Of a stretch of 64,000 nucleotides of DNA, positions 1 to 64,000 are shown piece after piece. Below the pieces are notes generated by a model. The model was not told where the DNA came from, did no database searches, and saw nothing but the letters and a program-made list of their open reading frames with translations. The DNA comes from Chondrosia reniformis (Eukaryota > Porifera > Demospongiae > Chondrillida > Chondrillidae): NCBI GenBank assembly GCA_947172415.1, contig OX359193.1, positions 8,085,501-8,149,500 of the forward strand, given 5' to 3'. Every line of letters starts with the position of its first letter. Within the stretch, counting starts at the first letter, position 1. The position numbers and the translations under genes were made by a program.

Positions 1-383
1 TAGTTTCTGCAAATACAGCCCCAAGGAAAACAAATAGCAAACAAGAAAACTACCTGCCTGCTTACAGACGAAACATGTATTAATAAAACTAAATATGTAT
101 TCTATTAACTATAGCTGTGCATGTTATAAAACAACAAGTAACAATTTCTTTAAGTATAGGCAACTTCCAGGACTTTTCAAAAAGCTTCTATAACACTAAA
201 ACAACGTATAAATTTCTGAGACAATCCTGGTGATCCCATGTTCGTTGGCAAATACTGTGTACTTATCAAAATCAATGTGTTTAATATGCATAAACACTGA
301 CTAAATAAACAAACACTAACCAAAACAAGGTTCAATATAATACATACAGTACAATATACGTATATGTTTTGGTATTCAGTTAC

Positions 384-3110
384 CTTTCCAAGGATCACTG
401 CTGCTACGTGTTTGCTGACCATGAGAACTGGCCAAAACCTTCTGTAGGCACTTGCGACAGACAAGGCTAAGTTGCGAGGGCTTAAAGTCAAGTTTCATCT
501 GTCTGTCACCTTTCAAGACTTTATCATCATCTAACCAGAGTAAATAAAGTATACATGTATTGTACATATGTAATACCCAGTTGCTAAAATCAATGCAGCT
601 AAATATCTATTCCTTTTAAAAAAGGCATGAAGTAAGACAGCAGTTACAAAGAGATTACCAATTTTCCATTGATATGTACTTACACATGTACCAGGTACTG
701 TTATGATTATAAATTATACTTCACTCTGAAAATGCTTGGTATTTGTTCCCACAAAAATATTTTGTCAAGTTACTTAATATTCCATAACTGTGTTGCTACG
801 TATATGTAATAATTGTATTCATCCTTTATAAGTGACTTTACATGTATGTGTGTACATACCAATATGAAAAGTATATTAGAGGAATGTACCTCTCTAAAAT
901 TTTATTATGTTAAATATTTAGGAAGGATTTACAAAAGACCAAAAAAGACAAAGATTCCCAGGGTCACTGATGAAGAGTGAAATTCCCAGAAACAGCTGTC
1001 TGCCCCAGTGGAGAAGAAGAAGGAGAAGAAGATTTTGTATCCTCGTCTAAAGCTCTCACTAGGTTTGGTTCCCTATAGACCCTTTACTCTAGAATAGATG
1101 TAGCATGTTGAAAAATGGTGTTTTAGATTATTCATACGTATGCATGTACCTTTAGGTTCAACATCATAGCCACCTGCTGTTATCATCGGATCATAAGTTG
1201 TACTTAAGCCTTGTAAAGATGGAGGAAGTTCTGTTTTTTTGACAGTAGTAGGGGATTGTGGGTAGAACCTAGATTTTTTCAGCAGGTCTGCTTCATCATT
1301 CCCAATATCAAAGTCTCCTTCTTCAGTAATTGAATGAACTGATTCGTTATCAGAAATATCAGCAGGTGCTGTGTCCTCCTGCACAAATGAACACATACGT
1401 ACGTACATATTTGTGATATCTACGTACGTACAATACAGAATCTCCAAACTTAATTTTACGTGCCTGCTCGTAGATTCTTGCAGTACTTAAATTGTAAGTA
1501 GCCTAATAATCTTCTTTTTTAAAATTACAAAACATCCGGTATCTATACCTTCATATTGCATGTAACTAGTATATGCAATGTTGTATATTATTCAGAGATA
1601 GAAATGATAGGAAGTACTCACCTCCAAGCTGGGAGGCTGTATGGACAACTTTGGGCTTTGTGGCGGAATACCTTCAGATATACCATATGGAGCTCGAGTC
1701 TGTTGTAAATACTAAAGAAATACACAAAGTGCTACGCATGCAGTCAAGCAGCAGTAAGGAATGTAGTTTTGCTTTGAGAAACAATAAAATATAAAACATT
1801 AAAAAAGAAGAACATGAAACATCTGAAAAATAAAAGCAGACAGATGGTGTGAAATCAGTTTGTGGTCGAGTTAAAAAGAGAAAACACCAATATATTTGAA
1901 CAGGGCTGCCATTTTTACGATATGTTTATAGTGCATGAAAATAGTAGAAAATATATACGATGTACATATATAAAGTTAAGGAGAGACATTGTCTCATTTA
2001 ATTAATACTTGTGCCGATAAAATGTATTATACAATAATTCTGAATTATTAAGTGACTAACTTGACTGACTTCAGATTCTATTCCCTTGTTTCCTGACTGG
2101 TTATTTACAAGAATATTTGAACCAGTTATATTTGAACCCTTAATTATTACATCTTTATGCAAATGGATATGTACAGGTTGTGGCGGCACTGCTGGAACAC
2201 GGGAAGGCTTGATATTATTACGAATATCAGAGATTTCTTTAGCAATCTTAGCTAAATCTTGCCTATCCAATGGACAAAACTGAATACAACTCTTTATAAC
2301 AGGCTCCAGCTTCTTGTCTTCTTCAGTGAAGTTTTTCATGGAGTCCTCATATCTTTCAAATTCAGTCAAATGTTTCACTATTTCATTCTGACGAGCCACA
2401 GGGTATCTAGGATTTACGAGTTTCCCAGCAAGAATGTAAATTGTGAGCACGCCAAATGAGTAGCAATCTGTTTTGGCCTCTGGCCTATAAGATGGGTCAC
2501 GGGTCTCAGGGGGCATGTACTTCTCCATCCCTCTTGAGTAGGAAGTCATGTTAGGTAATTCAGAGATAAACGCAGATATGCCGAAATCCGTAATTTTGGC
2601 AGTAACCCCATCTGTATGAAAATTGAGAAGGATGTTATTCGCCGTTAAGTCACCGTGAACAAGATTTTTCCCGTGGAGGTACCTAAGACCAGTGCAAACT
2701 TGCATTAGAATGGAAAGCTTCATGTCATGGGACAATCTTGGGTCTTTCTGCTTCAGTACCATACTAACACTCTCCGGCATCCATTCCATGACTAGGCAGG
2801 GTAACTTTCGATCTTTCCAAAAAGAAACACCGTATAGAACTACAATATTAGGACTTTTCAAGTCTTTCCATATCTTAAATTCCCTTATTATACGGAGTAA
2901 AGTTTCCTCTTCAGAACTTTCTCCAGAATTCGAACGGCCTTCGAATTTTTTTACCTTCTTAAATCTTTTAATAGCACAGAGAGATCCAGACCACTTCCCT
3001 TTATAAACCTTGCCACAAGAACCTTCTCCTACTAAGTTACCACGTTCTAGGGCGTCTTCGTCGATTAGGTCGTCTTTGAAATGTTCAGCAAGAAGCGACT
3101 GCTGGGCCAT
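384..3110 (-). CDS. TKL-like protein kinase with C-terminal extension (incomplete at left edge)
   Basis: Probable intracellular Ser/Thr (tyrosine-kinase-like group) kinase. Exons read from the minus strand: 3110-2061, 1699-1622, 1378-1150 and 530-384. All junctions are GT-AG and keep the frame, and the last exon ends in phase 1, so the gene continues left of the window. The kinase domain covers about residues 24-290: glycine loop GEGSCGKV (28-35), catalytic Lys in CAIKRF (48), VHGDLTANNILL (151-162), DFG (175-177) and PPE (200-202). The usual HRD arginine is replaced by Gly (HGD). The tail is acidic and Ser/Pro-rich, followed by a CRKC pair in exon 4. It starts 109 bp from the CFAP300 start on the other strand. 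The exact family was not recognised; no transmembrane segment is seen in the part present. Confidence 0.85.
919..1149 (+). mobile_element. Dispersed hammerhead-bearing repeat, copy 1
   Basis: About 230 bp similar in order and sequence to 55730-55985, with a 3' part also at 19566-19640 (reversed) and 43890-44070 (rearranged). Shared landmarks are a GACAAAGA run, a hammerhead-like core, CCAGTGGAGAAGAAGA, then AAGCTCTC and a GGTTTGGTTCCCTATAG-type segment. It lies in an intron of the kinase gene, antisense to it, ending next to the exon-3 splice donor. No coding capacity is seen, so it is probably a short non-autonomous element. Confidence 0.6.
956..1012 (+). ncRNA. Hammerhead ribozyme-like motif, copy 1
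   Basis: Type I-like layout: stem I GGGTCA (961-966), core CTGATGA (967-973), a stem II region, GAAAC (989-993), a minimal stem III with AC pairing GT across a four-base loop, and cleavage triplet GTC (998-1000). The 3' strand of stem I is TGCCCC (1001-1006), with one mismatch to GGGTCA. Stem II is weak in this copy. Activity is not shown; the call rests on the order of the core parts and on stem I pairing. Confidence 0.55.
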
Positions 3111-3219
3111 TTTTTATTAACGGTTAATTTAAAGATTTACGGTAAAAATTTCGTCAGTGAACGAGCTGCAATTTGGCACTAGAGGTATAATAGGCGTAGT
3201 CTAGACCAACGTAGTACAA
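3111..3219. promoter_or_regulatory. Divergent promoter between kinase and CFAP300
   Basis: Only 109 bp separate the two start codons, which face away from each other. Both 5' UTRs and any core promoter must sit here or overlap the coding starts. No clear TATA box is visible. The call is inferred from gene geometry. Confidence 0.5.
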
Positions 3220-5092
3220 ATGGCAGCGCACCAGGAAGACTTTTCTTTTCAAATATTTAAAAAGTTACACTCATTTGAAGATGGGAGTCTAAAGGATTTT
3301 CTCGTTAAATGGTGAGTAGTTTATTTTGGACATTAGCTTGAGACCCCCTCTCTGTGCTCTTGCGTTCCTTTTGTGATACAGGAATCTGGATGAGAGAATG
3401 AGGATAAAGTGCTTTAGTTTCGATAAAACCTTGAGAGGTTATCAGTACCGGTCCTTCTGTGAGAGTTTCTTCAATGACCCCTCAGTCACTGCTAATGTAG
3501 AGGTATCTGTTCCTTCACATGTGATGGATCAGTCAATACAGTCATTGGCTTGTATTATTTGTGTTAGGTCACCTCAAAGAGTGGAAAATGGTGCCCTCTT
3601 AATCTAACTGGTTAGTGCCTGTAGCAGGTGGTGCTTGTAACTAGGGACTATGTGAGTTGCTAGGATATGTACTGTTCTCTGTTGTCCTTCAGGCAGCAAA
3701 GCTGTAAGTGTGGATGTGGAGGAAGTTCCTTGTACACTGTTGAGTATGGACTTCTTTGACAGACTGTTCAGTGAAGGTACAAGTTCCCAACATCTACTGT
3801 ATACAGTACATAGTATACTGAGTTATACTGATAGTATACTAGAATATATATATATTGCATATGTGTCAACACTACATGGTGTTTGCATGGTATTGTTGTA
3901 ATCATCATAGCTGTAATGATGTTGGTATATGGAAGTAGGTGTTGTGAGGCAGTCTGGAAGTATTTGCAAGTGTCTAGAGGAGTACCTTGATGACTTGTGT
4001 GTAGCAGATGAGCTCAGAAAGGTCGGCTGATCCTTTATAGGTAGTACTCAGGATCCTTTATAGGTAGTACTCAGGATCCTTTATAGGTAGTAATCATTTA
4101 GGGTATATACACTTGTATATGCACTGGAATGAAGTGCTGGTTAACTGCATACATAATGTTTAATGTATGTACTTTTACTACTTCTTTACTGAGTCTGTTG
4201 TATAGCAGCTGGTTGCCTACGTATATATATGTGTATATATACATATGTATGTACCTATATGAACTTCTCTACTTATTATATGTATGTTATATATGTGTGT
4301 ATGTAGGTATAAGGGCTCTTCTACGTATATGTATTGATAGGTATTATTGGTGGAAGGGTCCGACCATTACAGTTGCTACTCTGAGGAGGAAAGGAGGCAG
4401 CTTTTGTTTAGAATGTTTAAGCACATTTGTCTAGGAGGCCCCATCTGCCAGGTATGAGTTCCCTCCCACAAGTCCCACCTGCAAGCCTCCTCCCACAAGT
4501 CCCCTCCCACAAGTCCCCTCCAACAAGTCCCCTCCCACAAGTCCCCTCCCACAAGTCCCCTCCCACAAGTCCCCTCCCACAACTCCCCTCCCACAGCATC
4601 ACTTCATCCCGCATGTATGCCCCTCATGACCCTGGTATCGTGTTGTATTAGTATGAAGATGAGATTGGTCCCTACTTGGATACGTGTAAGAGACTCTATA
4701 AAGATATTGTGAGGTGTGTTCATGTATGTAGGCCTTAGTAGGAAGACATGGCCATAACACCTTATTGACATTTTAATGTGTATTATATAGTGTTGTAAAA
4801 GATGCTGACACAGAGAAATTGTCAATAACTTCTTTGGTTTATAAAGTGACTGTTAGAGTAAGCAATAGCTGCAGTAGTATTGTTTGCATATGATGCCTGT
4901 GATGTATGGCAAATGTACAATGTATATATAGACTACTCTTGTATACTCATGTATTCTCTTGTATACTCTTATTTGTAGGTGGAGGGCAAGATTGGTTTTC
5001 CTGGAAGCTGTTTACATGAGCAGAATTTCTGTTACTTAATTGTAGATCCACACAATAGGCATGTGACATGTTGGTACTGCATCTGGTCCTGA
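3220..5092 (+). CDS. CFAP300: Cilia- and flagella-associated protein 300
   Basis: Known in vertebrates as C11orf70, a cytoplasmic factor needed to assemble outer and inner dynein arms of motile cilia. Nine exons: 3220-3311, 3382-3502, 3568-3610, 3693-3776, 3939-4021, 4341-4451, 4652-4713, 4791-4857, 4979-5092. They give 258 aa (human about 267). Family landmarks along the protein are RMRIKCFSFDKT, FFNDPSV, VEEVPCTLLSMDFFDRL, ADELRK/VLLVEGSDHY, FKHICLGGPICQYED, YKDIV and a C-terminal CYLIVDP. The 43-bp exon 3 supplies the SGKW segment and repairs the phase between exons 2 and 4. The donor after exon 5 (GTCGGC) is weak but is supported by protein alignment across the junction. Presence of this gene argues for motile cilia in the organism. 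Confidence 0.95.
4029..4098 (+). repeat. 23-bp tandem repeat, 3 copies (CFAP300 intron 5)
   Basis: Three head-to-tail copies of a unit beginning GATCCTTTATAGGTAGTA, at 4029, 4052 and 4075. Each contains a TATAG|GTAGTA splice-donor-like string. Confidence 0.9.
4463..4596 (+). repeat. ~15-bp tandem repeat (CFAP300 intron 6)
   Basis: About nine imperfect copies of CCCCTCCCACAAGT, a strand-biased pyrimidine-rich minisatellite. Open frames on both strands here are repeat artefacts. Confidence 0.9.
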
Positions 5093-5248
5093 AACACTAT
5101 ACACATTTACTGACTTCAACTTTACAAGCTAGTCTTTTAACATATGCTCAGCTGTATATGCATAACTCTCTTATTTTATCATTTTTTTTGTTAGAAGATC
5201 AAAATAAGGGTCTTTGAGATCTAAATATGATCTTAAAACTTTAATTAT

Positions 5249-5453
5249 CATCATCATTTGATACTGGATTTCACTGCTGGAGTACATCATTTGCCATACT
5301 GATGAATAAGGACAAAACAGCCGTCTATGGCTTGATCATCTTTTTGAGTGGCTAAGGGGAGACTCTGGTTCCTATTAATTCCGACCATTAGCTCATTGTG
5401 CTCCTCAGGAGACAGGAGTGGGTGAGGGTAAAATCCAGAATCAAATGATGATG
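5249..5453. mobile_element. 205-bp element with 23-bp terminal inverted repeats and internal hammerhead-like motif
   Basis: Left end CATCATCATTTGATACTGGA (from 5249) is matched by the reverse complement of 5431-5453 with one mismatch over 23 bp. The element is non-coding and lies between the convergent CFAP300 and lectin genes. It resembles a MITE in size and termini. A clear target-site duplication was not identified. It contains the hammerhead-like motif at 5293-5331. Confidence 0.6.
5293..5331 (+). ncRNA. Hammerhead ribozyme-like motif, copy 3 (inside TIR element)
   Basis: Stem I is a perfect 6-bp pair, GCCATA (5293-5298) with TATGGC (5326-5331). The core CTGATGA (5299-5305) is intact. 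A very short stem II is followed by AAAAC (5314-5318) where GAAAC is expected, then AGCC and cleavage triplet GTC (5323-5325). The G-to-A change at GAAAC would be expected to weaken or abolish cleavage, so this copy may be decayed. Confidence 0.5.
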
Positions 5454-5667
5454 TAAGTATTAAGAATGTCAGTATATACTAGCTATTAATAAGTTATATT
5501 GTTGGATGTTACGTATAATGTTATAAAAAATAGCAGTTCACTAATTAAACAGAATATGGAACATCTCTAAATGTGTACTATTCAAAATACCTACGTATGA
5601 TAAAGCTATAAACGGTTAACAATAAACCTTATTCTACAGTACCCCAGTTGTTTCAGAGAGTCGCTGG

Positions 5668-6408
5668 CTATTTCCCTGCATATAGCTCCCAGACCCAAAT
5701 TTGTTTTGCACTATTGACCCCCCAAAGCTCATCAGTAGTAGCGTCACACTGCATCAGACCTCCTTCCATCCTCTTCCACTTTGCATCTCCAAGGCAAGGT
5801 TTGTCACAACGATAGATCTGATTAGCTGAATTAACTCCAAATACCTCGTATATTCCAGATGCTGAAATATACTTCAACTTTCCTGGTATGTGAGTCCACT
5901 TACCAGAACCATCAACACTTCGGACAAAGATATCATCTGCTGAATTAACTCCATAGACAGCAGAGATTCCTCCATCAATTTGCTTAAGCCGTCCATCCAC
6001 CAATATCCACTTACCATTGCATGGCTTTCTACACTTGTAGATTTGGTCATTTTTATTCACTCCCCAAACCCAGCCATTCCCAGAGGGTGATACATGCTTG
6101 AGACCGCCTGGTACATGCGTCCAGCTTCCACTGCCATCCACAGGTCTTTTATATATTGCAAAACCAGAATTCACTCCCCAAACCTCTTGATCATCTGCAT
6201 CAACTTGCATAAGCTTGCCATCTATGTGCTTCCAGTCACCGTTGCACGGCCTTACACACATATAAATGTCGTCTGCATCATTCACTCCCCAAATAAAGTT
6301 GTAGGATGCAGTGATCTGCTTCAGTCCACCTGGTATTTTGTACCACTTGGATTCACAACAGTCCAGCAGAATTGTAATGAAAAAAAAGATCACTCCTTTC
6401 AAAATCAT
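5668..6408 (-). CDS. Secreted tectonin-repeat (fish-egg-lectin-like) beta-propeller lectin
   Basis: Intronless, 246 aa. An N-terminal hydrophobic signal peptide covers about residues 1-20 (ILKGVIFFFITILLDCCES), so secretion is likely. The rest is six repeats of ~37 aa, each with a W-x(3-4)-G-x-L start and a GVN core (WGVND, WGVNS, WGVNK, YGVNS, FGVNS, WGVNS). This is the tectonin / tachylectin-1 / fish-egg lectin pattern, which folds as a six-bladed beta-propeller. Repeats alternate: 1, 3 and 5 carry C-x(2-3)-PC pairs, while 2 and 4 carry a VDGSG turn. That suggests a two-repeat ancestral unit. Family members bind bacterial or egg-surface glycans, so an innate-defence or extracellular recognition role is an inference. 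The gene converges on CFAP300. Confidence 0.85.
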   Translation of the reverse strand: MILKGVIFFFITILLDCCESKWYKIPGGLKQITASYNFIWGVNDADDIYMCVRPCNGDWKHIDGKLMQVDADDQEVWGVNSGFAIYKRPVDGSGSWTHVPGGLKHVSPSGNGWVWGVNKNDQIYKCRKPCNGKWILVDGRLKQIDGGISAVYGVNSADDIFVRSVDGSGKWTHIPGKLKYISASGIYEVFGVNSANQIYRCDKPCLGDAKWKRMEGGLMQCDATTDELWGVNSAKQIWVWELYAGK

Positions 6409-7144
6409 TTCTTCCTAGACCATTCAGACTACATATATAAATTCATTCCTCTGGAAAGTGGGATCATATATATAGTTAGGTATTATATAACAATACCTTA
6501 ATTAGATGCAGGCATTGAGAGTTGCATGGAGAGACTATTGTGGACTTATAAGTGTGAATATATATATGTAAGTACTGTAGCTCATTTTATAGTACGTACA
6601 CATACATTTTAGGAAGTCATTCAGCTTGTATAAGAAGTAGATGGAAAGTTCCTCATAACATCTCTAATATTCCATTCACTTCGTAATATAATTAAATAAT
6701 TTATCATCCATACACAATGTACATTATGAATATATACATTTCAATGGAGAATATATTGTTATTATATTATAATACACACATAACTAAATTACATATGAAT
6801 ACAAAAATGTCCTATGTAACATCTTCAGATTTGTCCAAATAGAAGCCAAGGCCTCTATTCAGACAAATACAGTGTACCCACGTACAGCCTCTGCTAATAT
6901 ATACTATACATGTATATATCTTAAATAACTCCAGTGGATATTTTAATTAAGACAGATCGACTTTATTGTCAATGTGACATATATTATAGCATAGCACAGT
7001 ACTAGTACTTCTTATTCATATTATTCACATACAACCAGCCATTTCAATATAAAAATGTACAACCATGTATATAATATAAATCAGTAAGAACACACAGAAC
7101 ACACACACAATACACTGCATCATGTGGTATATATTGTCAGTCAA
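6409..7144. other. AT-rich intergenic region
   Basis: No supported gene. It is AT-rich with many TATATA and ACGTA runs. It holds the upstream region of the lectin gene (TATATA stretches about 30-60 bp upstream of its start) and the 3' flank of the coiled-coil gene. Confidence 0.6.
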
Positions 7145-10100
7145 CTAGTCAGAATCAAAGCCATCATCTGAGCTCTCTAGTAGCTGGTATTTGATGGGTA
7201 CTCTCCTTCCTTTGGGACCTTCAGGTCGCTGAAATGCTGAATGGATCCTCTTTATCTTGGGACTCCTGGTTGGCTATGTAACATTGAGGGAGATCACACA
7301 TGAGACATTCACACTTAGCACTTTCAAGTGACAGATACACCAGTTCACACTCATCCACCAGACTCATGGTCGTGATTATACCTTATCTATCATATATTAT
7401 ACAACTAGTGAGTCTACAGTCTTAAGTATATAATTCTGAAGGATGTTCAGTAGAGATAACACTTAGCAGTGGTGGATTTAGCATTCTGTATATATTCCTT
7501 ACCTCATCAAAGTCCACAGGCTGTTCTACATAGACAAATTCACTTGCCTCAGCCTTTACTTCCTGTAGCTTCAAATGAGTTGGTTTGGGTTTAATTGGAG
7601 GTGGTTTGGGTTTCTTCATGCCAGTGGGCGGGGATTCTCTGGAAAAGGGGAGGGTACAGAGTGGAGATAAGGCATCAGACTGCTCTAGCTATACATACAT
7701 CATACAATGAACTAACTTTATCTTATCTCCCAACAAATGCCTAGTGGTGGAAGTTGCTATTTGAAATGAAGGCAGTGGGGGAAAACCCTTTTCTTCTGCC
7801 CCACCCTCTTCTTCATCACTGCTTGAACTCCAGTCACTCCCACTGGACAACTGCTGTAATTTCCTGGTTGATAATTGGGCTACTACAAAATCAGCAAAAA
7901 CGCACTTTTTTCAACCTACTCTACTTTCCTTTTTAAACATATAAATCAACTATTACATTCACTGCAATACTAACCGGGAGAAGGAACAGGTATAGGCTCC
8001 TTTGCAGGTATAGGCTCCTCGGCAGGTATAGGCTCCTCGGCAGGTATAGGCTCCTTGGCAGGTATAGGCTCCTCAGCAGGTATAGGCTCCTCGGCAGGTA
8101 TAGGCTCCTCAGCAGGTATAGGCTCCTCGGCAGGTATAGGCTCCTCAGCAGGTATAGGCTCCTCGGCAGGTATAGGCTCCTCGGCAGGTATAGAATTATG
8201 CTTTTTTCCAGAAACTGAAAAGAGTTTTTCTTTTTGTGTTGTCTTTTGGGTACTTCCTTTGTGTCTCTTCCTAGGAGGAGTTTGTGGCTTCTTTAAGATG
8301 GCAGGTTTCTGAGGCTTTGAAGGTGATATTCGTGTTTGTGGACTTCCCTGGGATTGCTTCAGAGGGCTACTGTGGGGCACTCCCTGGGGGCTATCGTGGG
8401 ACACTCCCTGGGGGCTACTGTGGGGCACTCCCTGGGGGCTATCGTGGGACACTCCCTGGGGGCTACTGTGGGGCACTCCCTGGGGGCTATCGTGGGACAC
8501 TCCCTGGGGGCTACTGTGGGGCACTCCCTGGGGGCTATCGTGGGACACTCCCTGGGGGCTATCATGGGGCACTCCCTGGTGGCTACTATGGGGCACTCCC
8601 TGGGGGCTACTGTGGGGCACTCCCTGGGGGCTACTGTGGGGCACTCCCTGGGGGCTACTGTGGGGCACTCCCTGGGGGCTACTGTGGGGCACTCCATGGC
8701 TGTACGTAGGTTTCATTTCACTGTCATGTCCAGCATATAGGATATCTCTAGTATTTCCAGTTAACTGCCGTCCATGGTCACTTGGTGCCCTTAAAAGGTC
8801 AATTGGCACCCATCTCGACTCAAGACTGGAGTAGGGGTTGAATGAGGAGAGAGACAAGTTGGAATAAGGTGATGAAAAGCCAGTTGTAGCACCATATATG
8901 GAGGGGGAGGAGTAGATGTTTGGCTGAGAAGATCCAATCAGTTCACTTACAGCCTAAAAGACCAACAGACAATACTATTCAACTCACTAACTACTGAGTG
9001 CACACAAACAGATAAAGGAGCCTATAGTCACATATGAATATCTGTACATGCCCATTTGGAGTGCCTGTGATTTGTCATTTCAGGGGAGCTTACACCAACC
9101 AAATCTACTAGCTACTACATTGTGTAGGCAGTGTGAACAAGCTATATGTATGGTTAACTACTGTAAAGGTATGTATGGACAGTGCACCTGAGGGCCAGAG
9201 CCCTTAGCTTCAGCGTATCCAGCTCTTTCCAGCTCCTTCTTTAAATGTGCAATCTGCAAATTAACAAGAGGAGAGGGTAATTATATGCCATCTCCATCTG
9301 ATAATCCTCCTCACCAACCTCTTTCTTCAAAACATGTGCTTCTCTTTCGGCTGCATCTGCCCTGTCATCTGCTATCTTTAGGAGTTGGGAGTGCACCTTG
9401 GGCATCACCATTTCTGACCTCTCTTGCATCATTTCCTCAACCTTCTCCAGTAATCTCTTCACCTCATTCTGACTATACAATAGTTCAGCTCTGCACACTA
9501 TTAAGACAGATAATTAAGGGACTTACCCAATATATTCAGGTCCATACAAGGTAAATATTGGATTTGCTACTTAAACATACAATTTAGCTTTTTATCTGCT
9601 TCATCAGCTTTTTGTTCTGCCAGCTTGATAGCCAACATATGGTCAATACCTCTACAGACATATATACAGATAAGTAGAGAGGGTTAACAACGGTTGTGAG
9701 AGGGTTAACAACAAACCTGAGAGGGTTAACAACGGTTGTGAGAGGGTTAACAAGCAGATGAATGTAGTCTCACCCAGTGGTCAGGCGTGTCACATAAGCC
9801 TGTTCTTCTAGTTTCTTTACCAAATGAGCAGTTCCTTTCAGTGTCTCCTCCAGTTCTTTTACTCGTTCGGTTTTCTCTCGCAACATTCTTTCACTTTTAA
9901 AATGCTCCCCCTAATAAGTTATTGAAGATCACATGTTGTAATCAGTATATGTAGTGTGTCCATCAATGCATTAGCAACAGTATAAGATAGGCATTATATA
10001 ATGGCCCAGTTGAGAAGAAGAGAAGAAGAAGGTTTTCACTTTTAAATCAGCAATTTCGCCTTCCAGGCGTAGTCTCATTGAACTCTCCTTGGCCAGTCGG

Positions 10101-11072
10101 TCCTGAAGTCCAGTCAGGTCTCGTTGCACAATATCAGAAAACTGCTCTGCAACCATTCTTTGTGTTCTCTCCTCTTTCAGTTGACTCTAAATTGGTATGT
10201 CAAAGGAACCAGTTAGGATGCAATCCCTATGAGATATAGAAGGCTTGCTCAGCCCAACAAAATGGCTGCTAAACTAAATGTTAGCCATTTGTGTATATTC
10301 TTTTCATAAACTTCTACTTGAAGTGAATTTACCTTTAGCAGTGTAATATCCTTCAATAGAACTTCCTTTATTTTAGAATCTATGGACATTGTCACCTCCT
10401 TGTAGCGAGATCCATTAGACGCTCCTAAAGATGGTGGGTGTACAGAACCATCTGATTTGGCCATATCAGGGGGAGATGGCCCACTGGAGGATTTCTCAAC
10501 ATTGAGGTCAGCTGTATAGCAGGGTTCATGTGGCAATGAGCCTTCAGTAAGAATCGCTACAGTAGCCAAAGTATGAAAGAATAGTAGCAAAAAGATACTA
10601 ACATAACCAACTTTAAGGAGACTGGGGCTAATATATCAGGAATATAGAAACCATTACATTCTTGTTTCGGACGTTAGATCTATTTTACAGTTTTACAATA
10701 ATATTGATAGTTCACAGTCTATTCTATTAGCTATAGTCTGTATTAGAAGAGCTTTGGCAATCACATCATATCTGAATACATGTTCATGCCCCAGAATCCC
10801 CTTGTCTATATACTAATTTAATCTTGAAAAGGCCATATTACGTTACCTGATCCATTGATGTTTGCCTTTAGAAGATTATCGGAAACGTTCTCAATTGGTC
10901 TTTCTTGCGATGTTTCCACGCTTGGGCGTTCCGCCTCAGTTATTCTAAGTAAATCTATAACGTTACGGACTTGAAAGTCATTCCAGACTTTACCAGCAAA
11001 CTTGGATTCGGAAATTGCTATCGACTTGGCTTGTCGCTTTGATATCCTTCGACCGGTTTTCCTTTGAGCCAT
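7145..11072 (-). CDS. Coiled-coil protein with two coding minisatellites, family not recognised
   Basis: Eleven exons joined in frame on the minus strand: 11072-10847, 10556-10333, 10186-10040, 9910-9774, 9651-9581, 9488-9319, 9253-9188, 8953-7975, 7882-7717, 7638-7503, 7273-7145. They give about 816 aa. The basic N-terminus (MAQRKTGRRISKRQ) is followed by a long charged heptad-rich region across exons 2-7, a probable coiled coil. Exon 8 encodes about 14 copies of an 8-aa GVPHSSPQ/GVSHDSPQ unit and then about a dozen copies of IPAEEP. The tail has a Ser/acidic stretch, a Lys/Pro-rich run (KKPKPPPIKPKP) and an acidic end (SSDDGFDSD). The start is chosen at the first Met followed by the basic segment; an in-frame Met 96 bp upstream exists. 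A cytoskeletal or centrosomal scaffold is possible but is only a guess. Confidence 0.7.
7982..8191. repeat. 18-bp coding minisatellite (IPAEEP hexapeptide)
   Basis: About 12 tandem copies of an 18-bp unit (minus strand codes IPAEEP, with a few IPAKEP), within exon 8 of the coiled-coil gene. Copies differ by one or two bases. Confidence 0.95.
8362..8697. repeat. 24-bp coding minisatellite (GVPHSSPQ octapeptide)
   Basis: About 14 copies of a 24-bp unit. The minus strand codes GVPHSSPQ alternating with GVSHDSPQ, giving a 48-bp higher-order repeat in the middle of the array. The unit has no stop in several frames on both strands, which makes false open frames there. Confidence 0.95.
9676..9752 (+). 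repeat. Short intronic tandem repeat (GAGGGTTAACAA units)
   Basis: Four GAGAGGGTTAACAA-type units alternating with CGGTTGTGAGA spacers, in an intron of the coiled-coil gene. Confidence 0.85.
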
Positions 11073-11189
11073 TTTGAGCACTCCCGAGGGGATCCCCCAT
11101 CGGTATACCACAGTCACGCCCGAAAACATTATTGAAGACATGCTTTTAAAAGTAAATGCTGACACCAAATCTTAACTTCATATATACAA

Positions 11190-12035
11190 TACGTTTCCTT
11201 TCAGCACTAAATGTATAGATTGTCAGAAGGTGCTTATATTAATGTAAAGATTTATAAAAATTTCAAAAACTCATTTAAAATGTTTCATACATGTCTTTGA
11301 ATGCTGACACCAAGTTTTAGCATCAAATCATTCCATTTGACAGAGTTATAGCACCAAATGTACATTACAGTACAAGAATACGAAATTGATGTATGGTGAG
11401 AGATAGGGCAAATGTAAAGATTTATAAAAATTTCAAAACCTCATTGGAAATGTTTCATTCATGTCTGTGAGTGCCTACACCAAGTTTAAGCTTCATAACT
11501 TTCCATTTGGAAGAGTTACAGCACCAAATGTACATTGAATTCGAAATACTGATATATTAACGTATGGTGAGAGATAGGGCAAATGTAAAGGTTTATAAAA
11601 ATTTCAAAACCTCATTGGAAATGTTTCATTCATGTCTGTGAGTGCCTACACCAAGTTTAAGCTTCATATCTTTCCATTTGGAAGAGTTACAGCACCAAAT
11701 GTACATTGAAATACTTATATATTAACGTATGGTGAGAGATAGGGCAAATGTAAAGGCTTATAAAAATTGCAAAACCTCATTGGAAATGTTTCATACATGT
11801 CTGTGAATGCTGACACCAAGTTTTAGCATCAACTCTTCACATTTGACAGAGTTATGGCACCAAATGTACATTATAATGCAGGAATACGAAATTAATGTAT
11901 GGTGAGAGATAGGGCAAATTTTAAGTTCCATCAAAATTTCAAAAACCCATTAAACATGCTCTTTAGGTGTCTGTGAATGCTGACACAAAGTCAGAGCTTC
12001 ATAGCTTTCCATTTGATAGAGTTACAGAACTCTAG
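11190..12035 (+). repeat. ~170-bp tandem repeat array, block A
   Basis: About five units of 167-171 bp, recognised by GTATGGTGAGAGATAGGGCA at about 11391, 11558, 11726 and 11897 and by AATTTCAAAA and CCATTTG(G/A)(A/C)AGAGTTA boxes between them. Units fall into subtypes. 11241-11420 is identical to 13582-13761 in block B. No coding function is evident. Confidence 0.9.
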
Positions 12036-12221
12036 TTAATGTACTGTATTGAGAAAATTGCGTAATACCATATATGGCCGACCGTTAGAAGGTGTATATA
12101 AAGACTAAATTCGATACTATATCCGAAAATCTAGAATGCTTTCTAAATTTTATTATACATTGGGAAATGCACTGTGTAGTAATTGATTGTTATTGAAGCA
12201 CCATCTATCCATATATAAGAT

Positions 12222-12611
12222 ATGGATTTCGTTAAAGTAAAATTTCGTCAATCGACAGCCAACGAAACTCCAAAGAAAAAAAGTTGGACCATACCGAACG
12301 CTACCATCCACGACGCTCAGAGGCCGGGATCGTTGGTAACGTTCAACTTATCGAATCTGCCGAAGCAAATTACTGCCGAGTTGAGCATTGGGTGTCACTT
12401 GCGTGAGAAGAACCAGCTCTTCTCGATATGGCCGACTCATATGAATCCTAAGATATCAGATGCCAATCCCACATTACGTGGAACCCCCCCGAAATCCGGA
12501 TTATTGGTGAGCACGTCTCTATGGCACCAACCGATTAGGAGACAGCTTCAGAGTCTAAGCGTTACCAACCTCTATGGGAACCGCAACCACCATAGAGATG
12601 TGTCCAGGTAG
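12222..12611 (+). CDS. Unrecognised 129-aa ORF between repeat blocks
   Basis: Single open frame starting MDFVKVKFRQST, basic and rich in Ser, Asn and Pro, with no family recognised. A TATATAAG string lies about 10 bp upstream of the ATG, and a CAG|GTAGGC donor-like site overlaps the stop, so this could be a first exon with more downstream. It lies between two blocks of the 170-bp repeat and may belong to an inserted element. The coding call is weak. Confidence 0.3.
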   Translation: MDFVKVKFRQSTANETPKKKSWTIPNATIHDAQRPGSLVTFNLSNLPKQITAELSIGCHLREKNQLFSIWPTHMNPKISDANPTLRGTPPKSGLLVSTSLWHQPIRRQLQSLSVTNLYGNRNHHRDVSR

Positions 12612-12689
12612 GCCTACTATATAAGGTTTTTCGCTTCTATTTATATAAAGTTTTGCCCAAAGAAAACGGTTGTGGTTGGGACCTTTTTT

Positions 12690-13025
12690 TATATATTTCT
12701 CGTTATTTCCAGATCAGTGAATTGTTCCAAGGAAATTTAAAGACATAGCCAGTATTTGTGGATCATCTGAAAACTGGGGAAAGCGGAAAAAATCCTGTAA
12801 GTGTCTTGATGGGCCGAGGAGAACGACGTTTCTGATCCCAATTATTTTCGAGAAATCGTCAATTTATTCCACTCTAATTCCAGACCAGTGAATCGTTCCA
12901 AGCAATTTTACACACATACGCAGTATTTCCAATACATCTCAAAACTGTGGCAAATGGATAAAAGCCTGTATGTGTCTTGGTGGAGGGAGGAGAGCGACTT
13001 TTCATGATACAGAAAACTAGATATA
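12690..13025 (+). repeat. Second tandem repeat, ~172 bp, 2 copies
   Basis: The segment containing CCAGATCAGTGAATTGTTCC (about 12710) recurs as CCAGACCAGTGAATCGTTCC about 172 bp downstream. Matching downstream landmarks follow (CAGTATTT, CATCT, AAAACTG, CCTGTA, GTGTCTTG). The sequence differs from the flanking 170-bp repeat, but the period is nearly the same. Confidence 0.8.
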
Positions 13026-13204
13026 GTGCGAGGTCCGATATTTATCGCCTGTACTATATTAATGCCTATGATCGATATTTTAACTAGGCCGGCTGTATTC
13101 TAAGTCAAATTCCTAACTCAAGAGAGAATAATGTATAGATAAAATTTGCTAAATAAGGTTTTTAAAGCAACTGTAGCTCCGTAAATTATTTTTATATAAT
13201 TTAT

Positions 13205-13925
13205 TGTAGGATATACTCTGTATATACATATATATGGTGAGAGATAGGGCAACTATGAATAAAAATAAAAAATCTCAAAAATTCTTTGGAAATCTTTCAC
13301 AGAATTTAATGTACATTGAGGGCTGTAACCTTTTCAAATGGAGAGCTACTGCTCTCTTTCAGCATTCAGAGGCATCTGGTATTAAAAATTAATGTATGGT
13401 GAGAGATAGGGTAAATTTTAGGTTCCATCAAAATTTCAAAAACCCATTAGACATGCTCTATAGGTGTCTGTGAATGCTGGCACAAAGTCACAGCTTCATA
13501 TCTTTCCATTTGATAGAGTTACAGCCCTCAATGTAAATTAAATTCTGGTATACAAAGTTAATGTATGGTGAGATACAGGGCAAATGTAAAGATTTATAAA
13601 AATTTCAAAAACTCATTTAAAATGTTTCATACATGTCTTTGAATGCTGACACCAAGTTTTAGCATCAAATCATTCCATTTGACAGAGTTATAGCACCAAA
13701 TGTACATTACAGTACAAGAATACGAAATTGATGTATGGTGAGAGATAGGGCAAATGTAAAGGTTTATAAAAATTTCAAAACCTCATTGGAAATGTTTCAT
13801 ATATGTCTGTGAGAGCCTACACCAAGTTTAAGCTTCATATCTTTCCATTTGGAAGAGTTACAGCACCAAATGTACATTAAAATAGTGATATACGAAATTA
13901 ATGTATGGTGAGAGATAGGGCAAAT
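13205..13925 (+). repeat. ~170-bp tandem repeat array, block B
   Basis: About four more units of the block-A family, with TATGGTGAGA(G/T)A boxes near 13231, 13392, 13560, 13731 and 13901 (spacing 161-171 bp). The array ends just after the last box, followed by unrelated AT-rich sequence to the WD40 gene. Confidence 0.9.
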
Positions 13926-14307
13926 ATAAGGCATGTATTAAAAGCAGGTCAAAGCTACACTATATTTTATTATTCAGTTGTTTTCTTTTCATCATTACAG
14001 AGGATAGTTATCATCACAACAGACTGTAAGCAGAGACTGAATGGTGTGTCACAGCGACTACACTTTATGGAAATAGAGTACAAAAATTCAAATTACTAAA
14101 TTCATACCAAAAACATAGTACATCATGACCCAAAGGTGTAGACCTTTATAACATTGCCCGCTACACCCACACAGCAGTTGATACAGCAAAGAACTGCATT
14201 GAAACCCGAACTGCACAAAGAAGATATTGAATAGTGTATAGATAATGATAATGTGCAAAGTCTATTATGAATACACATATTATGAAGAGTACACTACTGC
14301 ATGCAAC
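13926..14307. other. Non-coding flank between repeat array and WD40 gene
   Basis: AT-rich with no supported gene. A short open frame here is not supported by composition. It contains the 3' UTR/terminator region of the minus-strand WD40 gene. Confidence 0.5.
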
Positions 14308-16661
14308 TCACTGTGTCTTCATAGCCACTGAGCCACCCAATAGAGTGTATTTACTGTCCAATATTGTCTTGTTCTCCTTCTTCAGCCAACGGTAGACTCG
14401 CAATGAATAATCCTCAGAGCATGAGACCAACCTAAAGGCATCCTACACGCAGAACATTGGCTGACTTAATCACTAGTAGTCTATTGTTCTAAACAGGATA
14501 GTAGACTTCTGAGTGTCTAGAGATGCAGTTTGTTCTTTAGAATCGCTGACGTTTCAACCCTGGGGGTCTTCTTCAGTGACTGATGGTGACTGTTAGGGGT
14601 TGCCTCTTTTATAGAGAATGTTTCCTGCCATTTCTGTTTGCTGCGTCTGTAGACACTCAAAAGACTAAAGATGAACCATCTCAAAGATAAGTTAGGTGCA
14701 GTTAGAAAAAGTCCCTATCATCCAATGTAAGAGATATACTTACACTCAATAAGAATGTAACCAATAATATATGTACTACGTATATCACTTACAATAATAT
14801 GATACAAGAGATAGTGTAGAACCATTGCTGGTGACACATAATACAAGTATATACACTTACACTGTGTATACACTCCTCACAAATGTGATAGCATGCATTC
14901 CATTCAGTACACATCTAATGCTATGCACTCACTCCAAACAGGCCAGTCACTGGACCCTTGTGGTCTTGAAAGTGTTGTACCATCTCTCCACTGGCAATGT
15001 CCAGCACCTGTAACTGGCCATTTGTGTCTCCAATCACAAGGTAGCCTCCAGAGGGCACTGCACACTTGATAGATGCACTAGCATTATGTACTGTCACTGG
15101 GTTTACCAGATGGTAGCCTTCGTCAGGGGCACGCCAAGTGCCATAGCACTTCTCACATTCCACCAGCTTCTGAGAGATGTCCCATAGCTCCACGTGACTG
15201 CCACACATGACAGCTAGGAGACCTTTCTGTTGTGGTAGCCACTGGAGACTGGCAGAGGAGAAGCGTATCCGTGGCAACAAGGGCCTCATAAACACAAGTA
15301 GTTCTTCATGTTCAATTTGAATATCATCAGGCTGTCTCCCTCGGTTGAGGGAAATGTGAGGAGGAGGACTTTTGCCAGATTCAAAGTCTTTTTTTAGCAA
15401 TTTCCAGCTCCAAATCTTCAACATAAAAATACACAATGCACAACATATTCCAACATTATTGCTACAAGTGTAGCAATGAATGAGTACTGTAAAACCGTTA
15501 ATATTAACATCCCTTATATTTAGCGTTTTACTGTACATATATGACTTATTTAGTGTCCATTAAATTTAGTGCTTTGTTGTAAATACTTGCTCCACACTAC
15601 TGCGCATGCGTAATAATAAACATTTTAGCGACCATAAATGTTAGCGAATGATATCGCATCACTAATTTCGCTAACATTAATGGCGTGCTAATATTAAGGG
15701 TTTCACACACTTAAAAATTTCTTAAGTGGTAGTAATGGAGGTACATATATACGCATATTACGTACCTGCAGACAATGCTAAATACTTACCCCAATATTCC
15801 CCATTGTTCCACAAGCTGCTATGAGGTTGGACTTACTAACTTCAAGAGAGCAGAGAGTCCCTAGGGTATTCCCCTTCAGAACACCCTTTGGCATGAGGTC
15901 ATCCTGGCAAAGCACAATGTCTCCAGTGTCCAGACCAACCTAAAACCAAAGAATCTCTCAATCAGAATACATTTACTTGTCCAACAAACAAAATATGAAC
16001 AATCAGCAAGTAAGGGGGGACTACATTATACAAAGATGGCACTTCTACAAAAGGCCTAACCACAGCTGTGAGAGATAACTCACAAACAATGTCCATTTTG
16101 TGTCATATCCTTCCTTTTCTGAAAGGAACCCAATTTTAAGTGGTCTACTGTCAAATTTCCTCTCGCTCTTTGTCTGCCACTTGTCTTGTTCTCCAGTGCT
16201 GATCAGTCTAACAACCCCACTCTCCAGCCCTACAAAGAGCCCGGTGCTCCGTGGATGCACTGCCACACAACACACTGGCCCCACCTCAGAGGTCCACAAG
16301 GACTCGCCCTACACACGTAAGCAATCACACTACACTGAAAATACTACCAATATGAGGTTCAATACCATCCAACTGTCCCTTAAATATGTGTCACAAAACT
16401 TGATACATATACAGCGAGTCATATATATTGCTAATCATATAAGTGACCAGGATATATAGTGTAGACATATCCAGCCATGCAGCACTGGTAGGATGCTGCA
16501 ACAAGCACGCCACTAACCTTGTTTGCATTCCATGCTACAATAGTTCCATTCTCATAACAGCTGATCAGTAGAGGTAGCAATGGTTCCTCCCAATTGACTG
16601 CCTCCCCCTCCATGAAGGTGGCATGCGTGACAGCGCTCTCTGGCCCTCTTAGAGTACGTGC
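14308..16661 (-). CDS. WD40-repeat protein, family not identified (N-terminus unresolved)
   Basis: Five in-frame exons, all phase 0: 16661-16518, 16308-16084, 15939-15790, 15415-14933, 14442-14308 (378 aa plus stop). WD40-type blades are seen as LISCYENGTIVAWN, VAVHPRSTGLFVGLESGVVRL, LLAVMCGSHVELWDI, GYLVIGDTNGQLQVLDI and LVSCSEDYSLRVYRW. These give a beta-propeller scaffold that normally mediates protein-protein contacts. The first exon shown begins at a splice acceptor, so a short upstream coding exon may exist between 16680 and 16850, or translation may start at the Met at 16613. The gene is divergent from the intronless gene at 16851. A hammerhead-like relic lies in its last intron. The specific orthologue was not recognised. 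Confidence 0.75.
14530..14605 (-). ncRNA. Degenerate hammerhead-like relic
   Basis: The minus strand reads CACTGAAGAAGACC, then CAGGGTTGAAACGTC. This is the spacing of a hammerhead (CUGAUGA ... GAAAC ... GUC), but the core is CTGAAGA and stem I is not well paired. It is probably a decayed copy from a retroelement and lies in the WD40 gene's last intron. Confidence 0.3.
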
Positions 16662-16850
16662 CTAATGTTGGAGTGAGGTGATATTTACAGACTCTTCAAG
16701 CAAGTTGTGCTACCAAATAATATATGTGACCACATACAATCTCCACAGCTCTAACTTTTGTTTGCACATCAGTTGGCTGAGAGATTGCGTTATCGGGTCA
16801 GCTTGTAAAGTGCAGAGTACAGTTATGCAAAAACCACAAGGAACGAGGAG

Positions 16851-17993
16851 ATGGAAGACTCGGAAGATCTGGCCGAACCCTCTAACGAAGCGACTCTGAA
16901 CGAAAATAATGACGAAAGGGCGTGGGAACGCTCCTTAATTTTTCTTTCAAGATCGATTGGTGATGGTCGTTTAGATAATGAACGATATCCAACGCTACTT
17001 CGAGGAGCTCATGTACAGTGGGCCATGGAAAGAGGCTTTTCCGTTAACCGCTGGCACCCTCCGAATGGGACCATAAGGCCCAAGGGTGTCCTGTCTAATC
17101 GACGATTGCTTCTTTTGTCAAGAGCTCACGAACAAATGTATAAAGAATGTCGAGCTAACGCGAATGCAGCCTTAGCTAAAGTGGAGAACTTCATCGTCCG
17201 GAGTGATGTACCAATAGACATCCAAGTTCTCATGGCTGATGCGGCCTTGCCTGTGATGGGAAACGAACGGGTCATTTTGTCGCTGCAACACGCTTGGTTA
17301 TTGACTGAAAAACCAGATTGTAAAAACCCTGAAATTCTAAAGTGTATTATTGATGCGCATCTCGCCTCTGTCTATATTCATCAAGGCAATCTTGAGGAAG
17401 CAAGGTATCACAGTCACCGAGCAATGATTTTATCGAGTTCAATCAGCGACTGTGACTGGATATTTAATGTGTTCTGGGTGCATGCCTGGCTGTCCTCAAT
17501 ATACAACTATGGCACTCCAGATGGATTGAAAACTGTCCTCTCCAACTACAAGATTGCTTTGGATGTATTACAGCGGATGGAATACTGGTGCTGGTTCAGA
17601 AAGTGGGTAGAACCTTTCAAATTGGCAACAGCTAACATTTGGTTGTGGTGCGTTCGTCAAAACATAGAAGAGTGTGTACAATGCCAAGTAGAGCCAAAAG
17701 AGAATAACGAGATCCTAAGACACTTAGAAATGACAATGGGCATCCTTACATCACTCAAGATTGACATTATCAAAGAGACAGGTTACCTCGATACACCATA
17801 TTCAAGAATCTACTTCCATCACATATGGTTCAAATATAACTATTTCAGTGGGAGGATGCAGGAAGCATTGATCCATGAATATCAGGCTGGGGCCAGTTGG
17901 AATATGATAGATAAGGAAGAGAATAAATATATGGATGAGATTGCTCACTTGCTCAGGCACCCACAAACCTATGTGCTAAATAATTTGAATTAA
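16851..17993 (+). CDS. Intronless alpha-helical orphan protein (TPR-like), 380 aa
   Basis: A single 380-aa open frame with an acidic N-terminus (MEDSEDLAEPSNE) and no signal peptide. The middle and C-terminal parts are helical and rich in Trp, Tyr and Ala-Leu pairs, for example ASVYIHQGNLEEARYHSHRA (about residues 182-201) and YNYFSGRMQEALIHEYQAG near the end. This spacing resembles tetratricopeptide helices. The family was not recognised. It is intronless among intron-rich neighbours, so a retrocopy or lineage-specific gene is possible. It is divergent from the WD40 gene, and no poly-A tail is visible after the stop. Confidence 0.7.
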   Translation: MEDSEDLAEPSNEATLNENNDERAWERSLIFLSRSIGDGRLDNERYPTLLRGAHVQWAMERGFSVNRWHPPNGTIRPKGVLSNRRLLLLSRAHEQMYKECRANANAALAKVENFIVRSDVPIDIQVLMADAALPVMGNERVILSLQHAWLLTEKPDCKNPEILKCIIDAHLASVYIHQGNLEEARYHSHRAMILSSSISDCDWIFNVFWVHAWLSSIYNYGTPDGLKTVLSNYKIALDVLQRMEYWCWFRKWVEPFKLATANIWLWCVRQNIEECVQCQVEPKENNEILRHLEMTMGILTSLKIDIIKETGYLDTPYSRIYFHHIWFKYNYFSGRMQEALIHEYQAGASWNMIDKEENKYMDEIAHLLRHPQTYVLNNLN

Positions 17994-18519
17994 TTAGCTG
18001 TGTCTGAAACCCTATTTACTTGCATTGCTCAACAAAGTGTGATGATATTGAAGAATGTTAAAAAGTGGAGATTTTTTGATTGTTATTATGTCAATGTGGC
18101 CCTACAGTGCCAATTATGACTTATGTTCCTTTACTATACTGTCAAGTGTCTTTATAACATTAAATTATCTACTGTATTGCCAAATATTTCAGAAATTCAG
18201 CTTCTGACTTTGCACACATACCTGTGAATTGCACCAGCCCATTCAGGATACATAACATACACAATAAGTTTCTGCACCAATAGTTCTGACACTCTAATTA
18301 CCAGTACACAGACATACTCTGTAATCAAATCCAGGTCTCCCCTTCTCCATTTGAGTATCGACCTTTACCCGAGAGTAGAAGTATCTCCTCCATCGTTCAG
18401 GACCTTGTCCCACCTGTGTAATGTCACAGAATGTCCACCTCTGCAAGCTGTGTCTCCTGGAGGAGGTCAAAGTACATCCAGGTTAATCTCAGACTTAAAC
18501 TATATTATTTATATATACA

Positions 18520-18821
18520 TAGGGATGGCACTATAACAGTGATTGGCACATCTAGAAAAAGTAACGAAACAAGAAAGTGGTCATATGGTAAGGCTAACAT
18601 TGCAGAAGTGGCATACTGAAACTTAACTATACACATCACTTCTATGTTTGGGCGCATCGATCCTTACTTCTAGTATATCCATGATGCGCCCAAACATAGA
18701 AGTGATGTGTATAGTTAAGTTTCAGTATGCCACTTCTGCAATGTTAGCCTTACCATATGATCACTTTCTTGTTTCGTTACTTTTTCTAGATGTGCCAATC
18801 ACTGTTATAGTGCCATCCCTA
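18520..18821. repeat. Large near-perfect inverted repeat (foldback)
   Basis: Arms 18520-18658 and 18683-18821 (139 nt each) are reverse complements with one mismatch seen, separated by a 24-nt loop. The direct repeat TTATTTATATATACATA occurs just left of the left arm and again about 40 bp right of the right arm. The arms hold no gene. RNA from here would form a long hairpin. It could be a foldback transposon or a small-RNA precursor. Confidence 0.85.
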
Positions 18822-19104
18822 CTTTTACCTTCATTTTTGAATATTTTTATTTAACTTGTTATTTATATATACATAAAATATCACATTCTCTGTAGAAAAG
18901 TGCAGCCTTCAATTTTATTTCAGTGCTATGGTGATGTAACTATTTGTAGAACAGGATGAGATCATAATTTGAAGATGAATACTTTAGGTAGGTGTACCTC
19001 CAAATGTGCTCCACTTTGCACGCTCCATTGAACACCTACAATACAGCAAGTACATATAATGATACATGTGTGATAACTAATTGAGCATCAGCAACACTTT
19101 TTGA

Positions 19105-19150
19105 ATCAATAATCTGGACGTTTCAACCCAAAGGTCTTCATTAGCAGTTA
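19105..19150 (-). ncRNA. Degenerate hammerhead-like relic
   Basis: The minus strand reads CTG, CTAATGA, GACC-UUUG-GGUU (a possible stem II), GAAACGTC and CAG. The layout is hammerhead-like with a 3-bp stem I, but core G5 is replaced by A. It is similar to the relic at 14530-14605 and presumably inactive. Confidence 0.3.
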
Positions 19151-19565
19151 ATAGGATTATTTACTCCTACTGAAGAACACGTATACATTATTGCAGGTAG
19201 GTATAGTGTATGTGTGTGGTGCATATAAGATAGATAGCCTTAGACATTGAATCACTGACTGAATGGATCAATGATCCCTCTTATTCACACAAGACAATTA
19301 CTAGCTACTAGAAAATTTTCGGTTACTGTAGCTGTCAACGTTGTTCAAACACTCCTTTATAGGACACACCCACCCATCATCAGTGGCTTGAATTGCTCCC
19401 ATATTTGCAGTTTACATATGCTCCTTCTATCACATATCCTACCGAAGGATAGGTAATATAATCCCACGTCCTCTACACAAGCTATATAGCTATGTACGAT
19501 ACATAGCACCTGCAGAGTATTGACTTGATTGACTCTATCATAATCTGCAAATCTATCTCCTATCC

Positions 19566-19640
19566 ATGAAAAATCTAAGATACCATTTTCCTACATGCTA
19601 TATGCCTATTCTGTAAATGAGCCTATAGGGAACTAAACCT
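19566..19640 (-). mobile_element. Dispersed hammerhead-bearing repeat, 3' fragment
   Basis: The reverse complement matches 55908-55975: GGTTTAGTTCCCTATAGG, an AGAATAGGCATATAGCATG segment and a GGAAAATGGTATCTTAG segment. The 5' hammerhead part is absent. The rest of 18001-19910 apart from this and the foldback shows no gene. Confidence 0.6.
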
Positions 19641-19910
19641 GATGTATGTATGTATGATGTATGTATTTCAGTATATTCATCATGCACGTTTTGACTGGAA
19701 TAGGCGACTTACTGTATTCACTGCACTGACTCGCGCGAGATCCGAGGGACTTAGGTACTCACAAATAGCTACAAAGCAATCAAACGATAAAACTTCCATC
19801 TTTGCAATCAATTCTGAGCGACACGATATTGTATCATTCTAAACGCATCTATATCGCATATTACTCCCGAAAGTTCCTGTCCAAAGTATAGGCTAGCGAC
19901 TGTTGGAAGT

Positions 19911-22900
19911 ATGTTGAATACTAGTTCGTACGGCGTTAAGAACTTGGTCAAGAACGTAGCTTTATTCCCCGCCACTACTGAGGACACTTCGGTTAGCGAC
20001 GTTTTCAGTGAACTGATTAAAAGAGCAACTAGTGATTCGATAAGTACAACAGTCAACCGAAAACAAGATCTGATAGATGCTATATTGACGCTGTTTTCAA
20101 GTAGTTCAGAAAGGGACATTCATGTGAACGAGCAAGATACCGACTCGCAGGCTCTTTTAGTAGCTTTGCGCTCGTGTAAATGCCCTGATTTTGACCTATT
20201 CAAAGTAGTTGCTTTAGAAGACCGTGAAGGTAGCATTCCGCAGGACCACATCGCCAGACTATGCGATGTTGGAGTAGTTCGATTGTTGAAGCGATGCTCT
20301 CATTGCAGTCCTGACGGATCCAGTTACCGCGCCTTAAGCTGGTGTTTGGAGTATCTGAAGATCCTCCTCGGGTCGCTCAGCAAAGACATGCAGCGCGCAG
20401 GGTGGTACGGTATAAAGATTAAAACGAAGAGATTGCCATCAGGAGTCTCGCAGGACGGTGGTTCGTCTCCGTCCTCCATAAGTCGCAAAGGTGCCATTCG
20501 TAGTTCGGAGGGACAAGACCTGTATACGGTGGATTTTCATAAAGAAATGGAGACCTGTACGACATCAGAAGGGAGAATTAGCTTGCTCGCCATTCTGTCA
20601 GCCCTTTCATCCATTCCCCGAAATGTTCTGGATCAAAAGCTCTTTAATGAGATCCACCCACTTCTAATGCTCTGTCTGGATTTTGGGGCCGGCTATGGGC
20701 TGGACGTCTCAGTTAGAGGTATTCAGCATCGTGATCCTCAGGTTCCAGTGGGGCTGCACCAAGCTGGAATAATCTACACAGCAGAGGTAGTCAGTCGGAC
20801 CTTGGATGTGTGTGCAATGCTGCTCTGCTCCGTGTCCTGCGTGGAGGAGGCCAGAGACGGGCACTGTGGGCTGCAGTTCAAGAGGTTCTCGGTGGATGAT
20901 GAATCCAGGCAGGTTCGCACGTGGCAGATAACTGATTATGTCCGTAAGCGTATTCTAACCAGAGTATTCTCCAGTTACAAGATTTGTTACAAAGTGTGGT
21001 TATTGGAGTTTGTAAGCAGCCAACCTTTGACCAAAGTCTTTCATTACCTCCACCTGGTGCTCTCTTACTGCTGTGACAAGCAGCAAGAGGACGAGGACCA
21101 GATGCTCCTAAAGGGCTGGACCACTGCCATGGCATTTCGGTCCGTTGTTGACCAACTGGTCAAGTTGGATCTTTGTGACACTACCATCCAACAGGTAAGT
21201 ACGTCCCCAATATTTAAGTGCTACGTGTGCACTTGAATGTTGGACAATGTCATATTTACATAAAGTACTTATGGGGCATACAGGCATACTATCTTGAAGC
21301 TGAAATTGTGGCCTATGACATTTTTCCTACATTTTCACTGTATGCCTGGGTTCAGCCTGTTTTGAATATCTTTGATAATGTGCACTATTCTAGTAAAGTA
21401 AAACTGAAAATTCAAATGTATGCACAGATGCATGTTTGTAAATAAATATGAATAGACTGTGTCAAAATAAAATTGAAACCTTCTCGTTCAACTTTGTATG
21501 CATTGCGTAGACATAATAAACAGTCAGGGGTTTAAAGGTATTTGAGTGCCATGGCTAGGTTGAATAGGTTCAAAGTCACTCTATTTACTTTACCTGCCAA
21601 TGTACAGTACATTTCTGTTTTGTTTTCTTTGATTTACCTTAGAAAATGAGTGTAAGATTAGTGTCTTACCTGATGACTTGTAATGTACACACAGATGGTA
21701 GTGAAAATTGTCTTTAATGGGTTGGGTTGGTCCCCACAACTGTTTACCCATTTTGCATGCATAGGTCTTCATGCTCAAATTAACAGCTTACTTAGAATAG
21801 GTTCTAATTGCCATAGTTCTTCAGAGTACCATAGTTCTTCAGAGTACCATAGTTCTTCAGTGTACCATAGTTCTTCAGTATACCATAGTTCTTCAGTATA
21901 CCATAGTTCTTCAGTATACCATAGTTCTTCAGTGTACCATAGTTCTTCAGAGGACCACCCCATGCACACTGAAGAACTATGGTATACTGAAGAACTACGT
22001 ATGTGCATAAGATCCATTGTACTCAAGACCTGGAGTATACCCTATCCTCACAAAAATGAGGTGAATTAGTTGCTCCAGAAGTTGTCTGGATTTGGGCAGC
22101 ACAGAAAGCCAAAGAAATGATGTAATATGATGTAATCCTAAAATTATGCATTTAATTGTAATTCATGTTCAGGCACTGTTACTTCTCTTGCAATGATTCC
22201 TAGTAAAGTGCTTATTGCTAAGTATGGTCCTTTGTCTAGAAGCCATATTTAATTGTCTTGTTTATTGTCCCTGTGTACTCTACGCTTTTCCTACTTTTGA
22301 TTTACTTAGTAGGAAGATACATATATACACCTCAGTTGTTTGGTCACGCTCTGTGCTTAAAAGGATTTAAGTGTTAATTTACTGGGAATTGTGCAATGTA
22401 AACAACTCACTTTGGGAATTTCATAATCAATGTGAAATTGCCTAAGTAGTTATCTAGGAAAACCCTTTAATAAGTGATAGGAAGATATTCCTTACAAGCG
22501 AATGTGTGTTTCACTGCTACCAATCTCATCTTGTGTTTCACTGCTACCAGTCTCTCCTTCCCAGTCGTCAATTCTTAAGGATGTGGTTCAAGAGGCGTGT
22601 CAGTTTGTGTGCTACGCCCAGGAGGACCTTAGGAGCAAGGTCAAGACACTCCCAGAGGCCCTGGTGCAGCTGCAGAAGCAGGTTCAGAGAGTGGCCCTCT
22701 CAGTGGTGCTCACGAGCAAGACATCTGACCGGAATGCAGCTAAGGTCAATGAGACCTGTGACATGCCCTCGGAGGAGGTCACCTGTTCTGAACAGACGTC
22801 CTCTGAGCCAAAGCTCTCCCTTGCTAGTAGTCTGAAGGGGTTGACAGGTCGGCAGACAGTTCCAAGCCAGACCCCTTCCTTCCTAACTTCCACGACAGTC

Positions 22901-25900
22901 CCCACTGCAACTGGTGATCTACTGCAGCTCATATCTCAGGAGGACGCTCAGTTCCGCCTTCACAGGTTGTCTGTTCTGCTGGAGCTGGCAGAGCCAGGCA
23001 CTCTTCCCCAGCCAGACCTGCTTGCCTCCCTGCTGGACTTTGTAAGTGGTAGCACTCATTGCACATCAGGTGGTGTAATTCTACATACACACATGTATCT
23101 TTATATGTACTTTAGACAGGTAAGTATGTATACTATTTATATAGTAGGTATACTATATGTAGATATACTATAAAGGTACGTATATGCTTTGATACATACT
23201 GAGTGGTTAATGGCGTATAATAGATGCTGACTGGTGTTGTTTAAAATGAAAACTGGATATTATTCCAAATATGCCACATATACACTCTAGCTACATACTC
23301 AATACTGTGAGCTTGACTGACAGTGTAGAGAGCCTGATAGCCTCTAGTGGTTGCTACAGTGATCTTGTTATCACACCAGTTTCAGTGTTCTCACCTTCCC
23401 TGTACCAGGCTGGTAAGGCACCTGTCGTTCTGAGGGCTGCTGTCTTTGTAGAGTGTGCTCACTTTGTGCATCAGTTGCGGCACTCCCACAAGACAGCCTG
23501 GCTGCTGGCAAACTACAAAAAGTCCAGAAATGTCCTCCACAACATCAGGAGGTGGGGAGAGGTGCTGGGACTCAAACTGAAGAAGATACTGGACAGAGAG
23601 AAACAGTTTAGTGTAAGTTTGGAGTGATAACACAGCTCCTGACACCATATATCTGTACCTTGTATTAAGAGCCATTAACACTTATGGTTACCATGGTAAT
23701 TTAGCTGCTTCCTTTCTGAAGGTTGACTTTAGTGGATTCTGTTGTTGATATGATGCATGCATGTCATTTCCATTAGATGTTTCCATGTACGTACCTGTAT
23801 TTGTCCATTGGTATAGTGCATTGCCTTCCCATAGTGTTATCACACTTAGCAGTTACTGTTTTTTACCATCTACTATATTAGTGTTTAGATGTAGTTCTAA
23901 AAATTCACTTTCATTTGTTAGTTTGTGAATTCCAAACGTAAACTGGACATTTTGACTGAAAACTTTGTCCCTACCCTAACTCTTCACGACCAGGAAGAGA
24001 AGGTATCTTTAGAGGAGACTACGTTTTCCAAATCAACAGGTGAGGAGCATAGCATTTGTGAGAGTGTGCACATATTGGCAAAGCTAAGATACCTTAGTTA
24101 AAGTGTGACAGTGTGCCCTTAGTAGTGATAAAGCTAAGATACCTTAGTTAAAGTGTGACAGTGTGCCCTTAGTAGTGATAAAGCTAAGATACCTTAGTTA
24201 AAGTGTGACAGTGTGCCCTTAGTAGTGATAAAGCTAAGATACCTTAGTTAAAGTGTGACAGTGTGCCCTTAGTAGTGATAAAGCTAAGATACCTTAGTTA
24301 AAGTGTGACAGTGTGCCCTTAGTAGTGATAAAGCTATGATACCTTAGTTAAAGTGTGACAGTGTGCCCTTAGTAGTGATAAAGCTAAGATACCTTAGTTA
24401 AAGTGTGACAGTGTGCCCTTAGTAGTGATAAAGCTAAGATACCTTAGTTAAAGTGTGACAGTGTGCCCTTAGTAGTGATAAAGCTAAGATACCTTAGTTA
24501 AAGTGTGACAGTGTGCCCTTAGTAGTGATATCACTTTGAGAGATTGGTGTGATTGTACGTATGTGTGTGTTATCTAGAGAATGGTGTGCATAACTTTCAG
24601 ACCTATCTTTACACATCTTTGCAATACAAACAAACTGGCATACCTAGATTGGAAATATGTGACAGCTTTAACATTTGAGAACATGTACATATTGGTAGGC
24701 AAAGAAATGCTAATATATTGTGAATAGACTCAGTTACAGATGATTACTGTTGGCTTGTGTGTTTACAACGGAACACCTTTGTTTAGTAAACAAATTGGTT
24801 CTATCTCTAGTTTTCATCACTTAAGTAATTTGAAGATAGCAAGTATGATAAGGTTAAATAGCTTGGCACATAGCTCTTTTGAAAGACCTGAATGTAGGTG
24901 CATACAATGATATGATACAAGTGTTCTCCCCAGAATTAACAGACAGGGGTATTCACAGTCATAACTTTGAGAAGCAGAGAATAGAGGGACTGCAAAGGGG
25001 GAGGGGCTGAGAATAGAGGGACTGCAAAGGGGGAGGGGCTGAGAATAGAGGGACTGCAAAGGGGGAGGGGCTGATTGTACAAGACTACATGTTTGTACAT
25101 GTGTGAATGTGTATTAACTACATGTTTGCAGGGGATCCGAGGCATGTGGGCGTGGCTTACTCTCTGAAGGTTGCAGCCTGTCAGTTGTTGTATGAGATTA
25201 CAGCCATGCTTGTGGACCCACCCTCTTTCTATAAGATACATGCCTCCCAATATGTTGCCACGGAAACAAGTGCTAGTGATGTTGAAAAAGAAGGAGGTTC
25301 TCTAAATGTCCCTCAATTACGAGGTGTGGCCATTCGCAAGAAGAAGAATACGACCAATTCAACCCCGCAAATGTTTAGGAGATCCTACAGAGGTACTTTT
25401 AGGCAGACAAGAAAAACAGCACAACCAACTGAAGAGGATTTACCAACTGCCATCCCTCCTTCAGACTCCCAAACTCCTTCACTCTCCACTTCTGTACAAC
25501 CTCCAGTGAAGCAGCATCCGAGAGCCCCTGTGAGGAAGTCTATTCATAGCATGCTGACTGCAGATAACCCTCAAGTGAGTCATCTCGGCTCCAGGTTTAC
25601 CAACATTTGGAACAAGTTCACTGGCACCTCCGGAGAGGCTGTCCGGAAGAAGAGCACACACCTCCAGCCGACCCCTCCTATGAGGAGACCTACTATTGGC
25701 CGACACAAAAGTTTCCTTGGACGAGAGGGTTCTCCCCACCAGGAAGTTGATTATGTCCATCTACCCTGGTCTGAAACAGTAGCTGAGTTGCTTCTTCCCA
25801 GCTGCCTGAGGATCTCCGAGTATGAGGCAGACCCAGACAGGTGTCTCCAGAAGAGAAAGCATCAGTGTCTCGAGCTCTTTACTGCTCTACTTAAAGTCTA

Positions 25901-28900
25901 CTCTTACGACTCTTCCGGTGACACTGAGAAGCAGGGCAGCCCTGCTCTAGTGACATCCCCAAATTCAAGATCATTCAAGGAATTTCATGCTACATGGCGT
26001 AGTAAGCATGGAGGCAGTCTCAGTAACGGGTCTTCTCGGCTCATGTCTCCTGCCTCGGAGGCCAGTCACCCTCGTACTGCTTCACTGAGCCAGTCAGTTG
26101 AGGATCTGGTGAACAGGCAGCTGATGACCTACTCTCCCTGCAAGGGATGCCACATTCTCCCCATTGCTCTTGAACTTGACGCACTTCAGGCCTCACTGGA
26201 ACAGGAGACCACTGGAGCACTGCAGGACAGATTGAGAGACTTCAAGAGGAAGCGTCAAAAGTACATGAAGGAAAACATTTCCACACTTTTATCTTCAATC
26301 TTTCACACTATCTTGTCGGTGACAGATGACCTCAGCAAGTACACCATATCGCACCTGAGGGACATATCCTGGTCTCTGCTCCTCGACACAGACACAGACC
26401 TGTCTTCACTGGCTGGGACCTTCCTTCTGGTTATCGCAGATGGGTTCAGCAGAGATGAGCTCTGCGACTACTTCCAGTCTAAATGCAATAATGCAAGAAG
26501 CACAGACACAGTCCTCACAGTAGCAAGGCAAGTATACACAATGCTCTCTGCTACATCCACATACGTACACCTTTGTTGTATGCGACCTACGTATTTTGTG
26601 TGTCATATAGTTGCCATTAGATCTTATAACCATTGTACAACCTGTTAATGTGTGCATTGTATTTATATTACTGACTGCTGTTTTACAATTATTATACAGG
26701 TTTGCTGCCTTGTGGAATCTTCGTAACCAAGTGATGCCTAGGATTCCCAGGGCGTCACAGCTGAAGTTCTACGCACGAGCCTCTGATGTCTCCCTTGGCA
26801 TTGCCCTGCCCACCCCCAAATTGGGGTCAGAATTGGGGAATGTCCCTGCAGCTCCATGGCAACCACTATCTCTCTGCATAGGACAGAGGTGCCAGGAGGA
26901 TCCAGAGGTACATATACACAATCTACAGCATTCATTATTTGTAAACCATTTCCACCAGGATCCTAATTCAAGTCCTCACATTTCAATTTTGAAGTTTCTT
27001 TGATAATCCCTGTATTTGAAGTCCCTATGTAAATTGACCTGTATAAAATGCCCTATAATGTGTTTTGTGTGCTTTATTCTCAGAAATGCAGTCACTCCAC
27101 TCGTTTTGCTCCACAACTGTTTCACACCAGCGACATTCTGAGTGACACAGCTCCCTTTAACGTGACCGGTGTCTCGGTGTCACAGAAGGCGTACCTAGAC
27201 TCTCAAGACCTCCTCTCAGAAGAGGATGCACAAAGGGATGATGTAGGGCACGTCTTTCCGGACAGCCTGCTTCCTCTGATCCTACAGGTTGTTGCATTCA
27301 TCAACATATCCACCAGGGAAGATGCTCTTCCTCAGCACCACAGGCAGACAGCTGCTGTGAAGCAGGCTCAAACAAAGGTATTTACAACACCTCCACTGCA
27401 ACTTTAGGAGCGACACTGTGTGTAGATAAAGGAATTGCTTACTCTGTCACAGGCACTCAGAAGTGGATATCTACAGCAGAGAAGGAGAGTCCTTTTAAAG
27501 AGGTTTATATCCACTGATGAAAACTGTCCGCTAGATGGTAGGTTAGTCTGCTTGTCATACCAGTAGCTCAATAACCCGCTCCATCTTATGTGCCTTGTAG
27601 CTTCAGCAGCAGCCAGGGAAGTTGTATACCAATGTATGGTTGAGGATTATCAAGTGTTCTTCCAACCCGTTCTGCATTTCATTAGCCAAGCCTTTCAAGA
27701 GGCCACAAAAAACACAAGAAGAACTCCTGTCAAACGGTTCACCCACAGCACTGAGGAAGATATTGTAAGCGATGCTGCATTGCATCTTGTGGTTTCATCT
27801 ATATTCTGTTGAACTACCAACATTTTGGTATTTGTTTGTGTGTTTACAATCTTTGGTTGTATATTTTTGTTTACTTTTTTTTATTTTTACTGACAGAATG
27901 CGGTCCTGCAAAGCTTGCGTACCATTCTCCTGACCTACCCCAGAATTCCTGCAGAAGCTGCACACTATCTTTACAATCACCTCATCGGTTTAGCCATGCA
28001 GAACACAGGGCATGGGTATGTGGAATCACCTGACCTCGTCAAGGAGTTGCTGGATTTGGCCCAGTTACTGTCTCCTAGTGTAAAAGGTGTGTAGTGTATT
28101 GTTGATTGCCAGTATATTGCATTAGGTGTCGTCTGTCTTTATTTAGGCCTTAGTGGAAAGCTCTTGAAAAATTCCCTAAAGAAGGAGCCATGTTATTCGG
28201 TTGTCATGGAAACAGCAAAAGTGTTTGGTGCAAAGCAAGTCACAGTCTTCTTCAAGAAGTCAGAGAAGCAACAACTGGTACGTCTTCCCTTCTCACTCAT
28301 AGTACTGTATCTAGTGAATACAAACCGTATATCCATCTTGTAAAGCTGTAGTACATTAACTATATGTGATGTATGTATACGTGGACTGTACAGTGTCCAG
28401 ATGTGACGTAAGTGCTGTACATTTTGATGGTAGCTTGCAGGCAATAGTCCTGGCAGTTCTCTATTGCTCCTGTGTGATTTTATAAAAACCATTTTCTGTA
28501 GATATGTTGCCATGGTTACTAATGTGGCTATAGAAGCATAAGAGCTACACTCACTCCTTCTTTCTTCCCGTTCCTCCTTCTAGTCCCATGTTATCAGTGT
28601 AACTGACAGTACAACTGTAGAGAACCTTCTGATTGATGCTCTGAATAAGCACAGTAAACACTTGGGAATGGATCTCGGCTCTCCCTCCAACTATGCCCTT
28701 CATCTAGTGCCAGGAGAGTTTGAGAAGAGAGGGTTTGTGCCAACTGACTCAACAAGTACGAACATATGTGTGTATGTGTGTATGTGTGTATATATGTGTG
28801 TATGTGTGTATGTGTGTGTATGTGTGTATGTGTGTATGTGTGTATATATGTGTGTATGTGTGTATGTGTGTATATATGTGTGTATGTGTGTATATATGTG

Positions 28901-31900
28901 TGTATGTGTGTATATATGTGTTTGTATGTGTGTATATACGTATGTGTGTATATATAGAATGGTGTCACTGTGTGTAGGTGTGTGTGTGACACATACGTAC
29001 ATACTGCTTACAATGAGTAAAATTCTTATAGAAGTGCTCTAGTAATTTTGTGTCCTTCTGAAGTTACCCTTTAAATTCTCTTTTTCCAGAGTTGCTCAAG
29101 TCCGTAGTGCTTCATGACCACTTCAGCTCCAGCTCCCGGACACAGTCACTTCATTTCACAATAGAAGAGGAAAGTCCTGACATTCAGGTTGTGTTTGAAA
29201 AGGAACACGCATTCCTGCAGAAGATGACCAATATCGGTAGAGTGTTGTTGGCAAACAGACTGAGCAATCCATTAGATGCCAAATGGAGACCAGATCTAAG
29301 GGAGGATTCCTTTGTGAGTCCAAATATCTCCAGATAATACCCATCCATTGTCAACTTTGCTGGCAGATGACTAGACAATTTAATTACATCTTAAGCACAT
29401 AAACTCATTCAAGATGTATTTTCTAAATTATACTTCTCCATAGATGCAATAGCATCAGGTCTAGTTCGACACATACAAAATGCATGTGGTATCCTCTTGT
29501 TATGTTGATGTCTCTCTTTGTCTGATTTTAGAGGTTTTTGTATAATGAACTGAAGGACCTGCCATCCTTTCCTCGCAAAGCTTTGAACTCCATTACCTCT
29601 CTCTCTGGACTGTTAGAATCACGGCACCTCTATACGTCTGACGTCATGTTGAAAGGGGTCTGGCTAGAGTTCCTCCTCAACCTCTTCCAATCAATGCCCA
29701 CCACTTTCAAGTGGTCCTCAGAAATGGTCTTGTTTCTCTCTGTTGTAACCGGGTCGATGATGCTTCATGCGGAAGATGTTAACATATTGCGACTTTCAGT
29801 TGCTGTACTGCTAAAGCTACTGTACCATCGCGGTCATCAGCACCAAGTCACAAAGGTCAGCCTAGAGGCTAGGCAGGCAGTGATATTCTCCATCATCAAG
29901 GTGTACGCTGTTCACTGTGACAATCAACTGGTGAAGGGTACGTTGGAGCTCCTGTGGTCCCATCTCTACAAGTCTGGTGACCAGAGATTCCTGTTGGACG
30001 TTGCCTCTGCTTGCAAACCGATTACCGGTAAAGAGCCGCTTCAACAGTCACAACTGGTGCAGTTTCTTAGTTTCTCGATGCCTACCCAGAGCTCTGCACA
30101 TATGGATACCACAAAGGAGAAGCTAATGAGGGCAGTCTTCCATCTGCTGAAGACTTTGAGCCTTAAGACACCTCCTGTTGATAGTATTGGAGCTGAGGTA
30201 TTGCTTGCATGTCAACAGGACATTGATTTGTAGCTATCCCTGTGTGTATGTACTTTATAAGTATGTAAGTATGTAGTTTTAGTCAGTTTTCTTGCGATAA
30301 TGTCTGACTGTGATCAATACTTCAGCCATAATTGTGCTTACATATTATACATATGGTATTCTCCTTGTAGTCTTTGGCTGGTGTTAGACCTATTACTGAA
30401 AGCAATGATCTTGATTTAACTGCAATTTTCAACCTTTATGTGACAATAGTCTGTGCTGGGCCAGACAAGGAGAAGGCGCAGCACGTAGTCATCTTCTTGA
30501 GTCATCTTGCTCCTTTTCTTGTTCAAGATCTGTCCAGCCAGGACAATCAGCTCAATAATCTAAACTGTGGTATTAGGAATCTCAGCAAGGTCTTTGAGAG
30601 TTATGGAAAGTACGTTTACGGGCAAGTGTTGTGTTTACTATTTATATACTAACATAGAGAAGTATTGCTCACTAATGATATTGTTTTTATTAAATGTGTG
30701 TCAAAGGGGAAACCCCTTATTATTGCATAATGTGCTAGTTACTGTACGAAGATCTTGTGTATTATAAACGACTCCAATTTTGGTCCTTCTATTTAGTGTC
30801 CAACTGACATTGTTGCAAAAAACTGAAAAGTTGGGTGGTATCGGTGACAATGGAAGAGGTAACCAGAAGAGGGACCAGCACAGAGATGTTCCTGATGAAC
30901 GCAGCACTAATGAAATACCTTTAAACATTTCCACAAGGTCTGTTTATCCCCCATCCATACCTTGTACTTATCTAACTAATATAGATAATAGCATATTATC
31001 AGTTGCCGGTATCATTGGGCTCCCTAAAGCCAATTGGATGGTGTCTATTCAGTATGTATATGTATAGTACTGTATGTGTATATGTGTATTTGTATAGTAT
31101 GTGTATGTACATTCGTATATACAGTATGTGTATTGCTGTGTGTACAAATGTGTACCAGTGATTCTCCTCTCTCTTAAGGCCAGAGCTCAGTCAGAGAACT
31201 AGCACACTTGACTCCCTTCTCTTTCTGGTGGCACAAGTCTCCGCAGCAGCTCACGCCGTCCACGGCAAGGACTCCACTAGACAGGCTGGGTCATTGAGAA
31301 GGGATTCACAGTATATCCACACAACAGTCCATTCACTGCACCATAAAACAATAACAATTAACTGTAACATAGCCATTCAACTGCTAAAGAGTTTGGTTTA
31401 TGGAGACCTTGAAAGTGAAGTATTTTTGAAAGGATTCAAGCAGTAAGTGTTATGTGTTACATAGACAATTAACCTGCAATCTTACCAAATAATACTCGCT
31501 ATATGCCTACATGAGCTATCAAATTGCAAATGTATGCAAAATGCAAGTGAACCGTGAACTAAATGCCAATCAAATGCAAAATGCAAATGTACTGTGATTT
31601 CCATAGTTTTGTTGTAAACATTGGAAGTAATCAATTCAGAATGCATGTGTATGGATTAACATATGTATAAAGCTACATACTATGCATATTATTGAAGAAT
31701 TCTACTTCTACAGGTTTTGTGAACTGTTTCTAACCAGTATTCCTTGGGATGAGGGTAGTAATCATGCCATATTTGGTAACTTTATCTCACAAGTGACTCG
31801 AATAGTGAAAAAAATAGAACCTTCCAGAACTGCAAACATTTGGCCACAACTAGCATCACTGATTAAAGGGATCTCCCAGTGTGTATCTACCAGCCATCTA

Positions 31901-34704
31901 GCAACTACAGAATTTCATAATATTGTTGTAAGTTTAACTGAGTAATGACGTTTTGTCTAAGTTAATTGCCATATTAATAGAGTATAATAGTTCACGAAGG
32001 TTGATAATTCATGATATTCATTGACCTACCTAAGAGCCTGTGCACTTAAATCACACTAGGGTGGCCTTGCCTAAGAGCCCATGCACTTAAGTCACACTAA
32101 GGTGGCCTTGCCTAAGAGCCCATGCACTTAAATTATGCGTATGTATATGTAACATGTGATTACTGTATTTCCTGGAATATTTTCCGCCTTGATTTCTCTC
32201 CATCCTGAAATTGTGGCCTCTCCAATATTGAGAATTTTAATTCCTGCCCTCAAATAAGACCTACACTTTATACAAAAAGATGATGCTTCAAGTCAAACAA
32301 GTTCAAATTGGTAATAAATAAAGACTATAATTACAATCATTTACACATTAACTAAGGGCCCATGTGTTTAAATCACTGAAGTGGCCCATTATCCCGTATA
32401 TGGTTATTATATAAGAATGTAAAAGCCCCAATCTTTAGTGATTCTACCTGATTTTATAGGATCTTATCGACAGCTTCACTGGAGAAGGCAGATTGGTGCA
32501 TACTACATCACTACAGTCAAATGAAGATAACAGCACAAAAGCTGAAAATACCCTTGCCTTTTTGAAGCAGTACACCGTTGAATTTAGCCAAGCCTTTGCC
32601 AAGCTGCTCACGGCACTCATCCTAAAACCAGTCACTGATGAAAGAAGGCAGGTCTACTCTTTGAAGAATATTCTGAAGGAGAGACTGCAGTTTACAAGCG
32701 AAATTGCCAAGGCTTTGTTAGTGAGAAGGATTATGTTGCCCACTCTTCTAGCCCTGGGATCACATCATGACCTGGACCTTCCTCAGGAAGATCTGAACTA
32801 CTTGATTCAAGTCTGCAGAAAGCATTCTGATGACATGTCCACACGAATGTCTTGTGGACAGTCCTATCCTGTTCAAGGAATGTTCAAGTCATACTTTTTC
32901 AGTGAGTTACTTACTTAAAATCAGGATAGGTCCAGTTCACATTTGGTTAGATGTAGCAGTCACTGCTGTGTGTGCATTGTACACATTAAGCTACATATAC
33001 GGTTTTACGTATGATGTGAGTAATCATTTACATTTACTTTCCTTAGTTTTGAAAGTGATCATTCTGGTATTTTCAAAGAATATGACAGCCTTGCATTGGC
33101 AGATGTTAGTTGAAAGCATTAATCTTCTTAGTATCAGGGATAAAGCCTTTTCTATTAAGAAGACAAAAAGGAGTACCCAAGATGTATACTCCTTAGAAAA
33201 TTCGGATCAACTTCAGTACTACCAAGAATTTCTTACATTTGTTGAGGAGTTTGTAATGGTATATCCCACTCCAGTTTGCCTATACCTCTGGAGCTCTTTG
33301 AGGATCGTTGAGAAAGGCCTGCATGAGATAAAGGTAGACCTTGAAAGTCGTCTAAGCACTGCTCAGTCCCAAACAGGGAGGGAGGAACTACTCTCCAGCC
33401 AGTATCAAGACTACAGTGAGGAACTACAAGAGCAGTACCACACTGTGGCTCATTGTATTGAGCAATGTGAGGGGATTATAGATGCTTTTTTCGAAGATAA
33501 AGACCAGCTAAGTGTGGTTGAGTTACTGGAGGGACTGGAAACAGATTTGTATAACAATATTTACTTCTTTGATGACATTTTACCGAGCAACAAAGGAGAA
33601 GCTGAAATTGGCATAAAACAGAGATCCCCCTCAATCTCTGATTATTTGGTCAGAAAGAAGAGGGAGATCTTTGCAACTCTGGGTACTTCTTTATCTCGTG
33701 CCACAGGAGAAGAAAGTGATAGCCTTGAAGGTAGATCTGTTTCTGTAGCCTCCGGAAGAATTAGAAAGAGATCTCAAGCTAATCAAAGAGCCATCCCAAA
33801 GATTGATTCAGACACTGGATCTCATGTAGAAGGTAGATCTGTTTCTGTAGCCTCCGGAAGAATTAGAAAGAGATCTCAAGCTAATCAAAGAGCCATCCCA
33901 AAGATTGATTCAGACACTGGATCTCATGTATCAGAACAAAGCCACACTTCAGTGGGCAGTAAGCAAAGAGTTCGTTCCCCAAAAAGGGCCCTAGGAAAGC
34001 CACTTCTTGATTATAAAGCAGCCTCATCTGAGTCTGAAGATGAATTTAAGCTAGACAAAAAACTTCGTACTAAAAAGACTAACAAAGGACGAAGGCCTGG
34101 ACTTCCCCCAAAAGGCACTTGTTATGAAGCAGACACTGAAGGTGTGTCACATGCCTTTCATGTACAAGTAGAAATACATGACTCAAATAGTCTCTCTCAT
34201 CAAAAGGGTTCTGGCAAACCAAGATCCCTTTCATCAGTTGAGCCGCCAATGGAAAGATTAGATATTGACACTGTGAGCAGGAAGCTATCAGATACATCCA
34301 ATCAGCCCCAGAATGTTTCTTTATTACACGTACAGTCTGCATCAGATCATGACATAGGCTCTGCTACCTCTGTTAATTCTAAGCCGAGATCACCTTCCCC
34401 AATGTTAATTAGCCATAAAGCCCGTAATCCAAAGAGAATGGACAGCGATTCATCCACGATGACATATGGAGAATCAATAGATAAGGAAGATTTAGAAAAG
34501 TCTGAAATGGCCAAGAAACATATTTTGCAGAAGAGCATGGCAATTCAAGAAGATCAATCTATTTCATCTCCCGCAGAGAGGGACAGCGAAGTGGAAATGG
34601 TAGAGTCTCCTACAAGTGGCCAGCGACATCCATTGTTACCAGGGGACCATTTTCCTGGCCCAGGTGCGGTCATACAGAGCAATCCAGAAATTGAGGATAC
34701 GTAA
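19911..34704 (+). CDS. UNC80: UNC80, NALCN channel complex subunit
   Basis: Large HEAT-like scaffold that in animals binds the NALCN sodium-leak channel with UNC79 and supports its surface function. Twenty in-frame exons: 19911-21194, 22565-23041, 23409-23612, 23922-24039, 25132-26527, 26700-26907, 27084-27377, 27453-27537, 27601-27764, 27897-28086, 28147-28277, 28584-28755, 29090-29313, 29532-30197, 30371-30609, 30797-30937, 31179-31442, 31714-31927, 32460-32901, 33047-34704. They give about 2856 aa (human about 3258). Family landmarks are AEPGTLPQPDLLASLL, VFVECAHFVHQ, VAACQLLYEIT, LWNLRNQVMPRI with LPTPKLG, YPRIPAEAAHYLYNHL and LKDLPSFPRKAL. The N-terminal exon is divergent and less certain as to start. 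The intron after 26527 uses GC-AG. The C-terminal tail is Ser-rich, low-complexity and carries a recent 34-aa duplication. Confidence 0.95.
21811..21997. repeat. 18-bp repeats followed by inverted copies (UNC80 intron 1)
   Basis: About nine direct copies of CCATAGTTCTTCAGTGTA (21811-21955) are followed by reverse-complement copies (ACTGAAGAACTATGGTATAC, 21967-21997). The intronic RNA can fold back on itself. Confidence 0.9.
24080..24529 (+). repeat. 50-bp minisatellite, 9 copies (UNC80 intron 4)
   Basis: Nine head-to-tail 50-bp units (AAAGCTAAGATACCTTAGTT at their start) that are nearly identical; one copy has CTATGAT for CTAAGAT. The lack of divergence implies recent expansion and probable length polymorphism. 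Confidence 0.95.
24966..25072 (+). repeat. ~32-bp tandem repeat, 3 copies (UNC80 intron 4)
   Basis: Three copies of GAATAGAGGGACTGCAAAGG followed by GGGAGGGGCTGA, ending about 60 bp before the exon-5 acceptor. The units are G-rich on the sense strand. Confidence 0.9.
28760..28957 (+). repeat. TGTGTA/TATG microsatellite (UNC80 intron 12)
   Basis: About 200 bp of interleaved GTATGTGT units immediately after the exon-12 donor. Long open frames here on both strands are repeat artefacts. Confidence 0.95.
32035..32130 (+). repeat. ~46-bp repeat, 2-3 copies (UNC80 intron 18)
   Basis: CTAAGAGCC(T/C)(G/A)TGCACTTAAATCACACTA-type unit with GGTGGCCTTGC, repeated in tandem. A degraded fourth match (CTAAGGGCCCATGTGTTTAA) lies near 32351. 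Confidence 0.8.
33727..33930 (+). repeat. 102-bp perfect tandem duplication inside UNC80 exon 20
   Basis: 33727-33828 and 33829-33930 are identical in DNA. They encode two copies of a 34-aa segment starting EGRSVSVASGRIRKRS, at about residues 2532-2599. The frame is kept. Confidence 0.95.
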
Positions 34705-35136
34705 TATTGTACTCAACATATATGATAGTTTCTAGCATGATACATTCTATTCTATTGTTAATGTATTGTTAACTTTGTCTTATTTGAAATGAAAGTTCAT
34801 TGACAATTTGATGAGCACTTTGCAATTATATACAAAAATTACCCTTTATTATTGGGTACTTCATAATATAATAGATCATGAATGAACATAATAGGAGACT
34901 ATTCATATTCAGCACATAATATGTCATGCTAAAAAAAGAAGTTATTTATACTAGTCCAATGTGCAGTGTATCACTATTTGTGCAACTGTCTCTGTACCAT
35001 GATCCTTAAAATGGATTTTTGTTTTTTTAGGCTTAAATATGCAATGAAACTGAAAAACTTCATATTATAAATTCATATAGTATATATATATATTCTGTAA
35101 ATTAATGCCAAACACCGTGTAAGTTATATAGATCAA
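34705..35136. other. Intergenic region, UNC80 3' flank
   Basis: AT-rich. It holds the UNC80 3' UTR region and a 51-bp fragment similar to the downstream membrane-protein gene (34951-35001). There is no other supported gene. Confidence 0.6.
34951..35001 (+). pseudogene. Fragment similar to the downstream seven-membrane-segment gene
   Basis: CTAGTCCAATGTGCAG plus a following GTGTATCA(C/G)TATTTGTGCAACTG-type segment matches coding DNA at 36599-36659, with an internal loss of about 9-10 bp and a few substitutions. It lies about 200 bp upstream of that gene's start in a non-coding stretch. It is a relic of a partial duplication. Confidence 0.6.
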
Positions 35137-37159
35137 ATGTACTGTAGGTGTAAAGTGAGGTTAGCCTCTATTCTGTTCCTTGTTACTGGTCTATCAGTGT
35201 TTCCAGTGTCTCATCAGAACACTGAGAAATGCATTGACTCCTTCAGTGAATTTGAGAATGAAACAATTTGGAGAAACCAAGAAAATGTTAACAAACTGTT
35301 TCAAAACTTTTATGCAACCAACAAACCTTTACCTCTGTCTGTCCAAATTCAGTTCTTCCACCAGTTCCAAAATGGCAGCAGACTATTAGTCAAGACTAAA
35401 GAAAAGTGTCTTAAGAGTGAAGCATGGCTGTGGCTCTCATCTTCTCTCTACCTCTCAATTGAACCAACTAAATTGAATATGTATGCCCTTTGCACGCTCT
35501 CCTATTTTCAGTTTTGGAGCCCACCAACAGTGGAGCTTCTCGTACCACTGCCTTGTAGGGATGTACGGGTAGAGCTATTAAGTGAAACTGTAAAGAAAGT
35601 AAGTTTAGGATATAATTTACATTAATATGTAACAGATACTGTTTGATTTAAGTACTGTACATGCATAAGGAATATATTTGATTATAATGTCAACCTATAA
35701 ATGGTATTTATCATAAAGCTGTGGTCTTATTATATATAGGATTATATACATGCCATTAAATAGAAATTAGGAGAAAATCTAAACTATAGCTACATATACG
35801 TGAATACATATAATTTCATTACATAAATAATGTAAAAGAATGCCTGGCCCAGAATATAAGAGAATTTGGAATTGAAATAATTTTTAATATGCAACAGCTA
35901 TATATATATAGCTATATATATAGCCAACCAAATACCATGCACTTAAAGAATTTTAATGTACAATTAATATATATACGTACATGCATGTACGTATAAAATG
36001 TTTGTCACATATAAGGAGTTAATTTTCATTTCATTATTATATATAGCTACAGACTTATGCTTTAGGTCAGTATAAAGATGGAGATCTTGGAGATAACTTG
36101 GGGTTTGTTACATGGGGATGTGGTGACAATCCTACACATACCCTATATGAAGATATCTCAAGCAAGCCGTTAACATCAATGCAAAAAATTGCAAAATATA
36201 ATTCATATTTCTTGACTCCAGGAGTATTTCTTCAAGCTGTTTTTCTTGTTTTCATTCACTGCATATATTGTAATACAAATCTACAATGGATTGCTGCTAA
36301 GACTCACGATAAGGCTTATAGGTACTATGGATTAATTTGGAGTTTTGCAACTGTTTCACTTCTAGGTAGCATTGGTCTCTTATGTTACAATGGAGTACTT
36401 ATTAAGATCCTAATACTTTCAAAAGAACCAAGCCTAACTGCAATGGGTTACACCCAAATGACACTCATGGCTATTATGATGATACTTGAATTACTTGTAT
36501 CTATCTTGATGGGAATTAGACTTAATCTTCAAACTCCAGCTATCTTTATAGTCTGTATAAAGATCTTGTGTTGCTGTAGTGAAGTGAAAGCCCAAAAACT
36601 AGTCCAATGTGCAGCTGTTTATAGTGTATCAGTATTTGTGCAACTGGCTCTGTACCATGTAGACTGCATTTTGTTGGCCTTATTGTCTAATCCTCCTCTA
36701 GTCATCTCTTCCTGCTTAGTTTACATTTTTGCTTTATTTTGTGCTGTGCACTTTATGTCTGTTTTCTTTACTTTGGGAAAACTTAACAGCCAAAGACAGC
36801 GAAAGAGAAAGTCTGTCTGCAAACTATTCTTTGGCACTGCACAAATAGTAGCATTTACTACCCTGTTTGTGACTGCATTGTGTTTTGGATTTATCATTGG
36901 TGCATCTGGAGCAATGTCCAGCTATGGTTCACATACAAGGGGGCCCATTCCGACACTCACTGCAATTATAACTCCTTTTCTGTTTGCCGGGCTGGGATAC
37001 TTGTTGAAGAAGGGAAGCTCTCACTGGTTGAAGTCTTATGATATGGATATTTCAGAGAATTCAGTACTTGTAAGCAGCTCAAATGGTGTGCATACAAGGA
37101 GGGTGCAAGGTTGTCAATTTATTCTTAGTAACAGCAGTCAATATGAAGATATACCTTAA
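35137..37159 (+). CDS. Secreted-start protein with ~7 transmembrane segments, unrecognised receptor-like
   Basis: Two exons, 35137-35598 and 36047-37159 (acceptor could also be 36053), giving about 524 aa. It has a signal peptide (LASILFLVTGLSVFP), then about 190 residues outside the membrane with Cys and N-glycosylation motifs (ENETIW, NGSR). About seven hydrophobic segments follow, starting FLTPGVFLQAVFLVFIHCIY and ending LTAIITPFLFAGLGYLL, with a basic loop (SQRQRKRKSVCK) before the sixth. The tail is short and Ser/Tyr-containing. The topology fits a G-protein-coupled receptor or similar, but no family signature (DRY, NPxxY) is evident. It lies between UNC80 and TOPBP1 in the same orientation. 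Confidence 0.7.
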
Positions 37160-37314
37160 AACTGCATGCATTACTGAGTGAATCAATGAATAGATCATTA
37201 ACTTTTTGCATACTTTCGGATACATTATCATTCTCAAGTAGTTATTCTTAAATATTACATATATTATATATTATATACGGATTTCGAAGTAGTAGGCGTG
37301 GTCCAATTCTTGAA

Positions 37315-40300
37315 ATGGCGGCAGGTTAGTACATATATGTATATAATGATAATTTTACTGCATACTCAATCGTTTATCTTAAACTTATTACGTGTGTCTT
37401 AGCTTTAGTTAAAATTCGTGTGGTTCAAACTGTTGGCAATTCAAATTTCTGGCTTTCCAAAGCATCTAAGGTAACTAAGTATAGTATTTCCCTTTCTATA
37501 GATAAGTATTCCTTATGCATATAGAATACATTACCACGCTTTGAAATTGTAGTCGTAGTGCTAGAAATATATATTTGAAGTTTTCCGATTTCAGCGTACA
37601 ATGTCATCCAGCCACACTAGTAGTTTTAAATGTTTATATGATGACTCCCTTGAGCAACTAGGACCTACGTATCCATGGTAACTCAGTGCAATACATATAT
37701 AGTGGTTTGCCAGTACTAGCTGACTATTTAACACTGGTATTGTTAGCTCTTGGAGGACCACAAGTATCATGTTGAGTGGATGGATGGTATAGAGTCACAA
37801 GAACTTATTAATGAGGACTACACTTACATATTGGAGACATTTGACTGTCCCTGCTACAAGCTACTTCACGGGAGATGCAGGTTTGTTTGTTTGTTTATAG
37901 GAGCACTAGTCAACTGAACTGTTTACTGTGTCATCCCATAGTCACACATCTTGTGACCAGTAGATGTATATTATATAGTCCCATGTATGGAATCAATTCT
38001 GTTGCCATGGCAACTCCACCATTAGGAGCAAGTGTATAATATAATAGTGTTTGTATTCCTGTTGTAATACCCCAAAAGTCTGGCTATGAGGGATTAACTA
38101 ACTTGCTCTGCTACAGGATACTGGGAGCGCCTGCTGTTGTGGGCTACCTTGAGAGGGGAAGGAAACTTCCTGTAACAACCAATCAGCAATCAGTCTATGC
38201 TCTGTCAATGTCCAGTGTGCATATCACTTGTACAAGCGTACCTCGCGAGACTAGGGTAAGGAGGGCACAAACTTGGACAGGGGTTGCGCAATCTTGTGTA
38301 AAGGTTGCACAATCTCACTCTTTGTGTTTCCTTTCTATTTATAGAAGGTGTTGTTTGAGAGAGTGAGACAGATGGGCGGAGTGGCAGATGGAGATCTCAC
38401 TAAACGGACCACACATCTCATTTGTGGAGAAGTGCAGTCTCTAAAATACAAGGTTCTAGTGTGGCGCTGTCTACTGTATTCTGTGACACATGTACTATTG
38501 TATAGTACATATGAGACACATATAGTAGTGTATACATCTATAGATTGCTATTAAAGCTGGTATTCCAGTCATGTTACCATCCTGGATCGATCATGCATGG
38601 CATCTGACTGTTACATCCAACCAAATCATTGATGCAACCTCGGAGGATATAGTAAGTTCTCTTTGTGGATTACATGTCTGCTGCTGCATGAAGCAGCACT
38701 GTCACGAGGCCTGAGCTTAGTTAATGGTAGTCCTTCACTGCGATCTCTTTTACGTAGATGAAGGAGCACATGTGTGGTGTATTTCAAGGACTTGTGGTGT
38801 GCGTTACTGGTTTTGCTGTTGATAAGAGAAAGGAGATACAAGACCTTACAAAACATAATGGTACAGAACATGTTATGTGTATTGTAGCTTATGTATGTAT
38901 GTAGTGGTCCTAAAGTATGTATATGTAATGATGATGATGATGGTGATGATGAAACATTATTACTCAAGCTGTGATATAACATCAACTGTAACATTAATGG
39001 TCTATCTAGGCTGAGCAATGTAATAGTGTGTGTGTGTGTGTGTGTAATGTTCGTCTCTATGTACATATATACAGGAGGCACCTATTCAGGGGAGATGAAG
39101 AAGGATGACTGTACTCATCTCTTAGTGGACGCACCCAAGGGCCAGAAATATGAGTTTGCAAGGAAATGGCAGTTAGCAACAGTTCATTCAAGAGTTAGCT
39201 TTAGTGTAGCATGTCCCTTTATTGCTATCATTAACTTGTTAGGGTTGTGTGTTAGTTACACCTCTTGCTTCCTTGAAGTGGTTCTTTGACTCCTTGAAGG
39301 CGGGGGTGTGTCTGCCAGAGGAGGGCTATCTGGTCCGCCCCCCTGACCCGGAGCCCACCAGCGTCAGCCACTCCCAACCCTGGGCTGTGCTTCTGAGTGA
39401 ATTTACACCTTCAAGCAATATCAACACGTCACTTCTGGAAGGATTAAGGGTTAGATGTTTGCATTTGTGTAAATGTAAATACGTATCTGAGTTTTCTAAT
39501 GTATTTTGAACGAAAACTTCCTTTCTGCATGCATTTCAGAGTCTTAACTTATCAATATTTGAGTATTGAAAATATAGTTGAAAATGGTTACTTGTTGTGT
39601 TCAGTTTGATTATGCTTTAGACTGAAAACATTATCACTGTAATTAACTCTTGCTAATTGTGTCCATTTGGCTCTGATATGGCAATGTTACTTTGGTACCC
39701 TATAATATGCATACATATGAGTGACAATTCATATACGTACGTATGTAGATCTCCCTATACAATATCATATAATGTGCATGCTTATAGTTAATCACTACTT
39801 GTACGTTCTGTAGATATATCTCTCTGGTTTCTTGAGGCCTCACGTGGAGAAGACGACCAGTCTGATGTTGCTGTTGGGTGCCAGCAGATTGAAGCAGATC
39901 CACCCATCAGTCACACATGTTCTCATCGGCCAGGAAGAGCCCGAGGAAATGAGCAAGCTAAGAAAATTAAAGTCAAGGTGAGTGAGCCAATTAATTGTGC
40001 AACACTCTCATACATAGTTCTTTAATTTTGTTTAAACTTGTAGCTACACCATTTCCCAATAAATGTTGCTACAATGTAATGTAATAGTCTCTCTTATAAT
40101 GGTCTCTTGGTAACCAATTCCTTCGGTCAGGTAACCAATGACCTGTCTAATGCACCAGGCCCCTGACTGACCAGATTAAACAGGCTCCATTATTCATTTA
40201 TTAGAATTTATTAAATTGAGATTCAAACAATTTCATATTAATACTGTTTGTGTGTATGTTTGGTTATACAAGATTATGAATGTTGACCGTACATAATGCA

Positions 40301-43300
40301 CACCCTATGGCTGCTGGTTGTAATGGTCCAGCTAACTGATGCTCCAAGTAGTCTTTGTCACAACTTTGTCTTCTTGTTTAAAGCTTCTTTCCTGATCAGG
40401 AGCGACAACATAGTTTATTTGTTCACTTGTATCTTGTTTCTGCTGTGAATGCCTGTGGTTCCATCTCACCCTGAGGCATTGTAGTGGACTCTCCTTCCGA
40501 CCAATGTACCACTGTACTACATGCTTAGCATTGTAACATATCCCCAGCACCAGTGGGGAGAGTGCAATGATGAGAATGAGACTGAGTAAGGCGTCATCTC
40601 TACTCTCATTTGGGTTCAACTGAGCACCAGCAAATCCTGTGAGGGAGCTTAGGAAGACCAGAGATAGCAAGGTGATTGTCTCCATGTAGTTGTATTTTGG
40701 CTTCCGAAATGGTTGAAGCAGTGAATGAATAATTAGGATTGTCAGCATCATAAGTGTGAGAATGTACTGACTTCCCTGCTCAGACATTGTGAACAGCAAA
40801 GAGCTCCACAATAATAACCTGTATACCATATATAGACCAGCAAAGAAGCGCAATTTTGGCTTGTAGCATCCTTGGAAGGTGTCGAAAACTGGATCTAGTT
40901 TAGCATAGCGAGGGAGACTCTTGTTTGTGATTCTCTGAGTGATTCTTGAGAGAATGTTGTGAAGGTTTGGGTAGTAGAGAAGGGTTATGGGAAGTGCCAA
41001 TGAAACTATTACAATGGCTTTACCTGGATGAGATAGCCAGCACCATTTTTTACTTGTTTCATTTCCATAGCAACTGTGTACATACAATCTTGCTAATCTA
41101 AAACTTATTTGTATAATGTATCCATAACATATTACTAGCACAGAACCAGTTCCAGTAAGCAAGGAACCACTTTTAATATTCTTTTCTCGGAAATTACGCA
41201 CAGAACGACGAATTTTAGCCCAAATTTTGCTGCAACATAAGATAGGGCATGATTTTATGTGAATCAGCAGCCAAATGATAAGCAGATAGATCAGAATGAG
41301 GAGAACCCTGACATAACCTGTAGCAATGTATATCATCTGGCATTCTTGCAAGTTGAAAGTTCTTTCAATTTGGAGACAGGTTGATGTAACCTCTAGTGGG
41401 ATCTCGTGAAGAGACAGTACATCTGTAATGTTTTCTGTAAGACTTGGGTATCCCCTCTGATCAATCTGACTGTCCTTGCTGAAGAACTTCAGGTTGTATA
41501 CGGCCAGCTTTAAGGTCTGGTAGAAGAAGAGAAAGGAGTGACCCGGTCCTGACACCAAGTTGATGTTGAAGAGCACTATTAGTGGGACTATGACCGCGTA
41601 AGGGAGAAAGTGACCAAATGTGGTGCTTATAAAGTGGGTAAGGTTGAGTGAAGTGTTTCTCCTTTCTCCGTATTCTTCACTGTGAACGGTGTCATTTTCT
41701 GTGTGTTGTGGGGCAGCTGGTCCTGTGGACAATGTTATGACCAGCGCTACCAAGAGAGCTCTCCTCCTCACGACAGCTAACATTACCAAACTAATTCTCA
41801 CGTGCCCACTGATAAATGCCTGTATAAATAGGGAAACCTGGAAAGTTCATTAGCTATATCAGTGTTGGTCACACCTCCACTAAGTGTTCAATATAACAAT
41901 GGGCAAATTATACAGTATAGCAAAATGTTAGGGGCACCCTAGGTAGTTCATTAGGTTTGCTTTTAAAAGATGACTTTCTTTATGGGTGGAGAGGGGCATA
42001 ATATTTTCAAGGGGAAATGTCGGGGCCTCCCCTAAATGGAACCTGCTAGGTATCTCTAGCAGATTACAGAATCCCCTTAACATGTATGAAATTAAGTTAT
42101 ATTGTTTTTCCTGTAATGCGAGTTTGTGTGAGGCAATTACGTTTTTCATATCAATATTGTGCACACCTTTATTAATAAATATTCAGCTAAATGAAAAAGG
42201 GAATGAATACATGTACGTATGCACAGTAATAATAATCTCCAATAGTTGGTCAATTGTCAGTGCATCCTTAGAGCTGTATATCCATAATCCTTAAAACTTG
42301 GTGTTTAGTCACTGAATGTATTTGCTATGAATATGCTGTTGCTTCGCAAACTTGTAACTTTCACATTTGGTGGCAAGCTGTTCTCTGGAGGGACATGATA
42401 AACCTGTCCTTCCACATGTAGGTTACTCTTGTGAAACCTCTTCTTCAGTTTGTCAAGCATGTCTGTCTTTCCCCTTCTGCCATGGTACCACATAACCAAG
42501 TGGCATCCGTAGTAGAGCACTGTCACTGTTAGAGGTAGAAATGTTATTATTGCTATCAATGCGAGGACAGTCTTGGTAACTGCTGCATTCACAGCTATAA
42601 ACTGCTCAGCATCAAAGAATCCTGTCAGAGAACTAAGAAATACAAGAGCTAACAGACTAATGGTTTCCACATAATTGTAACGCATTTCCTTAAAAGGCTG
42701 CAGCAAGGCATGGATAGAAAGTATAAGCAGTAGTGTGATGGTTATAGTAAACTGGGTGAAGAGAGAGGTTTGGATGCATGTCAATATCATTCCCCAAAGG
42801 AAGATACGATAGAGAAGGTAGACCCCTGCATAAAACCGCAGCTTTGATTTGTAGTATCCTTGAAATATGTCAAAAACTGGATCTAGTTTAGCATAGCGAG
42901 GGAGACTCTTGTTTGTGATTCTCTGAGTGATTCTTGAGAGAATGTTGTGAAGGTTTGGGTAGTAGAGAAGGGTTATGGAAGCGGTTACGAGGATAATGAA
43001 AGCTATACTAGATAGTGTGATGGCAGCTCCACATGTTCCCATTGGGCGGAGCTTATTTTCCTCTTCTGTACAGTGCTGAAAATACAATAGGAAAAGTTGA
43101 AAGGTTGTCTGTACAGCGTACCCATAACAAAGCACTAGCAGAGAACATAATCCTGTCAAAATGGACCTTCTTGATAAGTTCTTATTGTGAAAGTTTCTCA
43201 AATAGCGCCTAAGTCTTGCCCAAACCTCATTGCAGCACTTCACAGGACAAGACTTTTTCATTATAAAATGCCATATGACAGCAACATAGACCAAAATTAG

Positions 43301-46300
43301 TACTATCTTTACGGAGTCAGTGATGATATAAATGATAAGGGCTCCTTTATGTGATACCTTGTCAACTCTCCCTTGTATGCCAAGCAGATAGAGAGGTCTG
43401 AAAGGAAGGCTGTGCAGTGACAGAACATCAGTAATATCCCTAATAATTTTTGCTTTATTTGTTGAGTCCACAAACCTGAGAGTAAAGACAGACAACTTTA
43501 AGGTCTGGTAGAAGAAGAGAATCGTGTTTCCAGGCCCTGACACCAGGTTGATGCTGAAGAAAATGAGCAGTGGTACTAGGATCAAATGAGGAAGGAAGTT
43601 TCCAATAGCTGCTCCTACTATCAGTGGAACAAAATTATATTCGCTCTCCTCTGTAGTGTTCTCATTTGTATGGTTATTCCCACTGGTTGCATTGGCTGCA
43701 ACTGTAGTTAAGTAGAGTATAAGAGCAACTATACTAAACACTTGAAGTACAGCCATTTTCTCTGCTGGAGTCCATACCGGATTATTTATTTATTTAAGAT
43801 ATTTATAGCTGTTTTTACACATTTGTGAATATGTAAATTGTTTACATAAGTAAATTTTTAAGAAAACTCTTATATATATCCTCATTCCAAGCTCTCACTA
43901 GGTTTAGTTCCCTATAGGCCTTTACTCTAAAATCTAATACACAATTTTCCTACATGCTATGCCTACTCTGCAAGAATAGGGAACTAAACCTGGAGAGAGC
44001 TGTAGATGAAAATTTCTTCTTCTGCTCCACTGGGCCTTGTAAGAAAAATGGTGTGTTAGATTATTCATGTTTTATACCATTTTGTATGTATGTACGGAAT
44101 TGTAGCAGGGAATGTTTAAATACCTGTTTATTATAAATCAATGTGCATTTGAAGGTTGTTTATTATTTATTAACTTGTGATCTCTAATGAATGTACATTC
44201 TAGAGTTTTTAAAATAACAAATATGAAACCAATTCATTTTCTGCTTCATTTGCTTGGCACATTTTAGTCATCACACAAATGTGAATCAAAGCTTTCTTTT
44301 GCATGTTGATGCATGTAGTTTGTGACGGTGTTCTTCACTTCAGGGCCATCCTTGGCTAAAAGATCAAAGCTATCTTTGTCTTCTGGAGGAACTCTGTATG
44401 CGACGCCTTCTTCACTATCCCTTCTCCTCCTCTCCTGACAACAGAGCCCCATTCTGCTACAGTGCCACTTGAAGTTGTAATATGAGCAATATATGATAGC
44501 AATGGCTAGCGGAAGGAATGCTATTAGAATTATACACAATGATACTGGTTGTATGAGGTTATAGCAACAGGAGCCTATGACAGCACTTGACTTTGCTTCT
44601 GCATTGAGGAATCCTGTCAGAGAGCTTAGGAACACAAGAGCCAGCAGGTTGATGGTCTCCACATAGTTGTACTCTGCCTTCCGAAATGGCTGCATCAAAG
44701 AGTGTACTGTTAAGATGGCTAGGAACATCATGGTAATGATGTACTGACCAGCTTGATCAGTTGGTTTGACCATTACTGGCACAGTCGTCCATAATACTAA
44801 CCTGTACACCATATATAGACCAGCAAAGAAGCGCAATTTTGGCTTGTAGCATCCTTGGAAGGTGTCAAAAACTGGATCTAGTTTAGCATAGCGAGGGAGA
44901 CTCTTGTTTGTGATTCTCTGAGTGATTCTTGAGAGAATGTTGTGAAGGTTTGGGTAGTAAAGAAGGGTCAATGGAAAGAGTAGTAGAAGTGAGGCAATAG
45001 CTATAGCAGTCTTTTGAAGTATGCAGGTGCCTACGGCGGCCATGTTTTCCATGTCACAGTGTCTGATTTTGCCCCTAGCTATTAGCCTGAAAGTAGTCTG
45101 CACCAGGTAACCATAGCAAATAAGTAGCACAGAAACAGTTCCATTCAAGGGAGATCCTCTTGGGATATACTTCTTTCGTAAGTTGCGTACAGAGCGCCTA
45201 ATTTTAGCCCACTTTTTGCTGCAGCATAAGATTGGACACACCCTAACCTGAATCAGGATCCAAATTATGGCCAGATAGACCAGAATAAGTAATACTTTGC
45301 CATACCCTGTGGCGATGTATATGGTACAGTGATCTTGTTTACTGATGTCCTCCGTGTCACAATCAGCAACTACCCTCGGCGGTACTTCAAGTAGTGAAAG
45401 GTACGCTGTAATGTTACTGGCCATGTAAGCATATTCAGCGGTTTTTGAATGATTACTTGAATTCACAAATTTTAAGTTAAATTCAGCCAGCCATAAGGTC
45501 TGGTAGAAGAAGAGAAAGGAGTGACCCGGTCCTGACACCAAGTTGATATTGAAGAGCACTATTAGTGGGACTATGACCGCATAAGGGAGAACGTTACTGT
45601 TAACAAATATATATATATTTCCATTGTCACCCTTGTCTTCACTTTTGTTGTCACTTTTGTTGTCACTTTTGTTGATATTTGCCACTGATAATGACAACAC
45701 AATGAACAAGAGGGAGAGCACCTTCAAATTTATAATGTACTTCATTACTAGAACGTTCTTCAACTTAAAGTTCTTCTTGAAACTATTAGTAACCCTGGTA
45801 ATTTATATATTCAAATATGTGGATCACTTTCTCTTTGCGAATTAGTTTTTGTTCAGTATTGTCTGAAAGTATAAACATGCGAGATATTTTCATAACAGTT
45901 GGTGTACTTATTAATGATTCCTCTTTTATAATAATTATTATGTATTCTGCCTGACTTATTTACTGTAATTAGAGGTCAATGTGGGGATGCAAGCTTTGTT
46001 TAGTTAAATGATTCTTTAACTGTTATAATACTTTGAGTGAAATGCTCTGGAAGATTGTCTTCAGTCTCGTAGCCATCGAGAGACTCATAGCCTCTGCATC
46101 TCTTGTGAATCCAATTTTTAATACGAAAGATGGCATAACAGATGACTAGGACTAGAGGAATCAATGAGATTACTATCGTGCATGCTACAAACAGCGTTCC
46201 CAAGTGTTCCAGTCTTTGATGCTCTTCTGTTACATATCCGGTCAGAGAGCTGAGAAGCACCAGGGCCAACAGATTGGCTACTTCTATGTTGTTGTGCTTC

Positions 46301-49300
46301 GCCTCTTGAAATGGCCTTAGTAGTGCCTGGACTAATAGTAAGGATAGGAACAAGATTGTTATGACATACTGGCTGGTCTGCAGTGTCCCCTTGATAACAA
46401 TGCAGCTCCAAAGAATCATCCGATATGCCATTAATATGCCGGCATGAAAGTACAGATGTAGCTTGTAGCATCCTTGAAATATGTCAAAAACTGGATCTAG
46501 TTTAGCATAGCGAGGGAGACTCTTGTTTGTGATTCTCTGAGTGATTCTTGAGAGAACGTTGTGAAGGTTTGGGTAGTAGAGAAGGATCAGTGGAAAGAGT
46601 GATAACATTACAACAGTAGCAGTACCCAGGAGGAAGCACATGCTACCCAAGGAAGTGCAATCTTCCTCCATCTTCTCACAGAACACATCATCATAGCTGT
46701 CGTTGTAGGTTGCTGTATAGTTGTCTCCTCCACTCCTGCTGCAGAGCCACATCTCGCTCATTCTTACTAACCTGAAACTGACCTGCACAGAGTATCCATA
46801 ACAGATTACCAGTACAGAGCAGGTGCCTATCAGAGCCGACTTGTCTTGATGGTAGTACTCTCGAATGTTACGCATGTAGCGACGACCTCTAGCCCATTTA
46901 TCTGTACAGCAGTACAAAGGGCACGTTTGTCTCCTAATGAGGACCCACAGAAAGAGTAGATACAGTAGAATTAAACCAACTCGAAGGATGCCTGCCAGAA
47001 CTAGCTTTCTCTCAAAATCAGCTTTACCTGTATCAGAATGTCTGTAAACTATTTCTTCCCAAGGAATGGTATTGTAGGAGAGACATTCAGTGCCAATGCT
47101 GAGCACTTTAGCAAGGGAGTGATTATTTAGCAGCAAGTGGAACTTAGCCAGAGGTAGAACTTGGTAGAAGAAGAGAATGGAGTGGCCAGTCCCTGATGCC
47201 AAGTTAATGTTGAAGAAGATAAGCAAAGGGACTATGATGAGATGGGGAACAAAGTCTACCACGCCATAGAGGATGCTCAGAATGGTGCTCTTACTACCAC
47301 ACTGGTCTGTTGAGTTGAGAATTGACAAGTCAGATTGGTGAGGTATAGCGTAATTTGCTGTAGCAAAGGATATATTCAGCACTAGAAAAAGAATTATACT
47401 ACTTCTCATTTTGGCTGACAGGAGCTCTGTTTCTTCACTAAAGCTTCAGTATTCTTTACCCTTTAAATACTTTGTGATTCCACGAGCGGTATTAGCATAT
47501 TCTGTGTAGAAGCAGTGTTTTGTCCCAGTGGTGTACTTGTAAAGGTATCATGAAAGGTCGCTGTACAAAGGTCACTGTACACAGCTGTGCAATGGATAGC
47601 TGCTATATCAACTACACTTTGTACTTGTGTCTCACCATTCACCAGGTAATGTTTCCGTTACTACCGCCTATGTATGATATAGTGATTCAGTTCCTTCAGG
47701 GGAGGACTGAGAAGGATAAAAATGGAGACTGGGAAATTCCTCAGTTGTGTATATGCAATGACTTAGGTGTTTCTCCTTCAGGTAACTTGTAAAGTTTTTT
47801 ATAGTTGTGACAACAGTTACCATTTTTGATGATACTTTTAAATACTGTATTTGTACTAGTAAATATGTGTGTATGTACTGCACATATTTAATATGTTCTA
47901 CTCTATTATGCATTTATATATGTATGCACAAGCATAATTACACATTATAAAAATATTTTGATACATACAAATATGTGTACGTATGTAATGATGTCTTGTA
48001 CACGTACAAGCTGATAGTTACACTATGAATAGTGTTCTCTAACATTTGTAGTGCGTCAATAGTCAGAGTGGAGTGGCTATTGGATTGCTGCCAATCTGGT
48101 AGTCGAGTTGATGAGGCTGCATACACTGTAACCATGGCAACACCTGACAACCTCCCCAGTAGGACAGAGCGCAGTGACCCAATTGAGGAGGGAGAGGACG
48201 AGGATGATATAATGAAGATGTATCTGAATGACATCCAGCAGGATGACGCAATGGAAGTTGATATTCATCAGGGTGACGAGATGGAGGTTGACAACGGAGA
48301 TGTAGCTAAGAGTGAGTGGGTTTCTGTTATCTGCTGTACTCGTCAAACTAAACGGTAGATTCCGTTCAGGCCTCCTTGACACTCTTCCTTGGTTACCTTG
48401 TTAGAATCATCTCTGTTTGTTCCTATTGTCTGGATATATGCACTACGAGTGAAATTTCTTTTAAGTTTCCTTTAATTCTTGAATAGAACCTGATGTGTTG
48501 GCAGGGCAGTGCTTTGATATAAGCCCAAGCTTGAAGGATGGGCAGAAAAGAAGAGTTGTTGAAATGATTGCAGCATTTGGAGGTAAATTCAGTGATGACT
48601 TTAGGCTATGTTGTAGGGTACTGAATGGGTAAGGTAAGGTACATGTACTAATGATGTGGTTACTCATTCGTAACTACAGGTACTATAGGGAAGCCTGCCA
48701 AGTTTATAGTGACCCCACTGTACGTGCTGGATGAAGATTATGACAAAATTTTCGAGCAAGCTATCCCAGTTACCATCTGTTGGCTGGTCAGTCGTCACCT
48801 CCTGATTTTCATGCAAATGCACCTGGTAATAGGTAGTATTCACTAAAGAGATCAGCTACGTTGGCCCCAGGGAAGTGTAATAGCAACAAATTTGATTTAC
48901 ATGTGTTTCCATGGTAACCTTATGGGGGTAGCTTGGTAACTGATCTGTGCACAAGTCCACTTAGTGTACACTCTATAGTGTACAAATGTGTCAGTGTAGC
49001 TTGTAACGACAGAGTAGCTGGACTCACTGAATTTCAAACATGTTTACTATTCTCCTAAGCCAAGTTGTGATAACAGCGCTGTATGGGTCTTACCTGCTGG
49101 TAATGTGTACTTTGTTTGATGGTTCAGTGTTGACCAATTACTTAACCAACCCGGTCTGTTAGTTCTCACCACAAATCTGTCTCCTTCTGTAAGAGAAGCA
49201 TCTTGTTACAGTCTGCGACTCCTTTCATAATTATGGGATGAACACCATTGGCTAGATAGTGATAAACACAACTGTTTAAATTGAACTGGATGCAGATCAT

Positions 49301-52300
49301 GGAATAGTAGAAGAGGACTTGTAACTTGTGTTGTAATGATGTCACTTTTTGCTACATAACCTCCTCGTTAAGCTACCGACTACATACTGCATCCTGTCCA
49401 ATGAGTTGACTACATACTGCATGCCTGGGCTGCATACTTATGTTATGTGCTCCTTTTGAGTAGGAGAGCATTGAGGAGGGAAGAGAATTTCTGAGCCCCA
49501 AGAGTCATTTGTTATTTCAGCCAATACGGGGACAGATAAATACAAGTGCTTTAAATGGATGTTCTGTCTACATCAGTCAGTTTGATGGCCTTCAAAGAAC
49601 TTATCTCCAAATGCTGGCTGGCAAGCTTGGTGCAAGGTGGGAGTGACTACCTGGTGCACTTGGCAATATCCACATACATGCACACACATGTACATATACT
49701 CCATTCTATAGGGTAATGCCACAATTCCATAAAGAATGTACTCATCTCATTTTGAGAGAGCCATCAGGAGAAAAGTACAAAGCTGCAATGAAATGGGGCG
49801 TTCTGACTGTTAGAGACACGTACGATTTTCCTGTTTCTTTTCACTCAAATTGGAGTAGCTACCTATATCTGTTGTATTGTGCACTGTAGGTGGCTCCTTG
49901 AATGTGCAAGGGATGGTAGCAGGGCACTTGAAAGGGATCACAATGTAATCTCTGACATCCCACAAAATCCTCTGCATGATCCCCCTCAAGGGGAACCCCC
50001 TCAGAATCCCCCACGGAAACCCCCTCAGGATCCCACACCAAAGTTACCAGTTGCAGCAGCTCCTTTTTCTAGTGACACAATAACACCTTTTAAGCCTATG
50101 AAACCTGCCTTCAATACATCTGTGAGTTGTGCTGTTCCCTCTAAATGTCTAAAAGATCTCACAGACATGTAGCAATCATTGTCAAATATGTGTTCCAGTC
50201 TGACTTGTTGCATTATCTAGGCAGCTCTTAAGACGTTGCAGAGTCCTTTATCACAAGCAGAGGTCAATACCCAGGTAATACCTGTCTGTTGCCAGCCATG
50301 TGCTTTGTAATACCTGTCTGTTGCCAGCCATGTGCTTTGTAATACCTGTCTGTTGCCAGCCATGTGCTTTGTAATAACTGTCTGTTGCCAGCCATGTGCT
50401 TTATAATACCTGTCTGTTGCCAGCCATGTGCTTTGTAATACCATTTTGTATGTACTTGTCATACTCCATTACTTTGTTGTAGCAATTGGGTGAGATGTTC
50501 TCCAGTGCACTAAAGAAAGCAGCAGACAACTTTGATGTTACTCTGGAAAACAATGGGGTTTACCTCAAGGATGCCACTCTCAAAAAGCCATTAAACGGAG
50601 TAGCCATTTTTGTACATAAAAAACTTGTAAAGAAGCAATGTATGTACCAGCTGTTTTGCTGTCATGGTAACCACAATTAAATGCATACAAACCACATCCT
50701 TTTTCAGCTGAGCTGCATCGTATAGCCCGTAACCTCGGAGCTGAAATTAAGTGGAACTACTGTGACAGTTGCACTCATGTCTTGTACCAAGGCAAGGAGA
50801 ATGATTTCAGCAGGATTAAAGATCTCAAGCAAGCTAAATCTAGTAATTGCTATATCGTGTCGCCTCACTGGATGGAAGCTGTAAGTTGAATGAATCATCA
50901 AGATAATTCTTTAGTAGAAACCCCTTGGAGACAAGTGTCAGTGTACACAATAGTGTGCTTCTTTTCCATTCTGTCACTGCAGTGTCACGATGCAGGTGAG
51001 AGGGTGGATGAAGCAAGGTTTCCGTGTGACTTTACACCACAACTTCAAGTGGTCAGTCATTCACCCTCGCTGCTTATAGCAAAGTTTTAAATTTACACAT
51101 GTATACTGTCTCCATATGAAAAGTGTGTTTGTATCTGTGTGTATAGAGTATACTGTATATATACATATAGTGTGTGTCTGTACAGTATGTATAGTGTATC
51201 CATATGTATAAAGTATATGTGTGTGTAGTGTGTGTCTGTACTTATAGAGTGGTTTGTGTACCAAGAGACTGGCAGGTCAGGTTTTCAAAGCAGCTTCGCC
51301 GCCCACACTCCATGATGAGGAAGCACAGCATACAGTTATCAACAGAGACATTTCACATCCTGTATCATCATCCTTGGTGGTCATTGATAAGGCCCCTCCC
51401 ATGGACACCACCAAGCCTTCTACTGAAGGAGCCTTGAGACTAGAAGATGGTGAAGAACAACTCAAAGGACAAGATAGAGAACAAAATGGAGAACAAGATA
51501 GAGAACAAAATGGAAAACAAGATGGAGAACAAGATGGAGAACAAGATGGAGAACAAGATGGAGAACAAAATGGAAAACAAGATGGAAAACAAGATGGAGA
51601 ACAAGATAGAGAACAAGATGGAGAACAAGATGGTGAAAACAAGGCTGAAGAGATGGATGAAAGTAGCACCCTTCAGGAGAGAGAAGAGTTTCAGAGGCAA
51701 ATGGAGGAAATGGGTATGAAGTATCAGATGCAGAACTCTGCTACCAGAAGGAGTCATCGACTGCAAGAAAAAGGTGTGTAACACTGTATTCATATACCAG
51801 CAATTAATCCATATGGATATTCATTGTTGGTCATATATACATACCTTCTCTCCTTGTGTGCATCTTTAGATAAAATTGGAGAGAGACAGGTAAGGTTTGA
51901 TTAGAGAGATAATCCCTTATGAAGCACGCTTCCATGTTGTTTTGTCGCATTATACAACAGTCAAAGAGACTTATGAAGAAGAAGTCGTTCACAAGTGCTC
52001 ATAAAAGAAGGAAGGTCACACTTGATGACGATGACTCCAACTTGGTGGCTTGGGATTTCAGTTCGCAGACTGTCACCTATGAACACCCAATGACAAAGTA
52101 CACATGCACATGCATAAGTTAACTTTGTTAGCTTTGGTGCCTTGAGGAGGTGTACATCACACAGTCACATGTCTCTGTGGTATTTGGAGCTGTTTGTACA
52201 CTTGTTTACATGCTGTTTGTACACTTGTTCACTTGCTGTTTGTACACTTGTTCACTTGCTGTTTGTACACTTGTTTACATGCAGGATTGGCCAGCAGCAG

Positions 52301-54518
52301 ATTATGGAGATGATAAGAAATGCCGGGTCAGTGCTCCTCTCACTTCTCTTTGTAATTGTTACGCTCCCTCAACCCGACACTCAGAATTATCCCACTCTGT
52401 GCACACTGTAGAGCCAACAATACTGCTGATCAGGCCAAAGAGACTGAAGAGAAGGAAGATGCAGGTGGCTCCAAGAGTAGAGGTGAAGAGACGGAAGAGC
52501 CACCAGTGGCTGCAGAGCAGGTGTGTGCTCAAGACAAAGAGAGTCTCCCAAAGGAACCAGCAACCCACTCCACTCCCCTTCCTCCGCCCCTCAAAGTGCC
52601 AATAGTCACCAGAGGGGAGTCTACTAGTAGCAATGCCAGCCACATTTTATATGAACAGCAGCCCCAGGCCACTAGTGGGGTAAGTAATGCATATAGTATA
52701 CAGCAGCCTGGGCCACTAATGGGGTAGGTAATGCATATATACGTAGTATACAGCAGCCCTGGGCCACTAGTGAGGTAGGTAATGCATATATACGTAGTAT
52801 ACAGCAGCCTGGGCCACTACTGGGGTAGGTAATGCATATATACGTAGTATACAGCAGCCCTGGGCCACTAGTGAGGTAGGTAATGCATATATACGTAGTA
52901 TACAGCAGCCTGGGCCACTAGTGAGGTAAATGATGTATGCTCACAAGTTGTTTTGTTGTTCAGCTGAGGCCGAGGAATGTTCAACACAAGTTCATGTTCT
53001 CTGGAATAACTCAAGAGGTACAGACTCTTCAGATGCATACATTTACCAACTATAGTATTCTAATTCCTCCCCTCTAGGCTCGTAACAACTATAGTATTCT
53101 GGTCTCAGAGCTTGGAGGGCAGAGCATCTCAGCTACTCACTACGATCCATCTTGCACTCATATGGTGGTCGGAAAGGCAAGCAGAAATGAAAAATATCTT
53201 GCTTCGATAGCAGCTGGTAGGTGGGTCCTCCATGTGTCCTACCTAGAGGCCTGCAAGGAGGCAAGATGTTTTGTTGAGGTCAGCTAATACTGCAGCCTAG
53301 CATTGCTTAATTCAACCTCTAGTTTTTTTTCTGGGGAATATCTTTGTTACTACATAGTCAAGAAGTGTGTTACTGTAGTTTCAAACAAATTTTTTATAAA
53401 GAAATTAATCTAGAGTTTGGTATAAGCCTACATTTGTGCAAAGTTTTCACATCCATTGCAATAAATATGTTTTAAGTAATCTTAATGGCTATTTAGGCAC
53501 TATAAGCGAGATCATCCTATCCCTGCATATATACGTATTGTATCTAACAGGAAAGTGCTTTTGAATGGGGAAGCAACCGTTTGGACAGTGAACTGTCACC
53601 TTTAGATAAAGCAGCTAAATCCTGGAGGCTCTCTCTTGAGGAGAAGAGAAAAGTGAGTGTCTCAGGTGTTTATTGTGTGTCGGCCATTTTACCCATTGAT
53701 TGAATATGTAGAACCATTTCTGATCAGCTTATATATATGTATATCAGAATTGCAAGCAGTAAATGTTGCATGTCTTGTTGTAATGAATTTAAGATGTTTC
53801 CACTTTTCAATATTATGCATCTTAATGTGTTGTAGTGTCGCACAACACTTTTACATTTTAGTATGTACCACTCTCTAGGTCACCAGGAAAGATGTAGGTG
53901 CATTTCAGGGATGGAAGGTAAGAATTGTAATTTTGAAAAACAAACTTGAGAGTGGAGTGAATTGAATAAGTAAGAGGTTTAGGAATAAGTGAAGAGTGCT
54001 AGGAATGAAAGAGGTTCTTCCTGGTTCAACTGTAAACTTTAATATTTGGTGAAGTTCACCCAAAGCCATGGGCCATCACATTGCTTGTCACTTTGGCCTT
54101 CTCTGTGCTGTTGGGTAGGCATTGTTGGTTGTGGCTGATAAGGAAAAGATGGCGGGTGTCAAGCGGCTTCTGGAAGCTGGGCATGCTGAAGTGGTCGGCA
54201 TCAGAGATCCGTACAGGAAATTCAAAGAAGCCACACATGCATTCATTGACATGGGAAAAACAGGAAGAAGAAGTGTCAAAATGGTATGTATAAGTCGCAT
54301 CAAAGTAACAGTATCAGTCATTGATAATTACCAGAAAATTGTGATACCTTTATAGTGTTAAGTGACTGTAATCTAACTGACCACCACACATGAATATTAC
54401 CTGTTTGTAGGACCATATAAGGGAATGGAGAGCAGCTGGTGTAACCTGCCTGAAACCCGAATATATTGCAGAATACTTGACTCATGTGCGTGTGTGTGGT
54501 TTGTTAATTGTTGTATGA
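37315..54518 (+). CDS. TOPBP1: DNA topoisomerase II-binding protein 1 (multi-BRCT)
   Basis: Nuclear scaffold for replication initiation and ATR checkpoint activation. Thirty-one in-frame exons (1404 aa; human 1522): 37315-37324, 37403-37470, 37747-37880, 38117-38255, 38345-38452, 38544-38651, 38758-38860, 39075-39193, 39279-39449, 39814-39977, 48052-48311, 48487-48582, 48680-48786, 49464-49636, 49712-49819, 49890-50121, 50221-50274, 50483-50639, 50708-50880, 50983-51051, 51248-51773, 51870-51889, 51961-52097, 52285-52326, 52412-52679, 52964-53017, 53078-53278, 53551-53652, 53879-53917, 54119-54283, 54411-54518. BRCT landmarks are [86 protein letters not shown] and FEWGSNRLD; a C-terminal BRCT carries [15 protein letters not shown] (about residue 1065) matches the ATR-activation Trp region. 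Exon 22 is only 20 nt. Intron 10 (8,074 bp) holds four antisense genes; the other introns are under 0.7 kb. Confidence 0.96.
40332..41801 (-). CDS. Nested polytopic membrane protein, paralogue A
   Basis: Intronless, 489 aa, antisense within TOPBP1 intron 10. It has a signal-like N-terminus and about eight further membrane segments. Landmarks are [18 protein letters not shown] near residue 80, a Cys pair region [50 protein letters not shown], and [10 protein letters not shown] in the penultimate helix. The FQG-YK...FFAGLY and FNI..SG..-F-YQ patterns resemble the C-terminal membrane module of many large invertebrate extracellular proteins (recalled, not searched). Here that module stands almost alone. 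The function is unknown; a receptor or channel-like role is possible. It is closest to paralogue C. Confidence 0.75.
   Translation of the reverse strand: MRISLVMLAVVRRRALLVALVITLSTGPAAPQHTENDTVHSEEYGERRNTSLNLTHFISTTFGHFLPYAVIVPLIVLFNINLVSGPGHSFLFFYQTLKLAVYNLKFFSKDSQIDQRGYPSLTENITDVLSLHEIPLEVTSTCLQIERTFNLQECQMIYIATGYVRVLLILIYLLIIWLLIHIKSCPILCCSKIWAKIRRSVRNFREKNIKSGSLLTGTGSVLVICYGYIIQISFRLARLYVHSCYGNETSKKWCWLSHPGKAIVIVSLALPITLLYYPNLHNILSRITQRITNKSLPRYAKLDPVFDTFQGCYKPKLRFFAGLYMVYRLLLWSSLLFTMSEQGSQYILTLMMLTILIIHSLLQPFRKPKYNYMETITLLSLVFLSSLTGFAGAQLNPNESRDDALLSLILIIALSPLVLGICYNAKHVVQWYIGRKESPLQCLRVRWNHRHSQQKQDTSEQINYVVAPDQERSFKQEDKVVTKTTWSIS
42305..43756 (-). CDS. Nested polytopic membrane protein, paralogue B
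   Basis: Intronless, 483 aa. It has a signal peptide ([20 protein letters not shown]), then NxT/S sites (SGNNHT, ENTTEE) in a short ectodomain, then the same order of about eight membrane helices as paralogue [78 protein letters not shown]. It lies 503 bp upstream (in transcription sense) of paralogue A, with no shared 5' exon, so each gene probably has its own promoter. The cytoplasmic tail differs from A and C. Function unknown. Confidence 0.75.
   Translation of the reverse strand: MAVLQVFSIVALILYLTTVAANATSGNNHTNENTTEESEYNFVPLIVGAAIGNFLPHLILVPLLIFFSINLVSGPGNTILFFYQTLKLSVFTLRFVDSTNKAKIIRDITDVLSLHSLPFRPLYLLGIQGRVDKVSHKGALIIYIITDSVKIVLILVYVAVIWHFIMKKSCPVKCCNEVWARLRRYLRNFHNKNLSRRSILTGLCSLLVLCYGYAVQTTFQLFLLYFQHCTEEENKLRPMGTCGAAITLSSIAFIILVTASITLLYYPNLHNILSRITQRITNKSLPRYAKLDPVFDIFQGYYKSKLRFYAGVYLLYRIFLWGMILTCIQTSLFTQFTITITLLLILSIHALLQPFKEMRYNYVETISLLALVFLSSLTGFFDAEQFIAVNAAVTKTVLALIAIITFLPLTVTVLYYGCHLVMWYHGRRGKTDMLDKLKKRFHKSNLHVEGQVYHVPPENSLPPNVKVTSLRSNSIFIANTFSD
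43890..44070. repeat. Rearranged copy of dispersed repeat, with short inverted arms
   Basis: It contains AGCTCTCACTAGGTTTAGTT...CCTATAGG (about 43891-43919) and, reversed about 60 bp later, AGGGAACTAAACCTGGAGAG. A TTCTGCTCCACTGGGCC string follows that is the complement of the CCAGTGGAG box of the hammerhead elements. No hammerhead core is present. It sits between paralogues B and C. Confidence 0.6.
44264..45763 (-). CDS. Nested polytopic membrane protein, paralogue C
   Basis: Intronless, 499 aa. A signal peptide ([16 protein letters not shown]) is followed by a short Asn/Lys/Asp repeat ([18 protein letters not shown], partly from a DNA tandem repeat) and then the shared membrane architecture: [80 protein letters not shown]. 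It is the nearest relative of paralogue A: long stretches of DNA are shared between them, including the first membrane segment and 44800-44980. The tail is charged and longer. Function unknown. Confidence 0.75.
   Translation of the reverse strand: MKNVLVMKYIINLKVLSLLFIVLSLSVANINKSDNKSDNKSEDKGDNGNIYIFVNSNVLPYAVIVPLIVLFNINLVSGPGHSFLFFYQTLWLAEFNLKFVNSSNHSKTAEYAYMASNITAYLSLLEVPPRVVADCDTEDISKQDHCTIYIATGYGKVLLILVYLAIIWILIQVRVCPILCCSKKWAKIRRSVRNLRKKYIPRGSPLNGTVSVLLICYGYLVQTTFRLIARGKIRHCDMENMAAVGTCILQKTAIAIASLLLLFPLTLLYYPNLHNILSRITQRITNKSLPRYAKLDPVFDTFQGCYKPKLRFFAGLYMVYRLVLWTTVPVMVKPTDQAGQYIITMMFLAILTVHSLMQPFRKAEYNYVETINLLALVFLSSLTGFLNAEAKSSAVIGSCCYNLIQPVSLCIILIAFLPLAIAIIYCSYYNFKWHCSRMGLCCQERRRRDSEEGVAYRVPPEDKDSFDLLAKDGPEVKNTVTNYMHQHAKESFDSHLCDD
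46000..47409 (-). CDS. Nested polytopic membrane protein, paralogue D
   Basis: Intronless, 469 aa, the most divergent and first in the antisense series. A signal peptide ([15 protein letters not shown]) is followed by [34 protein letters not shown], a Cys-containing insert with NxT/S sites between helices, [31 protein letters not shown] and [10 protein letters not shown]. The Tyr-containing tail ([12 protein letters not shown]) could be phosphorylated; this is inference. The gene lies 236 bp from the stop of paralogue C and 642 bp from TOPBP1 exon 11. Function unknown. Confidence 0.75.
   Translation of the reverse strand: MRSSIILFLVLNISFATANYAIPHQSDLSILNSTDQCGSKSTILSILYGVVDFVPHLIIVPLLIFFNINLASGTGHSILFFYQVLPLAKFHLLLNNHSLAKVLSIGTECLSYNTIPWEEIVYRHSDTGKADFERKLVLAGILRVGLILLYLLFLWVLIRRQTCPLYCCTDKWARGRRYMRNIREYYHQDKSALIGTCSVLVICYGYSVQVSFRLVRMSEMWLCSRSGGDNYTATYNDSYDDVFCEKMEEDCTSLGSMCFLLGTATVVMLSLFPLILLYYPNLHNVLSRITQRITNKSLPRYAKLDPVFDIFQGCYKLHLYFHAGILMAYRMILWSCIVIKGTLQTSQYVITILFLSLLLVQALLRPFQEAKHNNIEVANLLALVLLSSLTGYVTEEHQRLEHLGTLFVACTIVISLIPLVLVICYAIFRIKNWIHKRCRGYESLDGYETEDNLPEHFTQSIITVKESFN
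50275..50441 (+). repeat. 33-bp tandem repeat, 5 copies (TOPBP1 intron 17)
   Basis: Five units of GTAATACCTGTCTGTTGCCA plus GCCATGTGCTTTG. The array starts exactly at the exon-17 splice donor (CAG|GTAATACC), so the donor sequence GTAATAC is present in every unit. Confidence 0.95.
51475..51640 (+). repeat. Coding repeat in TOPBP1 exon 21 (GEQD/REQN units)
   Basis: Tandem 12-bp-type units (GATGGAGAACAA and variants) encode about 13 copies of an acidic [16 protein letters not shown] tetrapeptide. It lies in the linker between BRCT modules, where length is expected to be tolerated. Confidence 0.9.
52188..52284 (+). repeat. 23-bp tandem repeat, 4 copies (TOPBP1 intron 23)
   Basis: Four units of CTGTTTGTACACTTGTTCAC (or TTTACATG) ending at the exon-24 acceptor. 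The last unit's end, TTTACATGCAG, forms the splice acceptor itself. Confidence 0.9.
52657..52927 (+). repeat. ~51-bp tandem repeat copying the exon 25 / intron 25 junction
   Basis: The last ~23 nt of exon 25 plus its donor (ACTAGTGGG|GTAAGTAATGC) is followed by five more copies of the same junction (CAGCAGCCTGGGCCACTA..., GGTAGGTAATGCATATATA). The array therefore offers six candidate 5' splice sites in a row. Confidence 0.9.
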
Positions 54519-55125
54519 TATGCACACACATCACACTTAGTGCGAGGGATTGTAATAAGGTGTTCGGTACTTAGGGCCACTATATCTAGTGTTGCAAATA
54601 GATTATCTCAGAATATTAAATTGCAAAGAATTGAAGGAATTATCTCAGAGATTAGTAAAATATATTACACTTAAAAGTAAACATATATTATGTAAATATT
54701 GTGTAAATAAGAAAAATTAGTATTTAAAGTACAATGAATGTTGAAAAGAACTAGTTTCACAATGTGACCATAGTATAGATTTACATGATAATAAGAATGT
54801 TCACCATTCCTTTGTTGTTAATTGTGTGTTCACATTGTCATGTGTGCTAGTAATTATGTATTTGTAGTGCGGTTCTGTGAATGCAAGACCCTTTACTTTG
54901 GAGACTACAAGTTGAGCAAAGATCACATTTCTATATATAACATTTGTCCCAACTATAATGCAAACAATATTTATACCATACATTCATGATTGTACAATCA
55001 AGTGTAGTAACTTAATAATTCTGGGCTCTCTGAAAAGTATATACAGTCACATCGGGCTGAGAGCTGCTCCAGTGTAATAATGAAATGAAATGAACAGAAA
55101 AACTGTTTTTAATCCATTTGTTTCT
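54519..55125. other. Intergenic region between convergent TOPBP1 and BIVM
   Basis: AT-rich, with no supported gene or recognised repeat. It holds the 3' ends of both genes. Confidence 0.6.
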
Positions 55126-57933
55126 TTATTCGGATTCATAATCACTTTCTTGAGACTCCTCTTCAATCTCTGTTGGCACCTGAATACTGAACTGTACTGA
55201 ACTGCTGGTAAGCTTTTTGAAAGCCAAAATACAGTGAAGGTTTCCGCCCGCTCTCTTTGTCCTCCTCTTCATGACTCCTCTATCAGTGTGTCTAATGTTG
55301 AAGTACTCTGGACTCTGACAGTTGAGGTCTTTCACAACATCTTCCCATCTGTGTTGACATAAACCATTTGTTTACATGTACATACTTACATTAACCATAA
55401 CACTGCACTGTATCAATATATACAATAATATATCAGATACATGAAATATATATCTTCTACTATACATGTATATACGTATTATTAACCTTCTACAAGTTAT
55501 AATTACTACATGAGATCTAGATCTTACCTTTTACTGTGAATAGTCGAGTGCTTTGAACTTGGTTCTCCAATCAGTATCCAGCTAGAAACATCACGCCAAG
55601 GCAAACCAACTCTAGAAGATTCCAGAGCAATTGAAGTATAACTTCCTTCATTGTATATATAACACATATACATGGCTACACATGTGGTATATATTAATAA
55701 TAATAATACATACTGTTATTATTACATGCCAAGGATTCACAGAAGATCAAGATAAAGAAAAAGACAAAGACTCCCAGGATCACTGATGAAGGGTGGAATT
55801 CCCAGAAACGGCTGTCTGACCCAGTGGAGAAGAAGATGAAAGAAGGGAAAAGAAGGAAGAAAAGACTACTGTATCTTCATCTAAAGCTCTCTTTAGGTTT
55901 AGTTCCCCTATAGGCTCTTTTTACAGAATAGGCATATAGCATGTAGGAAAATGGTATCTTAGATTTTTCATACATACATTCTAATAGTTGTGTCTGTGAA
56001 TTATCATACGTACGTATATACCATTCATACATGATATGCAGCTACTACTACTACTACTACTACTAGCTTACTATTATTATAATAATAATATATATCACAT
56101 TGTTCACACTCCCACTCACTTGTATGCATCTACTGCCTGTTTTGGCACATCCTCATAGCCGATTAGGCAGAAGTAGTGATTGTAGCAGTGATATATGAAA
56201 GCAAAATTAGGGTCTCTCAATCCTTCCTTTAAATCTTCAAGTGCCTTCTGAGGTTTGACTCCAACTGTCTTGTTTCTCCCTTGGAGCTTGAAGAAGTAAA
56301 ATGCCTGACCTTTGACCCCAAAGTGGGCACAAAGGGAATGAAACCACCTACAGACCACAAGGCCACAAGTATACATGCTTGACATTCTCTTCCTGTTGCA
56401 GTCAATGACAAAACATGTTAATCAAAATAGTGTGTTGCGAGGATGACCCTTCAAGTTATGTGCAGTGGACAGGAGGAATGCTCTGACACTGTCAACAAGT
56501 ATGTGTAAACCATATTTGGTAAAAGCTCTTGTTTGACCTTTAACCTTAGCCCCACTCATGTAGAGTGCACCAGCACTTCATGTAATGTCCTTTGGCCTGC
56601 CACTTCTCTCATTTGTGCGTCAGAGCATTAAACAGAATTCCCAATACGTATAAGCAAATACGTCTTTGTACACATGTTTAAATTTCCATGTAAACTACTC
56701 TCCTCTCCTTATAAAATGTTCCCTAACAAACCACTACTTCCCCAACATGTATACAGGGCTGCATAGAGGGGGGGACATTTGCCCTCCCTAGGATTGATTT
56801 TGCAGTCCCCCTATACTTTTGGGAACCCCCTAAACTGCTTTGACACCCTCATACCATTGCCCCCCAAAATTTCAAAAATTTCATTTTTGCCCCCTCTGAC
56901 CCCAAGTTCTACATACAGCCCTTATATACAGTATTTATTCATAAATCAAACTATATGGCAAGCCTTAAAATGTCTCATTCCAAGGAGGATATATTATATG
57001 AACCACTAGCAATTTGCCAATGAAAATGGTCAGTATCAAATATACCTCATAAGTGTTGCATTTCCAGTGAAAGGACCAAATCGAATATCACCAAAAGGTG
57101 GCTTGAAACCTAATATGGAAAGTGCTTCCTCTTGGGTTAATGGGGGAAATCTACAGGGGAATACCCAAGGGAACATGAAGTAATGTTTATCATAATATAT
57201 GAGGTAATAGATATATTAAGAGTAATTATAGTAGTAAGAGTTATCTAAATACTCTTTCAGATAAGGCACACCTTCCATTGCCAACAGTCGAAAAGAGGTA
57301 GTTCCAGCAGGACACCAAAGACGTTGGTCCACATGACCTCTTGTATTGAGGTCGACTCATACAGTACCTACAGACATATGGACATATAAGGTTCTCAATA
57401 TATATAGTATACTGGCTAGACATTCTATATTAACATGTGGTACTGGAATACCATCTCTTGAGGTCCAAATACTTCCTTTCTGCAATGTCTTCTGGTAATA
57501 ATGCCGGTCTGACGCTGTTACCTTCAAGGACAGGAAGCTCAACAACCGGAAGAACATTTTCCTTGTCTTGTAAATTCCTTGACCGTTTACCTGGCTTGCC
57601 TTTGGACACTTTCTTTTTCTTATTCAGAGCTGTACTCCAATCAGTAGTGTCTATGGACCATGCACAATTTTGTGTATCAGTGACGCGTTGCTCGTCCTTT
57701 AGTATCGAATTATCTATAGCCTTTGTACTGCAATTGGCCTGGTCTGCTTCTATTACCTGATATGGTTTGCTGGGGAACGAGTCCCCATTGTGCGGCTCGG
57801 ATTCAGAAGAAGAATATTCTATTTCATTATCAAGAGATTTATAATTTTCTGTTTCAGAGTCATTCCCTTCTTGCAAATAGCTAGACACACCGCCCATTTC
57901 TTGTTTATCACACTGTTCCAATTTTAAACTCAA
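55126..57933 (-). CDS. BIVM: Basic immunoglobulin-like variable motif-containing protein
   Basis: Conserved animal protein of unclear molecular function (human about 503 aa). Six exons on the minus strand join in frame to 405 aa: 57933-57452, 57367-57272, 57150-57046, 56347-56120, 55611-55528, 55348-55126. The N-terminal ~145 residues are acidic then basic and poorly conserved. The core is strongly conserved: [90 protein letters not shown] and [13 protein letters not shown]. The conserved Cys and the HC-NHYF segment could suggest a papain-like or N1pC-like fold (inference). The C-terminal tail is shorter than in vertebrates and ends acidic (SQESDYESE). It is head-to-head with the PP2A B'' gene. 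Confidence 0.95.
55730..55985 (+). mobile_element. Dispersed hammerhead-bearing repeat, copy 2
   Basis: The best-preserved relative of 919-1149: the same order of GGATT-ACA-AAGA, hammerhead core, CCAGTGGAGAAGAAGA, a purine-rich stretch, AAGCTCTC and GGTTTAGTTCCCCTATAGG. It lies in BIVM intron 4, antisense to BIVM. Non-coding. Confidence 0.65.
55773..55828 (+). ncRNA. Hammerhead ribozyme-like motif, copy 2
   Basis: Core CTGATGA (55783-55789); stem II with GGG and CCC around a loop; GAAAC (55805-55809); GGCT loop with a minimal stem III; cleavage triplet GTC (55814-55816). The 3' strand of stem I is TGACCC (55817-55822), pairing with GGATCA (55777-55782) with one mismatch. The consensus of copies 1 and 2 gives a perfect GGGTCA/TGACCC stem I. 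The usual G-C pair closing stem II is replaced by an A-A mismatch, which may lower activity. Confidence 0.6.
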
Positions 57934-58085
57934 TCGGGACTTTCCGAAAGATGTCGTAATGCAGAATTAGCCAATCAGAAGTCGGTAATCGAAACAAAAT
58001 TTCAGCGCGGTTGATATAAGGCCTCTTCGTGTGAAGTAGCCACTTCAGCATATTCTTAGGAAAAATCTATAATTTGCTAAAAGTT
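57934..58085. promoter_or_regulatory. Divergent promoter between BIVM and PP2A B'' gene
   Basis: 152 bp separate the two start codons. It contains an AGCCAATCAG string (CCAAT box, about 57970), a common element of divergent housekeeping promoters. No TATA box is clear. Confidence 0.5.
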
Positions 58086-61000
58086 ATGGAAGAAGTAAAG
58101 CCGGTTCCTAATGTCAAGACAAAACTAGACGAACTGTTTCTACACTGGCTTGCAAAGAAGCAAACTCAAGATTTTTTGAAAACTGAGCTTAAGCGAGTTA
58201 TTTTAAAAGCAGATTTATCGCATGCTACTTCAGAAGAGCCGAGTAGTTCCCCAAATATCGAGGAAACTAGACACTCTACTCCCTCGCCCCCACCCATCGC
58301 TCAATCACCCAAGTCGTCCAAGAAGAACCGCAAGAGTCCCCTTGCTTTGAAGAGCATAAAGAGACAAGTGGAGAACGAGGGCAATATCGTTAATGCCGCA
58401 GTGCACGACTCTAGCAGCAAACCCAGAAGGTTGATCAGTGGCTCCAGTAAAGACATCCCGCAGTTCTACTTTCCGCACGGGAAGCCTGAAGCTGCAGAGA
58501 CAAAAGAACGCCTTCTCAAAGACGCTCAAAAAAAGTTTAAATCATTTCCCAAAGGAGAAGTACCAAAGAGCGAGTTTGGAGCGCTAGTTAAGGTCAGTTC
58601 TCAAGGATATGGCGTAACACTGTAAAGTGTCTTCTTATTAAGCATTTGTGCATAGTGTTGACATATCAATTAGTCACGCCATCTAGACTGCAACCTTCTA
58701 TTCATTCCACTTCAACATACTTGACATACGTAGCAATAACCCCTTGCTGGACAGTGATGTGTGAATCTTATCTTTGTTTCAGCCCTAATCCATAAAAAGG
58801 AATATATTTTAGTAATCACCTAATGACACTGATATGTCTTTTCATTAAATGAATATTCCTATCCTAAAATGTATTTATGCTTTTTTGAGGTGGAGGTAGC
58901 AGTTGGCAATAAACATTCCTCTACTTCGAGTATACCAGCTAATGCATGAATAGTTAAGTAGAGCATGTGCGTATATTTGTATGTAAATCTGTTACTCTAC
59001 ATCACTCAATAGAGTGTATAATTTGCTAAAAGTTATGGAAGAAGTAAAGCCAGTTCCTAATGTCAAGACAAAACTAGACAAACTGTTTCTACACTGTGTA
59101 GGACTAACATGACATTTTGTATACATGTCCTACCTATAGAAGCCCACAAGTATCTATGGTGATGTAATTATCTGAATCATGGCAAACTTAAGTGTGTATT
59201 ACACATTTGTGTGTATGTGTACAAGTTGAATGATTCCAGGAGCTGTGGGGACAGCCCAGTATATGAACTTGAGGGATGTAGTACAAGAGGTTCACAAGTG
59301 GTACAATGTAGCTATCAAAACATTGGTCTCCACTTCAGCAAACAGATTACACTATATTTCCTTTTAGGGCAAGTGATTTGTATAATTGACTGAGTCAGAA
59401 GTATGTGGTGTCGAATTAATTTTTGTTTTTTTGAAACTACAGGTAGTTAAGTTGTTGAATATCATTATTGATATCAAATTGGTATAGTGTTCAATTTAGA
59501 TCATTGACTTTCAACTGTTGAAAGGTAAACAATACCTATCTAAATGTATTTAACACGATATCAGTATATGTTGTGGATGAATGATATTACTCTCCTATTC
59601 GTGGTTCAGCTAGACCTCAGTGGCTTTGCTGTATTTTCTTTTTATGCTCTTTGACTCAATCATACCCTGGAGCATACTGTTATCTGATTGAATGTACTGG
59701 ACTACCAATTTGCTTACCACACATGCAAGAGCCAATTTGTGTAGATGTATTGAAGCCACACAATTGAGGTCCTCTGGCTTCTATCTGTACCTTGTAGCCT
59801 TCTCTGCCCCAAACATCACTTAACTGGTAGATAAACACTATCCAAATGAGCTCAGACAACTGGCTAATGAATCTGTGTTCACTGAGGGAGAACATACCTG
59901 CTTGGTTACTTGTACTGTTTCTAGATGATTGACTGTTTTTCGGTTGTACAAGTAATGTGTTTACATTTCTTGTTTTGCATAAGTTAGTGTAACTGAACTG
60001 AAAGTGGGAAATGCTTATGCACATACGTATATTCAGCACAATCACTGGTCACAGTGACTTTCCTAAAGAAGTTCTATTGTTAATTTTGTTTGGTAAGAGT
60101 TTTCTCAATAGCTACATCCTTAAAGAATTATGCAAAGCCTTTGCTGGCCATAAAGTGATGATTGTTCAGACATGTTTATGATTGTGTACGTAGTACGTAG
60201 CTGTTTGACTGATATTCTGGTAATACACACAGATCGGATAAGATACACATATAATACTGCCATACTTTCAATATAGGTATATATGACAGGTACTTTGAAA
60301 TTGGTCGTATACATAAGTCACTGTTATCCCAGCCTTGCCATCTCCTGACGGTCCTCTGCTAGTGGCTGCACTACCAACCATTCCATACCAGTGGTTGCGG
60401 CCATTCTGTTCTTGTGTATATAAACATGTGAAGTTGTGGCAGGTGTTGACATGTGACAGATGTTGACATGTGACACTGCATACCAACCACTAAACAGCTG
60501 TCAGGCAGTTGGTGCCATGTGGCTTCCTGTACCATCCCACATACCTTATCACCCACGTATGGGCAGGCGAGAATATGGGTGATTTGTAAATGTACGTAGA
60601 TTTTCACATAAGTATACTTACGTAGGTATGAGTATAATAGCTTGATAGTGATCCACTCATTTGGCCCACTATTTTTAAAAACATGAATCTTATTATTTAC
60701 ACAAAGTAACATATGTAAATTGGAAATTGATGTACATTAATTTAAATCTAATAGTGCTCTCTCTTGATTGCCTAAATTGCTTATTGTTGTCACTTTGGGG
60801 GTTGCATGAATCCTCTAAAGGTTTTTAAACATCCTGTTTTTCTTAAGAGAAGAGGTCAAAGATATTTTCCCTTATGAAACTTCAAGCAGTAGTCCCTTGC
60901 TCAAGTAGGCATAAGATTTTTATCATTTCTGACTCAGGTTTTCAAAGCTTTAGATTCCTATCCACTTTCAGTGAATATTCAGAATAAAGATTTTAAAAAC

Positions 61001-63977
61001 TGGAATTGAGGAAGTGGTCAACTCTTCATAGAGCTGTTTTATAGAGTGATTTTCTCTGTACTTTTGATATTGTCAGCCATTGTATGTTTGATCTATAGGG
61101 CCCTATTACTTGTGTATGTACGTACATTATTATCCACAGCTAGTGATCCACTTCCCAAACTTCTTCATACTGTACATTCTGGTTTGACTCACTTCTCTTA
61201 TTGCCACCTAATTAGGCGTGCGGTCTACCATTATACTGGAAGGTGCCCCTTTTCAAAGCTTGCTGTGGGGATGCAGAGAAAATAACATATTCACAATTTA
61301 AAAAGACTTGGAATAGGTAAAAAACATATCTATACATATGCACGTGCATACACTCACGTTAATCAGTGAGTGAATATACTAGTAGAGTACACTAAGTGTA
61401 TACATCTCATATGTAAGCTTTGAGCAGTGTGTATTGATTGATGTATGTCTGGTGTGTCCAGGATATGTCATCACCATCATGACGAGGAGTCAAAGTTTGT
61501 GTGCATTCTCACTGGACCCACATCAGGTCGGAACTACTTAGTGGAAGATGACTTTGTAGGACTTGTACAGGTACAAAGTGCACCTACCTAGTGTGGAACA
61601 CACAGTAGCATGATAAATACTAATATTTCACTCAATATATCATATCAGTCTAAAGTGACCATTATGTACTAGGCATATGTACGTATGTACTTGTACATGT
61701 AATGTGTGTAGGATGTATTAGAGACCCATCCAGGTCTGGCCTTCCTCAGCACTGCACCAGAGTTTCATGCAAGATACGTTGAGACTGTAAGTCCCACCCT
61801 TGACACAGGATTGAGAGAGCTATAGCAGCTCAGTCACATTCCTAGAGATACGTACGTACATATTACAGTATTCATATGTATATAATTACTTACACAATGT
61901 GAATAACAATACAGTATAGGGGTTCATAGGATATGTAGGATATGGATGGTGAATAGTCCTTGGTGTCTACTGTAGGTTATAGCTAGAATCTTTTATAGCG
62001 TCAGCAGAAACTGGAGAGGACAGATTTCATTGAATGAGTTGAGGAAAAGTAAACTATTACAGGTTTGTGGAAATAAGTAAATCTACATATTCCTTCTAAA
62101 ACAGTTAGTTCTAAAGAAACAGTTAATGAAACTATTTACAAAAAGAACTAAATCTTTAGTTGCTTATTTTCAGTTAGGCGATACCCGACTGTTGATCTGG
62201 TAGTTTTTATGACTTATGACTGGCCTTAATGTTTCAATTTCCCATTGCTTATTGATGCCACTACTAATCACTCCTATTCTGATTAGCTGCATTTTCTATA
62301 CCATTCAATCTATATTATATACAATCGTACATACCAGTATACGTTCGTACCATTACATGGAGGTTGTACAGACTGTATGTGTACACACGAACATTGTCTG
62401 CTACAGTAATGGGTGAACATACGTACGTGAGTTAAAGTCTCACTTGTATTTGGCTACAGGTAATTCGTGAGCTAGAGTGTGAACCAGATATTAACCTCGA
62501 AACTAACTTCTTTTCATATCAACACTTTTACGTTTTGTACTGCAAGTTCTGGGAGTTGGATACGGATCACGATTTGATCTTGGATATGGGAGACCTCTCC
62601 TCCTATGCAGACCAATGTAAGACTTGTTTGCTACAAGCCGTTCTACAATCCTGAATTGAAATATTAAAACTGCTAAAAGTTCTCCGGTACATCTCACCAG
62701 CTGTTTATGTATTTGCCATATGTCATACCAGTTTTCTCACAAGTACATACGTACAGTGCTACGTATGTGTATGGTACATTGAACTTTGTACAATGTAATA
62801 CAACCTATTTGTGTTTTTCTAGCTCTTCCTTTGTCCATTGTAAGTCGATTGATGTCGGGGGTAGTCACAAGCAAGGAGAGTGCTAAAGATGGAGTGATGA
62901 CTTATAAAGAGTTTATATGGTTTTTGCTGGCAGAGGAAGATAAGACGACACCTAGAAGGTGAGCTCTTTATCTGTTTGCAACTCCCAACCGTAGTCAGTA
63001 GCCTCTTAGATATGCATGTGTAGGTATGTGGGCATGACATTGAGTGACATTGAGATTTCCAACATTGTGAATATACAATATCATACATGTATTCCTACAG
63101 CAGTAAGACTAATAATTCTGTCTTCATACATACATACATACGTATGTGTGCACAGGAATTCTGTGTGTGAGTTGGTTGTATTGTCTTCACAGCATTGAGT
63201 ACTGGTTCAGATGCCTGGATACAGATGGAGATGGCAAGTTGTCCTTGTATGAATTAGAGACATTCTATTTGGAAGTCTTGAAGAAAATGATAGACTCTGG
63301 AATTGAAGGGCTGCCTACTGAGGATTCAATATGCCAAGTGAGGACAGCGCTAATGTTTTGTTACCAAATCACCACACAATAGTATACACCTCATTGATAT
63401 ACGTACATCTTTAAGAGCAACATCTGTGCTACTAAGTGTAGCACATAAGTGTTTATACAAACTTACTTGGAACTGAACACATCACAAATAAAAAATAATT
63501 GTGGTTTAATTATCAATTATGTTACTCTCCTTATCTGTGCAGGTTCTTGATATGGTTAACCCTTCACAACCAAGTAAGCACACTTCAGATATATCTACAT
63601 GCATAGGGAACAGTGAACTCCAACTGAAACTGAGGCAGCTGCATTATAGAAAGCCTTATTATGCCCATATGTGTATGATTTTCAATAGATTGTTTCCACG
63701 TTTTACTGTATGTGTGTGTATAAAGCGTGTGAAAAGGGTTCTGTGACTAGTGTTGTTCTCTTTTCATAGACGTGATAACTTTGACTGACCTAAAGTCTTG
63801 TAAGATGGCCCCCGTGTTCCTTAACACGTTTATCAATATTGAAAAGTACTTGGAATATGAACAAAGAGAACCAACATCCAATTCCAGTTCATCTGAGGAG
63901 CCTCAGCCCACCGACTGGGAAAAGTATGCATCAGAACAATATGAACTGCTGGTTGCAGAAGAAGAGCAGGACCAGAG
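58086..63977 (+). CDS. PPP2R3A/B: PP2A regulatory subunit B'' (PPP2R3A/B type), incomplete at right edge
   Basis: Calcium-binding B'' subunit that directs protein phosphatase 2A to substrates. Ten in-frame exons are visible: 58086-58592, 61216-61316, 61462-61570, 61712-61786, 61976-62062, 62460-62616, 62823-62958, 63193-63337, 63543-63573, 63770-63977 (518 codons); the last ends in phase 2 at a donor, so the C-terminus lies outside. Landmarks are IPQFYFPHGKP, CGLPLYWKVPLFKACCG, THPGLAFLSTAPEFHARY, RNWRGQISLNELRKS, EF-hand 1 DTDHDLILDMGDL (about 327-339), EF-hand 2 DTDGDGKLSLYEL (about 400-412) and DWEKYASEQYELLVAEE. EF-hand 2 has full Ca ligands. The short N-terminus is like PPP2R3B rather than the long PR130 form. 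Intron 1 (2.6 kb) is unusually long and holds a copy of the gene's own 5' end. Confidence 0.95.
59017..59096 (+). pseudogene. 80-bp duplicate of the PP2A B'' start-codon region in its intron 1
   Basis: 59017-59096 matches 58068-58147 over 80 nt with two differences, both CpG to CpA. It includes the ATG and the first ~20 codons, then diverges. The rest of intron 1 (58593-61215) shows no supported gene. Confidence 0.9.
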
Positions 63978-64000
63978 GTACGTTGGCAAGTGACACTCTC

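Follow-up and report, generated by a model that had tools for sequence, protein, structure and literature searches.

In humans, the genes OMG, EVI2A and EVI2B lie on the opposite strand within one intron of the large host gene NF1; to our knowledge, this group contains no array of four paralogues. The nesting of the TipE genes of insects was retained in most of the species studied and lost in the flour beetle and the silk moth, according to the available part of PMC3240667. For sponges, the accessible text of PMC10282587 lists 2,432 nested genes in the annotation of Aphrocallistes, 3,358 in that of Amphimedon and 5,032 in that of Sycon, and the same table gives 83 for Oopsacas and 0 for Ephydatia, which its authors blame on annotation options; Chondrosia is not among the species counted. 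Intronic gene placement as observed here in TOPBP1 is common in sponge annotations and less unusual than the first-pass annotation had taken it to be. A literature search on TOPBP1 with a nested gene returned nothing on topic.

Exons 1–21 of TOPBP1 were modelled from splice sites and domain matches on the plus strand at 37315..51773 of the window (the whole stretch of 64,000 nucleotides of Chondrosia reniformis DNA that was analysed), and the gene extends at least to a BRCT exon at about 53078–53284. The 21 modelled exons form a single open frame of 1,036 aa, with GT donors and AG acceptors at 20/20 introns each. Best PDB matches were TOPBP1 chains for residues 6–292 (6hm5), 494–657 (5u6k) and 761–857 (3jve) as well as for the downstream BRCT exon (e.g. 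3al2, 1.4e-20). Hence, PDB matches revealed an ordered series of TOPBP1 BRCT domains, tested up to but not including the last BRCT, for which we take the domain numbering of the matched chains to be correct. Exon 10 (39814..39977, plus strand) encodes the first half of BRCT3 and exon 11 (48052..48311, plus strand) the second half; the GT-AG intron 10 between them (39978..48051) comprises 8,074 bp and splits a codon as AG|T. The domain spanning the 39977|48052 join scored above the Pfam BRCT cut-off and aligned with the TOPBP1 structures 8ok2 (1.8e-13) and 1wf6 (2.8e-9), both presumably BRCT3. The first-pass annotation had placed nested genes in an intron of this length, and the continuity of BRCT3 across the in-frame GT-AG join bears this out; its description of the remaining introns as small also proved correct for the other 19 introns of the model up to 51773, which measure 49–677 bp.

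Intron 10 contains the four complete single-exon paralogues that had been proposed, all reading from ATG to stop on the minus strand and 469–493 aa in length. They were designated m1 (40332..41783, 483 aa), m2 (42305..43756, 483 aa), m3 (44264..45745, 493 aa) and m4 (46000..47409, 469 aa, a multi-pass membrane protein by hydropathy). These intronless genes share one orientation and 39–52% pairwise identity, and span 7,078 bp of the intron; as their coding regions lie wholly within one TOPBP1 intron, they are nested genes. Outside a shared tract described below, pN values of 0.35–0.48 were well below pS values of 0.69–0.79 in 6/6 pairs, which indicates selection on the ORFs at the protein level and rules out chance ORFs. 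A Pfam search with the four proteins yielded no match, and two PDB profile searches gave nothing credible (two matches with E values of 0.43 and 0.72 in one, none in the other). Likewise, the search for relatives in viral contigs produced 117 pattern matches, none of which was confirmed.

Two long paralogues, each a single-frame ORF, were found elsewhere in the genome (C14, 5.36 Mb, 1,283 aa; C11, 4.26 Mb, 1,277 aa). In both, about 850 aa with a Chlam_PMP match precede the first membrane span, followed by a C-terminal multi-pass module common to the long paralogues and m1–m4 (C11 module to m4, E 1.2e-28). In contrast, m1–m4 lack the large ectodomain and the Chlam_PMP match; in m1, about 35 aa separate a signal-like start from the first span. 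The initial idea of a free-standing membrane module thus gained ground from two long ORFs that carry the module behind a Chlam_PMP-matching ectodomain, and these comparisons support the view that m1–m4 would represent a free-standing form of it. Across 16 family members the module showed no Pfam match above cut-off; DUF7630 appeared below its cut-off in 2/16, both of them long members. No Pfam or PDB profile searched covers the module above cut-off, and the locus points to a so far unnamed family of sponge membrane proteins that includes both free-standing members and members with a long ectodomain. In a 19-row tree, m1–m4 formed one group (92/95), with support below the tool's mark of 95 and a grouping that the tract itself may bias, joined by the C13 copy (100/99), which has a long branch in a tree rooted for drawing only. 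Seven ORFs flanking other family copies were searched against Pfam, and none matched at C2 (three ORFs) or C13 (two ORFs). The family copy at 8.41 Mb of C5 adjoins a TRAF-zinc-finger/Cul7 ORF.

An identical stretch of 70 bp occurs on the minus strand in all four nested genes, at 40885..40954 in m1, 42873..42942 in m2, 44868..44937 in m3 and 46487..46556 in m4, and the exact match between m1 and m2 continues to 40990. A second patch at 41511..41597 (minus strand) consists of two stretches, 54 and 32 bp long, that match exactly between m1 and m3 (partner 45494–45580). Within a tract of 38 codons, whose borders were chosen after the block had been seen, dS was 0.04–0.14 as compared to values from 1.85 to unmeasurable outside it in 6/6 pairs. 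A border-free test gave longest identical silent-site runs of 30–38, which were reached by 0/5,000 shuffles in each of the six pairs. A genome search that passes over common words, so that its counts are lower bounds, detected the tract DNA at no site besides these four, and none of seven author-chosen between-cluster pairs contained a long silent-site run. A second array at 5.52–5.54 Mb of C5 carries a block of its own at a different place in 6/10 pairs, namely those among four of its five copies. For the C9 array, 10/10 pairs from five of about eleven copies were without a block, but these copies are too alike throughout to give the comparison power. The nested array thus combines a block of silent identity, confined to a single array, with paralogues that are otherwise saturated. 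As silent sites are saturated except in the tract and the tract DNA was found nowhere else, local ectopic gene conversion among m1–m4 is the most likely origin of the 38-codon tract, which the first-pass annotation did not mention.

The arrangement is best explained, and quite probably so on the sequence evidence, by an antisense founder, tandem spread, conversion, separate transcription and splicing of the host over 8 kb. A founder from a sponge family of single-exon multi-pass proteins would have arrived in antisense orientation in intron 10 of TOPBP1, and the tree suggests that tandem duplication in place may have turned it into four genes. These appear to evolve under protein-level selection while, judging by the silent sites, short stretches would be homogenised by ectopic gene conversion. 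Splicing of the TOPBP1 pre-mRNA over 8 kb is suggested by the uninterrupted frame and by a BRCT3 that stays intact across the join. Spacing and AATAAA signals are consistent with m1–m4 being separate units of the opposite strand with their own starts and stops within the intron, which leaves 642 bp upstream of m4 and 354 bp downstream of m1. AATAAA was found 93–132 nt past the stop in 3/4 genes; neither AATAAA nor ATTAAA occurs after m4 in the 254 nt preceding m3, and m4 might therefore read through into m3. TATA-like boxes 47–62 nt upstream of the ATGs were no better than those in shuffled sequences (p 0.32–0.89).

Other explanations were considered for single parts of this history. The intronless ORFs would also be expected if the founder had been a retrocopy derived from the mRNA of a spliced gene. 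This origin is unlikely, as the aligned relatives, chosen for completeness, have one open frame in 12/12 cases, no spliced parent turned up, albeit without an exon-by-exon search, and both flanks of the cluster match only themselves in the genome. The C13 copy has a possible 5′ exon, recognised by eye, carrying its signal peptide. A search for insertion marks gave 12 inverted-repeat pairs of 16–26 nt, none of which links both ends of intron 10. Identity of the tract might instead be kept by a function at the nucleotide level, that is, by an element acting in RNA or DNA that each of the four genes would contain, since the 70 bp are alike in every copy, silent sites included, and lie at one and the same place in 6/6 pairs. 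Such an element is quite unlikely: the silent identity was absent from the 7/7 chosen between-cluster pairs and the tract from the rest of the genome, the C5 block sits at a different place, and the additional m1–m3 patches are expected of partial conversions. Furthermore, the tract and the C5 block both overlap conserved stretches of the family protein, which would provide matching DNA for recombination at both places.

The 8-kb intron itself would be an artefact if the assembly contained a misjoin or if two adjacent genes had been modelled as one. This is extremely improbable, as each half of BRCT3 has one strong genome match, flanking the cluster on either side, and the two further matches are weak (7.7e-5 and 0.0066, 28% identity). 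There are no N bases in the window, and the assembly was built from HiFi and Hi-C data with a QV of 69.8, as stated in the available portion of PMC12181767. Regulation between the antisense cluster and TOPBP1, in either direction, could act by transcriptional interference or shared chromatin, as the two are read in opposed directions across 8 kb and early microarrays gave positive correlations for nested pairs (PMC8467205, in the part available). We consider this very unlikely, because the ORFs of m1–m4 do not overlap TOPBP1 exons and expression of the TipE genes is poorly correlated with that of their host gene (PMC3240667, accessible text), while RNA-seq data indicated divergence of nested pairs in Drosophila and no difference from unnested genes in mammals (PMC8467205, same part). 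Coupled expression of m1–m4 and TOPBP1, as suggested by the first-pass annotation, found no support, and nothing in the sequence links the function of the four proteins to the checkpoint.

In 16 family sequences, N-glycosylation sequons numbered 56 in outer, 9 in inner and 10 in membrane segments, with segment borders drawn from hydropathy and motifs and a sequon count that was not blind. Basic residues averaged 23.2 per sequence in inner as compared to 12.0 in outer segments. Identity among m1–m4 amounted to 13–24% in segments called outer versus 92% in the loop called cytoplasmic. Most likely, the nested proteins would lie in a membrane, with an outer face that is glycosylated and diverges rapidly and an inner face that is basic and better conserved. 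In all of m1–m4, the tract-bearing loop called inner carries an N-K-S sequon, which counts against placing this loop on the inner side. One may speculate that m1–m4 form a receptor-like repertoire, in which free outer faces and one converted cytoplasmic loop would connect varied signals with one inside partner; this reading is weakened by the sequon in that loop of each nested protein, and we regard it as unlikely. If true, the same logic would be expected in other arrays of the sponge family.

The nested array of m1–m4 is another case of an already known arrangement. As in the TipE case, several membrane-protein paralogues lie together within a single intron of a host gene unrelated to them; protein family and host are different, and the TipE array overlaps terminal exons of its host, unlike m1–m4 (PMC3240667, in the text available). 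The insect GMC oxidoreductase cluster in an intron of flotillin-2 also represents an array of paralogues in one intron, although of enzymes, as described in the same portion of PMC3240667. The nested single-exon genes of sponges are likewise intronic, but the available sections of PMC10282587 do not describe antisense paralogue arrays with conversion tracts, and gene conversion is not mentioned for the TipE array in those of PMC3240667, whereas m1–m4 share a tract. The locus provides a clean, checkable antisense tandem array within a conserved checkpoint gene and suggests ongoing gene conversion inside a nested array; what is new here is the probable conversion tract within such an array.

The TOPBP1 gene was modelled at 37315-51773 with 21 exons, GT-AG boundaries at 20 introns and a single open frame encoding 1,036 aa. 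Within the first 861 aa of the model, TOPBP1 chains were the best PDB matches for the N-terminal block (6hm5, 2.4e-46), for residues 494-657 (5u6k, 5.5e-18) and for residues 761-857 (3jve, 3.8e-18), and an exon 3' of the modelled part likewise matched TOPBP1 (3al2 and others, 1.4e-20). Intron 10 (39978-48051) measures 8,074 bp, the other 19 modelled introns 49-677 bp, and it divides a BRCT domain, BRCT3. The spliced BRCT3 scored above the Pfam BRCT cut-off and aligned with TOPBP1 across the junction (8ok2, 1wf6). A search of the genome (117,379,552 bases, 15 contigs) with each half of BRCT3 revealed one strong match apiece, flanking intron 10, and two further weak matches. As BRCT3 is continuous across the splice and its halves are located on both sides of the intron, the antisense nesting of four paralogues in TOPBP1, proposed in the first-pass annotation, is borne out on sequence grounds.

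By eye, a Glu/Gln/Asp-rich tandem repeat was seen within TOPBP1 coding exon 21 (51440-51640, plus strand), as were repeats resembling minisatellites around 50270-50430 and 52660-52920. A membrane-protein-like gene (~35100-37159, plus strand) adjoins TOPBP1 upstream; its 370-codon open frame (36047-37159, plus strand) gave no Pfam match. The window (C5:8085501-8149500) also carries UNC80-matching open frames at 25107-30233 (plus strand; central region 1.9e-10, C-terminal region 2e-25) and a single-frame tectonin-domain protein of 248 aa at 5668-6414 (minus strand; Pfam 3.3e-59). UNC80 belongs to the NALCN sodium-leak channel complex.

The four nested genes are minus-strand open reading frames of 469-493 aa within 40332-47409 (m1, 40332-41783; m2, 42305-43756; m3, 44264-45745; m4, 46000-47409), the rest of intron 10 amounting to 996 bp. 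Their proteins are 39-52% identical. Outside a short tract described below, pN (0.35-0.48) lies below pS (0.69-0.79), so m1-m4 are under protein-level selection. The first AATAAA follows the stop codon by 93-132 nt in m1, m2 and m3; none was found between the m4 stop and m3, and the TATA-like boxes of m1-m4 were not significant.

Protein searches of the genome yielded at least 50 matches with m2 and at least 42 with m4, which were grouped into loci by hand, setting aside C14 5.80 Mb (a frame pair) and C11 6.23 Mb (a weak match). About 23 short copies resulted: the four nested genes, five at C5 5.52-5.54 Mb, about 11 at C9 5.80-5.86 Mb and three single copies, one each on C2, at C5 8.41 Mb and on C13. 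Open frames of more than 1,000 aa occur at C11 4.26, C14 5.36-5.42 (five), C4 8.74, C5 6.50 and C9 7.59 Mb, with weak matches at C5 6.50 and C9 7.59 Mb (E 9.9e-5 and 5.4e-4). The two long members that were read are single frames of 1,283 and 1,277 aa with the multi-pass membrane module at the C-terminus, each with one Chlam_PMP match above the Pfam cut-off (5.9e-6, 1.2e-9); Chlam_PMP repeats form a beta-helix. The module of the C11 long member found m4 with an E-value of 1.2e-28. Since these two long frames carry the module behind a Chlam_PMP-matching part, the earlier suggestion that m1-m4 are free-standing versions of such a module is supported within this genome. The five long paralogues at C14:5363624-5418301 form an array with open frames of ~1,300 aa (one read). 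In the two long genes that were read (L068, L069), splice-acceptor-like AG sites (CTACAG, CTGTAG) were noted by eye 13 and 27 nt 5' of the ATG, so that a 5' UTR intron is possible.

The module itself matched no Pfam or PDB profile above cut-off, and an alignment of 16 members contained 15 invariant columns. This sponge membrane-protein family is unnamed. In a 19-row tree built from 17 short and two long members (incomplete or unfetched copies being omitted and the root serving for drawing only), m1-m4 grouped together (92/95, the value of 92 falling under the mark of the tree tool) and were then joined by the C13 copy (100/99). This clustering fits one arrival followed by tandem duplication.

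Silent sites among m1-m4 are near saturation except in a tract at m1 codons 264-301, the borders of which were chosen after the block had been seen. For the six pairs, dS was 0.04-0.14 inside the tract; outside it, four pairs gave 1.85, 2.44, 2.48 and 4.03, and for the other two it could not be measured. In each of the six pairs, the longest run of silent-site identity (30-38) was longer than any produced by 5,000 shuffles. All four genes are exactly alike over 70 bp, any two share a single run of 70-106 bp, and the pair of m1 and m3 has three additional common runs (59, 54 and 32 bp). Runs of 110, 50 and 100 were rejected as repeats, being overlaps between compared stretches. A genome search with the tract DNA, which passes over common words and gives minimum counts, found four places only, m1-m4 themselves. 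A nucleotide-level function keeping the tract alike would explain less than gene conversion. A second tandem array (C5:5524354-5536328; L014, L015, L017, L023, L029) has its block at another position: here the homogenised stretch is another one, close to the first membrane span, and is seen in six of ten pairs (four of the five copies), the four pairs involving the fifth copy showing no block. The array at C9:5798076-5859384 comprises ~11 copies, several with in-frame stops. The silent sites of the five complete copies compared agree to ~93-95%, which suggests recent amplification or homogenisation of this array; no block was found in the 10 pairs among them because these copies are alike throughout. 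None of seven pairs picked between clusters showed a block. Gene conversion within m1-m4, as these comparisons suggest, would be a modest new point beside an otherwise ordinary arrangement.

The predicted topology, with segment borders drawn by hand from hydropathy and motifs, comprises a signal peptide, an outer N-terminus, about nine spans and an inner C-terminus. Across 16 sequences, outer segments hold 56 sequons, inner segments 9 and membrane segments 10. Counter to the model, four of the nine inner sequons are N-K-S sites in the loop formed by the tract, one per nested protein. Basic residues numbered 23.2 per sequence in inner versus 12.0 in outer segments. Identity among m1-m4 amounts to 13-24% for the outer segments, 23% for the C-terminus and, for the three inner loops, 48%, 92% and 54%. 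The loop with 92% is that of the putative conversion tract, and its identity would therefore mirror conversion in addition to constraint. Receptor-like or channel-like proteins are our guesses.

A search for literature on TOPBP1 with nested genes gave nothing on topic, as judged from the listing, and the search on conversion in nested arrays was too thin to call such conversion unreported. One sponge study puts the number of nested genes at 2,432 (12.4%) for Aphrocallistes, 3,358 for Amphimedon and 5,032 for Sycon; the figure drops to 83 for Oopsacas and to 0 for Ephydatia, which its authors attribute to annotation options, and the study mentions many single-exon genes (PMC10282587). Results on the expression of nested genes are mixed (PMC8467205). 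The TipE membrane-protein array, as described in PMC3240667, lies in one host intron in most insects studied, and its genes correlate poorly with the host in expression. It resembles m1-m4 as a membrane-protein array nested within one intron. The arrangement of m1-m4 in TOPBP1 is confirmed on sequence grounds and, given the nested genes of sponges and the TipE array, is ordinary and known in kind.
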